This document shows positions 1 through 64,000 of a stretch of 64,000 nt of DNA, in pieces. The notes below the pieces were generated by a model, which ran no database searches, was not told the DNA's origin, and saw only the letters and a list, made by a program, of their open reading frames with translations. The first letter of the stretch is position 1. Each line of letters starts with the position of its first letter. Made by a program: the position numbers and the translations under genes. Source of the DNA: Pseudomonas purpurea (GTDB lineage: Bacteria; Pseudomonadota; Gammaproteobacteria; Pseudomonadales; Pseudomonadaceae); contig NZ_CP150918.1 of NCBI RefSeq assembly GCF_039908635.1, positions 5,867,564 through 5,931,563 on the forward strand. Reading direction: 5' to 3'.

Positions 1-720
1 AGCGACCAGCCCCGGCAGCAGCCCGATCAGTACCGCCAGCCGCACCGGCCAAATGGCGGTTTCGCTGGCGAACAACAGACACAACGCGCCGAGGATCAGG
101 CAGATGATCGCCACGCGCAGCAGTTGCGCCAACTGCCCCGCTTCCGGCCACTGCGCAGGATGTTCCTGGGCCAGCTGGCGTTCGAACACCAGCAAGCCGA
201 ACGCCAGCAACAACGACAACGCCGCGCCTACACTGGCCGACAAACCGACCGCCGCCGCTGGCAAACCCAGGTTCCAGGCTTGCCCGATGCACAGCAACGC
301 CAGCAGCGCCCAGCCTGCCAGCCACAACATCGGTGCTCCGATCTGTCGCAGCAGCCCGACCCCGCGCTGGCTGAGGCGCTCCAGCAATCGCTCGTACCAG
401 CCGTGGATTTCAGGGGGTTCGACAACCTCGACCGGCATTGCCGGCGGGTTCAGGGTTCGCGCTCGCCACTGGGTCACCCAGCCGGCCGATTGCAGCCCGG
501 CAATCACCACGATGAGCGCCGCTGACTGATTGACCAGCAGCGCCGGCCACACCGACAGCGGGGCGAATACCCCGACAAAGAACGCGAGCAGCAAGCCCAG
601 CGCCGCCAGACCAACCAGGCCAAACCCGACCCGTTTCAACCGTCGTCCGTGAAACAACGCCTGCTGAAAACGCGGCAGCCCTGCTACGTTCGTCCCCTCA
701 GCCTCCAGATCGACTTGCAT
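1..720 (-). CDS. Polytopic membrane protein, N-terminal 240 residues (cut by window edge)
   Basis: An open frame begins at the ATG at 720 (MQVDLEAEGTNVAG) and runs leftward without a stop to base 1, so only the N-terminal 240 residues are present. After a short polar start, several long hydrophobic stretches rich in Leu, Ala, Val and Gly are visible, separated by Arg-rich loops, so this is an inner-membrane protein with at least four likely spans in the part seen. I do not recognise the family with confidence. Some pseudomonad SPFH/HflK-like proteins carry a membrane region of this kind before their SPFH domain, but that part would lie outside the window. It is divergent from the phospholipid cassette starting at 930, with about 210 bp between. 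Confidence 0.6.
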   Translation of the reverse strand, partial: MQVDLEAEGTNVAGLPRFQQALFHGRRLKRVGFGLVGLAALGLLLAFFVGVFAPLSVWPALLVNQSAALIVVIAGLQSAGWVTQWRARTLNPPAMPVEVVEPPEIHGWYERLLERLSQRGVGLLRQIGAPMLWLAGWALLALLCIGQAWNLGLPAAAVGLSASVGAALSLLLAFGLLVFERQLAQEHPAQWPEAGQLAQLLRVAIICLILGALCLLFASETAIWPVRLAVLIGLLPGLVA

Positions 721-929
721 ACCACCTCGGTGTTTTGTCGTTGTGCGGGTCACAATTCGTTACGATATAACAAGAGTAGTGAATATTTTGTTCGATACCC
801 ATCACATTCACCGCCGGACGGCCGACACTGCTACTGTGCGCGCCACGCATTTGCGGCAATAATCGGCAACAAATCCCGGGCCGGCGCCGCCCTCGGGAAT
901 TTCATGATCGACAAGGACCCGTCTCTTCA

Positions 930-1553
930 ATGCCCTCCATCTATCAACTCAAGCCGGCCTTTCAGAACCTGTTGCGACCCCTGGTCCAACGCCTGTTCGA
1001 CAATGGCACCACCGCCAACCAGATCACCGTGCTGGCCGGGGTCATTTCGGTGCTGGTGGGTGTGGCAATCGCCTGCTTCGCCAGCCACGCCTGGGTGTTT
1101 GCGCTGATTCCAGTGTGGATGATTCTGCGCATGGCGTTGAACGCCATCGACGGCATGCTCGCTCGCGAGTTTGGCCAACAATCGCGCTTGGGCGCCTACC
1201 TCAACGAACTCTGTGACATCGTCGCCGACAGCGCGCTGATCCTGCCGTTTGCCCTGCTCCCCGACGTCAGCCTGCTGGCGGTTCTGCTGGTGACGCTGCT
1301 GGCGCTGTTCTGTGAATACACCGGCGTGCTCGGTCCGATGGTCGGAGCCTCCCGGCGCTATGACGGCCCGATGGGCAAAAGCGACCGGGCATTCGTGCTC
1401 GGCGTGCTGGCCACCGGCGTAGCGCTGGGCTGGCTCGGCGCAATCTGGGTCAACGGCGTGATGCTGCTGGTCGCGGCGCTGCTGGTGTACACCTTGGTCA
1501 ATCGGGTCCGTCAGGGCCTTAAAGAAGTCAACGACAACGCTCCCTCGGCATAA
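930..1553 (+). CDS. CDP-alcohol phosphatidyltransferase family protein with variant active-site motif
   Basis: 207 residues, hydrophobic, about six membrane segments. The family transfers a phosphatidyl group from CDP-diacylglycerol to an alcohol acceptor at the inner membrane. The signature normally reads D-xx-DG-xx-AR-x8-G-xxx-D-xxx-D. Here the spacing is exact (DG at 74-75, AR at 78-79, G88, D96), but the first and third Asp positions are Asn (N71 and N92). The protein is therefore a clear relative, but with altered metal ligands, so its acceptor or even its activity cannot be assumed. It heads the plus-strand cassette; the next gene starts 10 bp after its stop. A weak AAGGA lies about 12 bases before the ATG. 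Confidence 0.85.
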   Translation: MPSIYQLKPAFQNLLRPLVQRLFDNGTTANQITVLAGVISVLVGVAIACFASHAWVFALIPVWMILRMALNAIDGMLAREFGQQSRLGAYLNELCDIVADSALILPFALLPDVSLLAVLLVTLLALFCEYTGVLGPMVGASRRYDGPMGKSDRAFVLGVLATGVALGWLGAIWVNGVMLLVAALLVYTLVNRVRQGLKEVNDNAPSA

Positions 1554-1563
1554 GGATTTTGCA

Positions 1564-3321
1564 ATGCGCGACGCTCAGCATCAGACGTTCACGACCCACG
1601 ACGGCGTAGAGCTGTTCTACCGTCACTGGCCCGCCAGCGCCGCGCCGACCGGCGAGCCACGCAAAGCGATTCTGCTGTTCCACCGTGGCCACGAACACTC
1701 GGGGCGTATTGCCCACCTGGTCGACGAACTGGACATGCCCGAGTTCGACTTTTTTGCCTGGGATGCCCGTGGCCACGGCCAGTCCCCCGGCGCCCGTGGT
1801 GACAGCCCGAGCTTCGCCACCAGCGTGCGCGACGTGCAGACCTTCTGCGATCACATCGGTGCGACCCACCAGATCGCCGAAGAAAACCTGGCCGTGATCG
1901 CCCAAAGCGTTGGCGCGGTCATCGTGTCGACCTGGGTTCACGACTACGCGCCCCGCATTCGCTCGCTGGTACTGGCTTCGCCGGCGTTCAAAGTCAAACT
2001 GTACGTGCCGTTCGCGCGCACGGGCCTGGCGTTGATGCGGACCTTTCGCGGCAACTTTTTCGTCAACAGTTACGTCAAGGCTCGCTTCCTCAGCCATGAC
2101 CCGGAACGCGTTGCTTCTTACGACAGCGACCCGCTGATCACCAAAGCCATTTCGGTCAACGTGCTGCTGGGTTTGTACGAAGCCGCCGACCGCGTGGTGG
2201 CCGATGCCCAGGCGATTCAGGTGCCGACGCAGTTGCTGATTTCCGGCTCCGACTTCGTGGTACACCGCAAACCCCAGGAACAGTTCTTCGAACGCCTGGG
2301 CAGTTTGCAGAAGGAAAAACACATCCTGCCGGGGTTCTTCCACGACACACTGGGCGAGCGTGGCCGCGAAGTGGCGGTGAAAAGCGCCAAGCGCTTCATC
2401 CTGCAAAACTTCCTGCACCCGCTGAACCGCCCTGCCCTGCTCGACGCCGACCGCATGGGCCCGACCTGCGCCGAATCCGAGTCGCTGGCCGCGCCGCTGC
2501 CGCACAACTCGCTGCGTGACCTGTACTGGCGCATGACCCGCGCCAGCATGCGCCTGGGCAGCAAGCTGTCGGCCGGGGTCAAACTGGGCTTCGACACCGG
2601 TTTCGACTCCGGCAGCACCCTGGACTACGTCTACCGCAACCAGCCGACCGGCCACACGGCGCTGGGCAAGATGATCGACCAGAACTACCTGAACTCCATC
2701 GGCTGGCGCGGCATTCGCCAACGCAAACTGAATGTCGAAGAACTGCTGCGCCTGGCCATGGGCAAACTGCGCGAAGAGCAGCGCCAGGTGCGCATCGTCG
2801 ATATCGCCGCCGGCCACGGTCGCTACATCCTCGAAGCCTTGCAGGGTGTGAGCCCGTTGCCGGAATCGATCCTGCTGCGCGACTACAGCGACATCAACGT
2901 GCGCGACGGCAGCGCATTGATCGTCGAGAAAGGCCTGGGCGAGATTGCCCGCTTCGTCAAAGGCGATGCCTTCGACCGCGCTGACCTCGCTGCGCTGGAA
3001 CCCAAGCCAAGCCTGGCGGTGGTGTCCGGTCTGTATGAACTGTTCGCCGACAATGCCATGGTCGGCGGTTCGCTGGCCGGTCTGGCCGAAGCGGTCGAGC
3101 CTGGCGGTTACCTGGTGTACACCGGCCAGCCGTGGCACCCGCAGCTGGAACTGATCGCCCGCGCCCTGACCAGTCACCGTCAGGGTCAGGCCTGGGTCAT
3201 GCGCCGCCGCACGCAGGCCGAAATGGATCAGTTGGTCGAGGCCGCCGGTTTCCGCAAGATCACCATGCGAGTAGATGAGTGGGGCATCTTCAGCGTGTCG
3301 CTGGCGCAACGGGTGCGATGA
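1564..3321 (+). CDS. Bifunctional alpha/beta hydrolase / class I SAM-dependent methyltransferase
   Basis: 585 residues with two domains. Residues about 1-290 are a serine hydrolase of the monoacylglycerol lipase/lysophospholipase type: the nucleophile elbow is A-Q-S-V-G with Ser115 (Ala replaces the usual first Gly), an acid is available in SGSDFVVH near 232, and a His in FFHDTLGE near 260. Residues about 380-585 are a class I methyltransferase with SAM-binding motif VDIAAGHGRY near 412-421. Fusions of this kind are known in pseudomonads but the substrate is not. Between a phosphatidyltransferase and a lipid phosphatase, an inferred role is deacylation plus head-group methylation of a phospholipid. 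Its stop overlaps the start of the next gene. Confidence 0.85.
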   Translation: MRDAQHQTFTTHDGVELFYRHWPASAAPTGEPRKAILLFHRGHEHSGRIAHLVDELDMPEFDFFAWDARGHGQSPGARGDSPSFATSVRDVQTFCDHIGATHQIAEENLAVIAQSVGAVIVSTWVHDYAPRIRSLVLASPAFKVKLYVPFARTGLALMRTFRGNFFVNSYVKARFLSHDPERVASYDSDPLITKAISVNVLLGLYEAADRVVADAQAIQVPTQLLISGSDFVVHRKPQEQFFERLGSLQKEKHILPGFFHDTLGERGREVAVKSAKRFILQNFLHPLNRPALLDADRMGPTCAESESLAAPLPHNSLRDLYWRMTRASMRLGSKLSAGVKLGFDTGFDSGSTLDYVYRNQPTGHTALGKMIDQNYLNSIGWRGIRQRKLNVEELLRLAMGKLREEQRQVRIVDIAAGHGRYILEALQGVSPLPESILLRDYSDINVRDGSALIVEKGLGEIARFVKGDAFDRADLAALEPKPSLAVVSGLYELFADNAMVGGSLAGLAEAVEPGGYLVYTGQPWHPQLELIARALTSHRQGQAWVMRRRTQAEMDQLVEAAGFRKITMRVDEWGIFSVSLAQRVR

Positions 3322-4652
3322 TGAGCCACGCCGCTCTGCCGGCGCGCGAGCCCGGCCTGTTGAAACCCGCGGTGCTCTGGCTGCTGTTGCTGGCACCGCT
3401 GTTCTTCAGCACCTACGGTTTTGCGACGTGGGTCACCAGCCAGCGCAGCGACGTCGGCACGATGGTGTTCGACTGGGAAACCCACATGCCGTTCTGGGCC
3501 TGGACCATCGTGCCCTACTGGTCCATTGACCTGCTCTACGGTCTCTCGCTGCTGTTGCCCAACACCCGCGTGGAACTCAAGCGCCACGCCTTGCGCTTGC
3601 TCACGGCGCAACTGATCGCGGTCAGTTGCTTCCTGATCTGGCCCCTGCGGTTCACCTTCGACCGTCCGCCCATGGACGGCCTGTTTGGCTGGCTGTTCGA
3701 AGTACTCGCGGGGTTCGACAAACCGTTCAACCAGGCGCCCTCGCTGCACATCGCATTGCTGGTGGTGCTGTGGGTCTGTTTTCAGCGGCATACCCAAGGG
3801 GTGTGGCGTTGGCTGGTGCACGGCTGGTTCGGCTTGATCGGCGTCTCGGTGCTGACCACTTATCAACACCACTTTATTGACTTACCCACAGGCGCGCTGG
3901 CCGGTTGGTTGTGCGTCTGGCTGTGGCCACTGGACCGGCCGAGCCCGCTGCAATCGGCACGCCTGACCCACGACCGCAAACGCTGGCAACTGGCGATCCG
4001 TTACGCGCTGGGCGCCGCGCTGTTCGCGGTGCCGGCCTTTGCCTTCGGTGGTGCCTGGCTGTGGTTGCTGTGGCCGGCGGCGGCGCTGTTGATGGTGGCG
4101 CTGAACTACAAATGGTTCGACGCCGCCGGGTTTCAGAAACGGGCCGATGGTCGCCTGAGCCCGGCCGCTCGCTGGTTATTCGCTCCGTACCTCGCCGCAG
4201 CGTGGATCAATTCACGGCTGTGGACACGCCGTCATCCACAGCCCGATCAGGTTGTGGATAACGTTTGGCTGGGGCGCATTCCCACTGCCCGGCAATTGCA
4301 GGACAGCCCGTTCGACGCGGTGCTCGACCTGTGCGCCGAGCTGTCGCTGGACCCGCAAGGCCGACCGTACCACGCGCTGCCGGTGCTCGACCTGACGGCT
4401 CCCACCGCCGAGCAGTGCCGGGAAGCAGCGCTGGCCATCGAACGCTTGCGTCAGCACGGGCCGCTGTTGGTCTGTTGTGCACTGGGTTACTCGCGCAGCG
4501 CCACGGCGATTGCCGCCTGGTTGCTGCACACGGGCCGGGCCGCCAGCGTCGATGCCGCCGTGGTGCAAATTCAACGGACGCGGCCGCAGATCGTCTTGCA
4601 CCCCGCCCACCGCCACGCCCTGGAACAGTTGAGGAACACCGATGGCCGTTGA
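3318..4652 (+). CDS. PAP2 phosphatase / dual-specificity phosphatase fusion protein
   Basis: 444 residues from the ATG at 3318, which overlaps the upstream stop as ATGA; an in-frame start at 3279 lies deep in the upstream gene and is rejected. The N-terminal half is a membrane PAP2 (PgpB-like) domain with PSLH at 141-144 and HH-x2-D at 184-188, with further hydrophobic segments to about residue 270. The C-terminal 130 residues are a cysteine phosphatase of the dual-specificity class with the C-x5-R loop CALGYSR at 387-393. Both domain types can dephosphorylate phosphatidyl-X-phosphates (PgpB and PTPMT1 act on phosphatidylglycerophosphate), so a lipid phosphatase acting after the phosphatidyltransferase is a reasonable inference. 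It overlaps the next gene by 11 bp. Confidence 0.87.
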   Translation: MMSHAALPAREPGLLKPAVLWLLLLAPLFFSTYGFATWVTSQRSDVGTMVFDWETHMPFWAWTIVPYWSIDLLYGLSLLLPNTRVELKRHALRLLTAQLIAVSCFLIWPLRFTFDRPPMDGLFGWLFEVLAGFDKPFNQAPSLHIALLVVLWVCFQRHTQGVWRWLVHGWFGLIGVSVLTTYQHHFIDLPTGALAGWLCVWLWPLDRPSPLQSARLTHDRKRWQLAIRYALGAALFAVPAFAFGGAWLWLLWPAAALLMVALNYKWFDAAGFQKRADGRLSPAARWLFAPYLAAAWINSRLWTRRHPQPDQVVDNVWLGRIPTARQLQDSPFDAVLDLCAELSLDPQGRPYHALPVLDLTAPTAEQCREAALAIERLRQHGPLLVCCALGYSRSATAIAAWLLHTGRAASVDAAVVQIQRTRPQIVLHPAHRHALEQLRNTDGR

Positions 4653-5094
4653 CCTGCAACTAGCCGTCGTCGCCAGCCTGCTGCGACGTGGCAAGGCACT
4701 GGATCAGTTATCCACAGGGCTGACGCTGATCGGCGCGGCCATTGGCCTGATCCCGATGCTCGTCTACGGCAGCCTGTGGATGCACGGCCTGTGCGCCGCG
4801 CTGGTGATTTTCGGCCTGCTGCAAAAATACTGGGCGCTGCGGGTGGCCTTCGATGCGGACCTGTTCCAACTCATGGCCGACTCTACGCAGCCCTTGCCGG
4901 AATGCACCCTCGCACTCGATCAGGTATTGCAAAACCTGCGCCTGAAACCGGCCAACGGTGCAGACCGACCCTGGGACGAGCGCAGTCGTGGCGCACTGAA
5001 GCTGTTGCGCAACCAGACACAAATGCTCGCGGCGCAAGCGCTGCTGGCCGTCGCCGCCATCATTGCCAGCCCTGCGCTGGGCTTCATTCGATAA
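4642..5094 (+). CDS. Small membrane protein of the phospholipid cassette, function unknown
   Basis: 150 residues starting at an ATG inside the last codons of the phosphatase gene (11 bp overlap), which suggests translational coupling. Two adjacent hydrophobic stretches near residues 25-65 and one at the C-terminal end (QALLAVAAIIASPALGFIR) point to an inner-membrane protein. Between them lies a polar region with a few Cys and Trp residues. I recognise no catalytic motif. A similar small gene sits in the equivalent cassette of P. aeruginosa, so it is probably a conserved partner, perhaps a scaffold for the lipid enzymes; that role is inference. A perfect DnaA-type nonamer lies in the coding sequence at 4708-4716. 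Confidence 0.8.
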   Translation: MAVDLQLAVVASLLRRGKALDQLSTGLTLIGAAIGLIPMLVYGSLWMHGLCAALVIFGLLQKYWALRVAFDADLFQLMADSTQPLPECTLALDQVLQNLRLKPANGADRPWDERSRGALKLLRNQTQMLAAQALLAVAAIIASPALGFIR

Positions 5095-5103
5095 GGAACC
5101 CTC

Positions 5104-5724
5104 ATGTTCGAACCCGTGGTCGCTAGCCTTATCACCTCCGCCGCCCGCACGGTCACGGGCGCACGCAGCCTGTGGCTCGGTTGCGCGCCCACCATGGTGC
5201 AGCGCATCTATTACGCCAACCACAGCAGCCACGGCGATTTCGTGCTGCTCTGGGCCTCGCTGCCCAAGGCATTGCGCAAAGTCACGCGGCCAGTGGCCGG
5301 GATCGACTACTGGAAAAAAGGCGTGGTCCGGCCCTACATCATCAACCGCGTGTTCAACGGGGTGTTGATCGAGCGTGAACGCAAGGACCCTGTGGATAAC
5401 CCTTTGCAGCCCATGATCGACGCGCTGGAGAACGGCGATTCGCTGATCATTTTTCCCGAAGGCACGCGCAACCTGGAAGACGGCTTGCTGCCCTTCAAGA
5501 GCGGGATTTATCACTTGGCCAAACGTTATCCACAGGTCGAAGTGATCCCCGTGTGGATCGCCAACCTCAACCGCGTCATGCCCAAAGGGCGCGTGCTGCC
5601 GTTACCGCTGCTGTGTACCACCCGTTTCGGGGCACCACAGGTGCTCGCCGAAGACGAAAGCAAAGAGCAGTTTGTCGAACGCTGCCGCAACGCATTACTG
5701 GCCCTGGCCCCGGAGCATTCCTGA
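5104..5724 (+). CDS. PlsC-like 1-acyl-sn-glycerol-3-phosphate acyltransferase
   Basis: 206 residues. Acyltransferase block I is NHSSHGD (His40, Asp45, the H-x4-D motif) and block III is FPEGTR at 117-122. The family acylates lysophosphatidic acid to phosphatidic acid at the inner membrane. The protein is shorter than the main PlsC and lacks an obvious N-terminal membrane anchor, so it is a paralogue rather than the housekeeping enzyme. It starts 9 bp after the preceding gene and its stop abuts the ATG of the cytidylyltransferase gene, so acyltransferase and CdsA-like enzyme would be made together, which supports a phosphatidic acid to CDP-diacylglycerol route. Confidence 0.87.
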   Translation: MFEPVVASLITSAARTVTGARSLWLGCAPTMVQRIYYANHSSHGDFVLLWASLPKALRKVTRPVAGIDYWKKGVVRPYIINRVFNGVLIERERKDPVDNPLQPMIDALENGDSLIIFPEGTRNLEDGLLPFKSGIYHLAKRYPQVEVIPVWIANLNRVMPKGRVLPLPLLCTTRFGAPQVLAEDESKEQFVERCRNALLALAPEHS

Positions 5725-6657
5725 ATGGATAAGCAAACCCTGATGCTGTTCGCAGGGATCGGCGCGATTCTGGTGCTGGCCTCGTTGATCGGTTTCATCC
5801 TCAAACTCAAAACCCGTGGCACGCCGAACTCGGTGATCGACAACCTCAACGCCCGGATCAACGCCTGGTGGGTGATGGTGGTGGTGATCGGTATCGCCTT
5901 CTGGCTCGGCACCAGCGCGGTGATCCTGTTGTTCTACGCGGTGTCGTTCTACGCCCTGCGCGAGTTCCTGACCCTGACCCCGACCCGGCGCAGTGACTAC
6001 CCCGCGCTGGTGGCGGCGTTCTACCTGGCGCTGCCGCTGCAATACGTGCTGATTTACTCAGACTGGTACGGGCTGTTCTCGATCTTCATTCCGGTCTACG
6101 TGTTCCTGCTGCTGCCGATCCTCGCTTCGCTGGGCGGTGACAGCACGCACTTCCTGGAACGGGCCTCGAAGGTGCAATGGGGGCTGATGATCGCGGTGTT
6201 CTGCGTGTCGTTCGTGCCCGCGCTGCTGACCCTCGACATCGAAGGCTACGAAGGCCGCAACCTGTTGCTGATCGCCTACCTGGTGATCGTCGTGCAACTG
6301 TCGGACGTGTTGCAGTACGTCTGCGGCAAACTGTTCGGCAAACACAAGATCGCGCCAAACCTGTCGCCGTCGAAAACCGTTGAAGGTTTCGTTGGCGGGA
6401 TCCTGCTGGCCTCGATGATCGGCGCGGCACTGTGGTGGATCACCCCGTTCAACATCTGGCAGTCGTTCCTGATCGCGCTGTTGATCAACCTGCTGGGGTT
6501 TGCCGGTGGCATTGTCATGTCGGCGATCAAACGCGACCGGGGCGTGAAGGACTGGGGCCACATGATCGAAGGCCACGGCGGCATGCTCGACCGACTCGAC
6601 TCGGTGTGTTTCGCAGCGCCGATCTTCTTCCACCTGGTTCGGTACTGGTGGACCTGA
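5725..6657 (+). CDS. CdsA-like phosphatidate cytidylyltransferase
   Basis: 310 residues, eight or so hydrophobic segments. The CdsA family makes CDP-diacylglycerol from phosphatidic acid and CTP. The C-terminal signature is present: SPSKTVEGFVGG followed by the KRDRGVKDWG-x2-IEGHGGMLDRLDS block that carries the metal-binding acidic residues. It directly abuts the acyltransferase gene (no intergenic base). It is a paralogue of the housekeeping cdsA, which in pseudomonads sits beside dxr and uppS rather than here. As the last gene of the cassette it would supply the CDP-diacylglycerol used by the phosphatidyltransferase at 930. Confidence 0.9.
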   Translation: MDKQTLMLFAGIGAILVLASLIGFILKLKTRGTPNSVIDNLNARINAWWVMVVVIGIAFWLGTSAVILLFYAVSFYALREFLTLTPTRRSDYPALVAAFYLALPLQYVLIYSDWYGLFSIFIPVYVFLLLPILASLGGDSTHFLERASKVQWGLMIAVFCVSFVPALLTLDIEGYEGRNLLLIAYLVIVVQLSDVLQYVCGKLFGKHKIAPNLSPSKTVEGFVGGILLASMIGAALWWITPFNIWQSFLIALLINLLGFAGGIVMSAIKRDRGVKDWGHMIEGHGGMLDRLDSVCFAAPIFFHLVRYWWT

Positions 6658-6704
6658 GACAGCTCGCCGGTGATGCCTGGAAGACGGGCAACACCGGCAC
6701 CGCA

Positions 6705-7178
6705 TCACGCCGGTAAATGCCCCAACGGCAGCGGCCCTGGGGTTTTCACGGTGTGGATCGCGAAGTTACTGCGGATATCGCTCACGCCCGGCAACTTCAG
6801 CAGGCTGCCGGTGAGGAAACGCTCATAGCCGCGCAGGTCCGGCACCACCACTTGCAGTAAAAAGTCCGACTCGCCGGACACCAGGAATGCCGAAATCACC
6901 TCGGGCAACGCGGTCACGGCCAAGCGAAAGGCATCGGCTTCTTCTTCGTTGTGACGTTCGACCTTGATCCCTACAAACACCGTCAGCCCCAACCCGACTT
7001 CGTCGCGGTCGAGGTTGGCCTGGTAACCGCGAATCACCCCCGCCTCTTCCAGCATCCGCACCCGGCGCAAACATGGCGAGGCGGACAGACCGATTTCGTC
7101 CGCCAGTTGCACATTGCTCAGGCGTCCGTCCCGTTGCAGTGCGGCGAGAATTCGGCGGTCATAGGCATCCAGTTTCAT
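6705..7178 (-). CDS. Lrp/AsnC family transcriptional regulator
   Basis: 157 residues, the usual length of this family. Residues 1-60 form the winged helix-turn-helix (LDAYDRRILAALQRDGRLSN, then LADEIGLSASPCLRRVRMLEEAGVI), followed by the AsnC/RAM ligand-binding domain (residues about 70-145) with the VSGESDFLL segment typical of the effector pocket. It is divergent from the LysE exporter gene at 7323, with 144 bp between, a classic arrangement in which an amino-acid-sensing Lrp protein controls a LysE-type exporter. That regulatory link is inferred from position only. Confidence 0.92.
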   Translation of the reverse strand: MKLDAYDRRILAALQRDGRLSNVQLADEIGLSASPCLRRVRMLEEAGVIRGYQANLDRDEVGLGLTVFVGIKVERHNEEEADAFRLAVTALPEVISAFLVSGESDFLLQVVVPDLRGYERFLTGSLLKLPGVSDIRSNFAIHTVKTPGPLPLGHLPA

Positions 7179-7322
7179 GATTTGGCAGTTCCCGACTGTT
7201 TTCAGTCATCGATTGGCAGAAGCTGCCAAGTCTAGCGGCTCTGCGGGCGGATTACGCAAGCACCTGCCCCGCCCTTGCGCTCTAGACTGGGCTGACCAAA
7301 TCGACAACGAATGGGGTGCAGC

Positions 7323-7952
7323 GTGGCAGAGCTCTGGATGTTCTTTATCGCCGTGGCGGTGGTTTACCTGTTGCCCGGGCCGGACATGATCCTGCTGCTG
7401 CAAACCGGCGCCCGGCAGGGTAAAACCGCCGCGCTGGCCACGGCCATCGGCCTGGCCATCGCCCGCAGTTGCCACGTGGTGCTGGCCGCGCTGGGCCTGG
7501 CGACGCTGTTCAAGGCAGCGCCCTGGACCTTCGACGTGGTGCGCCTGGTCGGGGCCGCCTACCTGTTATGGCTGGGGGTCCAGTGCCTGCGCTCTACTAT
7601 GTTGCCCACCCTGAACACCGCTGGCGCAGCCGCCCCGACACTGGCGTGGCGCGAGGCCATTGCGCGCGGCGTGCTGACCAACCTGCTCAACCCCAAGGCG
7701 CTGCTGTTCTGCTCGGTGCTGCTGCCGCAATTTATCGACCCGCAGGCAGGCTCCGTGCTGGCGCAATTCGCCAGCCTCGGGGCACTGCTGGTGATTGCCG
7801 GGTTGATGTTCGACAGTGTTTACGCGCTGATCGGCGCATGGCTCGGCCGCTGGCTGGAGCGCAGCCCATCGGCGCAGCGCGCTCAGCAATGGCTGTTTGG
7901 CAGCCTGCTGATCGGTTTCGCACTGCGCCTGACGTTCGTCCAGCAGGCCTGA
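7323..7952 (+). CDS. LysE/RhtB family amino-acid exporter
   Basis: 209 residues from the GTG at 7323, chosen because the family begins close to AELWMFFIAVAVVYLLPGPD and GGGGT sits a few bases upstream; an ATG at 7311 would add four residues. The PGPD motif in the first membrane segment and the NLLNPKALLF motif midway are hallmarks of RhtB/LysE translocators, which export amino acids or homoserine lactones through the inner membrane with about six spans. Its divergent partner is an Lrp-type regulator. Its stop lies 2 bp from the end of the convergent gene at 7955. Confidence 0.9.
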   Translation: MAELWMFFIAVAVVYLLPGPDMILLLQTGARQGKTAALATAIGLAIARSCHVVLAALGLATLFKAAPWTFDVVRLVGAAYLLWLGVQCLRSTMLPTLNTAGAAAPTLAWREAIARGVLTNLLNPKALLFCSVLLPQFIDPQAGSVLAQFASLGALLVIAGLMFDSVYALIGAWLGRWLERSPSAQRAQQWLFGSLLIGFALRLTFVQQA

Positions 7953-7954
7953 CC

Positions 7955-10087
7955 TTAACGCTTGGCGCGGCGACGGTTCCAGAGCAGGAACGCCGCCCCG
8001 AGCACCAACACACTGGCGCCAGCGATCAGCGCCAGTTTGAACGGCCGCAATGCCGAACGAACCGCGTCCACAACCTGGGTCACGTAGCGCTTGTTGGCCG
8101 TGTCGAAGGTCGGTTCCTCACAGTTCTCACCGAAGTTTTCCGCCCACTGCACGTACGGCCCCTGGTTGATGTAACGCTGGTAGTAAGCCAGCTCATCGTC
8201 ACTGCCACGGGTCCAGCGCGCGGCTTTGCACAGCACGGCGGCGAACGCCTGGCTGCTGTGGGGCAGGAAGTTGGCTGAGTCATTGGCCAATTGGGCGGCC
8301 ACGTACCGATAGTGATAACGCACATCCGGCGCGGCCTGGGTCGCTTGCTGACGCTGGACTTCGGCAGCGGTGATGAACGGGCCGGCCTCAACCGGCGGGA
8401 TCTCCAGGCTGTACATGCCTTCCAGCGCGTGAAAGTCCGGCCCCATCTCGTAGCCCAACAGTTCCATGCCCGACTCGCGAGCCAGTTTGGCTGCCTGGTA
8501 ATAGGCTTCGGCGCGGGCGGTGGGCAGCCAGCGCGATTCGGCGTCCTGACGATACTGGCCGTAGGCCTTGGCCTTCGCTTGCAGCTCGGGGCTGTCGAAG
8601 TAGCCCGATACCTGATCGTAATGACCCTCGCGCAACAAGCGGCGGCCCAGCAGCTCGCGCAATTGCGCGGCAATCGGCAAGGTCGTGTAGTAACCGCTTT
8701 CCTGCTTGGGGGTCGGCGGTGGCGCGGGCACATGGCTGTCGACGTACTGCTTGAGCTCGTCGAGGGTCAGCACACGCTCAGCGATGCTTGCGGTGTCCTG
8801 CCAATACACATCATCGCTGCGGTACAGCTGATCGAAAGCTTGCAGGTAGTCACCGCGCTCAAGTGCCAGCACCGCGCTTTCACCCTCGACCCGGCAACCG
8901 GGTTTGAGCGTTTCGTAATAGCCGTTGTCGTCGGTGCGATAGCCCCAGCTCTCAGTCTGCGGGAAGGCTTTGGCGGCTTTGGCATAGGCGCTGGCCGCCG
9001 CAGCCTTGTCGCCGGCACGCAGCGCCAGTTTGGCCCGCAGCCACCAGGCCAGGCCACCGTCGCCAGCGTGTTCGAGCAAGGTCTGGGTGGTGGTGTAATC
9101 ACCGATCTGATAGTTCAGCGCGGCCAGTCGGTCGGCATTTTCAAGGCTGGCGGCGGTGCTGAGAATCAGCGCCTTGATCAATTTTTGCTCAGACGGCGGT
9201 TGCTCGCCGTAAGACCAGCCCATATGGCTGATGAGCGCCGCCGTGACCAGTTGCTGCACCGGTTTGCCTTCCAGCAACTGCGCCAGTTCCGCGTCTGGCA
9301 TCGCGCTCAGTTGCGCGACCAATTGCTTGAGGGAACTGAGGCCCACCGGTGACCCGTGCAGGGATTGCGTCGCATACAGGCCAATGGCGCCGTTCCAGTT
9401 ACCGTCTTCCAGGAGCAACCGGGCCTCTTCGCCCAGGCTGGAAATGCCCAATTCCTGCGGGTCGCTGAAACCGTCGACGCTCAATTGCCGCGTCTGCTGG
9501 AAGGCCTTGCGGGCCAGCAGCAACATGTCGCGGCGGGCCAGTTCATCGAGATCATTGGCTTGCACGCTGATGGCGTACAAGGCACGGCCCAGCGAGTACG
9601 CGGCCCAAGTGCTGCGCAAGGCACGCTGATCGGCCGGCAGCGCCAGCACCTGACGGAAATACTCCGTGGCCTGCTGATACTCGCCCGCATTGAAGGCCAC
9701 GGCCCCGGCGCTGTACAGGCTCAATTCGGCCGGCAGGCTCGCGCCCTGGATCAACGCTTGTTGTGGGTCCTTGAGCTGGCGCAATTGCGCCACCAGGGTT
9801 TGCTGGGCATCGCTCAGGCTGACCTGTTCGGCCTTGGTTTTTTCCTGCACATAAGGGTCGCCGTCACCGTAGTAGCCGTAGCCCAGCGTGGCAGCGGTGG
9901 CCGGTTTCAACCCGGCGATGGCACTGCCCAAACGGCTGGCTTCGAACTGGAAGCTGCCCTCCGGCAGCTCGGCCAGGGTATGCGCCCGATCACTGAGCAA
10001 ACGCAGGGGGAAGTCCGGCCCGCAGGCCAGCGCCGAGCCTAGCGGCAGGCTAAGGGTCAGGCACAGCAGGCCGTTACGGATAAACAT
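7955..10087 (-). CDS. Periplasmic TPR-like repeat protein with C-terminal membrane anchor
   Basis: 710 residues from the ATG at 10087, which follows a strong AAGGAGG with 5-base spacing; an upstream start at 10105 lacks one. The first 22 residues form a signal peptide ending ALA-C. The body contains many helical stretches typical of tetratricopeptide repeats (for example AGEYQQATEYFRQVLALP, LNYQIGDYTTTQTLLEHAG and LALRAGDKAAAASAYAKAA). The last 25 residues are a hydrophobic segment followed by WNRRRAKR, as in a protein anchored in the inner membrane with a basic cytoplasmic tail. No enzyme motif was seen. It overlaps the upstream lipoprotein gene by 14 bp, so the two are coupled. Confidence 0.8.
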   Translation of the reverse strand: MFIRNGLLCLTLSLPLGSALACGPDFPLRLLSDRAHTLAELPEGSFQFEASRLGSAIAGLKPATAATLGYGYYGDGDPYVQEKTKAEQVSLSDAQQTLVAQLRQLKDPQQALIQGASLPAELSLYSAGAVAFNAGEYQQATEYFRQVLALPADQRALRSTWAAYSLGRALYAISVQANDLDELARRDMLLLARKAFQQTRQLSVDGFSDPQELGISSLGEEARLLLEDGNWNGAIGLYATQSLHGSPVGLSSLKQLVAQLSAMPDAELAQLLEGKPVQQLVTAALISHMGWSYGEQPPSEQKLIKALILSTAASLENADRLAALNYQIGDYTTTQTLLEHAGDGGLAWWLRAKLALRAGDKAAAASAYAKAAKAFPQTESWGYRTDDNGYYETLKPGCRVEGESAVLALERGDYLQAFDQLYRSDDVYWQDTASIAERVLTLDELKQYVDSHVPAPPPTPKQESGYYTTLPIAAQLRELLGRRLLREGHYDQVSGYFDSPELQAKAKAYGQYRQDAESRWLPTARAEAYYQAAKLARESGMELLGYEMGPDFHALEGMYSLEIPPVEAGPFITAAEVQRQQATQAAPDVRYHYRYVAAQLANDSANFLPHSSQAFAAVLCKAARWTRGSDDELAYYQRYINQGPYVQWAENFGENCEEPTFDTANKRYVTQVVDAVRSALRPFKLALIAGASVLVLGAAFLLWNRRRAKR

Positions 10088-11276
10088 GAGAACCTCCTTG
10101 ATCAATAAATGTACAGCGTGCCCAACCTACAACACGCGCCGCACCTGCCGGCAAACGGCCTTCTTTGAGGCGAGTGAAGGTGAGCTGTTCGGGGCTTTGT
10201 TGCAACGTATATCCGCCCACAGCGTCGGCACCGTCACAGTGCGAAACCGCCAGCGTCACGCGCTCGGGCCAGGCGCTGTCGAGGTTGCCGGTGTTGTTCA
10301 CGGCAATGTCGTACAGACCGTCGGTGTTCGCGAGGTTCAGCGTCAATTGACTGTTCAAGGCATCGCCCCGCGCCACGGCGCGCAAGGTGGCCAGGCTCCA
10401 GGCCCGACGGTCGCCCTTGAGCGGCAGGCGAAACCAGATCAGCCCGGCCAGATGCGCCGGTGGCTCGGCGCGTAGTTGGGCCGCCAGGCGCGACAATTGC
10501 TGCGGGTCGGCGAGCAATTCCCGGCGCAGACCAGCACCCTCGATTGGCACTTCGCTTTCCACCGTCGGGACGCCATCGGCATTCGGCAGCAACGCCACGC
10601 CGTAGGCCGGCAAGGCCAGGTAATAAGGATGGGGGGTGATTCGGCTCCAGCGTTCGGCCCATTGTTTCGCTTGTTTAGGGTCGAACAACCCTTGCTCGGG
10701 GTCGCTCACCGCGTGCACCTGCAACACGCTGCTGTCGACCACCGCCAACAGCGCCGGCAACGTGGAACTGTCGAGCCAGGCCGGCAATGCGGTGATGCTC
10801 AGTTTCAACGACGCGGGCAGCACGCTGCGCAGGTCGACAAGAAACTCACGATAGGCCGGCAACCGCGCATTGCCGGCGTCGTGGTCGATCTCCACGCCCG
10901 CCAGCGTCAGGCCCTGAGCCTGCCAGTCAGTCAGTACGTTGAGGATCTGTGTGCGCACTTCGGCGTGGTCCAGTTGCTTGAGCTGGCCATCCAGGCGAAT
11001 CACCGCGATCAACGGGCGGCCATCACGTTTCAACAGCGCCGGATCGATCCGGGCACGGCTCCAGCCAGCGCCAGGGAACGCCTGCAAGGCCAACACGCGC
11101 AAGGTCGAAAAGTCGGAGCGGGTCTGGGCCAGCGCATCCTCATGGGCCTCGGTCCATTGGCGCTGCCACACGTACAGTTGCTGGTCCAGCGGCGGCGCCT
11201 CCTGAGGCTGGCACCCGCCCAACAACCACAGGCCCGCGAGCAAAACCAAACAACGAACAAAAAAAGACGCGGACAT
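10074..11276 (-). CDS. DUF3142-type lipoprotein
   Basis: 400 residues. An N-terminal lipoprotein signal (VLLAGLWLLGGC, lipobox L-G-G-C) predicts lipidation and export to the envelope. The mature part looks like a TIM-barrel-type protein: a conserved segment GLTLAGVEIDHDAGNARLPAY is of the kind found in DUF3142, whose members are distant relatives of glycoside-hydrolase-like barrels. The ATG follows AGGGG. It is the first gene of a two-gene minus-strand unit with the TPR protein, and is preceded by a terminator of the neighbouring polysaccharide operon, so it probably has its own promoter in 11277-11311. Function is not established. Confidence 0.82.
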   Translation of the reverse strand: MSASFFVRCLVLLAGLWLLGGCQPQEAPPLDQQLYVWQRQWTEAHEDALAQTRSDFSTLRVLALQAFPGAGWSRARIDPALLKRDGRPLIAVIRLDGQLKQLDHAEVRTQILNVLTDWQAQGLTLAGVEIDHDAGNARLPAYREFLVDLRSVLPASLKLSITALPAWLDSSTLPALLAVVDSSVLQVHAVSDPEQGLFDPKQAKQWAERWSRITPHPYYLALPAYGVALLPNADGVPTVESEVPIEGAGLRRELLADPQQLSRLAAQLRAEPPAHLAGLIWFRLPLKGDRRAWSLATLRAVARGDALNSQLTLNLANTDGLYDIAVNNTGNLDSAWPERVTLAVSHCDGADAVGGYTLQQSPEQLTFTRLKEGRLPAGAARVVGWARCTFIDQGGSHVYP

Positions 11277-11311
11277 AAACCCCTTCGAACCGACACGTAA
11301 TCCCTGAACGC

Positions 11312-11332
11312 AAAAAGGGCCTTCACGGCCCT
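11312..11332 (-). terminator. Rho-independent terminator of the glycosyltransferase/methyltransferase operon
   Basis: On the minus strand a 6-bp AGGGCC/GGCCCT stem with a 5-base loop is followed by TTTT, starting 20 bases after the stop of the methyltransferase gene at 11352. Confidence 0.75.
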
Positions 11333-11351
11333 GGTTGCAATACGCGCCAGC

Positions 11352-12191
11352 CTACTCAGCCAAGGGCTTTCGGGCAATGATCACCTGACTTTTCGCCACC
11401 GCCGAGTCCAGCGCCTGTTTGAGCTGCGGCCCACGGGGCGAGGCGAGAATCATCTGCCACATTTCGGCCCAATGATTGAGCAACGGGTGATCGGCATTGT
11501 GCAGATCGACCTTCGCGTCCCAGAACAACAGCATCCACAGCGACCAGTAAAACCCGTACTGGCTGTGGCTCAGCACCTCCAGGCCACTGTCGCTGACCAT
11601 CTGCTTGAACTGGTCCTCGCTGATGACCCGAATGTGGTTGGGTTTCTGGAAGTACTGCGGCGCAGCAATGTCTTTTTGCAGGTTTTCAGAACTGGGGTGC
11701 GGCACGCTGAGCAGGTACAACGCGCCCGGCTTGCCGACGCGCACCAGTTCAGCCAGGAACTGCGCCGGGTCGTCGACGTGCTCGATGACTTCGGTCGAGA
11801 CCACCCGCGTGGCCGTCGCATCGGCCAGCGGCAGCGGATTGCCGTCGGTGACGTGGCATTCGACGTCACGGGCCGGGGTGTCCTTGAGGCGCTCGGCGGT
11901 GGCGGCGATTTTCTCGGCGTCGATGTCGGCGACAATGATTTTCGCCCCGCGCATGGCACAGAAATGCACATTGCCGCCGTCACCGCAGCCAACGTCCAGC
12001 ACGGTGTCTTCCGGGGAAATCCGGAACCCGGTGTACAGCTCGTTCGTGGCCTGGTTGAACCAGCCGCTGAGCACAGCGTCCATCAGCCCCAGCTCATAGG
12101 CATCGACCTTGGCCGCTGGCGGCACGTGGGCCACGACCGGCGCCGGAACGGGGTCTTTGCCCTTCGTGAGGTTTTTCAAACGGCTCAGCAT
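11352..12191 (-). CDS. Class I SAM-dependent methyltransferase (polysaccharide modification)
   Basis: 279 residues. SAM-binding motif I is VLDVGCGDGG, followed by an acidic residue after strand 2 (IIVADID) and the motif VSTEVIEHVDDP, typical of Methyltransf_11 proteins. It is paralogous to the next gene upstream on the same strand (shared LDVGCG-[DE]-G, EV[IL]EHV and SQVIIARKP segments). The start overlaps the upstream stop by 7 bp. The operon of two glycosyltransferases and two methyltransferases divergent from the A-band genes matches the layout near the P. aeruginosa common antigen locus, where such genes are thought to add terminal modified sugars; which atom is methylated is unknown. Confidence 0.87.
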   Translation of the reverse strand: MLSRLKNLTKGKDPVPAPVVAHVPPAAKVDAYELGLMDAVLSGWFNQATNELYTGFRISPEDTVLDVGCGDGGNVHFCAMRGAKIIVADIDAEKIAATAERLKDTPARDVECHVTDGNPLPLADATATRVVSTEVIEHVDDPAQFLAELVRVGKPGALYLLSVPHPSSENLQKDIAAPQYFQKPNHIRVISEDQFKQMVSDSGLEVLSHSQYGFYWSLWMLLFWDAKVDLHNADHPLLNHWAEMWQMILASPRGPQLKQALDSAVAKSQVIIARKPLAE

Positions 12192-13087
12192 GCGGTGGCT
12201 CCAGTGGATGAGGAATCGGCCGGGGCCGGTTTGCGGGCAATGATGACCTGACTCTTGGGCATGAACTGGTCCAGCAACTGCTTGATCGCCAGCCCGTCAG
12301 GCTGCGCCAGCAAGTCTTGCCAGGTCCTGGCCCAACTCTCCATCAGCGGCGGATACGGGGCCTGGATCCGGTCACGTACCGCGCCGCCGAGGTCGCGTCC
12401 GGCCGCCCGTTCGCTGGCCCAGAAGAAAATCATCCCCATGACCCAGAAGAACCCGTTGCCCTGGCGATGCTCGATGACCAGCCCGACGCTTTCCACCAGC
12501 TCGGTGAAGCGCTCGCGGGTGAATATTTGAATGTGGTTCGGCGCCTGGAAATAGGCCGGTGGCGCGATGCCTTGCTGCAACTGCTCGCCCACCGCGTCCG
12601 GGACGCTGAGCAAATATTGCGCACCGGGACGGCCCATGCGCACCAGTTCCGCCATGAACAGCTCGGGGTGCTCGACGTGTTCCAGCACTTCCATACAAAC
12701 GATTTTGCTCGCGCAACCCTCGGCCAGCGGTAACGGCAGGCTATTGCTGACCACGCCCAACGACGGTTTCGCGCTCTGCGCCTGGACCTGACCCGCGAGG
12801 TCGCGGACCTTGTCGAACTCACTGTCGGTAAAGATCACCGAGGCGCCCTGCCGTACCGCGAACAACGTCGCCACGCCTTCACCGCAACCGACATCGAGCA
12901 AGGTGTCGTCGGGGCCGATGGCAAAACCCTTGAGCAACTCACCACTGTCACCGAGAAACCAGCCGTCGAGCACTGCGTCCTGCAAACCGCAGTCACGCGG
13001 CGAGCCGACGCTGGGAGGCGCCAGCGTCACGGGTGCAGGCATCGGCGGCGACAATGGGCGCAAGCGCCGCAGCCACCGGCCAATCAT
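12185..13087 (-). CDS. Class I SAM-dependent methyltransferase (polysaccharide modification)
   Basis: 300 residues from the ATG at 13087, which overlaps the upstream glycosyltransferase stop as ATGA. A longer open frame to 13324 only reads antisense to nothing and into the upstream coding sequence in another frame, so it is rejected. Motif I is LLDVGCGEGV near residue 80; EVLEHVEHPELFMAELVR follows at the usual distance. The C-terminus ends MPKSQVIIARKPAPADSS, closely matching the end of its downstream paralogue, so the pair arose by duplication. It is inferred to act with that paralogue and the two glycosyltransferases on a cell-surface glycan. Confidence 0.87.
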   Translation of the reverse strand: MIGRWLRRLRPLSPPMPAPVTLAPPSVGSPRDCGLQDAVLDGWFLGDSGELLKGFAIGPDDTLLDVGCGEGVATLFAVRQGASVIFTDSEFDKVRDLAGQVQAQSAKPSLGVVSNSLPLPLAEGCASKIVCMEVLEHVEHPELFMAELVRMGRPGAQYLLSVPDAVGEQLQQGIAPPAYFQAPNHIQIFTRERFTELVESVGLVIEHRQGNGFFWVMGMIFFWASERAAGRDLGGAVRDRIQAPYPPLMESWARTWQDLLAQPDGLAIKQLLDQFMPKSQVIIARKPAPADSSSTGATAC

Positions 13088-14370
13088 GCCGAGGTGCCCG
13101 CGTGGCGCTGCAAGACCTGCGCGAGGAACCCTTCCAGGCGTTGCTCGGCACGGGCCTGACTGCAGAAATGTTCGAGGCTGGCCACCGCGCTGGCCGACAT
13201 CTGCGCGTAACGGGCGGTGTCGTTTTTCGCCACGTCGTAACTGGCCTGATAGGCCGAGCACAGCGAATCCCAATTCGTGATGTAACGCAGGGTCCGGTAG
13301 GCCGCACGCGGGTCGTGGGGCCACGCGGTCAGTTCATCGGTGGAGTCGACGATGAAGCTGTTGTCGTGGTCGATGTAGTCGGCCATCGCCGTGTTGCACG
13401 GCGCCACAGCCGGTTTGCCGCACGACATGAATTCCATCAGCGGCAGGCACTGGCCTTCGCCGAAGGAGCTGTTGACCACATACGACGTGGCTTCCACCAG
13501 CCGCTCGTAATCGGCGTCGGCCAGGTAACCGTGGATCAGCACGATGCGACAGCGGTAAGACTGGTTCTTGTAGAGGTGATGCAGCATGTCGTTGAGGGCG
13601 ACATCGATGTCATGGTGGGTCAGTTTCAGCACCAGCGTGGCGTCCTCGGTGTCGCGGAACGTGGTGCAGAACGCGCTGATCATGTCCTGCCAGTTCTTGC
13701 GCCCGTCGTAGGGGTTGAACACTGCACTGTAGACCACGCCGTCGAGCAGCAACTCGCAATCGGGACTGGCAGTGGGCACGGGCGGGAAACCGTCGACCAG
13801 GGCCTGCGGGCCATAAGCGCCGAGGTCCAGCATGCGGCTGTCGATCAACAGCCCGCGCAGACGCAAGGTCACCTGATCGGCCTGGGGCTTGCGCTCCAGT
13901 TGTCGGCCGAGCGTGGCGAAACGGTCCCAGACCGGCGCGGGGATCGCGCAGATCGGGTACTGCGCGCCCATCGCGTCACGCACCGCGTTGACGGTGTAGC
14001 TGGAATGGGTGATCGCCGCCCCGCACGCGCCCAACACCCGGCGCCAGTCGTGGCGCGGTTCGCCGTGCCAGCTTTCGGTGGGGATGGTGCTGAACTCCCA
14101 GGCGAACACCGGCAACGTCGGGCAGGCGTAGTGCATCGGTGTGCGATGGGGCGGCGAGAACGACAGAAACACACACGCCTCGCCACGGCTCTGGCAGTCG
14201 GCGTACAAGCGGTCCACCAGTTCGTCCGGGTTGCTGACTTCCAACACCTGGCCCAGGCGTTCCAGCACCGGGCGAAACTCCTTGAGCACGAAGTAGTAGC
14301 TGTACTCGGGGCGCCCGAGGTTCTGTGCGATGGTGCTTTTGTTGGTTTCCGAATGAATGATGATCAGCAT
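13084..14370 (-). CDS. GT4-like glycosyltransferase
   Basis: 428 residues. The N-terminus contains NLGRPEYSYYFVLKEFRPVLE, and the C-terminal half has GT-B fold features: VYSAVFNPYDGRKNWQDMI, a donor-site segment SFGEGQCLPLMEFMSCGKP (the E-x7-E motif) and AVAPCNTAMADYIDH. It would transfer a sugar from a nucleotide donor at the cytoplasmic face. It is about the same length as the shared part of the next glycosyltransferase (14364) and is clearly paralogous to it from the first residues on. It overlaps the upstream gene by 7 bp and the downstream gene by 4 bp, so the operon is translationally coupled. Confidence 0.88.
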   Translation of the reverse strand: MLIIIHSETNKSTIAQNLGRPEYSYYFVLKEFRPVLERLGQVLEVSNPDELVDRLYADCQSRGEACVFLSFSPPHRTPMHYACPTLPVFAWEFSTIPTESWHGEPRHDWRRVLGACGAAITHSSYTVNAVRDAMGAQYPICAIPAPVWDRFATLGRQLERKPQADQVTLRLRGLLIDSRMLDLGAYGPQALVDGFPPVPTASPDCELLLDGVVYSAVFNPYDGRKNWQDMISAFCTTFRDTEDATLVLKLTHHDIDVALNDMLHHLYKNQSYRCRIVLIHGYLADADYERLVEATSYVVNSSFGEGQCLPLMEFMSCGKPAVAPCNTAMADYIDHDNSFIVDSTDELTAWPHDPRAAYRTLRYITNWDSLCSAYQASYDVAKNDTARYAQMSASAVASLEHFCSQARAEQRLEGFLAQVLQRHAGTSA

Positions 14371-15953
14371 GAGGCGCTCCCCGCGACGGCCACACTCGGC
14401 GCGTCGGCTGTCTCGGTTAACGGGGCCAGCCGCAGGAATCCGGCCAGACTTTGCTGCACCGGAGTAAAGCCGCAGTAGTCACGCATGCGTTCGCTCGCCG
14501 CCGAGGCCATCGCCTGATAATCGGCGGGACGTTCCTTGGCCATGCGATAGCTGTCCTGATAAGCGGTTTTCAGCGAGCCCCAATCGGGGCGATGACGCAA
14601 GGTGCGGAACAGGATGCGCGAGTCCTGCGGCCAGACCGCTGGCTCATGGCTGGATGCGACGACGAAAGCCACGCGCTCGTCGATGTAATCGAGCATCGCG
14701 GTATGCGCCGGGGCAATCACCGGTTTGCCGCACGACATGAATTCCATCAGCGGCAGGCACAAGCCTTCACAACGCGAGGCGTTGACATAGAAACTGGCCG
14801 CGCCGTACAGCCGCGCATAGTGTTCGTCGTCCAGGTAGCCGTGCATGACCACCACCCGGCAGGCAAACGGCGACAACTGCGAGAGCAGGGTCAGCAGGTG
14901 CACGTAATAGGTCGACAGGTCGCTCTGGGTCATCTTCAGCACCAGCGTCGCGTCCTCGACATCGCGCATCGCCCAGCAGAAAGCGCTGATCAGTTGATGC
15001 CAGTTCTTGCGCCCGTCATCGGGGTTGAACACGCTGACGTACACCACCCCGTCGACCTGGGTTTCGACCCACTGCGTGGTGTCGGGCAGCACGGCTTGCG
15101 GGTGTTCCTCGACAGGCTCCGGTGGCGGTGCAATCACAGGCGTTGGCTGCGCCGGGCGCAGCCGCGCGATCAGCGCTTGCAGGCGCTCGGGCACCAGGTC
15201 ACGGAAGCCTTCGCGGTAGGCTTCGCGCAGGTAATGCCGGGCAATGAACAAACGGCGTGGCAGCGTTTGGCCGGTGCTCTCACGCAGGCTTTCACGCACG
15301 TAGTGCCGGGCGATAAAGGCGCGCCGACGCCAGGTCAGTGGCGGCGGTTCGACCTCGGCCACAGGTTCCGTCGGCTCCAGCAGTGGCGCAATCAAACCGT
15401 CCGCCGACAACCCCAGCGGTCGGCTATCGAGGATAAAACCCTTGATCCGCAAGGTCGTGCCGGGATTGACCGGTATACTCGCGAACTGGCTGCGCACCTC
15501 GGCATAGCGTTCCCACAACGGCGTAGGCAGCACCAGCACCGGGAAGTCTTCGCCCAGCACTTGCCGCACGGCGCGGGCGGTGTGGCTGGACAGGGTAATC
15601 ACCCGGGCGTGGCGGGCCAGGGTCCGGCTCCAGTCCTGATTCGGGTCGTTGTCCCATTGCTGGTCGGGGATCGTGTCGAACTCCCAGGCCACCACGCACA
15701 AGGTCGGGCATTGCAGGTCGGTCGGGGTTTTGTGAGGCGGGGCGAACGAGAGGAACAGGCTGTCCTGGCCCTGGAGCAGCAGTTGCCGATAGAGCGGATC
15801 GACCTCGGCGGTGGACGCGACCACGTGAACCTGCCCAAGGCTTTCGAGCACCGGGCGGTAGGCCTTGAGGACGAAGTAATAGCTGTACTCGGGAAGCCCC
15901 AGGCTCTGGCTGATCGAGTGGTCGTTGACGTCCGAATAGAGAATGAAATTCAT
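14364..15953 (-). CDS. GT4-like glycosyltransferase with internal basic repeat insert
   Basis: 529 residues from the ATG at 15953, which aligns with the start of its paralogue at 14370 (MNFILYSDVNDHS against MLIIIHSETNKST); an ATG eight codons upstream is less likely. The protein matches the paralogue in EYSYYFVLK, in VSVFNPDDGRKNWHQLI and in CEGLCLPLMEFMSCGKPV. It carries an extra insert of about 80 residues after position 200, containing two copies of a FIARHY-[VL]-RE unit and a Pro-rich stretch. First gene of the minus-strand operon. The role in extending or capping the common antigen is inferred from position. Confidence 0.87.
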   Translation of the reverse strand: MNFILYSDVNDHSISQSLGLPEYSYYFVLKAYRPVLESLGQVHVVASTAEVDPLYRQLLLQGQDSLFLSFAPPHKTPTDLQCPTLCVVAWEFDTIPDQQWDNDPNQDWSRTLARHARVITLSSHTARAVRQVLGEDFPVLVLPTPLWERYAEVRSQFASIPVNPGTTLRIKGFILDSRPLGLSADGLIAPLLEPTEPVAEVEPPPLTWRRRAFIARHYVRESLRESTGQTLPRRLFIARHYLREAYREGFRDLVPERLQALIARLRPAQPTPVIAPPPEPVEEHPQAVLPDTTQWVETQVDGVVYVSVFNPDDGRKNWHQLISAFCWAMRDVEDATLVLKMTQSDLSTYYVHLLTLLSQLSPFACRVVVMHGYLDDEHYARLYGAASFYVNASRCEGLCLPLMEFMSCGKPVIAPAHTAMLDYIDERVAFVVASSHEPAVWPQDSRILFRTLRHRPDWGSLKTAYQDSYRMAKERPADYQAMASAASERMRDYCGFTPVQQSLAGFLRLAPLTETADAPSVAVAGSASC

Positions 15954-16383
15954 GGCATCCCACGATGAAGCCGCCATCCCGGCAGCTTCACTCTATGACG
16001 GTCGAGCCACGGATCGGGCCTGAGGTCGTCAGTGCTCGTCCATCGTCTTCATGCCCGTCTACGTTCTTGTTTTATTAGTCAGTTTCGCCTGGCGAAAAAG
16101 CAGCCACGCGGATCCCTGGGCGGTCGTGACGAGGGGCATTCTAAACACATCCGTTGGGGATTCGTGAACAGCCCGTCGTGAATAAATCAGGCTACGCTGA
16201 CGAGAACTGACCGGTCACGGTTGGACCTGTTGAAATTACCGCGTAATTGGCACAGATTGGCGGCCAAACAACTACAACAAAGACTTCGCGTGTCAGATTT
16301 TTCCGTAGGAGCGGCTCACGCTCTGCGGATGAACGCCATGAAAAATGGGCATGGACGAAGTTTGCTGAATGAGGGGTCGCTGC
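15954..16383. other. Divergent intergenic region between the two polysaccharide operons
   Basis: 430 bp separating the minus-strand glycosyltransferase operon from rmd. It must hold the promoters of both operons, but I see no pair of good sigma-70 hexamers. A short dyad TTTCGC-CTG-GCGAAA is at about 16083-16097. The ops/JUMPstart element GGCGGTAG, found before many polysaccharide operons, is absent. Short open frames here look random. Confidence 0.5.
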
Positions 16384-18266
<1,883 letters not shown>

Positions 18267-18269
18267 GCC

Positions 18270-19712
18270 ATGCTCATCCCAGTGATTCTTTCCGGCGGGG
18301 CCGGGACAAGGCTTTGGCCGGTGTCGCGCGAAGATCATCCCAAGCCGTTCATGATGCTGCCCGACGGCCAGACGCTGCTCGGTAAAACCTATCAACGGGC
18401 TGCCGGGTTGCAGGGCAGCAGTGGCGATATCGTCACGGTGACCAACCGCGACTATTACTTCCAGAGCAAGGATCACTATCAGGACGCACGGCTGGACCGC
18501 CATCGCGGGCATTTCATCCTTGAGCCCATGGGCCGCAACACCGCCCCCGCCATCGCAGCCGCTGCCCTGGCATTGCATGAACTGCACGGTGACGACACCA
18601 TTTTGGTGGTGATGCCCGCCGACCACCTGATCCAGAACGAAGAGGCGCTCAACAGCGCGGTCGAACACGCCGTCAACCTGGCCAAGGATGGATACCTGGT
18701 GACATTCGGGGTGATCCCGACGGCGCCGGACACCGGTTTCGGCTACATCGAGCGCGGCGAACGCCTGGACGAACGCGGCGCGGCTGCCGTGCTGCGCTTC
18801 GTCGAAAAACCCGACCTGCAAACCGCCACCCATTACCTGGAAAGCGGCAACTTCCTGTGGAACTCGGGGATGTTCTGCTTCTCGGCCGTGACCTTGCTGG
18901 CCGAGCTGGAAATCCACGCGCCACAACTGCTGGAGCAGGCCCGTGCATGCATGGCGGCCAGCGCCGCAGTGCAGGCCGGTGGTTGCCTGCAACAAGAGCT
19001 GTCGGCGGTGCATTTCGCCGACATGCCGGACATCTCCATCGACTACGCCTTGATGGAGCGCTCCGAAAAGGTTGTGGTGATCCCGGCCGCTTTCGACTGG
19101 AGCGACATCGGCTCCTGGGGCGCGGTTGCGGCGCTGGTCCCGGCCGATGCGCAAAACAACCGCGCCAGCGGCGATGCGCTGTTCATCGACAGCCATGACA
19201 ACTTCGTACACAGCGACGGCCGACTGGTGGCCACCGTAGGTGTGGATAACCTGATTGTCATCGACACCGCCGACGCCGTGCTCATCGCCCATGCCGACCG
19301 CACGCAGGATGTGCGACGCGTGGCCAAGCAGCTCAAGGACAAACAGCACGAAACCTATCGCCTGCACCGCACGGTCAGCCGACCGTGGGGCACCTACACC
19401 GTGCTCGAGGAAGGTTTGCGCTTCAAGATCAAGCGCCTGGTGGTCAAGCCCGGTGCCGCGCTGTCCCTGCAAATGCACCACCACCGCAACGAACACTGGG
19501 TGGTGGTCGAAGGCATGGCCAAGGTCACCAACAACGGTACCGGCACCCATTTGGTGGCCAAGAACGAATCGACCTTCATTGCCGCCGGCCACAAGCATCG
19601 CCTGGAAAACCCCGGGGTCATCGATCTGGTCATCATCGAAGTGCAAAGCGGTGAATACCTGGGCGAAGACGACATCGTGCGCTTCGAAGACCAGTACGGC
19701 AGGACGGTCTGA
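18270..19712 (+). CDS. wbpW: Mannose-1-phosphate guanylyltransferase / mannose-6-phosphate isomerase
   Basis: 480 residues, the length of WbpW/AlgA bifunctional enzymes. The N-terminal nucleotidyltransferase domain opens with LSGGAGTRLWPVSREDHPKPF and has VMPADHLI and FVEKPD; the C-terminal cupin carries the isomerase site (NEHWVVVEGMAKVT). It makes mannose-1-phosphate into GDP-mannose and interconverts mannose-6-phosphate and fructose-6-phosphate, feeding Gmd. Placement between gmd and wzm identifies it as WbpW rather than AlgA of alginate or PslB. The stop abuts the ATG of wzm. Confidence 0.94.
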   Translation: MLIPVILSGGAGTRLWPVSREDHPKPFMMLPDGQTLLGKTYQRAAGLQGSSGDIVTVTNRDYYFQSKDHYQDARLDRHRGHFILEPMGRNTAPAIAAAALALHELHGDDTILVVMPADHLIQNEEALNSAVEHAVNLAKDGYLVTFGVIPTAPDTGFGYIERGERLDERGAAAVLRFVEKPDLQTATHYLESGNFLWNSGMFCFSAVTLLAELEIHAPQLLEQARACMAASAAVQAGGCLQQELSAVHFADMPDISIDYALMERSEKVVVIPAAFDWSDIGSWGAVAALVPADAQNNRASGDALFIDSHDNFVHSDGRLVATVGVDNLIVIDTADAVLIAHADRTQDVRRVAKQLKDKQHETYRLHRTVSRPWGTYTVLEEGLRFKIKRLVVKPGAALSLQMHHHRNEHWVVVEGMAKVTNNGTGTHLVAKNESTFIAAGHKHRLENPGVIDLVIIEVQSGEYLGEDDIVRFEDQYGRTV

Positions 19713-20510
19713 ATGCTGCTCAACCTGTACCGCTCGCTGCGCAGTTACCGGGGTTTCATCCTGGGCAGCGTCAAGCGGGAGTTCCAGTCGCGTTACCGTA
19801 ACTCGCTGTTCGGTGCCCTCTGGACGGTGCTCAACCCGCTGTCGATGATCCTCGTCTACACCGTGGTGTTTTCCCAGATCATGCGCGCCCGTTTACCGGG
19901 CGTGGATGACGGCCTGGCCTACAGCGTCTACCTGTGCGCCGGCCTGCTGACCTGGGGGCTGTTTTCCGAAATCACCCTGCGCAGCCAGAGCATGTTTCTG
20001 GAAAACGCCAACCTGCTGAAAAAAATCAGCTTCCCGCGCATCTGCCTGCCGGTGATCGTGCTGCTCAATGCGGCCGTCAACTTCGCGATCATTCTCGGGC
20101 TGTTCCTGGGCTTTCTGCTGATCACCGGGCGCCTGCCCGGCATGGCATTGCTGGCGCTGGTGCCGCTGCTGCTCCTGCAAGTGATCTTCTGCGCCGGGCT
20201 GGGGATGATTCTCGGGGTGCTGAACGTGTTCTTTCGCGATGTCGGGCAGTTCTTCGGGATCTGCCTGCAGTTCTGGTTCTGGCTGACGCCGATCGTCTAC
20301 CCGATGACCATCCTGCCCGAACCGATCCAGCGCCTGCTGGCGCTCAACCCCATGACCGCATTGATGCACAGCTACCAGAACCTGTTTCTCTACAACCAGT
20401 GGCCGGTCTGGAGTTCGTTGACGCCGCTGCTGGTGATCGGCGTGCTGTTCTGCGTGATGGGGCTGCGGCTCTTCCGCCAGCGGGTCGGTGAAATGGTGGA
20501 CGAACTCTGA
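19713..20510 (+). CDS. wzm: O-antigen/polysaccharide ABC transporter permease
   Basis: 265 residues with about six membrane segments. The N-terminus (SYRGFILGSVKREFQSRYRNSLFGALWTVL) is the typical amphipathic start of ABC-2 type polysaccharide exporters of the Wzm family. It moves the undecaprenyl-linked D-rhamnan across the inner membrane with Wzt. Its stop overlaps the first base of the wzt start codon. There is no Wzy/Wzx pair here, consistent with an ABC-transporter-dependent polymer. Confidence 0.94.
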   Translation: MLLNLYRSLRSYRGFILGSVKREFQSRYRNSLFGALWTVLNPLSMILVYTVVFSQIMRARLPGVDDGLAYSVYLCAGLLTWGLFSEITLRSQSMFLENANLLKKISFPRICLPVIVLLNAAVNFAIILGLFLGFLLITGRLPGMALLALVPLLLLQVIFCAGLGMILGVLNVFFRDVGQFFGICLQFWFWLTPIVYPMTILPEPIQRLLALNPMTALMHSYQNLFLYNQWPVWSSLTPLLVIGVLFCVMGLRLFRQRVGEMVDEL

Positions 20511-21775
20511 TGGGACACATACGCGTCACGGGCCTGGGCAAGGCCTACAAGCAATACCCCACCCGCTGGAGTCGGCTGTTCGAATGGCTGGTGCCGTTCT
20601 CCCGACCACGGCATCACTTGCACTGGATCCTGCAAGACGTCGACTTCGAGATCCAGCCGGGCGAAGCGGTGGGCATCGTCGGGGTCAATGGCGCCGGTAA
20701 AAGCACCTTGCTGAAAATGATCACCGGCACCACCCAACCCACCTGCGGGCATATCCAGCTACAAGGCCGGGTCGCCGCGCTGCTGGAGCTGGGCATGGGT
20801 TTCCACCCCGATTTCACCGGACGCCAGAACGCCTTCATGGCCGGTCAGTTGCTGGGCATGCAGCTCGAAGACATTGAAGCCCTGATGCCGGACATCGAGT
20901 CCTTTGCCGAGATCGGCGAAGCCATCGATCACCCGGTGCGCACCTATTCCAGCGGCATGCAGATGCGCCTGGCATTCAGTGTCGCCACCGCGCGGCGCCC
21001 GGACATCCTGATCGTCGACGAAGCGCTGTCGGTGGGCGATGCCTACTTTCAGCACAAGAGCTTCGAACGCATTCGCAGCTTTCGTCGGGACGGCACCACG
21101 CTGTTGATCGTGTCCCACGACCGCTCGGCGATCCAGTCGATCTGCGACACCGCGATCCTTCTGGAACAGGGCCGCGTTGCCCTGCGCGGCAAACCCGAAG
21201 AAGTGATGGACTACTACAACGCCATGCTCGCCGAACGCGAGGGCCAGACCGTTCGCCAGGAAATGCTCGCCAACGGCCAGGTGCAAACCATCTCCGGCAC
21301 CGGCGAGGCCGGCATTCTCAGCGTGCGCCTGCTGGACCAGCGCCAGCGCTCGGTGGAAGTTGCCGAGGTCGGCCAGCCGATGGTGCTGGAGGTGCAGGTC
21401 GAGGTGCGCCAGGACATCGAGCGGCTGGTGCTTGGTTTCATGATCAAGGACCGTCTCGGCCAGCCCATGTACGGCATCAACACCCACCGGCTGGATCAGG
21501 CGCTGACCGACCTCAAGGCCGGCGAACACGTGACCTACCGGTTTGCCTTCACCCTGCGCCTGGGCAAGGGCAGCTACTCGGTGGCCCTGAGCCTGTCGCG
21601 GCTGGATTCACACCTGGACCGCAACTTTGAATGGCGCGACTACGGCCTGGTGTTCCACGTCATCAACAACCGTCAGGAAGACTTCGTCGGCTGCGCCTGG
21701 CTCGATGCGCAAACCAGCATCAGCCGCGCCCTTCCCGCCCCGCGCGAACCGGCCACACGGGAGATCGCACCATGA
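20510..21775 (+). CDS. wzt: O-antigen/polysaccharide ABC transporter ATP-binding protein with C-terminal glycan-binding domain
   Basis: 421 residues. Residues 1-245 are the ATPase: Walker A GVNGAGKST, signature YSSGMQMRLAFS, Walker B DILIVDEAL with SVGDAYFQ, and the switch His in IVSHD. Residues about 255-410 form the extra beta-sandwich domain of Wzt proteins that in characterised O-antigen exporters recognises the modified non-reducing end of the glycan. That domain fits with the divergent methyltransferases, which could supply a terminal mark, but the link is inferred. It overlaps wbpX by 4 bp. Confidence 0.94.
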   Translation: MGHIRVTGLGKAYKQYPTRWSRLFEWLVPFSRPRHHLHWILQDVDFEIQPGEAVGIVGVNGAGKSTLLKMITGTTQPTCGHIQLQGRVAALLELGMGFHPDFTGRQNAFMAGQLLGMQLEDIEALMPDIESFAEIGEAIDHPVRTYSSGMQMRLAFSVATARRPDILIVDEALSVGDAYFQHKSFERIRSFRRDGTTLLIVSHDRSAIQSICDTAILLEQGRVALRGKPEEVMDYYNAMLAEREGQTVRQEMLANGQVQTISGTGEAGILSVRLLDQRQRSVEVAEVGQPMVLEVQVEVRQDIERLVLGFMIKDRLGQPMYGINTHRLDQALTDLKAGEHVTYRFAFTLRLGKGSYSVALSLSRLDSHLDRNFEWRDYGLVFHVINNRQEDFVGCAWLDAQTSISRALPAPREPATREIAP

Positions 21776-23145
21776 CGCGACTGTTGGTCGAATGCACTTA
21801 CGTGTTCGAGCATCCCCAGGCCAATTCCGGGATTCAGCGCGTGGTGCGCAACGTCATCCGCGAGTTGCCCGAACCCGACGGTGAATGCGAATGCATTCCC
21901 GTGGTGATGCTCAACGGCAAGCTGTACCGGGTGCTGAGCCTGACACCATTGCCCACGCCGACCTTTGACCTGATGAGCCTGCGGGTGCGCCTGGAACACT
22001 GGGCCAACGCCTTCTGGTTGCGCCAGCGCACCCTTGAGCGACGCTGGCCATTTCACCGGTCACGGCTCGCCCGGCGGCTGCTGTACGTGGGTTGCCGAGT
22101 GGCGGCGGCGCTGTGCCTGAGCATCCCGATGCGCATCCTCGACCGGCAGCTGAACAAGGACGACATCCCGGCACGCTGCGCGCCCTTGCAGCATCAGCCA
22201 GGGGATCAACTGGTGCTGCTCGACTCGTCGTGGCACGCCGATTTCTTTCCCCTGGCCGAGCAGCTCAAGCGTGACGGCGTGGGCATCGTGTCGGTGATCT
22301 ATGACCTGATCCCGCTGACCCATCCGCAGTTCTGCGACGCCGGGCTGGTGCGCGTGTTCAACGACTGGTTCGACTGGATCGCCCGTACCGCTGACGGCTA
22401 CGTTGCCATTTCCACGACCATTCGCGACCAGGTGCGCGAAGAAATGCTACGCCGGGTGGGTGCCAAACAGGTCGAGCAACGCTGGTTCGACTACTTCCAC
22501 CTGGGCTCCGAGCTGGACCTGACAGACGAAACCGCTGCGGTCGATCCAGGCCTTGAGCGGATGTTCCAAAGCCCGGACCCGGTGTTCCTGATGGTCAGCA
22601 CCATTGAGCCGCGCAAGAACCATGCATACCTGCTTGATGCGTTCGAACGGGCCTGGGCCAGCGGTTCACGCGCACGCCTGTGCATTGCCGGGCGCATTGG
22701 CTGGAAGTGCGACGCGTTGATTGAACGTATCCGCCGCCACCCCGAGTTGAACACGCGCCTGTTCATGTTCAACAGCCTCTCGGACCGTAGCCTGGAGCAC
22801 GCGTATTCCCGCTCCACAGCACTGGTGTTTCCGTCCTATGTCGAAGGTTTTGGCTTGCCGCTGGTGGAAGCGATGCAGCGCGGTTTGCCGGCGATGGGCA
22901 GCGATATTCCGGTGTTTCGCGAAATTGGCGGCGAGTTCATGGTCTATTTCGACCTGACCGACCCGCAAAGCCTGACCACGCTGGTGCTCGACATGGAGCG
23001 CACGGGCGCCTTCCCGGCGCCTCGCAGCGTTGACCAATGGCACTGGCTCGGTTGGCGCGAGGCCAGTGCGCAACTGGTCGAACGGGTGATGCGCCACCTG
23101 AAGAAAACACCGAAGGGGCAGAGGCAACATGCAGATTGCCCTTAA
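21772..23145 (+). CDS. wbpX: A-band D-rhamnan glycosyltransferase WbpX
   Basis: 457 residues from the ATG overlapping the wzt stop; a longer frame to 21631 lies within wzt and is rejected. The length is close to that of P. aeruginosa WbpX. GT4 marks are STIEPRKNHAYLLDAFERAW (phosphate-binding start of the C-terminal domain) and SYVEGFGLPLVEAMQRGLP (E-x7-E donor site). The family adds D-rhamnose from GDP-D-rhamnose; in P. aeruginosa WbpX is regarded as the polymerising rhamnosyltransferase. It overlaps wbpY by 17 bp, one of the longer overlaps in the operon. Confidence 0.9.
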   Translation: MTRLLVECTYVFEHPQANSGIQRVVRNVIRELPEPDGECECIPVVMLNGKLYRVLSLTPLPTPTFDLMSLRVRLEHWANAFWLRQRTLERRWPFHRSRLARRLLYVGCRVAAALCLSIPMRILDRQLNKDDIPARCAPLQHQPGDQLVLLDSSWHADFFPLAEQLKRDGVGIVSVIYDLIPLTHPQFCDAGLVRVFNDWFDWIARTADGYVAISTTIRDQVREEMLRRVGAKQVEQRWFDYFHLGSELDLTDETAAVDPGLERMFQSPDPVFLMVSTIEPRKNHAYLLDAFERAWASGSRARLCIAGRIGWKCDALIERIRRHPELNTRLFMFNSLSDRSLEHAYSRSTALVFPSYVEGFGLPLVEAMQRGLPAMGSDIPVFREIGGEFMVYFDLTDPQSLTTLVLDMERTGAFPAPRSVDQWHWLGWREASAQLVERVMRHLKKTPKGQRQHADCP

Positions 23146-24259
23146 CGCCCGGGTGCTCCAGGCACCGCGCACCGGCATCGGCCATTACCTGGCCGAGTTG
23201 GTCACGGCCCTGCGGCATGAGCCAGACCTTGAGCTGTCGCTGTTTCACGGCTGGGGCTGGAACGCCGCGCTGCCGGAGGCCGCGATGCCGGGTTACTCGC
23301 GCCTGACGCCCTGGCTGCGCCAGATCCCCGGCGCCTATCAGGCCCGGCGCTGGCTGGAGCAGCGGCGTTTCGACAACGGCCTGCCGAAGGCGATTGACCT
23401 TTATCACGAGCCGAGCCTGTGGCCGCTGGCGTTCAAGGGGCCGACCCTGATCACCCTGCATGACCTGACCCACCTGCATTTCCCCGCGACCCAGCCCCCG
23501 GCACGCTTGAAAGAAATCGAACGGCGGCTGAGCCATGGCGTGCAGCACGCCCGGCTGATCCTGACCGACTCGCAGTTCATCGCCGACGAGGCCCGGCAGC
23601 ACTTCAGCCTTCCCTCCGAGCGCTTCGTGGTCGCACCGCTCGGGGTGGGCGCACGCTTTCATCCACGCAGCGATGAAACCCTGCTGCCGACCTTGCGTCC
23701 GCTCGGCGTAAAGCCACAGCAATATTGGGTGTGCGTGGGGACCCTGGAGCCGCGCAAAAACCTGTCACTGGCACTGCGAGCCCACGGGCAACTGCCTGAA
23801 GCCGTGCGTCAGCGTTTCCCGTTGCTGGTGATCGGCATGGCCGGTTGGGAGCAAGGGCAGTTCAGTGACGCGTTGCGCAAAAGCCTGGCCTCGGGGCACG
23901 TGCGGCTGCTCGGTTACTTGCCGGACGAACAGGTCGCGCACCTGGTGGCCGGTGCCCGTGGGCTGGTTTTTCCGTCGCTCTATGAAGGCTTTGGCCTGCC
24001 GGTGCTAGAAGCCATGGCCAGCGGAACACCCGTGATCCTGACCCGCCGCTCGGCGATGCCGGAGGTTGCGGGTGATGCCGGCACTTACATTGAACCGGAC
24101 GATGTCGACGGGTTGAGCCAGGCGATGGCACGCCTGATCGACGATCACGTGTATTGGCTGCACTGTCGCGAGGCAGGCTTGCAGCGCGCGAAGCTGTTTT
24201 CCTGGCAACGCTGTGCGAGCGTCACCGCTCAAGCGTACCGTCAGGCTATGGGAGGTTGA
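23129..24259 (+). CDS. wbpY: A-band D-rhamnan glycosyltransferase WbpY
   Basis: 376 residues, matching WbpY in length and position. GT4 features: GIGHYLAEL near the N-terminus, VCVGTLEPRKNLSLALRAH, and SLYEGFGLPVLEAMASGTP with the E-x7-E pair. In P. aeruginosa WbpY extends the short primer made by WbpZ before WbpX polymerises. Its start is inside wbpX and its stop abuts the wbpZ start, so expression of the three transferases is tightly coupled. Confidence 0.91.
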   Translation: MQIALNARVLQAPRTGIGHYLAELVTALRHEPDLELSLFHGWGWNAALPEAAMPGYSRLTPWLRQIPGAYQARRWLEQRRFDNGLPKAIDLYHEPSLWPLAFKGPTLITLHDLTHLHFPATQPPARLKEIERRLSHGVQHARLILTDSQFIADEARQHFSLPSERFVVAPLGVGARFHPRSDETLLPTLRPLGVKPQQYWVCVGTLEPRKNLSLALRAHGQLPEAVRQRFPLLVIGMAGWEQGQFSDALRKSLASGHVRLLGYLPDEQVAHLVAGARGLVFPSLYEGFGLPVLEAMASGTPVILTRRSAMPEVAGDAGTYIEPDDVDGLSQAMARLIDDHVYWLHCREAGLQRAKLFSWQRCASVTAQAYRQAMGG

Positions 24260-25390
24260 ATGCGTGTCCTGCACTTTTACAAAACGTACCTGCCCGACTC
24301 GATGGGCGGGATCGAACAGGTCATTTTCCAGATGTGCGAAAGCAGCGCACGCCACGGCGTGGACAGCCACGTCCTGACCTTGAGCCCGGCCCCCTCGCCC
24401 GTTCCGCTGCACATCGGCCAGCATCAGGTGCATCAGGCCAGACTTGACCTGCAATTGGCCTCCAGCGGGTTTTCCTACAGCGTCATCAAACAGTTTCGCG
24501 AGCTGGCGGCCGAAGCGGACATCGTCAACTACCACTTTCCCTGGCCGTTCATGGACGTGGTGCATTTCTGTACCGCAATGAAGAAACCCTGCGTGGTGAG
24601 TTATCACTCGGACATCATTCGCCAGAAAAACCTGCTCAAGCTCTACCGCCCGCTGATGCGCCGGTTCCTGGACAGCGCCGACCGAATCGTCGCGGCCTCC
24701 CCCAACTACCTGCACACCAGTGACGTGTTGCAAGCCTACCGAGAGAAAACCCGGGTGATCACCTATGGCCTGGACAAAGCACTTTATCCACAGCCCTCGC
24801 CCGAGCGTCAGGCCCAGTGGCGGGAACGATTGGGCGATCGGTTCTTCCTGTTCGTCGGCGTCATGCGCTATTACAAAGGGCTGCACATCCTGCTCGAAGC
24901 CATGCAGGGCTTGAACTACCCGGTGGTGATCGTCGGCGCGGGGCCTGTTGAAGCGCAGTTGCATGCTCAGGCCACCGCCCTTGGATTGCAGAACCTGCAC
25001 TTCCTGGGACGCTTGGGAGACGAAGACAAAGTCGCGTTGCTGGAATTGAGCTACGCCGTGGTCTTCCCCTCACACCTGCGTTCCGAAGCGTTTGGTATTT
25101 CGTTGCTGGAAGGCGCGATGTACGGCAAACCGATGATCTCCAGCGAAATCGGCACCGGTACCAGCTACATCAATATCCACGGCGAAACCGGCCTGGTGGT
25201 CCCACCCAGCAACCCGCAGGCCTTTCGCGAAGCCATGCGCAGCCTGTGGGAAAACCCCGTGCGGGCCGCCGAAATGGGCGCCAAGGCCCAGGCGCGCTAT
25301 CGGCAGTTGTTCACCGCCGACGAAATGGGCCGCAAATGGACCGAGTTGTATGAAGAGTTGCTGGAGGAAAAAACCTTTTCCTACGCCTGA
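24260..25390 (+). CDS. wbpZ: A-band D-rhamnan glycosyltransferase WbpZ
   Basis: 376 residues. The N-terminus MRVLHFYKTYLPDSMGGIEQ is typical of GT4 transferases acting early on lipid-linked primers; the donor-site segment is RSEAFGISLLEGAMYGKP. In P. aeruginosa WbpZ adds the first D-rhamnose to the GlcNAc-undecaprenyl primer made by WbpL; no wbpL lies in this window, so initiation must come from elsewhere. It is the last gene of the operon and its final 10 bp overlap the 3' end of the convergent gene at 25381. Confidence 0.91.
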   Translation: MRVLHFYKTYLPDSMGGIEQVIFQMCESSARHGVDSHVLTLSPAPSPVPLHIGQHQVHQARLDLQLASSGFSYSVIKQFRELAAEADIVNYHFPWPFMDVVHFCTAMKKPCVVSYHSDIIRQKNLLKLYRPLMRRFLDSADRIVAASPNYLHTSDVLQAYREKTRVITYGLDKALYPQPSPERQAQWRERLGDRFFLFVGVMRYYKGLHILLEAMQGLNYPVVIVGAGPVEAQLHAQATALGLQNLHFLGRLGDEDKVALLELSYAVVFPSHLRSEAFGISLLEGAMYGKPMISSEIGTGTSYINIHGETGLVVPPSNPQAFREAMRSLWENPVRAAEMGAKAQARYRQLFTADEMGRKWTELYEELLEEKTFSYA

Positions 25391-26313
25391 GTCCAGGTGC
25401 CGGTCTTCAGGCTGCTGGGCGACATACCGTCGAAACGCCAGCGCAAACCCAATGCAGCCGGCCGCCGAACCACCTGCTCGACGTGCAGCGTCCACAAACG
25501 CTCGGCGCCCTGGAAGGCCTCGACCTGCGGCCCGTCGAGGATAATTTCCGTGCGACCGCTGACCTGCAACACATCGCCCGTTGTGAAATCGATGAACAGC
25601 AACCCGGCACGCGGATTAAGCAACAGGTTGCCCAAGGTATTGAAGTGCAAGTTGCCGGCAAAATCGGGGATCGTCAGGCAATTGCCATCGACCCGAACGA
25701 ACCCGGCCTGCCCGCCGCGATGGGAAACGTCCACCCAGCGCAAGTTATCCACAACCGCGTAACTGGCGACAAAGAAGGTATCGGCACGCCGAATCATCGC
25801 CGTGGCCGCGTCATCCAACGTGTTCAGGCGTTGTGCGGGGCGGGTCGAAGGGGCGGCCAGCGGCACCCGTTCAAACTGGCGCAACTGAATGTACTGCGGG
25901 CAATTGCCGAACGCCTGCTCGACCGCCACGCTCAGGCCCTGGCCGTCGATGGCACTGACCCGGCCGTTGAGGCGGTTGCGTCGACGCGTGTGCAATTCGA
26001 TCCCCAACAAACCTATCGCCGCCCCCACTTGGACCTGCGCCGGGTCATCGGCTGCCGGCAGGCTGTCGAGTTGCAACAGCGCAGGATCGGGAGAATGGGC
26101 AAACCCCGGCGGACCTTCGAGGAGGCTGGCCCAAGGGTTGCCGTCGACGTCCACACTGGCGAAGAGCATGAACGGCAATTGCCGATAAAACTGGCGATGC
26201 TGATCCGGCAGCTCGTGTCGAATCACCCTGGGCCCCAAGGCTTCCATGCGCTCGGCAACGCCAACATGCGCTTGCAACCGTTTCTCGCCAGCATGCCAAG
26301 GTGACACGTCCAT
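25381..26313 (-). CDS. Pyridoxamine 5'-phosphate oxidase-like flavin/FMN-binding family protein
   Basis: 310 residues from the ATG at 26313, preceded by AAGGAG; a GTG just before is in frame but less likely. The split-barrel fold shows in FMLFASVDVDGNPWASLLEGPPGF and, in the second half, in DTFFVASYAVVDNL, SHRGGQAGFVRVDGNCLTIPDFAGN and FNTLGNLLLNPRAGLLFIDF, the pattern of PNPOx-like FMN proteins. Such double-barrel proteins are common in pseudomonads and are often next to glutathione S-transferase genes, as here; substrate unknown. The stop codon lies inside the end of convergent wbpZ. Confidence 0.85.
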   Translation of the reverse strand: MDVSPWHAGEKRLQAHVGVAERMEALGPRVIRHELPDQHRQFYRQLPFMLFASVDVDGNPWASLLEGPPGFAHSPDPALLQLDSLPAADDPAQVQVGAAIGLLGIELHTRRRNRLNGRVSAIDGQGLSVAVEQAFGNCPQYIQLRQFERVPLAAPSTRPAQRLNTLDDAATAMIRRADTFFVASYAVVDNLRWVDVSHRGGQAGFVRVDGNCLTIPDFAGNLHFNTLGNLLLNPRAGLLFIDFTTGDVLQVSGRTEIILDGPQVEAFQGAERLWTLHVEQVVRRPAALGLRWRFDGMSPSSLKTGTWTQA

Positions 26314-26375
26314 CACGGTTCTCCTTCTGCGCGCGGCGCAGTGTGGTCAGCCCGACGGCCCGGGCCATCACCTCA

Positions 26376-27005
26376 TCAGGCGGTTTGCAAACCCGCCACG
26401 GTACGCGGCATGCCGACAAACCCCGGCAAGGCTTCGATCCGCACCAGCCAGGCCCGCACGTTGCCGTAGTCGGCCAGCGAGACATTGCCTTCCGGTGCAT
26501 GGGCGATGTAACTGTAAGCGGCGATGTCGGCGATGGTCGGTTCGTCGCCGACCAGGAAACGACGGTTGGCCAGTTCCTGATCCATCACCTTGAGCAAGTT
26601 GTGGGAGCGTGCGATCACGTCTTCAGCGTTGTAGGGCGCGCCGAACACGGTGATCAACCGTGCAGTGGCCGGCCCCGAGGCTATCGGCCCGGCAGCCACC
26701 GACAACCAGCGCTGAACCCTGGCGGCACCGACCGGATCGCCGGGTAGCCAACGGCCATTGCCGTACTGGCGCGCCAGATACACCAGAATTGCATTGGAGT
26801 CGGCCAGCACCATGCCCTGATCGTCGATGACCGGCACCTGGCCAAACGGGTTCAATGCCAGGAAATCCGGTAATTTCTGGGCGCCGTGGGCCAGATCGAC
26901 GAACACCTTTTCGGTCGGCAGGCCGAGCAGCGACAACATCAGCTCGACGCGGTGGGCGTGGCCGGACAACGGGAAGTGATAGAGCTTGATGGCGTGCTGG
27001 GGCAT
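26376..27005 (-). CDS. Glutathione S-transferase family protein
   Basis: 209 residues. The thioredoxin-like N-terminal domain (residues 1-80: [20 protein letters not shown], then [22 protein letters not shown]) holds the glutathione site with the cis-Pro in QVPV and the DSNAI acidic-Ser pair; an all-helical C-terminal domain follows, with the conserved SIADIA-like [13 protein letters not shown] segment. Cytoplasmic, likely detoxification. It is 62 bp upstream of the PNPOx-like gene on the same strand and probably cotranscribed. The divergent organisation with the LysR gene is absent: both read leftward. Confidence 0.92.
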
Positions 27006-27135
27006 GGTCGACTCCGCAGGGTGATCGCACAGCCAGGGAAGGAGCCGCGCGGCTGGGAGTCATCTTCTACCCGCGAGAAAAACAACAGAATAGCCAGAAA
27101 ACACAATCCATTATTTCAGCCTGCGCAATAACGCC

Positions 27136-28038
27136 TCAGCCCCGCAACGCCGGGTGTTCCCGCAAGGCCTTCACGGCGAAATCCACAAAACTGCGAACCC
27201 GTGCCGGCGCCTTGCGCCCACCCTGATACACCACATGGATTGGTAACGGCGGCAGTTCGAAGTCTTGCAGGACGATTTCCAACTCACCGGCCGCCACTTT
27301 GCTGGCCACCTGATAGGACAGCACCCGCGTGAGCCCCCAGCCCAGGCACGCGGCCGTGATCGCGGCCTGATTGGCGGTGACCACCAAACGCGGCTCGGGG
27401 CGAACGCTCAGCATTTGGCCGTCCTCAAGGAACTGCCAACTCTTGAACTGCCCGATCGAAGACGGCGCCACCACTTGGGCCTGACGCAATTCCTCGGGGT
27501 GTCGAGGCCGACCATGGGCCGCGAGAAACGCCGGCGATGCACAGATCACCCGGCGTACTTCGCCGACCGGGATCGCGTGCTGGCCGCTGTCCGGCAGCTC
27601 ACCAATACGCACCGCCACATCGACGCCCTCCTCGACCATCCCGACCACACGGTCGACGAGCAAGGCATTAATGCTGACATCAGGAAAGCGGTCCAGATAA
27701 CCGACCATCACCGGCGTGACGAACAACTCGCCAAACAACACCGGCGCGGTGATCGTCAGTTGCCCCCGGGGCTGGGCATGACTGCCGGCGGCCGAGGCCT
27801 CGGCTTCCTGGATTTCCGCGAGAATGCGCCGGCAATCCTCCAGATAACGCTGGCCGGCCTCGCTGAGGTACACGCGGCGGGTGGTGCGCGTGAGCAACTG
27901 CGTGCCGATGCGCGCCTCCAGCGCGGCCACCGCCCGCGTGACACTGGCCGCCGACATCCCGAGGCGCCGCGCCGACACCGAAAACCCCTGGTCCTGGGCA
28001 ACCGCGACGAAAACCTGCATTTCCTGAAATCTGTCCAA
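27136..28038 (-). CDS. LysR family transcriptional regulator
   Basis: 300 residues from a TTG at 28038 preceded by AGAGGTGGG; an in-frame ATG six codons later is the alternative. The winged helix-turn-helix occupies residues 1-60 (SARRLGMSAASVTRAVAALE), followed by the periplasmic-binding-like effector domain. The last quarter (LPIHVVYQGGRKAPARVRSFVDF) is typical of the large AaeR/DsdC-like branch found beside transporters and redox enzymes. It lies upstream of the glutathione S-transferase gene in the same direction and may control it. Confidence 0.92.
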   Translation of the reverse strand: MDRFQEMQVFVAVAQDQGFSVSARRLGMSAASVTRAVAALEARIGTQLLTRTTRRVYLSEAGQRYLEDCRRILAEIQEAEASAAGSHAQPRGQLTITAPVLFGELFVTPVMVGYLDRFPDVSINALLVDRVVGMVEEGVDVAVRIGELPDSGQHAIPVGEVRRVICASPAFLAAHGRPRHPEELRQAQVVAPSSIGQFKSWQFLEDGQMLSVRPEPRLVVTANQAAITAACLGWGLTRVLSYQVASKVAAGELEIVLQDFELPPLPIHVVYQGGRKAPARVRSFVDFAVKALREHPALRG

Positions 28039-28328
28039 GGACCCACCTCTGTCAAAAGGAATTACCCAAGCCCTGCATCGCCTGCCAGCGGGGCGTCTTC
28101 ATGCAACCCCAGACGAAACTGACCCGGATTCCATGGACACTTTGCACGCTGATTGTGTAACACTTTTCACACTTTCACCGGTGACAGTCCCGGTGTACGT
28201 TTTGCGTACCCTGCCACTTGCCGGGGTTGCCACGTCAACCGATACACACCCTTTCGTCTGCGGTGCCTTTGCACCGGGCCGGCCTCTATCAGCCTTTTTC
28301 AGGCAACACGGTTTTTAAGGAGATCCTA

Positions 28329-29327
28329 GTGATCTGGTTTCTTGAGGGACAATCGAGCCAGCGTGACGTGCTCATGGGCGCACGCGAGGCATTGCCTGCC
28401 GATGTACGGATTTTCGCCTCGCACCGCCGCCAGCGCCCGGAGATCACGAGCCAGGCGGATGTCAGCCTGCAAGAGCCGCTGGATAACGAGGAACGCATCG
28501 ACTGGATCCTGCAAACCGCCAGGGAACACGGGATCAAAGTGATCCTGGCAGGGCGCATCGGTGGTTTCTACGAAGCGCGGCGGGCGCTGTTCGAGGCCCA
28601 GGGCATCACCCTGGTCACGGGCGGCATGTCGATGGAGACGTTCGCCTGTGTCGATGACAAAAGCCGCTTTACCGCCGAGTGCGAAGCCGCGGGCCTGGCG
28701 TGCGTACCGGCCATCACGGCGACCAACACCGCCGAGTTGATCAGCGCCTATGAAACCCTGGCAGCCTCTGGCGAGGTTTGCATCAAGCCGACCGTCGGCA
28801 TCTATGGCCAGGGCTTCTGGCGTTTCAAAGCCGAAGCGGACGCCTTCAGTTGCTTCGCCGACCCGGATGCCCGGCAAACCAGTTTCCAGGCGTACCTGCA
28901 CGCTTATCAACAGGCCGCCGAGCGCCCGCCGATGCTGGTCATGCCCTATATGGCTGGAAGCGAGTGTTCCGTGGACATGGTGTGCGAGAATGGCCGGGTT
29001 ATCGCCAGTGTCGGCCGTCGCAAAGAAGGGCTGAACCAGACATTCGAGCGTGATACCGATGCCGTTCGTCTGGCAATCCGGGCTGCCGAGCACTTCAAGT
29101 GCGACGGTCTGGTTAATGTACAGACCCGCGACAACGACAATGGGCAGCCTCACCTGCTGGAAATCAACCCGAGGTATTCCGGTGGCGTGGGTTATACGCG
29201 GCACGCAGGCGTGAACCTGGCCGGGATTTTCGCCACACGGCGCCTGGGGCTTACAGAGCCGGAAACAAATTGGCGCAATAATGTTTGTGTCAAAGCAATT
29301 ACCGTTGCCGTTTCGGCAACGGCTTGA
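28329..29327 (+). CDS. ATP-grasp domain protein, first gene of the Ter operon
   Basis: 332 residues from the GTG at 28329, which follows AAGGAG with good spacing; an ATG at 28218 would add 37 residues without family support. The ATP-grasp core is visible: a pre-grasp N-terminal part, KPTVGIYGQGFWRF as nucleotide-binding Lys and glycine loop, and the metal-binding HLLEINPRYSGG near the C-terminus (E and N ligands). ATP-grasp enzymes ligate a carboxylate to an amine or thiol. Comparative genomics places such an enzyme with Ter genes and phosphoribosyltransferases; the substrate is not known. The last 26 bp form a hairpin. Confidence 0.85.
   Translation: MIWFLEGQSSQRDVLMGAREALPADVRIFASHRRQRPEITSQADVSLQEPLDNEERIDWILQTAREHGIKVILAGRIGGFYEARRALFEAQGITLVTGGMSMETFACVDDKSRFTAECEAAGLACVPAITATNTAELISAYETLAASGEVCIKPTVGIYGQGFWRFKAEADAFSCFADPDARQTSFQAYLHAYQQAAERPPMLVMPYMAGSECSVDMVCENGRVIASVGRRKEGLNQTFERDTDAVRLAIRAAEHFKCDGLVNVQTRDNDNGQPHLLEINPRYSGGVGYTRHAGVNLAGIFATRRLGLTEPETNWRNNVCVKAITVAVSATA
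29302..29322 (+). terminator. Hairpin followed by U-rich tract at the end of the ATP-grasp gene
   Basis: A perfect 9-bp stem CCGTTGCCG/CGGCAACGG with a 3-base loop ends 5 bases before the stop of the ATP-grasp gene and is followed by CTTGATTTTATAATT. It could attenuate read-through to the TerD-trypsin gene; the T-tract is imperfect, so full termination is uncertain. Confidence 0.45.
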
Positions 29328-29388
29328 TTTTATAATTGGAATTTGCCATCAGTGATCTCACTGTGTGCCTGTTCAAGGAGAGATTCGG

Positions 29389-30522
29389 ATGAAGGTGCTC
29401 GCGCCTGGCGCAAACACCCCTCTTCCAGGTGCACAGAGCACATGGATACTAGAGTGTGAACGGACTTCGGTCTTCGGCGAGTTCGCCGCCGTGGCGCTGC
29501 TCCCGGTCGACGACAAACGCCAGTCCAAAGGTGAGCCTGCCCTGCTGCATCGGGAACAGTCATGGATGGAGTGGAGCGACGGCCCGGAAAAGGTCGGTTG
29601 TTCCCTCAAGCTGGACAAACTCCCCGTCGGCAGTGATCGGGTCCTGTTGCTGGCCTACACCTATTCGGCGGCCGGTCCGGTCAGCGACATGCAGGGTCTG
29701 CGGCTGACCATTGGCAGCGACATCGAATTCAAACTGAACCTGCGCGACAACGGCGAATCCTCGATCATTCTCGGCGAGTTCTACCGCCGCAATGCCGAGT
29801 GGAAATTCCGTGCGCTGTCCGAAGGTTCTGCCTATGGGCTGTCGGCCTTTGGCCGGCGCATCGGCCTGGACGTCGATGACAGCCATCCGACCCGCCGCGC
29901 AAGCGATGGCGGGCGACGCTGCGACTCCGCAACCGGCACCGCTTTTGCGGTCGGCACCAGCCACGTCATGACCTGCGCCCATGTCATCGAAGACATGCGC
30001 AGCCTGTACATCACCTCGTTCGAAGGCCGCTACCGGGCTGAACCCGTGGTCGTCGACCGGCGAAACGACATTGCCCTGCTCCGGGTCCATGAAGCACCCG
30101 CCCTCAAGTCCGTCGCGTTCAGCGATGGCAGCGGCTGCGCCCTGGGCGAAACCGTGGTGGCGCTGGGCTTTCCGCTGGCGAGCATTTCCGGCGGCGGTTT
30201 GCAGGTCACCCAAGGTGGCGTTTCCGGGCTGTTTGGCCTGCACAGCGACTCAAGCCTGTTCCAGTTCACTGCGCCGATTCAGCCAGGCTCCAGCGGCAGC
30301 CCGTTGTTCGATACCCGCGGTGCGGTGGTCGGCATGGTGACGTCGACGATCCCGGATGCGCAAAACATGAACTTTGCCGTCAAGGCCGGCCTGCTCACGG
30401 CGTTTCTGGATGCCTGTCGCGTGGCCACCACCCGAGAGGCGTCGGGCAAGACGTTCACGACCAGCGAAATCACGCAGACCGCACAGCCCTCGCTGTGGCT
30501 CGTCGAGGCCAGCAACACCTAG
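29389..30522 (+). CDS. TerD domain - trypsin-like serine protease fusion
   Basis: 377 residues from the ATG at 29389 with AAGGAGA upstream. Residues about 1-165 are a TerD domain (IILGEFYRRNAEWKFRAL matches the TerA segment LILGEFYRRQGAWKFRCV). Residues about 175-365 are a trypsin/HtrA-like protease with a complete triad: His198 in MTCAHVIED, Asp227 in RNDIALLRV and Ser302 in PGSSGSPL. There is no signal peptide and no PDZ domain, so it should act in the cytoplasm. A Ter metal/stress sensor joined to a protease suggests stress-triggered proteolysis, which is inference. It sits in the Ter operon, 61 bp after the ATP-grasp gene. Confidence 0.88.
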   Translation: MKVLAPGANTPLPGAQSTWILECERTSVFGEFAAVALLPVDDKRQSKGEPALLHREQSWMEWSDGPEKVGCSLKLDKLPVGSDRVLLLAYTYSAAGPVSDMQGLRLTIGSDIEFKLNLRDNGESSIILGEFYRRNAEWKFRALSEGSAYGLSAFGRRIGLDVDDSHPTRRASDGGRRCDSATGTAFAVGTSHVMTCAHVIEDMRSLYITSFEGRYRAEPVVVDRRNDIALLRVHEAPALKSVAFSDGSGCALGETVVALGFPLASISGGGLQVTQGGVSGLFGLHSDSSLFQFTAPIQPGSSGSPLFDTRGAVVGMVTSTIPDAQNMNFAVKAGLLTAFLDACRVATTREASGKTFTTSEITQTAQPSLWLVEASNT

Positions 30523-30599
30523 CCCTTTTTTCAGTTTTCAAAGGTTTAAGCGAGGCCCTCTGGTCTGCGGCCTGTACACACTTTTAGGAAATGCTTTCC

Positions 30600-31736
30600 A
30601 TGGACTGCAGCGTAGATACCCTTGAACCGACATCACTTCATGCCGACCTGCTTCGCGGTCGCCTGGACGTGCATATCGAGTCATCCTCCATCGCGCCCGA
30701 GTCTCTCTTCGGCTTTGCCGAACGACGCAACCCGAAACGCGCCTTCCTGTTCGTTTCGCGCGTATTGGGCCGCCACATTCCGGTACGCCCTTCGCGGATG
30801 CTCGAGAGTTTCGAACACCTGGCGACCAAAATACCGGCCGACCTGCCGGGGCCGGTGCTGGTCATCGGCATGGCCGAAACCGCCGTGGGCCTGGGCGCCG
30901 GTGTACACCGCGCCTACAGCGCGACCCGCCCGGACACCGTTTACCTGGTCAGTACCCGGCACCCACTGGGCACCGAACTGTTCGCCCGCTTCGAAGAAGA
31001 ACACAGCCACGCCAGCGCACACCTGATTCACCTGCCGCAGGACCCCGAGGTCAAGGCCATGATGTTGCAGGCCCGTTCGCTGGTACTGGTGGACGATGAA
31101 GCATCCACCGGCAAGACCTTCATCAACCTGCACCGGGCGCTGGTCGATGCCGGCCTGAGCCAGGTCGAACGTGTCGTGACCTGCGTGTTGACCGACTGGT
31201 CGGACGGCGCGGTTCGCGCGCACATGGGCGAAACCGCGGAACAGGTTTCGTTGCTGCAAGGCTCCTATCGCTTCACCGAAGACAGCAGCGCGCCCCTGCC
31301 GGACATGCCGCAAGTCGGTACGGTGGCCATCGGCGACTGGCCGCTCAAGGCTGCCAATGACTGGGGCCGACTGGGCGTTCGGTCGGTGGCCGATACGCTG
31401 GCGCCAGGCCTTGAAGTGAAACCCGGCGAGCGCATTCTGGTGGTCGGCACCAGCGAGTTCGTCTGGCGTCCGTTCCTGCTGGCCGAGCGCCTGGAAAAAG
31501 CCGGGGCCGACGTTCATTTCAGCTCCACCAGCCGCTCGCCCATTGCCCTGGGCCATGCCATCGACCACGCGCTGTCCTTCTCGGACAACTACGGCCTGGG
31601 CATTCCCAATTTCCTCTACAACGTCAAACCCGGTCAGTTCGACCGGGTGCTGATCTGCACCGAAACACCCGCCCAGGCGATTCCTGCCGAGCTGATCGAA
31701 ACCCTGAACGCGGAGATTGTTTGCGATGCCGAGTAA
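30600..31736 (+). CDS. Phosphoribosyltransferase with C-terminal TRSP domain
   Basis: 378 residues from the ATG at 30600, chosen because AGGA lies 10 bases upstream whereas the ATG at 30591 is too close to it. The N-terminal domain is a type I phosphoribosyltransferase with the PRPP loop LVDDEASTGKT (Asp165, Asp166). The C-terminal part contains LVVGTSEFVWRPFLLAERLE and the STSRSP segment, as in the TRSP domain that accompanies this family in Ter loci. The predicted reaction is transfer of ribose 5-phosphate from PRPP to an unknown base. It overlaps the HAD gene by 11 bp. Confidence 0.85.
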   Translation: MDCSVDTLEPTSLHADLLRGRLDVHIESSSIAPESLFGFAERRNPKRAFLFVSRVLGRHIPVRPSRMLESFEHLATKIPADLPGPVLVIGMAETAVGLGAGVHRAYSATRPDTVYLVSTRHPLGTELFARFEEEHSHASAHLIHLPQDPEVKAMMLQARSLVLVDDEASTGKTFINLHRALVDAGLSQVERVVTCVLTDWSDGAVRAHMGETAEQVSLLQGSYRFTEDSSAPLPDMPQVGTVAIGDWPLKAANDWGRLGVRSVADTLAPGLEVKPGERILVVGTSEFVWRPFLLAERLEKAGADVHFSSTSRSPIALGHAIDHALSFSDNYGLGIPNFLYNVKPGQFDRVLICTETPAQAIPAELIETLNAEIVCDAE

Positions 31737-32484
31737 GCGCCCACTGGTCCTGATCGACCTCGACGACACGCTGTTCCAGACCGCACGCAAGATGCCCGAA
31801 GGCATTGAGCGTCACGTGGCTACCCTGGATGTCGACGGGCAACCGAACGGCTACATGAACGCCGTCCAGAAAGCCTTTATCGAATGGCTGCTGGCCTGCG
31901 CCGACGTGGTCCCGGTGACCGCCCGTAGCGTCGAGGCGTACAGCCGCGTGCAATTGCCATTCACCGCTGGCGCCGTCTGCGCCCATGGTGGCGTGATCCT
32001 CGCGGCCGATGGCAGCCTGGACCGCGACTGGCACGCGCACATGACCCGCACACTGGCCAACGCCCAGGCGCGGTTGCCCGAGTTGAGCCTGGCGACCCTG
32101 GCGATCGGTGAACAACTGGGCTACTCGCTACGCGGCTGGGTTGTCGAAGAAGCCGGACTGGCCAATTACGTCGTGACCAAACACAACGAAAACAACGACC
32201 AGGTGCTGGACGAGGTCCTGGCCAAGGTCAAGGAACAGGGCCTGCTCGACGGCATGAGCGTGCACGGCAACGGTAACAACCTGGCCTTCCTGCCCCAGGG
32301 CTTGTCCAAGCGTCTGGCGGTTGAAGAATGGCTGCGCCGCGACAAGGCGATCAATGGCGAACGCCCGGTCATGGGGTTCGGTGACAGCATCACCGACCTG
32401 GGCTTCATGGATGCCTGCCACTTCTGGGGCACACCCGCCCGCAGCCAGTTGGCCAAAGCACTGGAAGCCGGCCTCAATGAGTAA
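31726..32484 (+). CDS. HAD superfamily hydrolase (Ter operon)
   Basis: 252 residues from the ATG at 31726, which lies inside the end of the phosphoribosyltransferase gene and follows GGAG by 10 bases. Motif I is LIDLDDTLFQT (nucleophile and acid-base Asp pair), motif II Thr in VVPVTARSVEAY, motif IV near VMGFGDSITDLGFM. A cap region lies between, as in Cof-like or sugar-phosphate phosphatases. Cytoplasmic phosphatase that could remove a phosphate from the PRPP-derived intermediate; the substrate is unknown. It overlaps the next gene by 8 bp. Confidence 0.87.
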   Translation: MPSKRPLVLIDLDDTLFQTARKMPEGIERHVATLDVDGQPNGYMNAVQKAFIEWLLACADVVPVTARSVEAYSRVQLPFTAGAVCAHGGVILAADGSLDRDWHAHMTRTLANAQARLPELSLATLAIGEQLGYSLRGWVVEEAGLANYVVTKHNENNDQVLDEVLAKVKEQGLLDGMSVHGNGNNLAFLPQGLSKRLAVEEWLRRDKAINGERPVMGFGDSITDLGFMDACHFWGTPARSQLAKALEAGLNE

Positions 32485-33571
32485 TTCTATCCACGCCCTG
32501 AGCACCGTCGGCAGCGGCAGCTATGCCGTCGATGACGTGCATTTCCTGCTCCAGCCGCTGGAAATCGAAGTCACCGACGTTGCGGAGAAGGAACGGCTGA
32601 TTCAGTCGAAAACCCGCCACTATTCGGAAATGATCAGCCAGGAAAACGCACCGACTGACGTGCATCAGGCCCTGTACGAGCGGGCCCTGAGCCAGAACGG
32701 CGCACGCATGGCCGCCGATGTCCAGGCACTGGCAATGGCGCTGGATCAGGCGTGCGACGGGCCGACTATCGCGCTGGTGTCGTTCGTGCGCGCGGGTCTG
32801 CCGCTGGGCGTGCTGCTGCGCCGGGCGCTGGTGCAAATGGGTCGCGAGACGTCTCACTACGGCATCAGCATCATCCGCGACCGTGGCATCGACAACGTGG
32901 CGCTGGACGCGATCATTGCGCTGCATGGCGCCGAAAACATAGTGTTCGTCGACGGCTGGACCGGAAAAGGCGCGATCAGCGGCGAAATCAAACGCAGCCT
33001 CAAGGGCGACTCGCGCTTCCCGCCCGAGCCTCGCCTGGTGGTGTTGGCCGACCCCTGCGGTCGGGCCTGGCTCGCTGCGTCTGCCGAAGACTGGGTGATC
33101 CCGTCAGGCATTCTCGGCGCAACGGTGTCGGGGCTGGTGTCACGCTCCATCTGGCCCGCGAACGGCGGTCTGCACGGTTGCGTGGTGTACAACCACCTTC
33201 ATGAACATGACGTGACGCGGCCGTTCATCGAGCAGATCGAAGCCGAGCGCCAGAAGCTCGGCGCAGTCACGCCCGCCACGCCTTGGTCCGAGGCGCAAAA
33301 ACTCCAGCTCCAGGGCGCTGCCGACGACGTGGTGCAGCAACTGGCCAAGCGTTTCGGGATCACCAACCTCAACCGTGTGAAGCCCGGCATCGCCGAAGCC
33401 ACGCGCGCCGTGTTGCGCCGGGTGCCCGACCACGTGCTGGTGCGCGACCGCACGGACCATGATGTGCAATTGCTCATGCACCTCGCCGAAAAGGCCGGCA
33501 TTGCCATCGAGGAAGTGGGCGCCGAGCTCGGTCCTTATCGTGCGGTCACCATCATCCGGAGCGTGAGCTGA
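32477..33571 (+). CDS. StiP/PRTase-family protein with C-terminal PELOTA RNA-binding domain
   Basis: 364 residues from the ATG at 32477 inside the end of the HAD gene; a longer frame to 32321 is rejected. The first 270 residues match the family called StiP (cysteine protease in one annotation, phosphoribosyltransferase in another): features are TIALVSFVRAGLPLGVLLRRAL, a YGISIIRDRGID loop, and IVFVDGWTGKGAI, which resembles a PRPP loop. Residues about 290-364 (VLVRDRTDHDVQLLMHLAEKAG and the end AVTIIRSV) look like the PELOTA/eL30-like RNA-binding domain. Function is unproven; I favour a phosphoribosyltransferase. Its stop overlaps the next start as TGATG. Confidence 0.8.
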   Translation: MSNSIHALSTVGSGSYAVDDVHFLLQPLEIEVTDVAEKERLIQSKTRHYSEMISQENAPTDVHQALYERALSQNGARMAADVQALAMALDQACDGPTIALVSFVRAGLPLGVLLRRALVQMGRETSHYGISIIRDRGIDNVALDAIIALHGAENIVFVDGWTGKGAISGEIKRSLKGDSRFPPEPRLVVLADPCGRAWLAASAEDWVIPSGILGATVSGLVSRSIWPANGGLHGCVVYNHLHEHDVTRPFIEQIEAERQKLGAVTPATPWSEAQKLQLQGAADDVVQQLAKRFGITNLNRVKPGIAEATRAVLRRVPDHVLVRDRTDHDVQLLMHLAEKAGIAIEEVGAELGPYRAVTIIRSVS

Positions 33572-34521
33572 TGCGCAACAAGTACTCACCCTATGCATTG
33601 GGCGCCACGCTCTACATGCCAGCGACGCGCAACGACATTCTGCAGATCGTCTTCAAGGAACGATTGCCTGAACTGCGTTCGCTGGTGGTGTGCCTGGAAG
33701 ACGCCGTTGCCGAGGTTGAAGTCGAAGACGCGCTGCGCAACCTTCACCACTTGCTGCGCCGCATCAAGGACCGTGTCGGGCGCCCCGCCGACGGCCCGCT
33801 GCTGTTCGTGCGCCCGCGTGACGCGGCCATGGCGGCGATTCTCAACGATTGGCCGCTGATGGATTACGTCGACGGCTTCGTGCTGCCCAAGCTCTCGCTC
33901 AGCAGCCTGAAAAGCTGGGAAGACGCGGTGACCAATCCAAAACTGGCGTTGATGCCGACCCTGGAAACCGCTGAAGTGTTCAACCCCGCCGCGATGGTTG
34001 AACTGGGCCAGGCCCTGAAGGCGGGTTTCAACGAGCGGATTATCGCGCTGCGCATTGGCGGCAACGACCTGATGGGTTGCCTGGGCCTGCGTCGCAACCC
34101 CGCGACCACGCTGTACGGCACGCCGATGAGTTACGTGATCCCGATGCTTGCCGGCGTCATGGGCTCCCAGGGGTTTGCCCTGACAGCCCCCGTGTTCGAA
34201 CAACTGGCAACGCCGCACATTCTGGAGGAGGAACTGGCCATCGACATTTCCCACGGGCTGGTCGGCAAAACCGCTATTCATCCGTCGCAAATCCACATCA
34301 TCCACAACGCCTTGCGCGTCAACCTCGATGATTTGAACTCCGCTCGCATGATCCTCAACTCGGTGGCGCCGGCAGTGTTCAAGTTCAACGATGCGATGTG
34401 CGAGCCGGCCACCCATTTCAAATGGGCGACCAACATCATTGAGCGGGCAAAATGGCACGGCGTCGTGCCTGCCCCCGCCGTGGTGATGGACTCCCTGTTG
34501 CTCGCCGAGGCTGCGCACTGA
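33571..34521 (+). CDS. HpcH/HpaI aldolase / citrate lyase beta (CitE)-like protein (Ter operon)
   Basis: 316 residues. A TIM-barrel of the CitE/HpcH family: LRSLVVCLEDAVAEVEVEDA (the E-D metal/substrate segment), LLFVRPRD with the binding Arg, VDGFVLPKLS, LMPTLETAEVF with the metal-binding Glu and GKTAIHPSQIHIIHNAL at the end. Family members cleave or form C-C bonds of short acyl or keto acids. CitE-like enzymes occur with ATP-grasp, PRTases and HADs in Ter loci. It begins on the last base of the StiP-like gene's stop codon. Confidence 0.87.
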   Translation: MRNKYSPYALGATLYMPATRNDILQIVFKERLPELRSLVVCLEDAVAEVEVEDALRNLHHLLRRIKDRVGRPADGPLLFVRPRDAAMAAILNDWPLMDYVDGFVLPKLSLSSLKSWEDAVTNPKLALMPTLETAEVFNPAAMVELGQALKAGFNERIIALRIGGNDLMGCLGLRRNPATTLYGTPMSYVIPMLAGVMGSQGFALTAPVFEQLATPHILEEELAIDISHGLVGKTAIHPSQIHIIHNALRVNLDDLNSARMILNSVAPAVFKFNDAMCEPATHFKWATNIIERAKWHGVVPAPAVVMDSLLLAEAAH

Positions 34522-34526
34522 TTACC

Positions 34527-35267
34527 ATGGATATTCAAGAGCAAACGCCCGTCCCGGTGCTGTCGGTTTTCGACTTTGACGGCACCCTGACCCGCCATGA
34601 CAGCTTTGTACCATTCCTGAGGTTCGCCTACGGCAACGGCCGTTTCGCGCTGTGCATGACCCGTATGCTGTTTCCCGGTTTGCGCTATCTGGTGGGCGGC
34701 CTCAACCGCGACGAACTCAAGGCCCACCTGATCCGGGTGTTCCTGACCGGCGAAAGCGCCCAATGGGTCAGCGCCAAGGCCGAAGCCTTCTGCGCGCAGT
34801 ACTGGACCCGGCTGCTGCGCCCCAACGGCCTGGTGGCGGTGGCTGCCGAAGTTGAATCCGGCGCCATCGTGACGCTCTGTTCGGCCTCGCCCGCGCTGGT
34901 ACTCAAACCCTTCGCCGAGCGCCTGGGGATCAAACTGATCGCGACGGAACTGGAAGTCATCGACGGCACCTTGACCGGCACCATCGTCGGTAACAACTGC
35001 CGAAGCCTGTTCAAGGTCCTGCGCCTGCAAAGTGTCTACGGTTCACTGACGCAGTTTCGCATCCGTGCATGGGGCGACACCCGTGGCGATCATGAACTGC
35101 TGGCCGCCGCCCAGGACCCGCACTGGCGGGTGTTTCACCCGGCCTGGCGTCGTCTTCGTAAAGTACGTTTTCAAAATGCCGACAACGTCAGCACGACAAG
35201 CACTGCGCAACGCGTTGAAGGCAACAGCAGCACCCCTACCAATTCTGAGCATCGACATGGAGAGTAA
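34527..35267 (+). CDS. HAD-IB family phosphatase (Ter operon)
   Basis: 246 residues from the ATG at 34527. Motif I is SVFDFDGTLTRHD, followed by SFVPFLRFAYGNGRFALC, and motif II is VTLCSASPALVLKPFAERLG with the conserved Ser; this is the serB/HAD-IB (PSPase-like) pattern. The Ser/Asp-rich C-terminal GDTRGDHELLAAA carries motif IV. No good ribosome site precedes the ATG (GAGG is 16 bases away), so translation may depend on coupling to the CitE-like gene, whose stop is 5 bp upstream. It is the second HAD phosphatase of the operon, 2 bp before terZ. Confidence 0.86.
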   Translation: MDIQEQTPVPVLSVFDFDGTLTRHDSFVPFLRFAYGNGRFALCMTRMLFPGLRYLVGGLNRDELKAHLIRVFLTGESAQWVSAKAEAFCAQYWTRLLRPNGLVAVAAEVESGAIVTLCSASPALVLKPFAERLGIKLIATELEVIDGTLTGTIVGNNCRSLFKVLRLQSVYGSLTQFRIRAWGDTRGDHELLAAAQDPHWRVFHPAWRRLRKVRFQNADNVSTTSTAQRVEGNSSTPTNSEHRHGE

Positions 35268-35269
35268 AC

Positions 35270-35860
35270 ATGGCACTTACTTTGGCTAAAAACCAAACTA
35301 TCTCGCTGGAAAAGACCGCTGGAACCGGGTTGAAAAAAGTCAGCATGGGCCTGGGTTGGGACCCGGAGAAAGCCGGTGGTTTCTTCGGCAAGCTGATGGG
35401 CAGCACCAACGACATCGACCTCGACGCCTCCTGCATTCTGCTGGATGAAAGCAAGAAGCCGGTCGACCTGGTCTGGTTCCGCCAACTGATGTCCCGTGAT
35501 GGCGCCATCCGCCACTCCGGCGACAACCGCACCGGTGAAGGCGCGGGCGATGACGAAACCATCTTCGTCGACCTGGAAAAACTGCCGGGTTCGGTCAAGT
35601 ACCTGGTGTTCACCGTGAACTCGTTCACTGGCCAGAACTTCGAAAAAGTCGCCAATGCCTACTGCCGCATCGTCGATGACGCCGGCCGTAAAGAACTGGG
35701 CCGTTTCGACCTGTCCGAGAAAGGTCGCCACACCGGCATCGTCATGGCCTATCTGGCCCGCAATGCAGGCGGCTGGGATTTCACCACCGTGGGCGAAGTC
35801 ACCAACGGCCGTACCGCAGACGACCTGGTTGACCTGGCAATCGCGGCGGTGCGCACATGA
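35270..35860 (+). CDS. terZ: TerD-family protein TerZ
   Basis: 196 residues, one TerD domain. The Ca-binding type acidic motifs are present (GWDPE, DIDLDASCILLD, GDNRTGEGAGDDETIFVDL). The order terZ-terA-terB-terC-terD-terE equals that of the plasmid R478 and E. coli O157 ter genes, and the longer, diverged segment KAGGFFGKLMGSTN after GWDPE is a TerZ mark. TerZ-type proteins are cytoplasmic or membrane-associated calcium-binding proteins linked to tellurite resistance, phage inhibition and colicin tolerance; the molecular role is not settled. The stop overlaps the terA start by 4 bp. Confidence 0.9.
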   Translation: MALTLAKNQTISLEKTAGTGLKKVSMGLGWDPEKAGGFFGKLMGSTNDIDLDASCILLDESKKPVDLVWFRQLMSRDGAIRHSGDNRTGEGAGDDETIFVDLEKLPGSVKYLVFTVNSFTGQNFEKVANAYCRIVDDAGRKELGRFDLSEKGRHTGIVMAYLARNAGGWDFTTVGEVTNGRTADDLVDLAIAAVRT

Positions 35861-37029
35861 CAAACCTGGCTCCTGGCGCGAATGCTCCGGTAGCCACGGG
35901 CCAGCTGACGGTTACCGTCAGCTTCTCCCAGCTCCCGGGCGCAGACATTGATGTATCGGCGTTTGTACTGAACGACGCGGGCAAAGTCCGCGGCGATCAG
36001 GACATGTGTTTCTACGGACAAAAAAGCGTCAATAACGGGGCCGTCCAACTGACGGAAACGGCCGCTGGCCGTACAGTTTTCACCCTGGATCTGAGCAAGA
36101 TCGACGCTGTCGTGGAAAAAGTCGCCCTGACGGCCACCATCTACGAAAACAAGGCGCGGTTCGACAGCGTTTCCCACCTGTCGTTGAGTGTCAGCGGTGG
36201 GATCGAAGCCAGTATTCCTACCAACGGAATGCAGGAAACCGCACTGATCCTCGGCGAGTTTTACCGTCGCCAGGGTGCCTGGAAGTTCCGCTGTGTCGCC
36301 CAAGGGTTTGCCGGTGGCCTGGAGCCCCTGGCTAAACACTTTGGTGTTGAAGTCGCAGCGCCATCTCCAACGCCAACACCTGCTCCGACGCCAGCGCCGG
36401 CAGCGGTCAAGTCCAGCATCAGCCTGAGCAAGATCACCCTGGACAAGACCCGCTCCAGCATCAGCCTGGAAAAGGGCAGCAGCGATTTCGGCGAGATCAA
36501 GATCAACCTGAACTGGAACCGTGCCAGCAATGGCGGCGGTGGCGGCTTCTTCTCGCGCCTGAAGTCCGATGCCATCGACCTGGACGTCGGTTGCCTGTTC
36601 GAACTCGCCGACGGTTATAAAGGTGCCGTGCAGGCCCTGGGTAACTCGTTCGGTGATTTCAACAATGAACCGTACATCCAGTTGATGGGCGATGACCGGA
36701 CCGGTTCGGTCAGCGACGGCGAATGGCTGCGCATCAACGGCAAGCAGTGGAAAGACATCAAACGCATCCTGGTGTACGCCTTCATTTACGAAGGCGCGCC
36801 GAACTGGAAGGCCACCGATGGGGTTGTGACCATCTATGTGCCGGGCCAGCCGCCGATTGAAGTGCGGGTCAGCGAGGAAGGTGGACGCCAGGGCATGTGT
36901 GCAATCGCACTCCTGGAAAACGACGCAGGCGCGGTCAAGGTCTCCCGTCGGGTCGACTTCTTCCGTGGGCACTCCGACATGGACAAGGCTTACGGCTGGG
37001 GCATGAAGTGGTCCGCAGGGTCCAAATAA
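35857..37029 (+). CDS. terA: Two-domain TerD-family protein TerA
   Basis: 390 residues. It has an N-terminal TerD-like domain (residues about 1-165, ending QGFAGGLEPLAKHFGVE), a linker rich in Pro, Thr and Ala at 168-185, then a second domain (about 190-390) with SISLEKGSSDFGEIKINLNWNR and DAIDLDVGCLFEL. TerA of this length and order is characteristic of ter operons. The linker implies two independent globular domains. It overlaps terZ by 4 bp. A GC-rich hairpin lies in the 49-bp gap before terB. Confidence 0.9.
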   Translation: MTNLAPGANAPVATGQLTVTVSFSQLPGADIDVSAFVLNDAGKVRGDQDMCFYGQKSVNNGAVQLTETAAGRTVFTLDLSKIDAVVEKVALTATIYENKARFDSVSHLSLSVSGGIEASIPTNGMQETALILGEFYRRQGAWKFRCVAQGFAGGLEPLAKHFGVEVAAPSPTPTPAPTPAPAAVKSSISLSKITLDKTRSSISLEKGSSDFGEIKINLNWNRASNGGGGGFFSRLKSDAIDLDVGCLFELADGYKGAVQALGNSFGDFNNEPYIQLMGDDRTGSVSDGEWLRINGKQWKDIKRILVYAFIYEGAPNWKATDGVVTIYVPGQPPIEVRVSEEGGRQGMCAIALLENDAGAVKVSRRVDFFRGHSDMDKAYGWGMKWSAGSK

Positions 37030-37040
37030 ATCATCAGCAC

Positions 37041-37062
37041 CGCGGGGCCTTCCGGCCCCGCG
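37041..37062 (+). promoter_or_regulatory. Intercistronic GC-rich hairpin between terA and terB
   Basis: A perfect 9-bp stem CGCGGGGCC/GGCCCCGCG around the loop TTCC, followed by no T-tract. It is more likely a mRNA stability or processing element setting the terZA/terB ratio than a terminator. Confidence 0.5.
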
Positions 37063-37078
37063 TATTGGGAGAATCAAA

Positions 37079-37528
37079 ATGCTCGAATGGTTGAAGACAA
37101 ATGCCACAGCGGCACGCGACAAACTGGCCAGCGAAGTCACCAAGTTCAAGAACCGTGAGTTCATGGACGCCGTGGTCGCCGGTTGTGCACTGGTCGCGGC
37201 AGCCGATGGCGACATCAGCTCCGAAGAAAAACAGAAAATGATGGGTTACATCCAGAACTCGCAAGAGCTCAAGGTGTTCGACGCCAAGGATGTCATCAAA
37301 TCGTTCCAGGAAATTTGCGGCAAGTTTGAATTCGACAACGCCATCGGCCGTGCCGAAGCGTTGAAGGTCATCGCAAAAATCAAAAGCAAACCAGACGCAG
37401 CGCGTCTGTTGGTTCGCGTTTGCTGCGCAATCGGGGGTGCCGACGGTTCCTTCGACGAAAGCGAACGTGCTGTTTGCCGCTCCATCTGCAATGAGCTGGG
37501 CCTGAGCCCCGCTGACTTCGATCTCTAA
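37079..37528 (+). CDS. terB: Tellurite-resistance TerB-family protein
   Basis: 149 residues. The TerB fold is all-helical with conserved acidic positions that bind metal: FMDAVVAGCALVAAADGDISSEEKQKM and later AIGGADGSFDESERAVCRSIC. Two internal D-G-[DS]-x-[DS]-E type loops repeat about 90 residues apart, the pattern of this family. TerB interacts with TerC at the membrane in characterised systems. It starts after GGGAGA with good spacing and terC follows 11 bp later. Confidence 0.93.
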   Translation: MLEWLKTNATAARDKLASEVTKFKNREFMDAVVAGCALVAAADGDISSEEKQKMMGYIQNSQELKVFDAKDVIKSFQEICGKFEFDNAIGRAEALKVIAKIKSKPDAARLLVRVCCAIGGADGSFDESERAVCRSICNELGLSPADFDL

Positions 37529-37539
37529 GGTAAACACCT

Positions 37540-38571
37540 GTGGAAAATACTGCTCTGGGCTTCCCGCCCCTCACCATCGCGGTCTTCGTAGGCCTGGCCT
37601 TGTCGGCCATGGTCCTCGACATGCTGACCCACCGGGGTGACAAGCCGGTCTCGCTCACCAAAGCCGCTGTCTGGTCGGTGTTCTGGGTTCTGATTTCCCT
37701 GGGCTTCGCCGGTTATCTGTATGTCGAACACGGCCCGTCTGTGGCCAGCCTGTTCATCACCGGCTACGCCCTGGAGAAAGTCCTGAGCGTGGACAATCTG
37801 TTTGTGTTCATGGCGATCTTCGCCTGGTTCAAGATCCCGGATGGCCTGCGCCACCGTGTTCTGTACTGGGGCATTATCGGCGCGATCGTCTTCCGCCTGA
37901 TCTTCGTGGCCATCGGTACCGGTCTGCTGATGTTCGGCCCGTGGGTCGAGGTGATCTTTGCCCTGATCGTCGGCTGGACCGCGGTCATGATGCTCAGAGC
38001 GGGCGGTGACGACGAAGAGGAAGAGGACTACTCCAAGCACATGGCCTACCGCTTCGCCGCGAAACTGTTCCCGGTATGGCCAAAACTGCATGGCCATAAC
38101 TTCTTCGTGCGTCGTTCGGTCCTTGAAAAAGAGCTGAACAAACCCGAGAACAAGGGCATCAGCCTGCCGGTCAAAGGCGCACTGTTCGCCACGCCGCTGT
38201 TCCTTTGCGTATTCGTGATGGAAATCTCCGACGTGCTGTTCGCCTTCGACTCGGTACCGGCAGTTATTGCGGTCAGCCGTGAACCGTTGATCGTGTACTC
38301 GGCTATGCTGTTCGCGATTCTGGGCCTGCGGACCATGTACTTCGTCCTCGAAGCACTGAAACGCTACCTGGTGCACCTGGAGAAAGCCGTCATCGCACTG
38401 CTGTTCTTCATTGCCGCCAAACTGGGCCTCAATGCAACCGATCACCTGTTTCACCACGGTTACAGCATCGATGCCAACACCAGCCTGTTTGTCGTGCTGA
38501 TCGTGCTGGCCATCGGTATCGTCGCCAGCCTGATCTTCCCTGCAAAGGAAGACGAGGCAGAAAACGCTTAA
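37540..38571 (+). CDS. terC: TerC-family integral membrane protein
   Basis: 343 residues from a GTG start, the length of plasmid-type TerC. Seven to nine hydrophobic segments are visible, with the conserved acidic/amide residues in membrane segments: SVDNLFVFMAIF after the first loop and DVLFAFDSVPAVIAVS, typical of a TerC metal-handling core. In E. coli and other bacteria the TerC family includes Mn exporters, and in Ter systems it is the membrane partner of TerB. No Mn-sensing yybP-ykoY riboswitch is seen upstream. Confidence 0.94.
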   Translation: MENTALGFPPLTIAVFVGLALSAMVLDMLTHRGDKPVSLTKAAVWSVFWVLISLGFAGYLYVEHGPSVASLFITGYALEKVLSVDNLFVFMAIFAWFKIPDGLRHRVLYWGIIGAIVFRLIFVAIGTGLLMFGPWVEVIFALIVGWTAVMMLRAGGDDEEEEDYSKHMAYRFAAKLFPVWPKLHGHNFFVRRSVLEKELNKPENKGISLPVKGALFATPLFLCVFVMEISDVLFAFDSVPAVIAVSREPLIVYSAMLFAILGLRTMYFVLEALKRYLVHLEKAVIALLFFIAAKLGLNATDHLFHHGYSIDANTSLFVVLIVLAIGIVASLIFPAKEDEAENA

Positions 38572-38598
38572 GTCCAAACCTAAAGGAGTAACAGAGAA

Positions 38599-39174
38599 AT
38601 GGCACTGACCCTTCAGAAAGGCGGAAACCTGTCCCTTTCGAAAACCGACCCTTCGCTGACCAAGATTCTGGTCGGTCTGGGCTGGGACCCACGCGCTACA
38701 GACGGAGCTGAATTCGATTTGGACGCCAGTGCATTTCTGCTTGGCGCCAACGGCAAGGTACGTAGCGACGCGGACTTCATTTTCTACAATCAGCTCAAAA
38801 GTGCTGATGGCTCGGTTGAACACACCGGCGACAACCGTACCGGCGCCGGCGACGGTGACGACGAAGTGGTCAAGGTCGACCTGAGCCGTGTACCGGCTGA
38901 CGTCGACAAAATTGCCTTCACCGTGACCATCCACGACGCTGAAGCACGCAAGCAGAACTTCGGCCAAGTGGGCAATGCGTTCATCCGCATCGTCAACGAA
39001 GTGACTGGCGCTGAAATCGTTCGTTATGACCTGGCCGAAGACGCCAGCGTTGAAACCGCAATGATCTTCGCCGAGCTGTACCGCAACAATGGCGAGTGGA
39101 AATTCCGTGCTGTCGGCCAAGGTTATGCCGGTGGCCTGAAAGCTACCGCCAACCAATACGGCATGAGCTTCTAA
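38599..39174 (+). CDS. terD: TerD-family calcium-binding stress protein
   Basis: 191 residues, the archetype length of TerD. It contains [24 protein letters not shown], the acidic loop [21 protein letters not shown], and the C-terminal [27 protein letters not shown]. In structures of this family two Ca ions are held by these acidic residues. It is preceded by AAAGGAG. The next gene encodes a near paralogue, so the pair is a tandem duplication. Confidence 0.92.
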
Positions 39175-39207
39175 GCTGTCCCACCCCATTTAAAAGAGGA
39201 ATCAATC

Positions 39208-39786
39208 ATGGCGGTAAGTCTGAGCAAAGGCGGCAACGTTTCCCTGTCCAAAGAGGCTCCGGGCCTGACCGAAGTCATCGTGGGCCTGGGTTGGGATCCG
39301 CGCGTGACCGACGGTCAAGAGTTCGACCTGGACGCTTCGATCTTCATCGTTGGCGAAAATGGCAAAGTCCTCGATGACAACAGCTTCATTTTCTACAACA
39401 ACAAGAAGTCTGCCGATGGCAGCGTCGAGCACCTGGGCGACAACCGCTCCGGCGCAGGCGAAGGTGACGACGAGCAGGCAGTGGTCAAGCTGACCTCCCT
39501 GGCAGCCGCCGTCCAGAAGCTGGTGTTCGCGGTCACTATCCACGACGCTGAAGCCCGCAAGCAAAGCTTCGGCCAGGTTTCCAACGCTTACATCCGCGTT
39601 GTGAACAAGGCTGACGGCAAGGAACTGGCGCGCTACGACCTGTCGGAAGACGCTTCCACCGAGACCGCAATGATCTTCGGTGAGCTCTATCGCAATGGCG
39701 CCGAGTTCAAGTTCAAGGCCATCGGCCAAGGCTTCGCTGGCGGCCTCAAGCCTCTGGCTGAAGCTCACGGCGTGAGCATCGGCTAA
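39208..39786 (+). CDS. terE: TerD-family calcium-binding stress protein
   Basis: 192 residues, closely related to the preceding terD product across the whole length ([56 protein letters not shown]). It occupies the terE position and has AGAGGA upstream of its ATG. It is the last gene of the plus-strand Ter operon: a strong terminator starts 17 bp after the stop. Confidence 0.92.
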
Positions 39787-39802
39787 CCCGCAAGGGTGCC
39801 CC

Positions 39803-39834
39803 AAAAGCCCCTGCCGATTGGCAGGGGCTTTTTC
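39803..39834 (+). terminator. Rho-independent terminator of the Ter operon
   Basis: A 13-bp stem, AAAAGCCCCTGCC with GGCAGGGGCTTTT, closes on the loop GATT and is followed by a T-run. It lies 17 bp after the terE stop and is the strongest terminator in the Ter region. Confidence 0.92.
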
Positions 39835-39972
39835 TTGTCTGCCACAACCTCGCAATACCGCTGTTTCTACTGGCGCCGATACTGGCCAAGGGACGAAACA
39901 ACAAGGAGCTCGGCATGGATCGAGCGTATTTGCCAACGGCCTGCACAGGCCGATCTATCAGCAAGGATGAAC

Positions 39973-40974
39973 ATGAACCTCTTGCTCAAGGCGCGCCTAT
40001 GCCTGGCCGCCCTCGGTTATCTGGTCATTTGCAACACCGCCTGGGCCGCCAGCTTCAACTGCGCCAACGCGACGACTTACTCGGAAAACGCCATCTGCTC
40101 GAACGAAGCGTTTTCCAGGCTCGATGAAAAAATCAGCTCGTTGTTTACCCAAAGCATGGAACTGACGGACGAAAAAGCCGCCTTGCGCCAGGATCAGCGC
40201 GACTGGCTGGCCTCCCGCAACACCTGCGCCACCGCCGCCTGTGTCGGCGAGCAACTGCGCGAGCGGGTCGAGTTCCTGCAAGACTATCGGGCAGGCCTCA
40301 CACCTGCACCTTCTGTCATGGCGCCGGTTCCCGCCCCTGCACCGGTCATTGCGGCGCCAGCGCCGGTGATCACGCCACCTGCGGTGCACGCCCCGACAGT
40401 CGCCCCACAAGCCACCCACCCCGCTGCACCCGCACCCTCTGCCGCCGCTCCGGTGCAGGCACCGCGCAAAGACCCCTCGTTACTGCCCGCCAAACTGGCC
40501 GGCCTGGCGATGCTGATCGTGGTGTTGGCGAGTATCTGGCTGCACCACCGCGGAACGCTGACCATTTACGCCGATTACACCGATGCGACCTGGACCAGCG
40601 TCACGCCGATGCTGGGGATCGTTTCGTACTGGGTGTTCCGCTTCTTTGAGATACCGCACCCGTACGCCCTGATCGCTGCGGGCATCCTGTTCAGCCTGAT
40701 GATGGTTCAAGTGGTCCGCCAGACCTACAAGAGCAACGGCGTGTCGGTGTACTTCCTGATGGCGCTCATGGCCAAGATGATCATGATTGGCGCCTACCTC
40801 ATCGTGATGATCGTGCTGATCATCGGCAAGTCACGCACCCAGCGCGAGGCACGCAACAAACGCCGGGCTATAGCCGCCATCACGTCGCTGTTCGTGCTGC
40901 TCTCGGGCTGGCTGTGCCGGGACCGCCGGTTCACCCCGCTGGGGGTTTATCTGGAAGGGCAAACCACGCCTTGA
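39973..40974 (+). CDS. LprI/DUF1311-like exported domain fused to membrane segments
   Basis: 333 residues from the ATG at 39973, chosen for AAGGA five bases upstream; an ATG six bases earlier is possible. A signal peptide (LCLAALGYLVICNTAWA) leads to a Cys-rich domain, FNCANATTYSENAICSNEAFSRLDEKISSLF and LRQDQRDWLASRNTC, the pattern of the LprI/DUF1311 family, which includes lysozyme inhibitors. A linker of Ala/Pro repeats (about residues 100-165) precedes four hydrophobic segments at the C-terminus. It is transcribed after the Ter terminator and convergent with the TerD-vWA gene. A Ter link is positional only. Confidence 0.75.
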   Translation: MNLLLKARLCLAALGYLVICNTAWAASFNCANATTYSENAICSNEAFSRLDEKISSLFTQSMELTDEKAALRQDQRDWLASRNTCATAACVGEQLRERVEFLQDYRAGLTPAPSVMAPVPAPAPVIAAPAPVITPPAVHAPTVAPQATHPAAPAPSAAAPVQAPRKDPSLLPAKLAGLAMLIVVLASIWLHHRGTLTIYADYTDATWTSVTPMLGIVSYWVFRFFEIPHPYALIAAGILFSLMMVQVVRQTYKSNGVSVYFLMALMAKMIMIGAYLIVMIVLIIGKSRTQREARNKRRAIAAITSLFVLLSGWLCRDRRFTPLGVYLEGQTTP

Positions 40975-41039
40975 GCTTCAGTCATCGCATGCCGGGCGCT
41001 ACCAGGTGACCTGTGGATAACCTGGCAGCGATCAGCCGA

Positions 41040-42299
41040 TCAACACAGAATGAAGGCGTCCCTGGCGGCCTTGAGCCAGTCCGGGAACTCCTCCATCAGT
41101 TGGTCATATAACTGCTCTTCGCTGATGTCGTTGAGGTTATCCAGGGCAAAGAAGTTGCAGTTATCCACAACCCGGCCGTCCATGTCGTCGAGCTTCTCCA
41201 GAATGCCGTAGCCAGAACCGCCCAACCCGACGAACTGCCAGAAGATCGGCAACTTGGCCGCCTCTTTCATCAGTTTGGTGATGGCCCGATTTTCGTGGAC
41301 GCCGCCGTCACTGATAAACAGCACGTAGATCGGCGTGCGGTCACCGGAATTCTTGTAGTAGTCGATCACCTGGCGCATGGCTTTAGGCTCGTCGTTGACC
41401 CGACTGCCCACATTCCATTTTTTCCAGCCGCCATTGTCCTGATTGACGTAATCCTGGTAGTTGCCGAGCGTCACCGACGACAACTGGCACGGCTTGGCGC
41501 CGAACGCCCAGCAGTCGAGCGCACCGTCATCATCGAAATGCACCGCCAGCGGTAACAGGCGGTTGATCACTTCCTGCACGTGCCCACCCGAATATTGGCC
41601 CGTCATCGAACCCGAGGCATCCAGCACCAGCCCGACCCGTGCCTTGACGTCAGTGAGCTTGGCTTTCTCCAGACTGATTTGGGCTTTCTTGGCCAGACTG
41701 ACCAGCGCGGGTGCCGCCGCCGCGACTTTCTTCTCAAGGGAGATTTTTGGCGTAGCGAGCGGTGGCGCGGGCGCTGGGGCCGGGACCGGTTCATCCGCAA
41801 CCGAGCCGCCGAAATGCTCGACCAGCGCAGCCAGGCCGGCATTGAACCCCTGGAGATTGGAGAGCATCCGCCACTCACCATTCTTGCGGTAGATGTCCGC
41901 GACCATGATCGCCTTCTCACCGTCAAACGTCGCACCGTTGAAGCCGCAACTGGCTACTTCGTGGCCGTTGGCCTGGATGCTGAAACGGCTCGACTGAATG
42001 TCGCGCATCGCCCCGCCACCGTCGATCGACGCGGTGAACACCATGCGATCAATCGTTGCCGGCAAGCCTGCCAGGTTGATCTGGAAGTCGCCGCCATCGG
42101 ACAGCTTCAGGCTGTTGCACGGTGACGCCGGCTGGTTGAAGAAAATCATGTAGCGGTCGTCAGAGAGCTTGCCCTGAGCATCCACCCCAAAGCAGACGTA
42201 GTCGATGACATCGCGCGAATCGATCTTGATCGACAGCGTCAGCGAGTCGCCCTGGATGAGGGTCGCCAACGGTACGCGCTGGCCCTGTGTAATGAGCAT
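41040..42299 (-). CDS. terF: TerD domain - von Willebrand A domain protein (TerF-like)
   Basis: 419 residues. Residues about 1-165 are a TerD domain (VIDYVCFGVDAQGKLSDDRYMIFF, EKAIMVADIYRKNGEWRML, QGFNAGLAALVEHFGG). A linker rich in Ala and Pro follows, then repeated LEK-containing segments, then a vWA domain from about residue 215 with the MIDAS D-x-S-x-S in LVLDASGSMTG and the later Thr and Asp positions. This is the terF architecture of R478-type loci. It is on the strand opposite the main operon and reads away from glmS. Confidence 0.9.
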   Translation of the reverse strand: MLITQGQRVPLATLIQGDSLTLSIKIDSRDVIDYVCFGVDAQGKLSDDRYMIFFNQPASPCNSLKLSDGGDFQINLAGLPATIDRMVFTASIDGGGAMRDIQSSRFSIQANGHEVASCGFNGATFDGEKAIMVADIYRKNGEWRMLSNLQGFNAGLAALVEHFGGSVADEPVPAPAPAPPLATPKISLEKKVAAAAPALVSLAKKAQISLEKAKLTDVKARVGLVLDASGSMTGQYSGGHVQEVINRLLPLAVHFDDDGALDCWAFGAKPCQLSSVTLGNYQDYVNQDNGGWKKWNVGSRVNDEPKAMRQVIDYYKNSGDRTPIYVLFISDGGVHENRAITKLMKEAAKLPIFWQFVGLGGSGYGILEKLDDMDGRVVDNCNFFALDNLNDISEEQLYDQLMEEFPDWLKAARDAFILC

Positions 42300-42466
42300 T
42301 TAAAGGCTCCTGTTCCCTGGATGAGCTGGACGAAGGCACCGATAGTACCCGTAAAACACCCAACATTGGCTGGTCGTTGAAGCCAACCAAATAACGGCCC
42401 AGCCCTTAGACCTTGAGGGTTCATTGTGTAAGCTTGGTGCAAGGAATAATGGTTACGGAGCAACAC

Positions 42467-42949
42467 ATGGACGATACACACACGCCGCTGCTGATTCAGC
42501 TATACGCCGCAGAAAAAGACGGGCCGTTTCTTGAGGAGCTGCCTGCTCGCCCGTTGGGAGATGACACCTACGAGTTACTCTCTTCCCCTGGCCTGATATT
42601 GAACCTGGCGCGGGGAGATGTTGTTTCAATCAAGGACAAGAATGCCCCGGCCGTGGTTGTGAAACGCGGGGGTAACTTCTGCATTCAGATCTACGCCGAC
42701 AGCATTCCCGAACACGAAATAGAAACCCTCGAAAACGATGTGATTCGTGAACTCAATGGCACCCTGGATGGTGTCTTCGAAGGGAACCTGTCGCTGGCCG
42801 TCCCGGCAAAAAACGGCATGGACGCCATCAATAAGTTCTTCGACCGGTTCCGCGAAAGAACAGGCATCCAGTGGTACTACGCCAACATTTACAAAAATCT
42901 CGACGATGACGATGACGAAACCTTGCTGTATTGGTGGCTCGACAGCTGA
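42467..42949 (+). CDS. DUF4265-like protein of unknown function
   Basis: 160 residues from the ATG at 42467 (CGGAG six bases upstream); an ATG at 42449 with its own AAGGA is an alternative. The N-terminal half, with ARGDVVSIKDKNAPAVVVKRGG and the beta-rich start IQLYAAEKDGPFLEELPARPLG, resembles DUF4265 proteins. The C-terminus is very acidic (DDDDDE) and ends WWLDS. Soluble, no enzyme motif. It is divergent from terF with about 170 bp between and convergent with glmS. Assignment to the family is by eye. Confidence 0.7.
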   Translation: MDDTHTPLLIQLYAAEKDGPFLEELPARPLGDDTYELLSSPGLILNLARGDVVSIKDKNAPAVVVKRGGNFCIQIYADSIPEHEIETLENDVIRELNGTLDGVFEGNLSLAVPAKNGMDAINKFFDRFRERTGIQWYYANIYKNLDDDDDETLLYWWLDS

Positions 42950-42990
42950 GCCGGGTACGGCCGTTTTCCGAGGCGCTTTCGGAAAAACAA

Positions 42991-43013
42991 AAGCCCCCGA
43001 TCATCGGGGGCTT
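42991..43013 (-). terminator. Rho-independent terminator downstream of glmS
   Basis: The stem AAGCCCCCG/CGGGGGCTT around a 5-base loop lies 58 bp after the glmS stop; on the minus strand it runs into TTTTGTTTTT, so it terminates glmS transcription. It may also act for the convergent DUF4265-like gene. Confidence 0.85.
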
Positions 43014-43040
43014 GGGCAGTGCGTCTGACGCTACGGGTGC

Positions 43041-43108
43041 AAACCGGTCTGGCCGGGTTCGGCCGGTGGCTTACTCCACCGTGACCGACTTCGCCAGGTT
43101 GCGCGGCT
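43041..43108 (-). other. Tn7 attachment site (attTn7), unoccupied
   Basis: In pseudomonads Tn7 inserts about 25 bp beyond the glmS stop, guided by TnsD binding to the end of the coding sequence. The corresponding bases here are the last part of glmS (43071-43108) and the insertion point near 43046. No Tn7 ends or tns genes are present. Confidence 0.6.
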
Positions 43109-44903
43109 GATCCACATCGGTGCCTTTGAGCACGGCGACGTAGTACGACAGCAACTGCAACGGGATGGTGTAGAGGATCGGCGACAGAACGTCGTGGATA
43201 TGCGGCATGTTGATGACGTGAGTGCCTTCGCCGTTGGTCATGCCGGCCTGTTCGTCAGCAAAGACGATCAGTTGGCCGCCACGGGCGCGCACTTCCTGAA
43301 GGTTGGACTTCAACTTCTCCAGCAACTCGTTGTTCGGCGCCACGGTGACCACCGGCATGTCGTTGTCGACCAGCGCCAACGGACCGTGCTTGAGCTCGCC
43401 GGCCGGGTAGGCTTCGGCGTGGATGTAGGAGATTTCCTTGAGCTTGAGCGCGCCTTCCATCGCCACCGGGTACTGCGCACCGCGTCCCAGGAACAGGGTG
43501 TGGTTCTTGTCGGCGAACAGCTCGGCGATTTTCTCGACGGTGCCGTCCATGGCCAGGGCTTCGCCCAGGCGGGTCGGCAAGCGACGCAGTTCTTCTACCA
43601 GTTGAGCCTCGACGCCTTTGGCCAAGGTGCCGCGAACCTGACCCAGGGACAAGGTCAGCAACAGCAGACCGACCAACTGAGTGGTAAACGCCTTGGTGGA
43701 TGCCACGCCGATTTCACGGCCGGCCTGGGTCAGCAGGGTCAGGTCCGATTCACGCACCAGCGAGCTGATGCCGACGTTGCAGATCGCCAGGCTGGCAAGG
43801 AAACCCAGTTCCTTGGCATTGCGCAGCGCGGCCAGGGTGTCGGCGGTTTCGCCAGACTGGGAGATGGTCACAAACAGGCTGTCGGGCTGCACCACCACCT
43901 TGCGGTAGCGGAACTCACTGGCGACTTCGACCTGGCACGGGATACCAGCCAGTTCTTCGAGCCAGTAACGGGCAACCATGCCCGCGTGATAACTGGTGCC
44001 GCAGGCAACGATCTGCACATTGCGAACCTTGGCGAACAGTTCAGCCGCTTGTGGGCCGAAGGCTTGCACCAGCACCTGGTTCTGGCTCAGGCGACCTTCC
44101 AGGGTGCGTTGCACCACGGACGGTTGCTCGTGGATTTCCTTGAGCATGAAGTGGCGGAATTCACCCTTCTCGGCAGACTCGGCGCTGTCGCGGTATTGCA
44201 CGGCTTCGCGTTCAACCACTTTGCCGTCGACATCCCAGATCTGCACGCTGTCGCGGCGAATCTCGGCAATATCGCCTTCTTCCAGGTACATGAAACGGTC
44301 GGTGACCTGACGCAGCGCCAGTTGGTCGGACGCCAGGAAGTTCTCGCCCAGACCGAGGCCGATCACCAATGGGCTGCCGCTGCGGGCCGCAACCAGACGA
44401 TCCGGCTGATCGGCGCTGATCACCGCCAGGCCATAAGCACCGTGCAGCTCTTTAACGGTGGCCTTGAGGGCCACGGTCAGATCGCTCAGGTCCTTGAGTT
44501 TGTGGTTCAGCAAGTGCGCGATGACTTCAGTGTCAGTGTCCGAGGTGAACACGTAACCCAGAGCCTTGAGTTGCTCACGCAGGGCTTCGTGGTTTTCGAT
44601 GATGCCGTTGTGCACCACCGCCAGGTCGCCGGAGAAATGCGGGTGCGCGTTACGCTCGCACGGCGCACCGTGGGTGGCCCAGCGGGTGTGGGCGATGCCC
44701 AGGCGCCCGACCAGCGGCTCTGCGGTCAGGGCTTGCTCCAGCTCGCCGACCTTGCCCGGACGACGCATGCGCGCAAGCTTTTCGTCATTGGTAAAGACCG
44801 CCACACCGGCGCTGTCGTAGCCACGGTATTCCAGGCGCTTGAGGCCTTCGAGCAAAATGGCGGTGATGTTACGTTCTGCAACGGCGCCAACAATTCCACA
44901 CAT
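43071..44903 (-). CDS. glmS: Glutamine-fructose-6-phosphate aminotransferase
   Basis: 610 residues. The first enzyme of amino-sugar synthesis, making glucosamine-6-phosphate from fructose-6-phosphate and glutamine for peptidoglycan and LPS. The catalytic Cys2 is intact (MCGIVGAV); the glutamine amidotransferase domain (1-240) has the expected RWATHG and GIIENH segments, and two SIS isomerase domains follow ([17 protein letters not shown]). The C-terminus ends [11 protein letters not shown]. The ATG lies 1 bp after the glmR stop and shares an AGGAG ribosome site. Confidence 0.98.
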
Positions 44904-44904
44904 G

Positions 44905-45681
44905 CTATTTCTCCTGGCTGACAGCCGCGCATATCACGTTAATGCCCCGGGCCTGAATCTGGTCGCGAGCCTCAAGTGGCAGGCGATCATCGGTAATAAG
45001 GGTATGGACACTGCTCCAGGGCAGTTCCAGGTTGGGAATCTTGCGGCCGATCTTGTCGGATTCGACCATCACGATCACTTCACGGGCCACTTCGGCCATC
45101 ACCCGGCTGAGGCCGAGCAGTTCGTTGAAGGTCGTGGTGCCACGCACCAGATCGATGCCATCGGCACCGATGAACAATTGGTCAAAGTCGTAGGAGCGCA
45201 GTACCTGCTCGGCGACCTGACCCTGGAAGGACTCGGAATGCGGGTCCCAGGTGCCGCCGGTCATCAGCAGCACCGGCTCATGTTCCAGCTCGCTCAGCGC
45301 ATTGGCGACATGCAGGGAATTGGTCATGACCACCAGCCCCGGCTGTTGACCCAGTTGCGGAATCATCGCGGCGGTGGTGCTGCCGCTGTCGATGATGATC
45401 CGTGCATGCTCGCGAATCCGCGCCACTGCGGCGCGGGCAATGGCTTGCTTGTGCGCGGAAACAGGCTGGGCAGGATCCGCCACCAACTCCTGAGGCATGG
45501 TGATTGCGCCGCCATAGCGGCGCAACAACAGACCATTGCTTTCAAGGGCCGCCAGGTCCTTGCGAACCGTGACTTCCGAGGTTTCGAAGCGCTTGGCCAG
45601 TTCATCCACACTGACTTCGCCCTGCTCGTTGAGCAAGGCGAGGATGTTATGGCGACGTTGGGGTGTATTGCGCTTCGACAT
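44905..45681 (-). CDS. glmR: DeoR/GlpR-family regulator upstream of glmS
   Basis: 258 residues from the ATG at 45681; an upstream frame to 45723 is not supported. The winged helix-turn-helix is [39 protein letters not shown], and the C-terminal sugar-phosphate (DeoR-type) effector domain includes [13 protein letters not shown] and [15 protein letters not shown]. It is one gene upstream of glmS, as GlmR in P. aeruginosa, and is likely to regulate amino-sugar genes in response to glucosamine-6-phosphate, by analogy. Confidence 0.93.
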
Positions 45682-45718
45682 GGGCTGGCAAGTTTCGATT
45701 CGAAAGATAACGGAAGCA

Positions 45719-45747
45719 ATCAAAACCTATTGGCGAAACTTCGTCAA
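45719..45747 (-). promoter_or_regulatory. Possible sigma-70 promoter for glmR
   Basis: On the minus strand TTGACG (45742-45747) and TTTGAT (45719-45724) are 17 bp apart, about 38 bp upstream of the glmR ATG. The -35 hexamer is good, the -10 is weak. Confidence 0.35.
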
Positions 45748-45780
45748 GCCAGCTCAAGAAAAAAGATCTGTGGTTAACCC

Positions 45781-45876
45781 CTTCGCGAGCAAGCCCGCTC
45801 CCACACTGGATCGTTGTCGAACACAAAACTTGTGTCCACAAAAAATCGAATGTGGGAGCGAGCTTGCTCGCGAAGG
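45781..45876. repeat. Inverted pair of REP sequences (REPIN-like)
   Basis: CTTCGCGAGCAAGCCCGCTC at 45781 and its near reverse complement starting TGTGGGAGCGAGCTTGCTC at 45851 face each other, about 45 bp apart, in the intergenic region between glmR and glmU. This GC-rich palindromic family is widespread outside genes in P. fluorescens relatives. The pair could fold into a long hairpin at the end of glmU transcripts. Confidence 0.88.
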
Positions 45877-45927
45877 CAATAAATCAGGCTGTGAATAACT
45901 CAGCCTGACAAAACTGCTGTGGATAAC

Positions 45928-47295
45928 TCAGGCCTTCTTGATCTTCTCCGGCCGCTTCCAGCCGTCGATGTTCTTCTGCCGTGCACGACCTACGGCCAAC
46001 TGACGGTTATCCACATTCTGGGTAATGGTCGAACCGGCTGCCGTGGTCGCACCCGAAGAAATATCCACAGGCGCCACCAACGAGTTGTTGGAACCGATAA
46101 ACACATCCTCGCCCAACACGGTTTTCCACTTGTTCGCGCCATCATAGTTGCAGGTGATGGTGCCCGCGCCGATGTTGGTCCGTGCGCCAATCTCGGCGTC
46201 GCCCAGGTAAGTCAGATGACCGGCCTTGGCGCCTTGACCCAGGTGGGCGTTTTTCAGTTCGACAAAGTTACCCACATGGGCGCGAGCCTCAAGCACGGTC
46301 CCTGGACGCAGACGCGCGAACGGACCAGCATCACTGCCCTCGCCCAACACTGCGCCTTCGATGTGGCTGTTGGCCTTGATCACCACGCCTTTGCGCAAGG
46401 TGCTGTCCTTGATCACGCAGTTCGGGCCGATCACCACGTTGTCCTCGATGACGACCTTGCCTTCGAGAATCACGTTGATGTCGATCAGCACATCGCGACC
46501 AACGGTCACGTCACCGCGCACATCGAAACGGGCCGGGTCGCGCAACGTCACGCCTTCGGCCATCAAACGGCGACCTTCGCGCAACTGGTAGTGACGCTCC
46601 AGCTCAGACAGCTGTTTACGGTCGTTGGCGCCCTGCACTTCCATCGCGTCGTGAGGCTGTTCGGTGTCCACCACCAAGCCGTCGCTGACCGCCATGGCGA
46701 TTACGTCGGTCAGGTAGTACTCGCCTTGGGCATTGTTGTTGGAGAGCCGGCTCATCCAGTCGCCCAGACGATCGGCCGGCACCGCCATAATGCCGGTGTT
46801 GCCTTCCGTGATCGTACGCTCGGCCTCGCTGGCATCCTTGTGCTCGACGATAGCAGTGACCCGGCCATCGGCGTTGCGCACGATACGGCCGTAACCTGTC
46901 GGGTCGTCGAGTTCGACGGTCAACAACCCCATCTGCTGTGGCACGACAAGCTTGAGCAGGCGCTGCAAGGTTTTGACTTCAATCAGCGGTACGTCGCCGT
47001 AAAGGATCAGTACGGTGTCGGCGGTAATGAACGGCACGGCCTGAGCCACCGCGTGGCCCGTACCGAGTTGTTTTTCCTGCAACACGAAGTTCAGGTCATC
47101 GGCGGCCAACTGCTCGCGTACCAGCTCGGCGCCATGGCCGATCACCACGTGAATGCGCTGAGGATCGAGTTGCCGGGCGCTGTGGATAACATGGCCGAGC
47201 ATGGAGTTGCCGGCAATCGGGTGCAGAACCTTCGGCAGGGCAGAACGCATGCGAGTGCCTTGACCGGCAGCGAGGATAACGATTTCAAGAGACAT
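45928..47295 (-). CDS. glmU: Bifunctional N-acetylglucosamine-1-phosphate uridyltransferase / glucosamine-1-phosphate acetyltransferase
   Basis: 455 residues. Makes UDP-GlcNAc for peptidoglycan and LPS. The N-terminal pyrophosphorylase has [20 protein letters not shown] and LYGDVPLI; the C-terminal acetyltransferase is a left-handed beta helix (hexapeptide pattern visible in [25 protein letters not shown]) with the catalytic-site segment CNYDGANKW. Two genes from glmS, separated by glmR and a REP pair. It reads from its own start after the atpC terminator. Confidence 0.97.
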
Positions 47296-47354
47296 GACTG
47301 GCTACCAATCCTGGGTGGTCAGCGGCTGCGACCAATAGAGAAATGCAGAAAAAG

Positions 47355-47382
47355 AAAAAGGGTAGCCGAGGCTACCCTTTTT
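47355..47382 (-). terminator. Rho-independent terminator of the ATP synthase operon
   Basis: A 13-bp stem AAAAAGGGTAGCC/GGCTACCCTTTTT with a 2-base loop as drawn (four or more in practice), 29 bp after the atpC stop. Reading leftward it ends in a T-run, so it closes the atp transcript before glmU. Confidence 0.92.
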
Positions 47383-47410
47383 AATCAATCACACAACAAA
47401 CCGACGGTAC

Positions 47411-47836
47411 TTAACCGCCGAACTTCTTGCGGATCTGCTGGACGGTGCGCAGCTGAGCTGTCGCCTCGGCCAGACGTGCAGCAGCGGAACCGTAGTCGAA
47501 CTCGGCGCCTCTTTCGTGCAAGGCCTTCTCGGCAGCCTGGACGGCTTGCTGAGCGGAGGCTTCGTCCAGGTCGGCAGCACGTTGCACGGTGTCGGCAAGA
47601 ACCTTGACCATGTTCGGCTGAACCTCGAGGTAACCACCGGAGATGTAAAACACCTCGGTTTCCCCACCCTGCTTGATCAGGCGGATCGGACCTGGTTTGA
47701 GTTCAGTGATCAGCGGAGCGTGACCCAGAGCGATACCAAGATCACCCAGGCTGCCGTGCGCAATCACCATCTCGACCAGACCGGAAAAGATTTCTCCTTC
47801 CGCGCTGACGATATCGCAATGGACTGTCATAGCCAT
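47411..47836 (-). CDS. atpC: F1F0 ATP synthase epsilon subunit
   Basis: 141 residues. The N-terminal beta sandwich ([21 protein letters not shown], then [18 protein letters not shown] [18 protein letters not shown]) and C-terminal helical hairpin are the usual epsilon layout. It links gamma to the c ring and acts as an inhibitor of ATP hydrolysis. Last gene of the atp operon, 44 bp after atpD, in the standard order. Confidence 0.97.
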
Positions 47837-47880
47837 CTGCTTGCCTCAACCTGATTAGCGCCCGTTTCCGGGCGCCGGGA

Positions 47881-49287
<1,407 letters not shown>

Positions 49288-50148
49288 TTAAACCGCGGCA
49301 GCGCCGCCGACGATTTCCGAGATCTCTTGGGTGATCGCAGCCTGACGCGCCTTGTTGTAGATCAGCTGCAAATCGCTGATCAAATCACCGGCGTTGTCGG
49401 TAGCGTTCTTCATCGCGATCATCCGCGCAGCTTGTTCAGCCGCGTTGTTCTCGACCACCGCCTGGTAGACCTGCGACTCCACGTAGCGGACCATCAAGCC
49501 GTCAAGCAGCTCTTTGGCATCCGGTTCGTAGAGGTAGTCCCAGTGGTGCTTGAGCTCTTGATCCGGGGTCGCCACCAATGGAATCAACTGCTCCACGGTA
49601 GGCTGTTGCGTCATGGTGTTGATGAACTTGTTGGACACCACGTTCAGGCGGTCAATACGCCCGTCCAGGTAGGCATCCAGCATCACCTTGACGCTGCCGA
49701 TCAAATCATTGATCGACGGTTCTTCACCCAGGTGGCTGATAGCTGCAACGACGTTACCGCCGAAGTTGCGGAAGAAAGCCGCACCCTTGCTACCCACTAC
49801 ACACAGATCGATCTCGACGCCGTTTTCGCGGTTTACCGCCATGTCCTTGACCAGGGCCTTGAACAGGTTGGTGTTCAAGCCACCACACAGACCACGGTCA
49901 CTGCTCACCACAACGTAACCAACGCGCTTGATAGCGCGGTCGATCATGAAAGGGTGGCGATATTCCGGGTTGGCGTTGGCCAGATGACCAATAACCTGGC
50001 GGATGCGCTCCGCGTAAGGACGGCTAGCAGCCATGCGCATTTGTGCCTTGCGCATTTTGCTGACCGCCACTTTTTCCATGGCGCTGGTAATCTTTTGCGT
50101 GCTTTTGATGCTCGCAATCTTACTGCGAATCTCTTTTGCGCCTGCCAT
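49288..50148 (-). CDS. atpG: F1F0 ATP synthase gamma subunit
   Basis: 286 residues. Central stalk subunit that rotates within the alpha-beta ring. The N-terminal coiled-coil helix ([27 protein letters not shown]) and the C-terminal helix ([23 protein letters not shown]) that together form the shaft are intact. Lies between atpA and atpD in the standard order. Confidence 0.98.
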
Positions 50149-50198
50149 GTAACACCTATCAGGTTAGCAAGCGGGAGCCTTGCGGCTCCCGCTGCGGC

Positions 50199-51743
50199 TT
50201 ACCAGGTTTGGGTGGCCTTGAACTTCTCGATACCGGCTTTCATGCCAGCGTCGATTTCGTCATTGAAGTCACCCTTCACGTTGATCTTCGCCATCAAATC
50301 GGCGTGATCGCGGTTGAAGAAAGCAATCAGCGCTTGTTCGAAGCTGCCGATCTTGGCGATTTCAACGTCAGTCAGGAACCCACGCTCAGCGGCATACAGC
50401 GACAGCGCCATGTCAGCGATCGACATTGGTGCGTATTGCTTCTGCTTCATCAGCTCGGTAACGCGCTGACCATGCTCAAGTTGCTTACGGGTCGCTTCGT
50501 CCAGGTCAGAAGCGAACTGGGCAAATGCTGCCAGTTCACGGTACTGAGCCAGAGCGGTACGGATACCACCGGAGAGCTTCTTGATGATCTTGGTCTGAGC
50601 GGCACCACCCACACGGGATACCGAAACACCGGCGTTCACTGCAGGACGGATCCCGGAGTTGAACATGGCCGATTCCAGGAAGATCTGACCGTCGGTGATG
50701 GAAATCACGTTGGTCGGAACGAACGCGGAAACGTCGCCAGCCTGGGTTTCGATGATCGGCAGTGCGGTCAGGGAACCGGTTTTGCCGGTCACTGCGCCGT
50801 TGGTGAACTTCTCTACGTACTCTTCGGATACGCGGGATGCGCGCTCCAGCAGACGGGAGTGGAGATAGAACACGTCGCCTGGGTAAGCTTCACGGCCTGG
50901 TGGACGGCGCAGCAGCAGGGAAATCTGGCGGTAAGCCACTGCTTGCTTGGACAGATCGTCATAAACAATCAGCGCGTCTTCACCGCGGTCGCGGAAGTAT
51001 TCGCCCATGGTGCAACCGGAGTACGGTGCCAGGAATTGCAGTGCTGCCGATTCCGAAGCACTCGCAGCCACGACGATGGTGTTAGCCAGTGCGCCGTTTT
51101 CTTCCAGCTTGCGAACAACGTTGGCGATGGTCGATTGCTTCTGACCAATAGCTACGTAGACGCAGAAGATGCCGCTGTCTTTCTGGTTGATGATCGCGTC
51201 GATCGCCAGAGCGGTTTTACCGATCTGACGGTCACCGATGATCAGCTCACGCTGGCCACGGCCGACAGGAATCATGGCATCGACAGCCTTGTAGCCAGTC
51301 TGTACAGGCTGGTCTACCGACTTACGCCAGATCACGCCTGGAGCAACTTTCTCGACCGCGTCGGTCTCGGTGTTGTTCAGCGGACCTTTGCCGTCAACTG
51401 GGTTACCCAGTGCATCGACTACGCGACCCAGCAGTTCCTTACCAACAGGAACTTCGAGGATGCGGCCAGTGCACTTGGCGCTCATGCCTTCAGCCAGAGT
51501 CTGGTATGCGCCCAATACAACGGCACCTACAGAGTCTTGCTCCAGGTTGAGGGCCATACCGTAGACGCCGCCCGGAAACTCGATCATCTCGCCGTACATT
51601 ACGTCGGCCAGACCGTGAATCCGCACGATGCCGTCAGATACGCTGACGACAGTGCCTTCGTTACGGGCTTGGGAGGTCACATCGAGCTTGTCGATGCGGC
51701 CCTTGATAATTTCACTTATTTCGGAAGGATTGAGTTGCTGCAT
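50199..51743 (-). CDS. atpA: F1F0 ATP synthase alpha subunit
   Basis: 514 residues. Non-catalytic nucleotide-binding subunit with Walker [14 protein letters not shown], Walker [12 protein letters not shown] and the arginine-finger segment ([11 protein letters not shown]). Starts [14 protein letters not shown] as in other pseudomonads. It is 21 bp after atpH. Confidence 0.98.
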
Positions 51744-51764
51744 TGCTCTGCTGCCCCTTCAAAC

Positions 51765-52301
51765 TCAAGATTTCAATGCTTCGGCAAGGTTCGCGAGTTT
51801 GCCGCGAATCGAGCCATCGATTACCAGGTCGCCGGCGCGGATGATGACGCCACCAATAAGGGCGGCATCCTCCACAGCGTGCAGTCGCACTTCCCGGCCG
51901 AGCCGTGCACTGAGAACCTTGGCGAGTTTGTCTTGCTGTTCTTGGTTCAATGCAAAAGCACTGGTGACATCCACATCTACCGATTTCTCTTGTTCGGCCT
52001 TGTACAGGTCAAACAGAGCGGCGATCTCCGGCAGAAGCGGGAGACGGTCGTTTTCAGCAACGACGTGGATGAAATTCTGTGCCTTGGCATCAAACTTGTC
52101 GCCACACACGTCAATGAACGTGGTGGCCTTGTCTGCGCTCGTCAGTCGCGGGGCCTTGAGCACGCGCTGCATGGTGTCGTCTTGCGACACTGCTGCAGCC
52201 AGGCCGAGCATGGCTGACCAAGAGGCCAGTTGCTGGTGGGCCTGGGCGTGCTCGAAGGCTGCCTTAGCGTAAGGTCGGGCCAACGTGGTCAGTTCTGCCA
52301 T
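51765..52301 (-). CDS. atpH: F1F0 ATP synthase delta subunit
   Basis: 178 residues. Peripheral stalk subunit joining the alpha N-termini to subunit b. The six-helix N-terminal domain ([20 protein letters not shown]) and the conserved C-terminal [24 protein letters not shown] are present. Positioned between atpF and atpA. Confidence 0.97.
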
Positions 52302-52313
52302 GATCGCCCTCGC

Positions 52314-52784
52314 TTAAATTTCAGCAGCCAGTTTGTTAACCAGCTCCGCGTGCGCGTTTTGATCGATTGTGGCACCCAGGATCTTCTCGGCACCGCCAAC
52401 GGCCAGAGCACCCAGTTGGGCACGCAGCGCGTCTTTGACACTGTTCAGTTCCTGCTCGATCTCGGCCTGAGCCTGAACCTTCACACGGTCAGCGTCGACA
52501 CGGGCTTTTTCAACAGCCTCTTCGACGATCTGGTTACCGCGTTTCTTGGCTTGCTCAATGATTTCGGCTGCCTGAGCTTTCGCATCGCGCAGTTGTTGAC
52601 CCGCTTTATCTTGGGCCAATTCCAGGTCGCGAGCTGCTCGGGCGGCAGCGTCCAGTCCATCCGCGATCTTCTTCTGACGTTCGTGCAAAGCCGCGATGAC
52701 CGGAGGCCACACGAACTTCATGCAAAACAGTACAAAAATGAAGAACGCAACGGACTGGCCAATCAGGGTTGCATTAATGTTCAC
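52314..52784 (-). CDS. atpF: F1F0 ATP synthase b subunit
   Basis: 156 residues. A single N-terminal membrane segment ([23 protein letters not shown]) followed by a long charged amphipathic helix typical of the dimeric b stator. 12 bp before atpH. Confidence 0.97.
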
Positions 52785-52840
52785 GCCAACACCTCGCTCG
52801 TTCGTTGCACATCACACCAATTACTCGAAGGTTCGAGTAA

Positions 52841-53113
<273 letters not shown>

Positions 53114-53185
53114 TTACGTCGTATGGTTTAGGTTTTTTAGATTAAAGCGGTAAAACAAATCGTTTCATCATGCCCTTCACGGGCC

Positions 53186-53207
53186 CCCTCCCGTTTGACC
53201 GGGAGGG
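53186..53207 (-). promoter_or_regulatory. Intercistronic hairpin before atpE
   Basis: The stem CCCTCCCG/CGGGAGGG with a 6-base loop lies in the 133-bp atpB-atpE gap. It has no T-tract in the direction of transcription. In ATP synthase operons the c subunit is needed in excess, and elements around atpE set its yield; a stability role here is inference. Confidence 0.45.
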
Positions 53208-53231
53208 ACATCAGACTAGCCGAAGCAGGCC

Positions 53232-54525
<1,294 letters not shown>

Positions 54526-54599
54526 CACTTCTTTCCCCCAAAGGTCGGCTGCCAGAACGCAATAACTTGGCATAATTTGTGCCGACAAAATGCGCGCAG

Positions 54600-54628
54600 A
54601 GTATAGGGGCGGTTCAGCCCCTATTCAA
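54600..54628 (-). promoter_or_regulatory. Sigma-70 promoter of the ATP synthase operon
   Basis: On the minus strand TTGAAT (54623-54628) and TATACT (54600-54605) are separated by exactly 17 bp, about 75 bp upstream of the atpI ATG. The spacer is itself a dyad, AGGGGC-TGAACC-GCCCCT. Confidence 0.75.
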
Positions 54629-54673
54629 CTGTCAGGTAGTGATTTCCGACTGCGCGCTACATGAGGAAATGTT

Positions 54674-55546
54674 TCAGCGGATATGTGCGAGGACACCTTG
54701 CAGCTCATCGAGGGAGTTGTAACCGATCACCAACTGCCCTTTGCCCTTCTTCCCGTGGCGGATCTGCACCGCAGAGCCTAGGCGCTCAGCCAGACGCTGC
54801 TCGAGCCGAGCGATGTCCGGGTCTGGCCTGGCAGGTTCGGTGACCTCTGGTTTGCCACTCAACCACTGGCGAACCAGTGCTTCGGTCTGGCGTACGGTCA
54901 GCCCTCGTGCGACAACGTGTCGCGCCCCTTCAACCTGTTGATTTTCCGGCAAACCGAGCAATGCACGGGCATGGCCCATTTCCAGGTCGCCGTGGGACAG
55001 CATGGTCTTGATGACTTCCGGCAGCGCAAGCAGGCGCAACAGGTTGGCCACGGTCACGCGGGACTTGCCCACCGCTTCGGCGACTTGTTGCTGAGTCAGC
55101 TGGAATTCCTGCTGCAGACGCTGCAGGGCAATCGCTTCCTCGATCGGGTTGAGGTCTTCGCGCTGGATATTCTCGATCAGCGCCATGGCGATGGCGGTTT
55201 CATCCGGAACATCGCGCACCATTGCCGGGATGGTTTCCTGGCCAGCCTGCTGGCTCGCGCGCCAGCGGCGTTCGCCGGCGATGATTTCAAAGCGGCCACC
55301 ACCAATCGGGCGAACCACAATCGGCTGCATTACGCCCTGGGCCTTGATCGACAGGGCCAGTTCTTCCAGCGCCTGCGGATCCATGTCCCGGCGCGGCTGA
55401 TACTTGCCGCGCTGGAGCAGGTCCAGCGGCAGGTGTTGCAACTCACGCTGATCGGCCAGGACTGCCTGTTCTTCCAGCGAACTGACGGTCGGACCACTCA
55501 GCAGTGCATCCAGTCCACGTCCGAGACCTCGTTTCTTGACGGCCAT
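54674..55546 (-). CDS. parB: Chromosome-partitioning protein ParB
   Basis: 290 residues. The CTP-binding/arginine box is GERRWRA within RFEIIAGERRWRASQQAG, a HTH DNA-binding region follows (LTQQQVAEAVGKSRVTVANLLRLLALP), and the C-terminal dimerisation helix ends the protein. It spreads from parS near oriC and works with ParA for origin segregation. No parS 16-mer was seen in this window. Confidence 0.97.
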   Translation of the reverse strand: MAVKKRGLGRGLDALLSGPTVSSLEEQAVLADQRELQHLPLDLLQRGKYQPRRDMDPQALEELALSIKAQGVMQPIVVRPIGGGRFEIIAGERRWRASQQAGQETIPAMVRDVPDETAIAMALIENIQREDLNPIEEAIALQRLQQEFQLTQQQVAEAVGKSRVTVANLLRLLALPEVIKTMLSHGDLEMGHARALLGLPENQQVEGARHVVARGLTVRQTEALVRQWLSGKPEVTEPARPDPDIARLEQRLAERLGSAVQIRHGKKGKGQLVIGYNSLDELQGVLAHIR

Positions 55547-55555
55547 GGGGATTCC

Positions 55556-56353
55556 TTAAGTTGCCTGAGCAGCGGCGATGCGTGAATTTTTGCGTTGACG
55601 GCGAACCATCTCGCCCGCCAATGCCAGATAGGCAATGGCACCCCGAGAGGATTTGTCATACGCCAATGCGGGCATGCCATAGCTTGGCGCTTCGGCCAGG
55701 CGGATGTTGCGCGGAATCACGGTGTCGTAGAGCTGCTCGCCGAAGTGTTCCTTGAGCTGCGCCGAGACATCGTTCATCAGGCTCAGGCGCGGGTCGTACA
55801 TGGTCCGCAGCAGGCCTTCGACTTTCAGGTTCGGGTTCAGCAGTTCAGCGATGCGCTTGATGTTATCCACAAGGTCGCTCAAGCCTTCGAGTGCGAAGTA
55901 CTCGCACTGCATGGGGATAATCACCCCGTCGGCGGCAACCAGCGCATTGAGCGTGAGCATCGACAGCGACGGCGGGCAGTCGATCAAAATGTAATCGTAA
56001 TTCTCGCGAATCGGCGCCAGGGCGCTACGCAGGCGGCTTTCCTTCATCTGCATTTCCAGCAGAACGACTTCGGCCGCGGTCAGGTCGCGGTTGGCCGGCA
56101 ACAACTGGTAACCACCATGTTCGGAGAAGTGCATGGCCTGGGCCAGGTCGCATTCGCCGATCAGCAGGTCGTAAACCGAGTTTTCCAGACCGTGTTTATC
56201 CACACCGCTACCCATGGTGGCGTTGCCCTGTGGATCGAGATCGATCAACAGCACCCGGCGCTTGGTCGCGACCAGGGATGCTGCGAGGTTGATGCAGGTG
56301 GTGGTCTTGCCCACACCACCCTTTTGGTTCGCTATCGCGAATACCTTAGCCAT
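55556..56353 (-). CDS. parA: Chromosome-partitioning ATPase ParA (Soj)
   Basis: 265 residues from the ATG at 56353; six more residues to 56371 are not supported. The deviant Walker A is ANQKGGVGKTTTCINLAASL with the signature Lys, followed by LIDLDPQGNATMG (A') and LIDCPPSLSMLT (B). It is 9 bp upstream of parB. Two perfect DnaA-type nonamers lie within its coding sequence at 55863 and 56196. Confidence 0.97.
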   Translation of the reverse strand: MAKVFAIANQKGGVGKTTTCINLAASLVATKRRVLLIDLDPQGNATMGSGVDKHGLENSVYDLLIGECDLAQAMHFSEHGGYQLLPANRDLTAAEVVLLEMQMKESRLRSALAPIRENYDYILIDCPPSLSMLTLNALVAADGVIIPMQCEYFALEGLSDLVDNIKRIAELLNPNLKVEGLLRTMYDPRLSLMNDVSAQLKEHFGEQLYDTVIPRNIRLAEAPSYGMPALAYDKSSRGAIAYLALAGEMVRRQRKNSRIAAAQAT

Positions 56354-56371
56354 TCTTGCTTGTGTTCCCAA

Positions 56372-57016
56372 TCATGCCGTGCGGCGCAGTATCAGCAGAT
56401 GGCGTTGGCCTTGGCAACCGGGTACGGCCAGGGCGTGTTCGCTATCGAGGTGGAAGTCTGCCGGCAATGCTACCAGCTCATCCGCGGGATGAACGCCCTT
56501 CATTGCCAGCCAACGTGTGTCGCTATCGCCCAGGTGGCGAGTCCAGTTGCTGAAGTTCTCCATGCTGCTGAATGCCCGGGAGATGATCCCGTTGAACGGC
56601 AGTTCAGGCGTGAAGGCTTCGACGCGACTGTGGATAACTTGCAGGTTATCCAGTTTGAGTTCGAGTTTGACCTGCGTCAGGAAGCGGGTCTTCTTGCCGT
56701 TGCTGTCCAGGCAGGTGACTTGCGACTCGGGAAACAGGATCGCCAGGGGAATGCCCGGCATACCACCGCCACTGCCCACATCCAGCCAACGGCCGTTTTC
56801 GATGAAGGACATCACGCTCAGGCTGTCGAGCAAATGCCGTGAAACCATTTCGTCTGGATCACGCACTGCCGTGAGGTTGTAGGCCTTGTTCCATTTTATC
56901 AACAGGGCCAGATAACCCAGCAGCTGTGCGTGCTGGGCTTCTGTCAGGTTGACGCCAAGCTGGCGTGCGCCTGTGGATAACTCTTCGGCATGTTGCGAGG
57001 TGACCAACGAACTCAA
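56372..57016 (-). CDS. rsmG: 16S rRNA 7-methylguanosine methyltransferase RsmG
   Basis: 214 residues from the TTG at 57016, whose sequence ([22 protein letters not shown]) matches the start known for pseudomonad RsmG; it overlaps the mnmG stop as TTGA. The SAM-binding motif is [17 protein letters not shown]. It methylates G527 (E. coli numbering) of 16S rRNA. Perfect DnaA nonamers lie inside at 56629 and 56972. Confidence 0.95.
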
Positions 57017-58905
57017 GCGCTTTGCTCCAACTGACGGCCCGCGCCGCGTTTTTTCAAATGAATCATCAACAACGAAATCGCTGCCGGCGTCACACCCGGG
57101 ATTCGCGATGCCTGGCCCAGGGTTTCCGGACGCGTCGCGCCGAGCTTGCTCTGGATCTCCTTGGAGAGACCGGAGATGGTCGTGTAATCGATATCCACAG
57201 GCAATTTGGTGTCTTCGCTGGCCCGCAGGCGAGCGATTTCATCTTGCTGGCGATCAATGTAACCGGCGTATTTGGTCTTGATTTCGACCTGTTCGGCGAC
57301 TTGTGGGTCTTCAGCACCAGCACCCGTCACCGAGATCAAACCAGCGTAGTCGATTTCCGGACGGGTCAGCAGGTTCAGCAAATTGTATTCGTGGGTCAAC
57401 GGCGTGCCGAACTTCTCGGCAATGGCATCACCCTGCTCAGTCCCCGGGCGAACCCAAGTGCTTTTCAGGCGTTGCTCTTCCAGCTCGATGCTTTCGCGTT
57501 TTTTGCAGAAAGCCGCCCAACGCACGTCATCCACCAGTCCCAGTTCGCGACCTTTTTCGGTCAAGCGCAGGTCGGCGTTGTCTTCGCGAAGGATCAAGCG
57601 GTATTCGGCGCGGGACGTGAACATCCGGTACGGTTCCTGGGTCCCCAGGGTAATCAGGTCGTCGACCAATACACCGATGTACGCTTCGTCGCGACGCGGG
57701 CACCAGCTGTCTTTGCCCTGGGCACGCAATGCCGCGTTGGCCCCGGCCAGCAAACCTTGGGCGCCGGCTTCTTCGTAACCGGTGGTGCCGTTGATTTGCC
57801 CGGCAAAGAACAGACCGCCGATGACTTTGGTTTCCAGGCTGTACTTCAGGTCACGCGGATCGAAGTAGTCGTACTCGATGGCATAACCCGGACGAACGAT
57901 ATGGGCGTTTTTCATCCCGCGAATCGATTGCACGATCTGCAGTTGCACGTCGAACGGCAAGGAGGTGGAAATCCCGTTCGGGTACAGCTCGTGGGTGGTC
58001 AAACCTTCCGGCTCGATGAAGACCTGATGGCTTTCCTTGTCGGCAAAGCGGTGGATCTTGTCTTCGATCGACGGGCAGTACCGCGGGCCAATACCTTCGA
58101 TCACCCCGGAATACATCGGCGAACGGTCGAGGTTCGACGCGATGATTTCGTGAGTACGGGCATTGGTGTGGGTAATCCAGCAACTGACCTGCCTTGGATG
58201 CTGTTCTTTGGAGCCCATGAACGACATCACCGGAATCGGTGTATCGCCTGGTTGCTCGGACATCACCGAGAAATCCACAGAACGGCCATCGATACGCGGT
58301 GGCGTGCCGGTTTTCAGACGACCGACGCGTAAAGGCAATTCACGCAGACGATGAGCCAGGGCGATCGACGGTGGATCGCCGGCACGACCGCCGGAATAGT
58401 TCTGCAAACCGATGTGGATAAGTCCACCGAGGAACGTACCGGTCGTCAGCACCACGGAATCTGCGAAGAAACGCAGGCCCATCTGGGTGACAACACCGCG
58501 CACTTGTTCCTGTTCGACGATCAGGTCGTCGGCGGCCTGTTGAAATATCCACAGGTTGGGCTGGTTCTCGAGAATCTCGCGGACAGCTGCCTTGTACAGC
58601 ACGCGGTCGGCCTGGGCGCGAGTAGCGCGCACGGCTGGGCCTTTGCGGCTGTTCAACACGCGAAACTGAATCCCCCCTTTATCGGTGGCGATCGCCATCG
58701 CGCCGCCAAGGGCATCGATTTCCTTGACCAAGTGGCTTTTGCCGATCCCGCCAATTGCAGGGTTGCAGCTCATTGCTCCGAGGGTTTCCACGTTATGCGT
58801 CAGCAGCAGGGTTTTTGCCCCCATACGTGCTGAGGCCAGTGCTGCCTCGGTACCGGCATGACCGCCGCCGATGACGATCACTTCAAAACGGGAAGGGAAA
58901 TCCAC
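57013..58905 (-). CDS. mnmG: tRNA uridine 5-carboxymethylaminomethyl modification enzyme MnmG (GidA)
   Basis: 630 residues from the second of two adjacent GTG codons (58905), chosen because GAGG is then six to seven bases upstream and MDFPSRF is the usual pseudomonad start. FAD-binding motif [19 protein letters not shown], the catalytic SCNPAIGG and the C-terminal MnmE-contacting helices are present. With MnmE it forms cmnm5U34 in tRNAs. In E. coli gidA neighbours oriC; a DnaA-box cluster lies just upstream here too. Confidence 0.96.
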
Positions 58906-59356
58906 CACGCACCTCGTGCCTGCTTCAGTTAGGTAATCAGGAATAGTTTGAGCTCAGGTTTTTGGACCTGGTCGACAAGTATAGGGACTTCACCCTTCCT
59001 AAAGAACCCTTTGCACAAAAATTAACCAGCTGTGGAGAAGTCGGGATAATAGAAATTAAAAAGAGAGAAATTTATTAAATCTTTGTTTTTATGTTTATTT
59101 CTACTGAGCCACCTTTCTGTGGATAGATTGATACAGCCCTTTATATTCAATATGTACAGAGATTCAAAACCCTGTGGTCATGTGCCAAGGAGGCCCTTGG
59201 ATAACCGGTGTAAGCCTGTGGATGAAAGGGGTGGTTATCCACAGAGGTGGTTTTCCTCAGTTTTGAAGCCCTGTTATCAACTGTGCTCAGTGGCAGTTAT
59301 TCACAGGGCTTAATCCACAGAAAAGCGCCGAATGGAGCAAATGGCGCCCACGCAAA

Positions 59357-59389
59357 AGCCACCGAAGCGGTCGATGCCGCTCGGTGGCT
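59357..59389 (-). terminator. Rho-independent terminator of mnmE
   Basis: On the minus strand the 9-bp stem AGCCACCGA/TCGGTGGCT with an inner GCGG/CCGC stem and a 6-base loop runs into TTTTGC, about 120 bp after the mnmE stop. Confidence 0.75.
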
Positions 59390-59470
59390 CAAATAATTTG
59401 GATAAATACGAGGAGGGAGGAGCTTGGCTTGCCTGCGATTTAAGCAACGCGGTGTGTCAGACACACTGTC

Positions 59471-59495
59471 TCGCGAGCAAGCTCGGCTCCTGCAG
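59471..59495. repeat. Single REP copy
   Basis: TCGCGAGCAAGCTCGGCTCC followed by TGCAG is a solitary member of the REP family present as a pair at 45781-45876. It sits just beyond the mnmE stop. Confidence 0.7.
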
Positions 59496-59509
59496 AGGGA
59501 GAGGTGAAG

Positions 59510-60880
59510 CTATTTACCGATGCAAAAGCTGGAAAAGATTCTTCCTAGCAGGTCATCCGAGCTGAATTCGCCGGTAATTTCCCCCAGGGACTGCTGCGCC
59601 TGACGCAAATCTTCGGCCAGCAGCTCGCCGGCACCAGCCAGGGTCAGCTGTGCGCGGCCATGTTCGAGTGAGGCGCTGGCATGGCGCAGGGCTTCCAGGT
59701 GACGTCGGCGGGCGCTGAAGCTGCTTTCCGAGGTCTGTTCATAGCCCATGCAGGCCTTGAGGTGGTCACGCAGTAGTTCCAGGCCCTCGCCGGCCGACCT
59801 GGCGCTCAGGCTGATGGTCACGTGGCCATCTTCGCTGACCTCCAGCGCAATCGCTTCACCGGTCAGATCCGCCTTGTTGCGGATCAACGTCACTTTGGCT
59901 GGATCCGGGCGCTGTTCCAGAAATTCTGGCCACAATGCGAACGGATCAGCGGCTTCGGGAGCCGTGGCATCCACCACCAGCAGCACTCGATCCGCCTCGG
60001 CAATGGCCTTCAACGCCCGTTCCACGCCGATTTTCTCGACCTGGTCATCGGTATCGCGCAGCCCTGCGGTGTCGACCACATGCAGTGGCATGCCATCGAT
60101 GTGGATATGTTCGCGCAAGATGTCCCGGGTGGTGCCGGCAATCTCGGTGACAATCGCTGCTTCACGACCGGCCAATGCGTTCAGCAGGCTGGATTTACCA
60201 GCATTCGGACGACCGGCAATCACCACCGTCATGCCATCGCGCAGCAAGGCGCCCTGCCCGGCTTCACGCAGCACGGTGGATAACTCGTTACGCACCGCAT
60301 CGAGCATCGTCAGTACGTGGCCATCGGCAAGGAAGTCGATTTCCTCTTCCGGGAAGTCGATAGCGGCCTCGACGTAGATCCGCAACGCGATCAGTTGTTC
60401 GGTGAGGTTATGCACACGCTGGGAAAACGCACCTTGCAACGAACGCAAGGCGTTGCGGGCAGCCTGTGCAGAACTTGCCTCAATGAGGTCAGCGATGGCT
60501 TCGGCCTGGGCCAGGTCGAGTTTGTCGTTGAGGAAGGCACGTTCGCTGAATTCGCCCGGTCGGGCCAGGCGGCATCCCAGTTCCAGGCAACGTTTGAGCA
60601 ACATATCCAGAACGATCGGGCCGCCATGGCCTTGAAGTTCCAGCACGTCTTCGCCGGTGAAGGAGTTTGGCCCCGGGAAATACAGGGCAATGCCCTCGTC
60701 CAGGACGTCTTCATCGGCGTTGAGGAACGGGCCGTAATGGGCGAAACGCGGTTTGAGTTCACGGCCACTGATGGCCTTCGCCGCAACACTGGCCAACGGC
60801 CCGGAAATACGGACGATACCGACACCGCCACGGCCCTGGGCGGTGGCGACGGCGGCGATGGTTTCACGAGGAACGCTCAT
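59510..60880 (-). CDS. mnmE: tRNA modification GTPase MnmE (TrmE)
   Basis: 456 residues. An N-terminal tetrahydrofolate-binding domain ([21 protein letters not shown]) is followed by helical segments holding a G domain: G1 [15 protein letters not shown]3 DTAGLRDT, G4 NKAD; the C-terminal CIGK motif is intact (FSSFCIGK). K-dependent GTPase acting with MnmG on U34 of tRNA. Separated from mnmG by the 600-bp oriC-like gap. Confidence 0.97.
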
Positions 60881-60912
60881 GATTCGATATCCAGATAAAA
60901 ATGGCAGATAGC

Positions 60913-60937
60913 AAAACGCCCCACTAGGGGGCGTTTT
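60913..60937 (-). terminator. Rho-independent terminator of the rpmH-rnpA-yidD-yidC transcript
   Basis: AAAACGCCCC/GGGGCGTTTT with a 5-base loop, 23 bp after the yidC stop, T-rich on the leftward side. A perfect DnaA-type nonamer (60944-60952) lies between the stem and yidC. Confidence 0.82.
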
Positions 60938-60959
60938 GAGTGGTTATCCACAGAGTAAG

Positions 60960-62642
60960 TTATGCGTCGGCTTTTTTGGTAGCCGCTTCAATCTTACGTG
61001 TGATGTACCACTGTTGAGCGATGGACAGGCAGTTGTTCACAACCCAGTACAGCACCAGACCTGCCGGGAACCACAGGAAGAAGAAGGTGAAGATGATTGG
61101 CATCAGCTTCATCACCTTGGCCTGCATCGGATCCGGAGGTGTCGGGTTCAGCTGCTGCTGGATGAACATGGTTGCGCCCATGATGATCGGCAGAATGAAG
61201 AACGGATCCTTGATCGACAGGTCGGTAATCCACAGCATGAACGGCGCTTGGCGCATTTCCACGCTTTCCAGGAGTACCCAGTACAGCGAAAGGAATACCG
61301 GCATCTGCACGAGGATTGGCAAGCAACCACCCAGCGGATTGATCTTCTCTTTCTTGTACAGCTCCATCATGGCTTGCGACATTTTCTGCCGGTCATCGCC
61401 ATGTTGCTCTTTCAGCGCAGCCAGTTTAGGTGCCACTGCACGCATGCGCGCCATGGATTTGTAGCTGGCAGCCGACAGCGGGAAGAAAATCCCTTTGATC
61501 AGCATCGTCAGGAAGATGATCGACCAGCCCCAGTTACCGACCAGAGCGTGGATATGTTGCAGCAGCCAGAAGATTGGCTGGGCAATGAACCACAGAATGC
61601 CGTAGTCGACAGTCAGTTCCAGACCTGGGGACAACTCTTTGAGTACCGCCTGGCTTTTCGGACCGGCGTACAGAACAGCGCTGGTTTCTACTTTCGCACC
61701 TGGCGCTGCGGTCAATGCCGGGCCGGTGTAACCGATGATGTAGTTGCCTTTGCTGTCTTTACGGGTCTGGACGATGTTGTTTTCGCCCTTCGCCGGAATC
61801 CACGCGGTCACGAAGTAGTGTTGCAACCAGGCAACCCAGCCCCCTTGAACGGTTTCTTTCAGCGAACCCTTGTCCATGTCCTTCATGGACACTTTCTTGT
61901 ACGGCTCGGAACTTGTCCACAGGGCGGCGCCCAGGTAAGTCGCGGTGCCGGTGGCAGTGCTGGAAGAAGGATCGGAACTGGCGTCACGCTTCAACTGCGC
62001 AAACATTGCACCGGACCAGGGCTGTGCGCTCTGGTTGTCGATCAAGTAGGAAACGGTGACGTCGTACAGGCCACGTTTCAAGGTGAAACGCTTGATGTAG
62101 TTAACGCCGTCCTTGCTGAATTTCAGGTCAACAACCAGTTGATCCTGACCATCAGCCAGTTGATACGTCTTCTTCTCCGAAGAGAACACCGGGCGACCTG
62201 CTGGATTTGCGTCCGGACCGTTGGTGCCGATCAGACCGCTTTGTGCCAGATAGGTCCGCTCGCCGCCGTTATCGAACAGCTGGAACGGAATTTCCGGGTG
62301 ATCCTGGCGACGTGGATACAGCGGCAGCTTCAGCTGGGCGATATCACCACCTTGTGGATCGATAGCCAGGTCGAGCACATCCGTTTTGATCTGGATGAGG
62401 TCTTTGCTGGCCGCCACTGGAGCTTCGGCTGGAGCACTGGTATCGCTTGCCGCGCGTGGAATGTCGTCACTAACGGAAGCGTTATTGCCAGTCGCCGTGT
62501 CCGGTAGGCCCGGTGCGGTGGTGCTGGCAGCAACATTCTGAGTCGGCAGGGCAGCCTGGCCATAGTCCTGGTTCCACTTAAGGACCATGACATACGACAC
62601 GATTGCCAGGGCGACGATCAGGATCGTGCGTTTGATATCCAT
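60960..62642 (-). CDS. yidC: Membrane protein insertase YidC
   Basis: 560 residues. N-terminal signal-anchor (RTILIVALAIVSYVMVLKW), a large periplasmic domain, then the conserved membrane core (from about residue 360: GNWGWSIIFLTMLIKGIFFPLSAASYKSMARM) with the hydrophilic-groove Arg in that segment. Inserts and folds inner-membrane proteins with or without Sec; in the operon it follows the ribosome/RNase P genes and yidD. Confidence 0.98.
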   Translation of the reverse strand: MDIKRTILIVALAIVSYVMVLKWNQDYGQAALPTQNVAASTTAPGLPDTATGNNASVSDDIPRAASDTSAPAEAPVAASKDLIQIKTDVLDLAIDPQGGDIAQLKLPLYPRRQDHPEIPFQLFDNGGERTYLAQSGLIGTNGPDANPAGRPVFSSEKKTYQLADGQDQLVVDLKFSKDGVNYIKRFTLKRGLYDVTVSYLIDNQSAQPWSGAMFAQLKRDASSDPSSSTATGTATYLGAALWTSSEPYKKVSMKDMDKGSLKETVQGGWVAWLQHYFVTAWIPAKGENNIVQTRKDSKGNYIIGYTGPALTAAPGAKVETSAVLYAGPKSQAVLKELSPGLELTVDYGILWFIAQPIFWLLQHIHALVGNWGWSIIFLTMLIKGIFFPLSAASYKSMARMRAVAPKLAALKEQHGDDRQKMSQAMMELYKKEKINPLGGCLPILVQMPVFLSLYWVLLESVEMRQAPFMLWITDLSIKDPFFILPIIMGATMFIQQQLNPTPPDPMQAKVMKLMPIIFTFFFLWFPAGLVLYWVVNNCLSIAQQWYITRKIEAATKKADA

Positions 62643-62644
62643 GA

Positions 62645-62890
62645 TTACTCGGCCATCGAAGAAGAACGGGAGGTAGGGATAGGTGGAACCGGGTCATAAC
62701 CACCGGGATTCCACGGATGACAGCGACCTAAACGACGAAAGGTCAGCCAGCCACCGCGCAGAAGGCCATGATTTTCAATGGCTTCATACGCGTAGCAGGA
62801 ACAACTGGGGTAGAAACGACAGTGACTGGCCATCAGAGGACTAATGGCGTAGCGATAAAACTGGATCGGAACGAGTGCCAGTTTACGCAT
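62645..62890 (-). CDS. yidD: Membrane protein insertion efficiency factor YidD
   Basis: 81 residues. Contains the family motif [16 protein letters not shown] (Cys-rich) and [26 protein letters not shown]. Membrane-associated, helps YidC-dependent insertion. Overlaps the rnpA stop by 8 bp; yidC starts 2 bp after its stop. Confidence 0.97.
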
Positions 62891-63284
62891 CAGTGCTGTC
62901 TACCCCTACAGTTTCGGTTTTGACTGCTGGTACCGGCGTGCTACGAGCCAGACGCTTCCAGAGTTTGCCGAAATGCTGAATCAATTCGGGGTTTTCTACA
63001 TCGCCCAAACCTTTGCGCGCGACGATCACGATATCCCACCCAACCAGAGAGTCCTGGTGGAGGCGAAACGATTCGCGCATCAGACGTTTGAGGCGATTGC
63101 GCTCAACGGAGAGTTTTACACTCTTTTTCCCGATAACCAGCCCAAGACGGGCGTGATCGAGATCGTTGTTGCGCGCAAGGAGCAGGAGATTTTTCCCCGG
63201 AACCTTGCCGGTAGGGGAGTCAAAGACTGCCTTGAAATGCCGGGGGGTCAGCAAACGCTTTTCCCGACTGAAGTCCTGACTCAC
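62883..63284 (-). CDS. rnpA: Ribonuclease P protein component
   Basis: 133 residues from the GTG at 63284 ([17 protein letters not shown]), the start used by pseudomonads; the longer frame to 63380 runs into rpmH in another frame. The RNR motif [13 protein letters not shown], the FxxVF element and [15 protein letters not shown] are intact. It binds RNase P RNA for tRNA 5' processing. Lies between rpmH and yidD, 16 bp after rpmH. Confidence 0.95.
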
Positions 63285-63300
63285 CTCCAGTACCGGATTA

Positions 63301-63435
63301 TCAAACTGCCAGACGCGCACGACCTTTGGCGCGGCGACGCGACAGGACGGCACGGCCGTTTTTGGTAGCCATGCGAGCACGGAAACCGTGGGTACGAGCG
63401 CGTTTGATAGTGCTTGGTTGGAAAGTACGTTTCAT
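63301..63435 (-). CDS. rpmH: 50S ribosomal protein L34
   Basis: 44 residues; too short for most gene finders but unmistakable: [20 protein letters not shown] then [20 protein letters not shown]. It ends with a TGA at 63301-63303. The rpmH-rnpA order beside oriC/dnaA is near-universal in Gammaproteobacteria. Strong basic composition; sits in the large ribosomal subunit. Confidence 0.97.
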
Positions 63436-63495
63436 GTCGTGTTACCTGGTTCGTCCACAACGGGCCGGAATGGCCCCCGTTTTAAGAGACCGGGG

Positions 63496-63524
63496 ATTCT
63501 AGAGAAAGCAAGCGTCTAGGTCAA
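63496..63524 (-). promoter_or_regulatory. Sigma-70 promoter of rpmH-rnpA
   Basis: On the minus strand TTGACC (63519-63524) and TAGAAT (63496-63501) are 17 bp apart, about 60 bp upstream of the rpmH ATG. Confidence 0.75.
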
Positions 63525-63960
63525 TTTCCAACCAACGTTTCCTTTAAATGGATATCTGGCCGGATCTGCGTTTCATTGTGGACAGCCAGATATAAAAATA
63601 AAGAAGGAACTTATTTAAAGCTTTTCTGTAAAGCTTATAAAAGCTAGGGACGCCATCCTCTGTTGATAACTACCTTGAGGCCTTCTAATTCGGGCTGTAC
63701 AGAGAATGACAACCATGGTGGAAAGCAGTGGTAAGCCTGTGCTGCGCTATCGGATAAGCTGTGTGTGGAACGGTGTCTTATCCACAGGCCAGTTATCCAC
63801 CGGGTTTACCCCCCACTTGTGCAACGAGCTCAGGTGCGCTTATCCACAGAGTTTATGCACAGACCATTGGTCGTGTTTATTTCAGATAAGACGTTGATTT
63901 CCGGTTGCCTGTGAGCAACCTGCATGTGGATAAGTGACCGGTTGGCCGTTACAATGGCGG
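63525..63960. other. oriC: Chromosomal replication origin oriC (rpmH-dnaA intergenic region)
   Basis: Non-coding. An AT-rich run (63588-63645) precedes a cluster of DnaA boxes: TTATCCACA at 63778-63786 and 63840-63848, TTATCCACC at 63793, TTATGCACA at 63853, and TGTGGATAA (minus strand) at 63925-63933, plus weaker sites (TGTTGATAA at 63661). The window ends in TTCAACTTAGGGGATATCC; dnaA should start just beyond on the plus strand. Position between rpmH and the expected dnaA is the standard oriC location in pseudomonads. Confidence 0.85.
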
Positions 63961-64000
63961 CTTGTTTTTGCCTCACCGGCTTTCAACTTAGGGGATATCC

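Follow-up and report, generated by a model that had tools for sequence, protein, structure and literature searches.

Ter systems that carry a small-molecule module were described by Anantharaman, Iyer and Aravind in 2012, as cited in passages of two later papers (PMC7824862; PMC8115787), and phosphoribosyltransferases (PRTases), HAD phosphatases, TerD, TerB, TerC and TerF are named there as occurring together (PMC7824862), as they do here. For resistance itself, a smaller gene set appears to suffice: terZ-F are reported to be enough to make E. coli MG1655 resistant to tellurite (passage in PMC8115787), and terCD of P. citronellolis to confer this resistance (passage in PMC8779313), which suggests that the enzymes of the module do something besides basic tellurite resistance. 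The locus described here lies in a 64,000-nucleotide stretch of the Pseudomonas purpurea genome (the window). A previous reading made from the letters alone (the sequence-only reading) had identified it as a Ter locus with a small-molecule enzyme set tied to Ter by comparative genomics, and the passages seen of PMC7824862 and PMC8115787 bear this out. The Pfam families of the module (PF15632, PF15609, PF12500, PF11202, PF15608 and PF15617) are all found, and Pfam matches across the locus comprise ATPgrasp_Ter, TerD with Trypsin_2, PRTase_2 with TRSP, StiP with PELOTA_1, C-C_Bond_Lyase, HAD, TerD, TerB and TerC: the PRTase_2-TRSP, PRTase_1-PELOTA, HAD and C-C lyase genes are adjacent, a dedicated ATP-grasp (PF15632) is present, and TerD-family proteins, TerB and TerC are encoded together.

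Thirteen plus-strand genes, from the ATP-grasp gene to terE, occupy positions 28329-39786 (Table 1), with intergenic gaps, 5' to 3', of 61, 68, -11, -8, -1, 5, 2, -4, 49, 11, 27 and 33 bp. The single-strand run had been recognized before but counted as twelve genes; its overlaps of 11, 8, 4 and 1 bp had been given exactly. It ends, as previously stated, at one strong terminator, a 13-pair hairpin with a T-rich tail that is the first of 27 terminator-like matches on both strands between 26000 and 45900 (mean in shuffled sequences, 21.5), and the convergent terF-like gene announced beyond it is terF. A simple sigma-70 scan, of little power either way, gave no sign of the split operon that the sequence-only reading had raised as a possibility: it returned 1 site, where chance would give 4.1. 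We infer that the 13 genes are co-transcribed as one unit. Between the terminator and terF sits an LprI-like gene that had been overlooked, and a relative of it lies within 20 kb of the ter locus in 3 of 24 other Pseudomonas loci. In-frame starts a few codons off were used in the Pfam scan and in building the profiles for HAD1, StiP and HAD2.

Table 1. Features of the ter locus, in positions of the window.
Feature	Position	Strand	Evidence
ATP-grasp ligase of Ter module, GTG start	28329..29327	+	PF15632 ATPgrasp_Ter 139 bits, cut-off 29.1
TerD-domain + HtrA/trypsin-like serine protease (TerD-protease)	29389..30522	+	PF02342 + PF13365
PRTase_2 phosphoribosyltransferase + TRSP domain	30591..31736	+	PF15609 202 bits, PF12500 71 bits
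HAD1, HAD phosphatase (gene 4)	31726..32484	+	175/248 identical to PDB 6D3V
StiP/PRTase_1	32477..33571	+	PF11202 301 bits, PF15608 94 bits
CitE/HpcH-like C-C bond lyase	33571..34521	+	PF15617 338 bits
HAD2, HAD-IB phosphatase	34527..35267	+	PF12710 82.5 bits (from in-frame start 34521), TIGR01488 83 bits
TerZ-like TerD-domain protein	35270..35860	+	PF02342 161 bits; Ca2+ motifs DLDAS and DNRTGEGAGDDE
TerA, two TerD-like halves	35857..37029	+	PF02342 123 bits; same-position gene named TerA on Rms139
TerB	37079..37528	+	PF05099 93 bits
TerC membrane protein, GTG start	37540..38571	+	PF03741 141 bits
TerD	38599..39174	+	PF02342 297 bits; Ca2+ motifs
TerE	39208..39786	+	PF02342 277 bits
Intrinsic terminator	39803..39832	+	13-bp stem, T-rich tail
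LprI-like protein gene, outside operon	39967..40974	+	PF07007 21.2 bits, just below cut-off 22
TerF, TerD + vWA domain, convergent	41040..42299	-	PF10138 (vWA-TerF) 276 bits, PF02342 84 bits

All 13 genes occur in the same order in 20 of the 24 other Pseudomonas ter loci. A second set, which comprises the best 80 of 583 loci and is hence biased towards close relatives, has it in 33; an order kept this often is not due to chance. The core formed by the PRTase_2-TRSP, HAD1, StiP and lyase genes is contiguous in every one of the 24 other Pseudomonas loci fetched and in 76 of the best 80 of 583 (in the other four a gene is short, missing or cut), so that related loci devoid of most enzyme genes, against which the sequence-only reading had cautioned, are not the pattern. 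As a rule, the enzyme genes of Pseudomonas and Burkholderia loci are on the same strand as the ter genes. On jumbo phage ME3, genes annotated as PRT, HAD and PRT are consecutive, and one small gene separates them from a TerD-family gene; the viral scan yielded 2 loci.

Catalytic residues are conserved in the enzymes compared for them. PRTase_2 has the canonical PRPP loop (DDE..TG.T), with D168, D169, E170, T173, G174 and T176 in 22/22 sequences. For StiP, an AF2 model (pLDDT 91.7, pTM 0.91) predicts a PRTase fold at residues ~56-250 and an L7Ae/PELOTA domain at ~280-363; the modelled fold is that of a type I PRTase with its PRPP loop, and the titles of the 50 matches listed by VIA name PRTases, PyrR, the Hib capsule enzyme, or chains of L7Ae/ribosomal type, although the lack of a protease in such a listing proves nothing by itself. 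H232 is present in 32/32 StiP sequences and C234 in 31/32; the cysteine protease implied by the Pfam name is not favoured in view of the modelled fold, the near-invariance of C234 notwithstanding. The C-C lyase keeps E43, R81, E132, N165 and D166 in 19/19 sequences, and its profile matches the citrate-lyase chain 3qll (E 8.7e-11). In the ATP-grasp, K111, K153, E212, E278 and N280 are invariant in a 12-sequence alignment. HAD2 has an orthologue, 55-61% identical, in enterobacterial ter loci. The first 24 loci, with ATP-grasp and HAD2 both present in 21 and both missing in 3, suggested a strict pair, an idea weakened by 11 exceptions in the best 80 of 583: both genes were present in 51, ATP-grasp only in 9, HAD2 only in 2 and neither in 17, with 1 undetermined. 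This tally followed genome searches for 32 loci (HAD2) and 24 loci (ATP-grasp) and counted HAD2 only at E <1e-100, matches of ~1e-30 to 1e-37 in several genomes, including Burkholderia, being treated as paralogues.

HAD1 is 71% identical to a crystallized extrachromosomal P. aeruginosa enzyme (6CJ0, 6D3V and 6D3W) published as a trehalose-6-phosphate phosphatase, and its matches to phosphatases of solved structure reach 400 bits; by TIGR01484 it is HAD-like at 27.8 bits, below the cut-off of 41.8. Residues D11, D13, T65, K195, D220 and D224 are found in 20/20 sequences. A gene 99.6% identical to the crystallized enzyme sits within a ter operon on plasmid p2017-45-137A, and a passage of PMC6838324 names cysteines 85 and 231, which are the only ones that the crystallized chain has in the matched stretch. 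Relatives of HAD1 occur in 2557 of 72,556 plasmid records, mostly at <60% identity.

The protease half of the TerD-protease has its triad (H198, D227 and S302) in 38/38 sequences and, in Foldseek, is covered by the best match, DegS (E 8.5e-11); the Pfam scan (E up to 0.001) detected no PDZ domain, and the N-terminal half is TerD-like, starting near residue 1 in the predicted model (pLDDT 81.2, pTM 0.53) and lacking Ca2+ motifs when compared with the other TerD domains. Among 149 Pseudomonas genomes the protease occurs in 19, all of them among the 23 with the pathway (lyase E<1e-90). It does not depend on ATP-grasp and HAD2, since 7 of 42 TerD-protease loci have neither locally; of these seven, one lies on a contig of 4.6 kb, and L107 retains pieces of both genes.

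We consider it rather probable that one transcription unit encodes both a PRPP-dependent pathway and the stress proteins that respond to it, TerD-family proteins reading its small-molecule product. Upon a presumed trigger, PRTase_2-TRSP and StiP-PELOTA, with HAD1 encoded between them, would place a 5-phosphoribosyl group onto an acceptor and take one phosphate off; the CitE-like lyase would build or trim the carbon skeleton; and, as tailoring steps, the ATP-grasp would link a carboxylate with an amine or an amino acid, and a further phosphate would be removed by HAD2. TerZ, TerA, TerD and TerE, together with membrane TerB/TerC, would sense Ca2+, the product or both; the TerD-protease, presumably cytoplasmic, would cut a target once its TerD half is engaged. 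The domains and conserved residues, the contiguous core, the phage ME3 arrangement, the ATP-grasp/HAD2 tally and the distribution of the TerD-protease argue for this pathway; against it stand the looseness of the ATP-grasp/HAD2 pairing, broken one way in nine loci and the reverse way in two, the seven TerD-protease loci without either of these genes, and the enzymes and ter genes found on opposite strands in two Pseudomonas loci (L080 and L100) and in 15 of 16 enterobacterial-type loci. Fisher values calculated for the co-occurrences take no account of common descent.

The product predicted in 2012 is a nucleoside-like metabolite: both PRTases would act on nucleobase-like rings, the HADs would convert their products to a nucleoside, and TerD domains would bind it. 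We give this reading slightly less than even chances: StiP lacks the vicinal acidic pair in a check of conserved residues, none of the 13 genes is recognizable, from its Pfam matches, as coding for an enzyme that makes a base, and the HAD1 homologue whose phosphatase activity was measured is described, in the passage seen, as a trehalose-6-phosphate phosphatase (PMC6838324). That description, the database names and the PDB titles would make HAD1 an ordinary trehalose-6-phosphate phosphatase and add trehalose-based stress protection to the operon, and the trehalose PTS of this genome is a possible source of trehalose-6-phosphate. We nonetheless find this highly improbable: the operon has no synthase, and OtsA (PF00982, a search that gave matches in 6/14 control genomes) is absent from 22 of 23 operon-bearing Pseudomonas genomes, including this one. 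At the cut-offs used, 15 of the 23 lack both OtsA and a full trehalose PTS, although G348, counted among these 15, carries a PTS in broken pieces; the PTS is above cut-off in this genome and in six of the remaining 22. The Pfam scan (E up to 0.001) assigned HAD1 to no family, that of trehalose-6-phosphate phosphatases included, and its profile (E up to 1) matched no further trehalose phosphatase in the PDB; an ordinary OtsB is thus disfavoured, with the PTS genomes as a caveat. A limited literature search found no paper with both 'trehalose-6-phosphate phosphatase' and 'TerD'. Because 22/23 genomes lack the synthase and 15/23 also a full PTS, the HAD1 substrate is probably another sugar phosphate. 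If HAD1 is of the crystallized enzyme's type, as sequence and neighbourhood indicate, a structure and an assay already exist for one step of the pathway, and the product question becomes one of substrate profiling, which makes the molecule easier to hunt.

The data allow a ribosylated sugar as well as a nucleoside-like product. In the fold comparison the StiP model scores best, if narrowly, with CriT, a domain of the Hib capsule polymerase Bcs3 (CriT + CrpP, 8A0C), in which PRPP is the donor and a PRTase-like fold is partnered with a HAD phosphatase, as proposed here; in Bcs3, a hydroxyl is ribosylated first and the HAD enzyme then removes the phosphate. Bcs3 differs in being a polymerase, and the comparison covered StiP alone, at the level of its modelled fold. 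A CriT-like O-ribosyltransferase would have a split acidic pair at the ribose; in StiP the vicinal pair is absent. One PRTase might transfer ribose-5-phosphate from PRPP to a sugar or polyol hydroxyl and HAD1 remove the 5-phosphate, leaving a ribofuranosyl glycoside to be extended by the lyase and the ATP-grasp, a route that we think unlikely. More speculative still is a whole scheme in which a soluble PRPP-dependent O-ribosylation core feeds the lyase and ATP-grasp/HAD2, which finish a ribofuranosyl conjugate read by TerD domains, including that of the protease it switches on; were the core of this kind, the Ter signal would be a ribosyl glycoside instead of a nucleoside. The TerD-protease might instead belong to antiphage signalling, with infection leading to synthesis of the small molecule, activation of the protease and killing or stalling of the cell. 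Ter has been linked to phage inhibition (PMC12054061), some genes of the module occur on phage ME3, and defence models include trypsin domains similar to that of the protease; but it is for terC and other ter genes, and not for the enzymes, that the passages seen of PMC12054061 give phage phenotypes, and the protease is found in just 2 of 25 loci outside Pseudomonas and Burkholderia. When 10 proteins were scanned with PADLOC, matches (5 models) covered only the generic trypsin domain of the TerD-protease and the other nine had none, so that membership in a known antiphage system is unsupported, and we judge an antiphage role improbable. Under the PRPP-dependent pathway that we favour, the TerD-protease is a potential readout of what TerD domains sense.

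Compared with the 2012 module, as known from passages of the papers citing it, this operon has its enzymes and ter genes on one strand and the TerD-protease as its second gene. A TerD-trypsin protein of the same architecture, P. syringae YP_273108.1, was listed as uncharacterized in 2008 (PMC2605481), with no mention of a tie to the Ter enzyme module in the three passages seen. Klebsiella and enterobacterial ter loci have the core enzymes, the ATP-grasp and the ter genes in common with it; in 15 of the 16 enterobacterial-type loci the enzymes are divergent from the ter genes, likewise in Klebsiella (passage in PMC8115787), the TerD-protease was found in 0/16, and HAD2 lies within the stretch examined in 8/16, past terE or terF in 7 of these 8, and elsewhere in the genome in 3 more. 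The P. aeruginosa megaplasmid Rms139 belongs to the IncP-2 group. Its ter operon (LC653116, L172) has an identical 13-gene order and a HAD1 identical at 181/252 positions, and differs in being plasmid-borne and in having no terF annotated in the stretch examined. The sequence-only reading had put the locus forward as the best candidate for new biology in the window, which the same 13 genes on Rms139 and the Pfam families named for the system contradict: the operon type is already published, and what is added here is the link of HAD1 to a crystallized enzyme, the modelled fold of StiP and the distribution of the TerD-protease.

The operon comprises 13 plus-strand genes at 28329-39786 of the window, which covers the final 64 kb of a genome on a single contig of 5.93 Mb, judged from how its nearest protein relatives are named to be that of a Pseudomonas; the gaps between them, in order, are 61, 68, -11, -8, -1, 5, 2, -4, 49, 11, 27 and 33 bp, and 12 of the 13 genes could be assigned to a Pfam family. 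The sequence-only reading had reported the overlaps of 11, 8, 4 and 1 bp correctly but had counted twelve genes. Its terminator at the operon end and convergent terF-like gene beyond were both recovered, the former as a terminator-like hairpin and the latter past an LprI-like gene. A sigma-70 scan of 26000-45900 yielded one promoter-like site against 4.1 expected in shuffles, and therefore neither finds nor excludes internal promoters. The T tract of the terminator-like repeat where the ATP-grasp gene ends is weak, and a GC-rich hairpin between terA and terB (9-bp arms, 4-base loop, no T tract) possibly plays a role in mRNA processing.

Genes and signals of the operon and its downstream flank (positions in the window)
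Feature	Position	Strand	Assignment
Gene 1		+	ATPgrasp_Ter (Pfam)
Terminator-like repeat	29302-29322
Gene 2 (TerD-protease)		+	TerD+Trypsin_2 (Pfam)
Gene 3 (PRT2)		+	PRTase_2+TRSP (Pfam)
Gene 4 (HAD1)		+	no Pfam match
Gene 5 (StiP)		+	StiP+PELOTA_1 (Pfam)
Gene 6 (lyase)		+	C-C_Bond_Lyase (Pfam)
Gene 7 (HAD2)		+	HAD (Pfam)
Gene 8, TerZ-like		+	TerD (Pfam)
Gene 9, TerA-like		+	TerD (Pfam)
GC-rich hairpin	37041-37062
Gene 10		+	TerB (Pfam)
Gene 11		+	TerC (Pfam)
Gene 12		+	TerD (Pfam)
Gene 13, TerE-like		+	TerD (Pfam)
Terminator-like hairpin, directly after operon	39803-39832		13 pairs
terF and DUF4265 gene, directly downstream of glmS	41040-43070

Strong matches to the lyase family PF15617 (E below 1e-90) occurred at 25 places in 23 of 149 Pseudomonas genomes, making the locus accessory; weaker matches in these genomes were other CitE-like proteins and, in one case (G327, contig C56), a contig-end piece. 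When the 24 strong places other than our own locus were compared, PRT2, HAD1, StiP and the lyase were contiguous in all 24 and the complete 13-gene order was kept in 20. The four departures are L069, without the TerD-protease; L083 and L085, in which ATP-grasp, protease and HAD2 are all absent (L085 also lacks one terD-type gene); and L080, which has no HAD2, shows ATP-grasp and protease as remnants, and carries its ter genes on the opposite strand. A second set, partly overlapping the first in species, held the best 80 of 583 StiP relatives from one StiP-alignment scan of genome contigs and thus leans to close relatives (48 of 80 are Pseudomonas by record titles); here the four core genes were contiguous in 76 loci and the complete order in 33. 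The enzyme genes described from the sequence are thus retained in related loci. Two Pseudomonas genomes, G401 (L072/L077) and G335 (L081/L082), each carry two full-size copies of both lyase and TerD-protease. The distant locus L089 has PRT2, StiP and lyase with no HAD1 match between them, followed by genes that look hydrogenase-maturation-like by eye.

HAD1 matches two PDB sequences at ~400 bits, 6D3V/6D3W and 6CJ0, which were deposited as trehalose phosphatase, and is identical to the PDB chain at 175 of 248 residues. The matched stretch of that chain contains cysteines 85 and 231 (counted from the first methionine), the two cysteines that PMC6838324 (excerpt) names in the extrachromosomal TPP of P. 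aeruginosa. The plasmid gene closest to the chain (99.6%) lies on p2017-45-137A, flanked by annotated PRTase and StiP genes, in a ter operon holding two IS1182 transposase genes. On that plasmid (L183), the IS1182 genes occupy the expected TerD-protease and terA places, and the remaining operon genes are annotated. Plasmid Rms139 has the same 13 genes as the window in identical order, and its HAD1 is 93% identical to the PDB chain. Identity, cysteines and plasmid neighbourhoods together indicate that an enzyme of this pathway has been crystallised and assayed, under a name that gives no hint of its gene neighbourhood; in the literature searched, we found no paper with both 'trehalose-6-phosphate phosphatase' and 'TerD'. 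A further HAD1 relative (P0344) is listed from a symbiont bacterium of Paederus fuscipes.

A 2018 paper on the crystallised enzyme reportedly describes specific hydrolysis of trehalose-6-phosphate. Phosphatase activity of the P. aeruginosa TPP has been measured, in assays of a kind that require trehalose-6-phosphate (passages of PMC6838324). OtsA (PF00982) was not found in 22 of the 23 operon genomes, our own included (6 of 14 controls were positive). The trehalose PTS, an alternative source of trehalose-6-phosphate, scored above cut-off in 7 of the 23, again including our own, and below it in 5 more, with broken fragments in G348. At the cut-offs applied, 15 of the 23 have neither; in those, HAD1 presumably acts on a substrate other than trehalose-6-phosphate, perhaps a similar sugar phosphate made by the operon.

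The TerD-protease has 496 relatives (E up to 0.001), and trypsin and TerD domains occur together in every one of the 120 listed. Its H198, D227, S302 triad is conserved in 38/38 aligned sequences, and the closest fold to the protease half is DegS/HtrA; Pfam found no PDZ domain. The DLD and DNRTG..GDDE motifs are absent from the TerD half and from terF; TerD, TerE, TerZ and the second TerA half keep them at least partly, and Klebsiella TerD binds Ca2+ at those positions (PMC8779313, in part). All 19 Pseudomonas genomes with the protease are among the 23 with a strong lyase match, and it was not found in the remaining 126 of the 149 at E up to 1e-40. Among the best 80 of 583 StiP relatives, it is present in 35/48 Pseudomonas, 5/7 Burkholderia and 2/25 other loci. 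The architecture was listed in 2008 as uncharacterised in P. syringae (PMC2605481, excerpt). TerD has been suggested to recognise nucleotide derivatives (PMC7159879, in part).

ATP-grasp and HAD2 tend to travel together, although not strictly: with whole-genome searches included (HAD2 for 32 loci, ATP-grasp for 24), 51 of the 80 second-set loci have both, 9 ATP-grasp only, 2 HAD2 only and 17 neither, with 1 unplaced (Fisher value for the association 5e-9, computed ignoring shared ancestry); the fetched stretches alone gave 47, 10, 2 and 21. Burkholderia sp. D-99 (L107) carries fragments of each. This suggests a tailoring pair that would act in the same branch atop the four-gene core.

The stretch downstream of glmS is one that we take to be the attTn7 region. 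Within the 13-18 kb examined there in six same-genus genomes, no tested flanking or ter gene was found; terF and the DUF4265 gene being missing from that stretch, the site is variable. Around the 24 other loci, the tested flank genes (LprI and terF excepted) were not found at E up to 1e-20. Elsewhere in our genome, at ~3.424 Mb (L091 4839-6185) and ~2.5 Mb from the operon, a 448 aa ORF encodes a second TerD-family protein, TerA-like by eye, with two ORFs resembling cystathionine-type enzymes by eye 1.6-3 kb past it.

We favour the view that a PRPP-dependent pathway would yield a product read by TerD-type proteins; its order of steps, acceptor, N- or O-glycosidic bond and trigger we can only infer. 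Tellurite resistance is conferred by terZ-F alone (PMC8115787, excerpt) or terCD alone (PMC8779313, excerpt), and terC has a role in Zn, Mn and phage tolerance (passages of PMC12054061); PADLOC has no model for the operon enzymes. Three links are new: that of HAD1 to an experimentally determined structure and an assay, that of the TerD-protease to the enzyme module, and that of StiP, by modelled fold, to putative PRPP-dependent O-ribosyl chemistry.

The observation behind the sequence-only reading is sound, but the locus it put forward as the best candidate for new biology belongs to a known kind. Jumbo phage ME3, for which a Ter system is published (PMC7824862, in part), has a TerD-family gene close to genes annotated PRT, HAD and PRT (only the StiP relative of the phage was sequence-matched here); within the 19 kb examined, no gene is annotated as a lyase or an ATP-grasp enzyme. 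Two viral contigs, L175 and L176, also carry genes for relatives of StiP, at 75% and 37% identity. At enterobacterial-type loci, the ter genes lie on the strand opposite to ATP-grasp-PRT2-HAD1-StiP-lyase in 15/16 cases, and HAD2 occurs within the stretches examined in 8/16, beyond terE or terF in 7 of those 8. This matches the published account of the Klebsiella locus (passages of PMC8115787), in which terF is followed by a conserved HAD gene.
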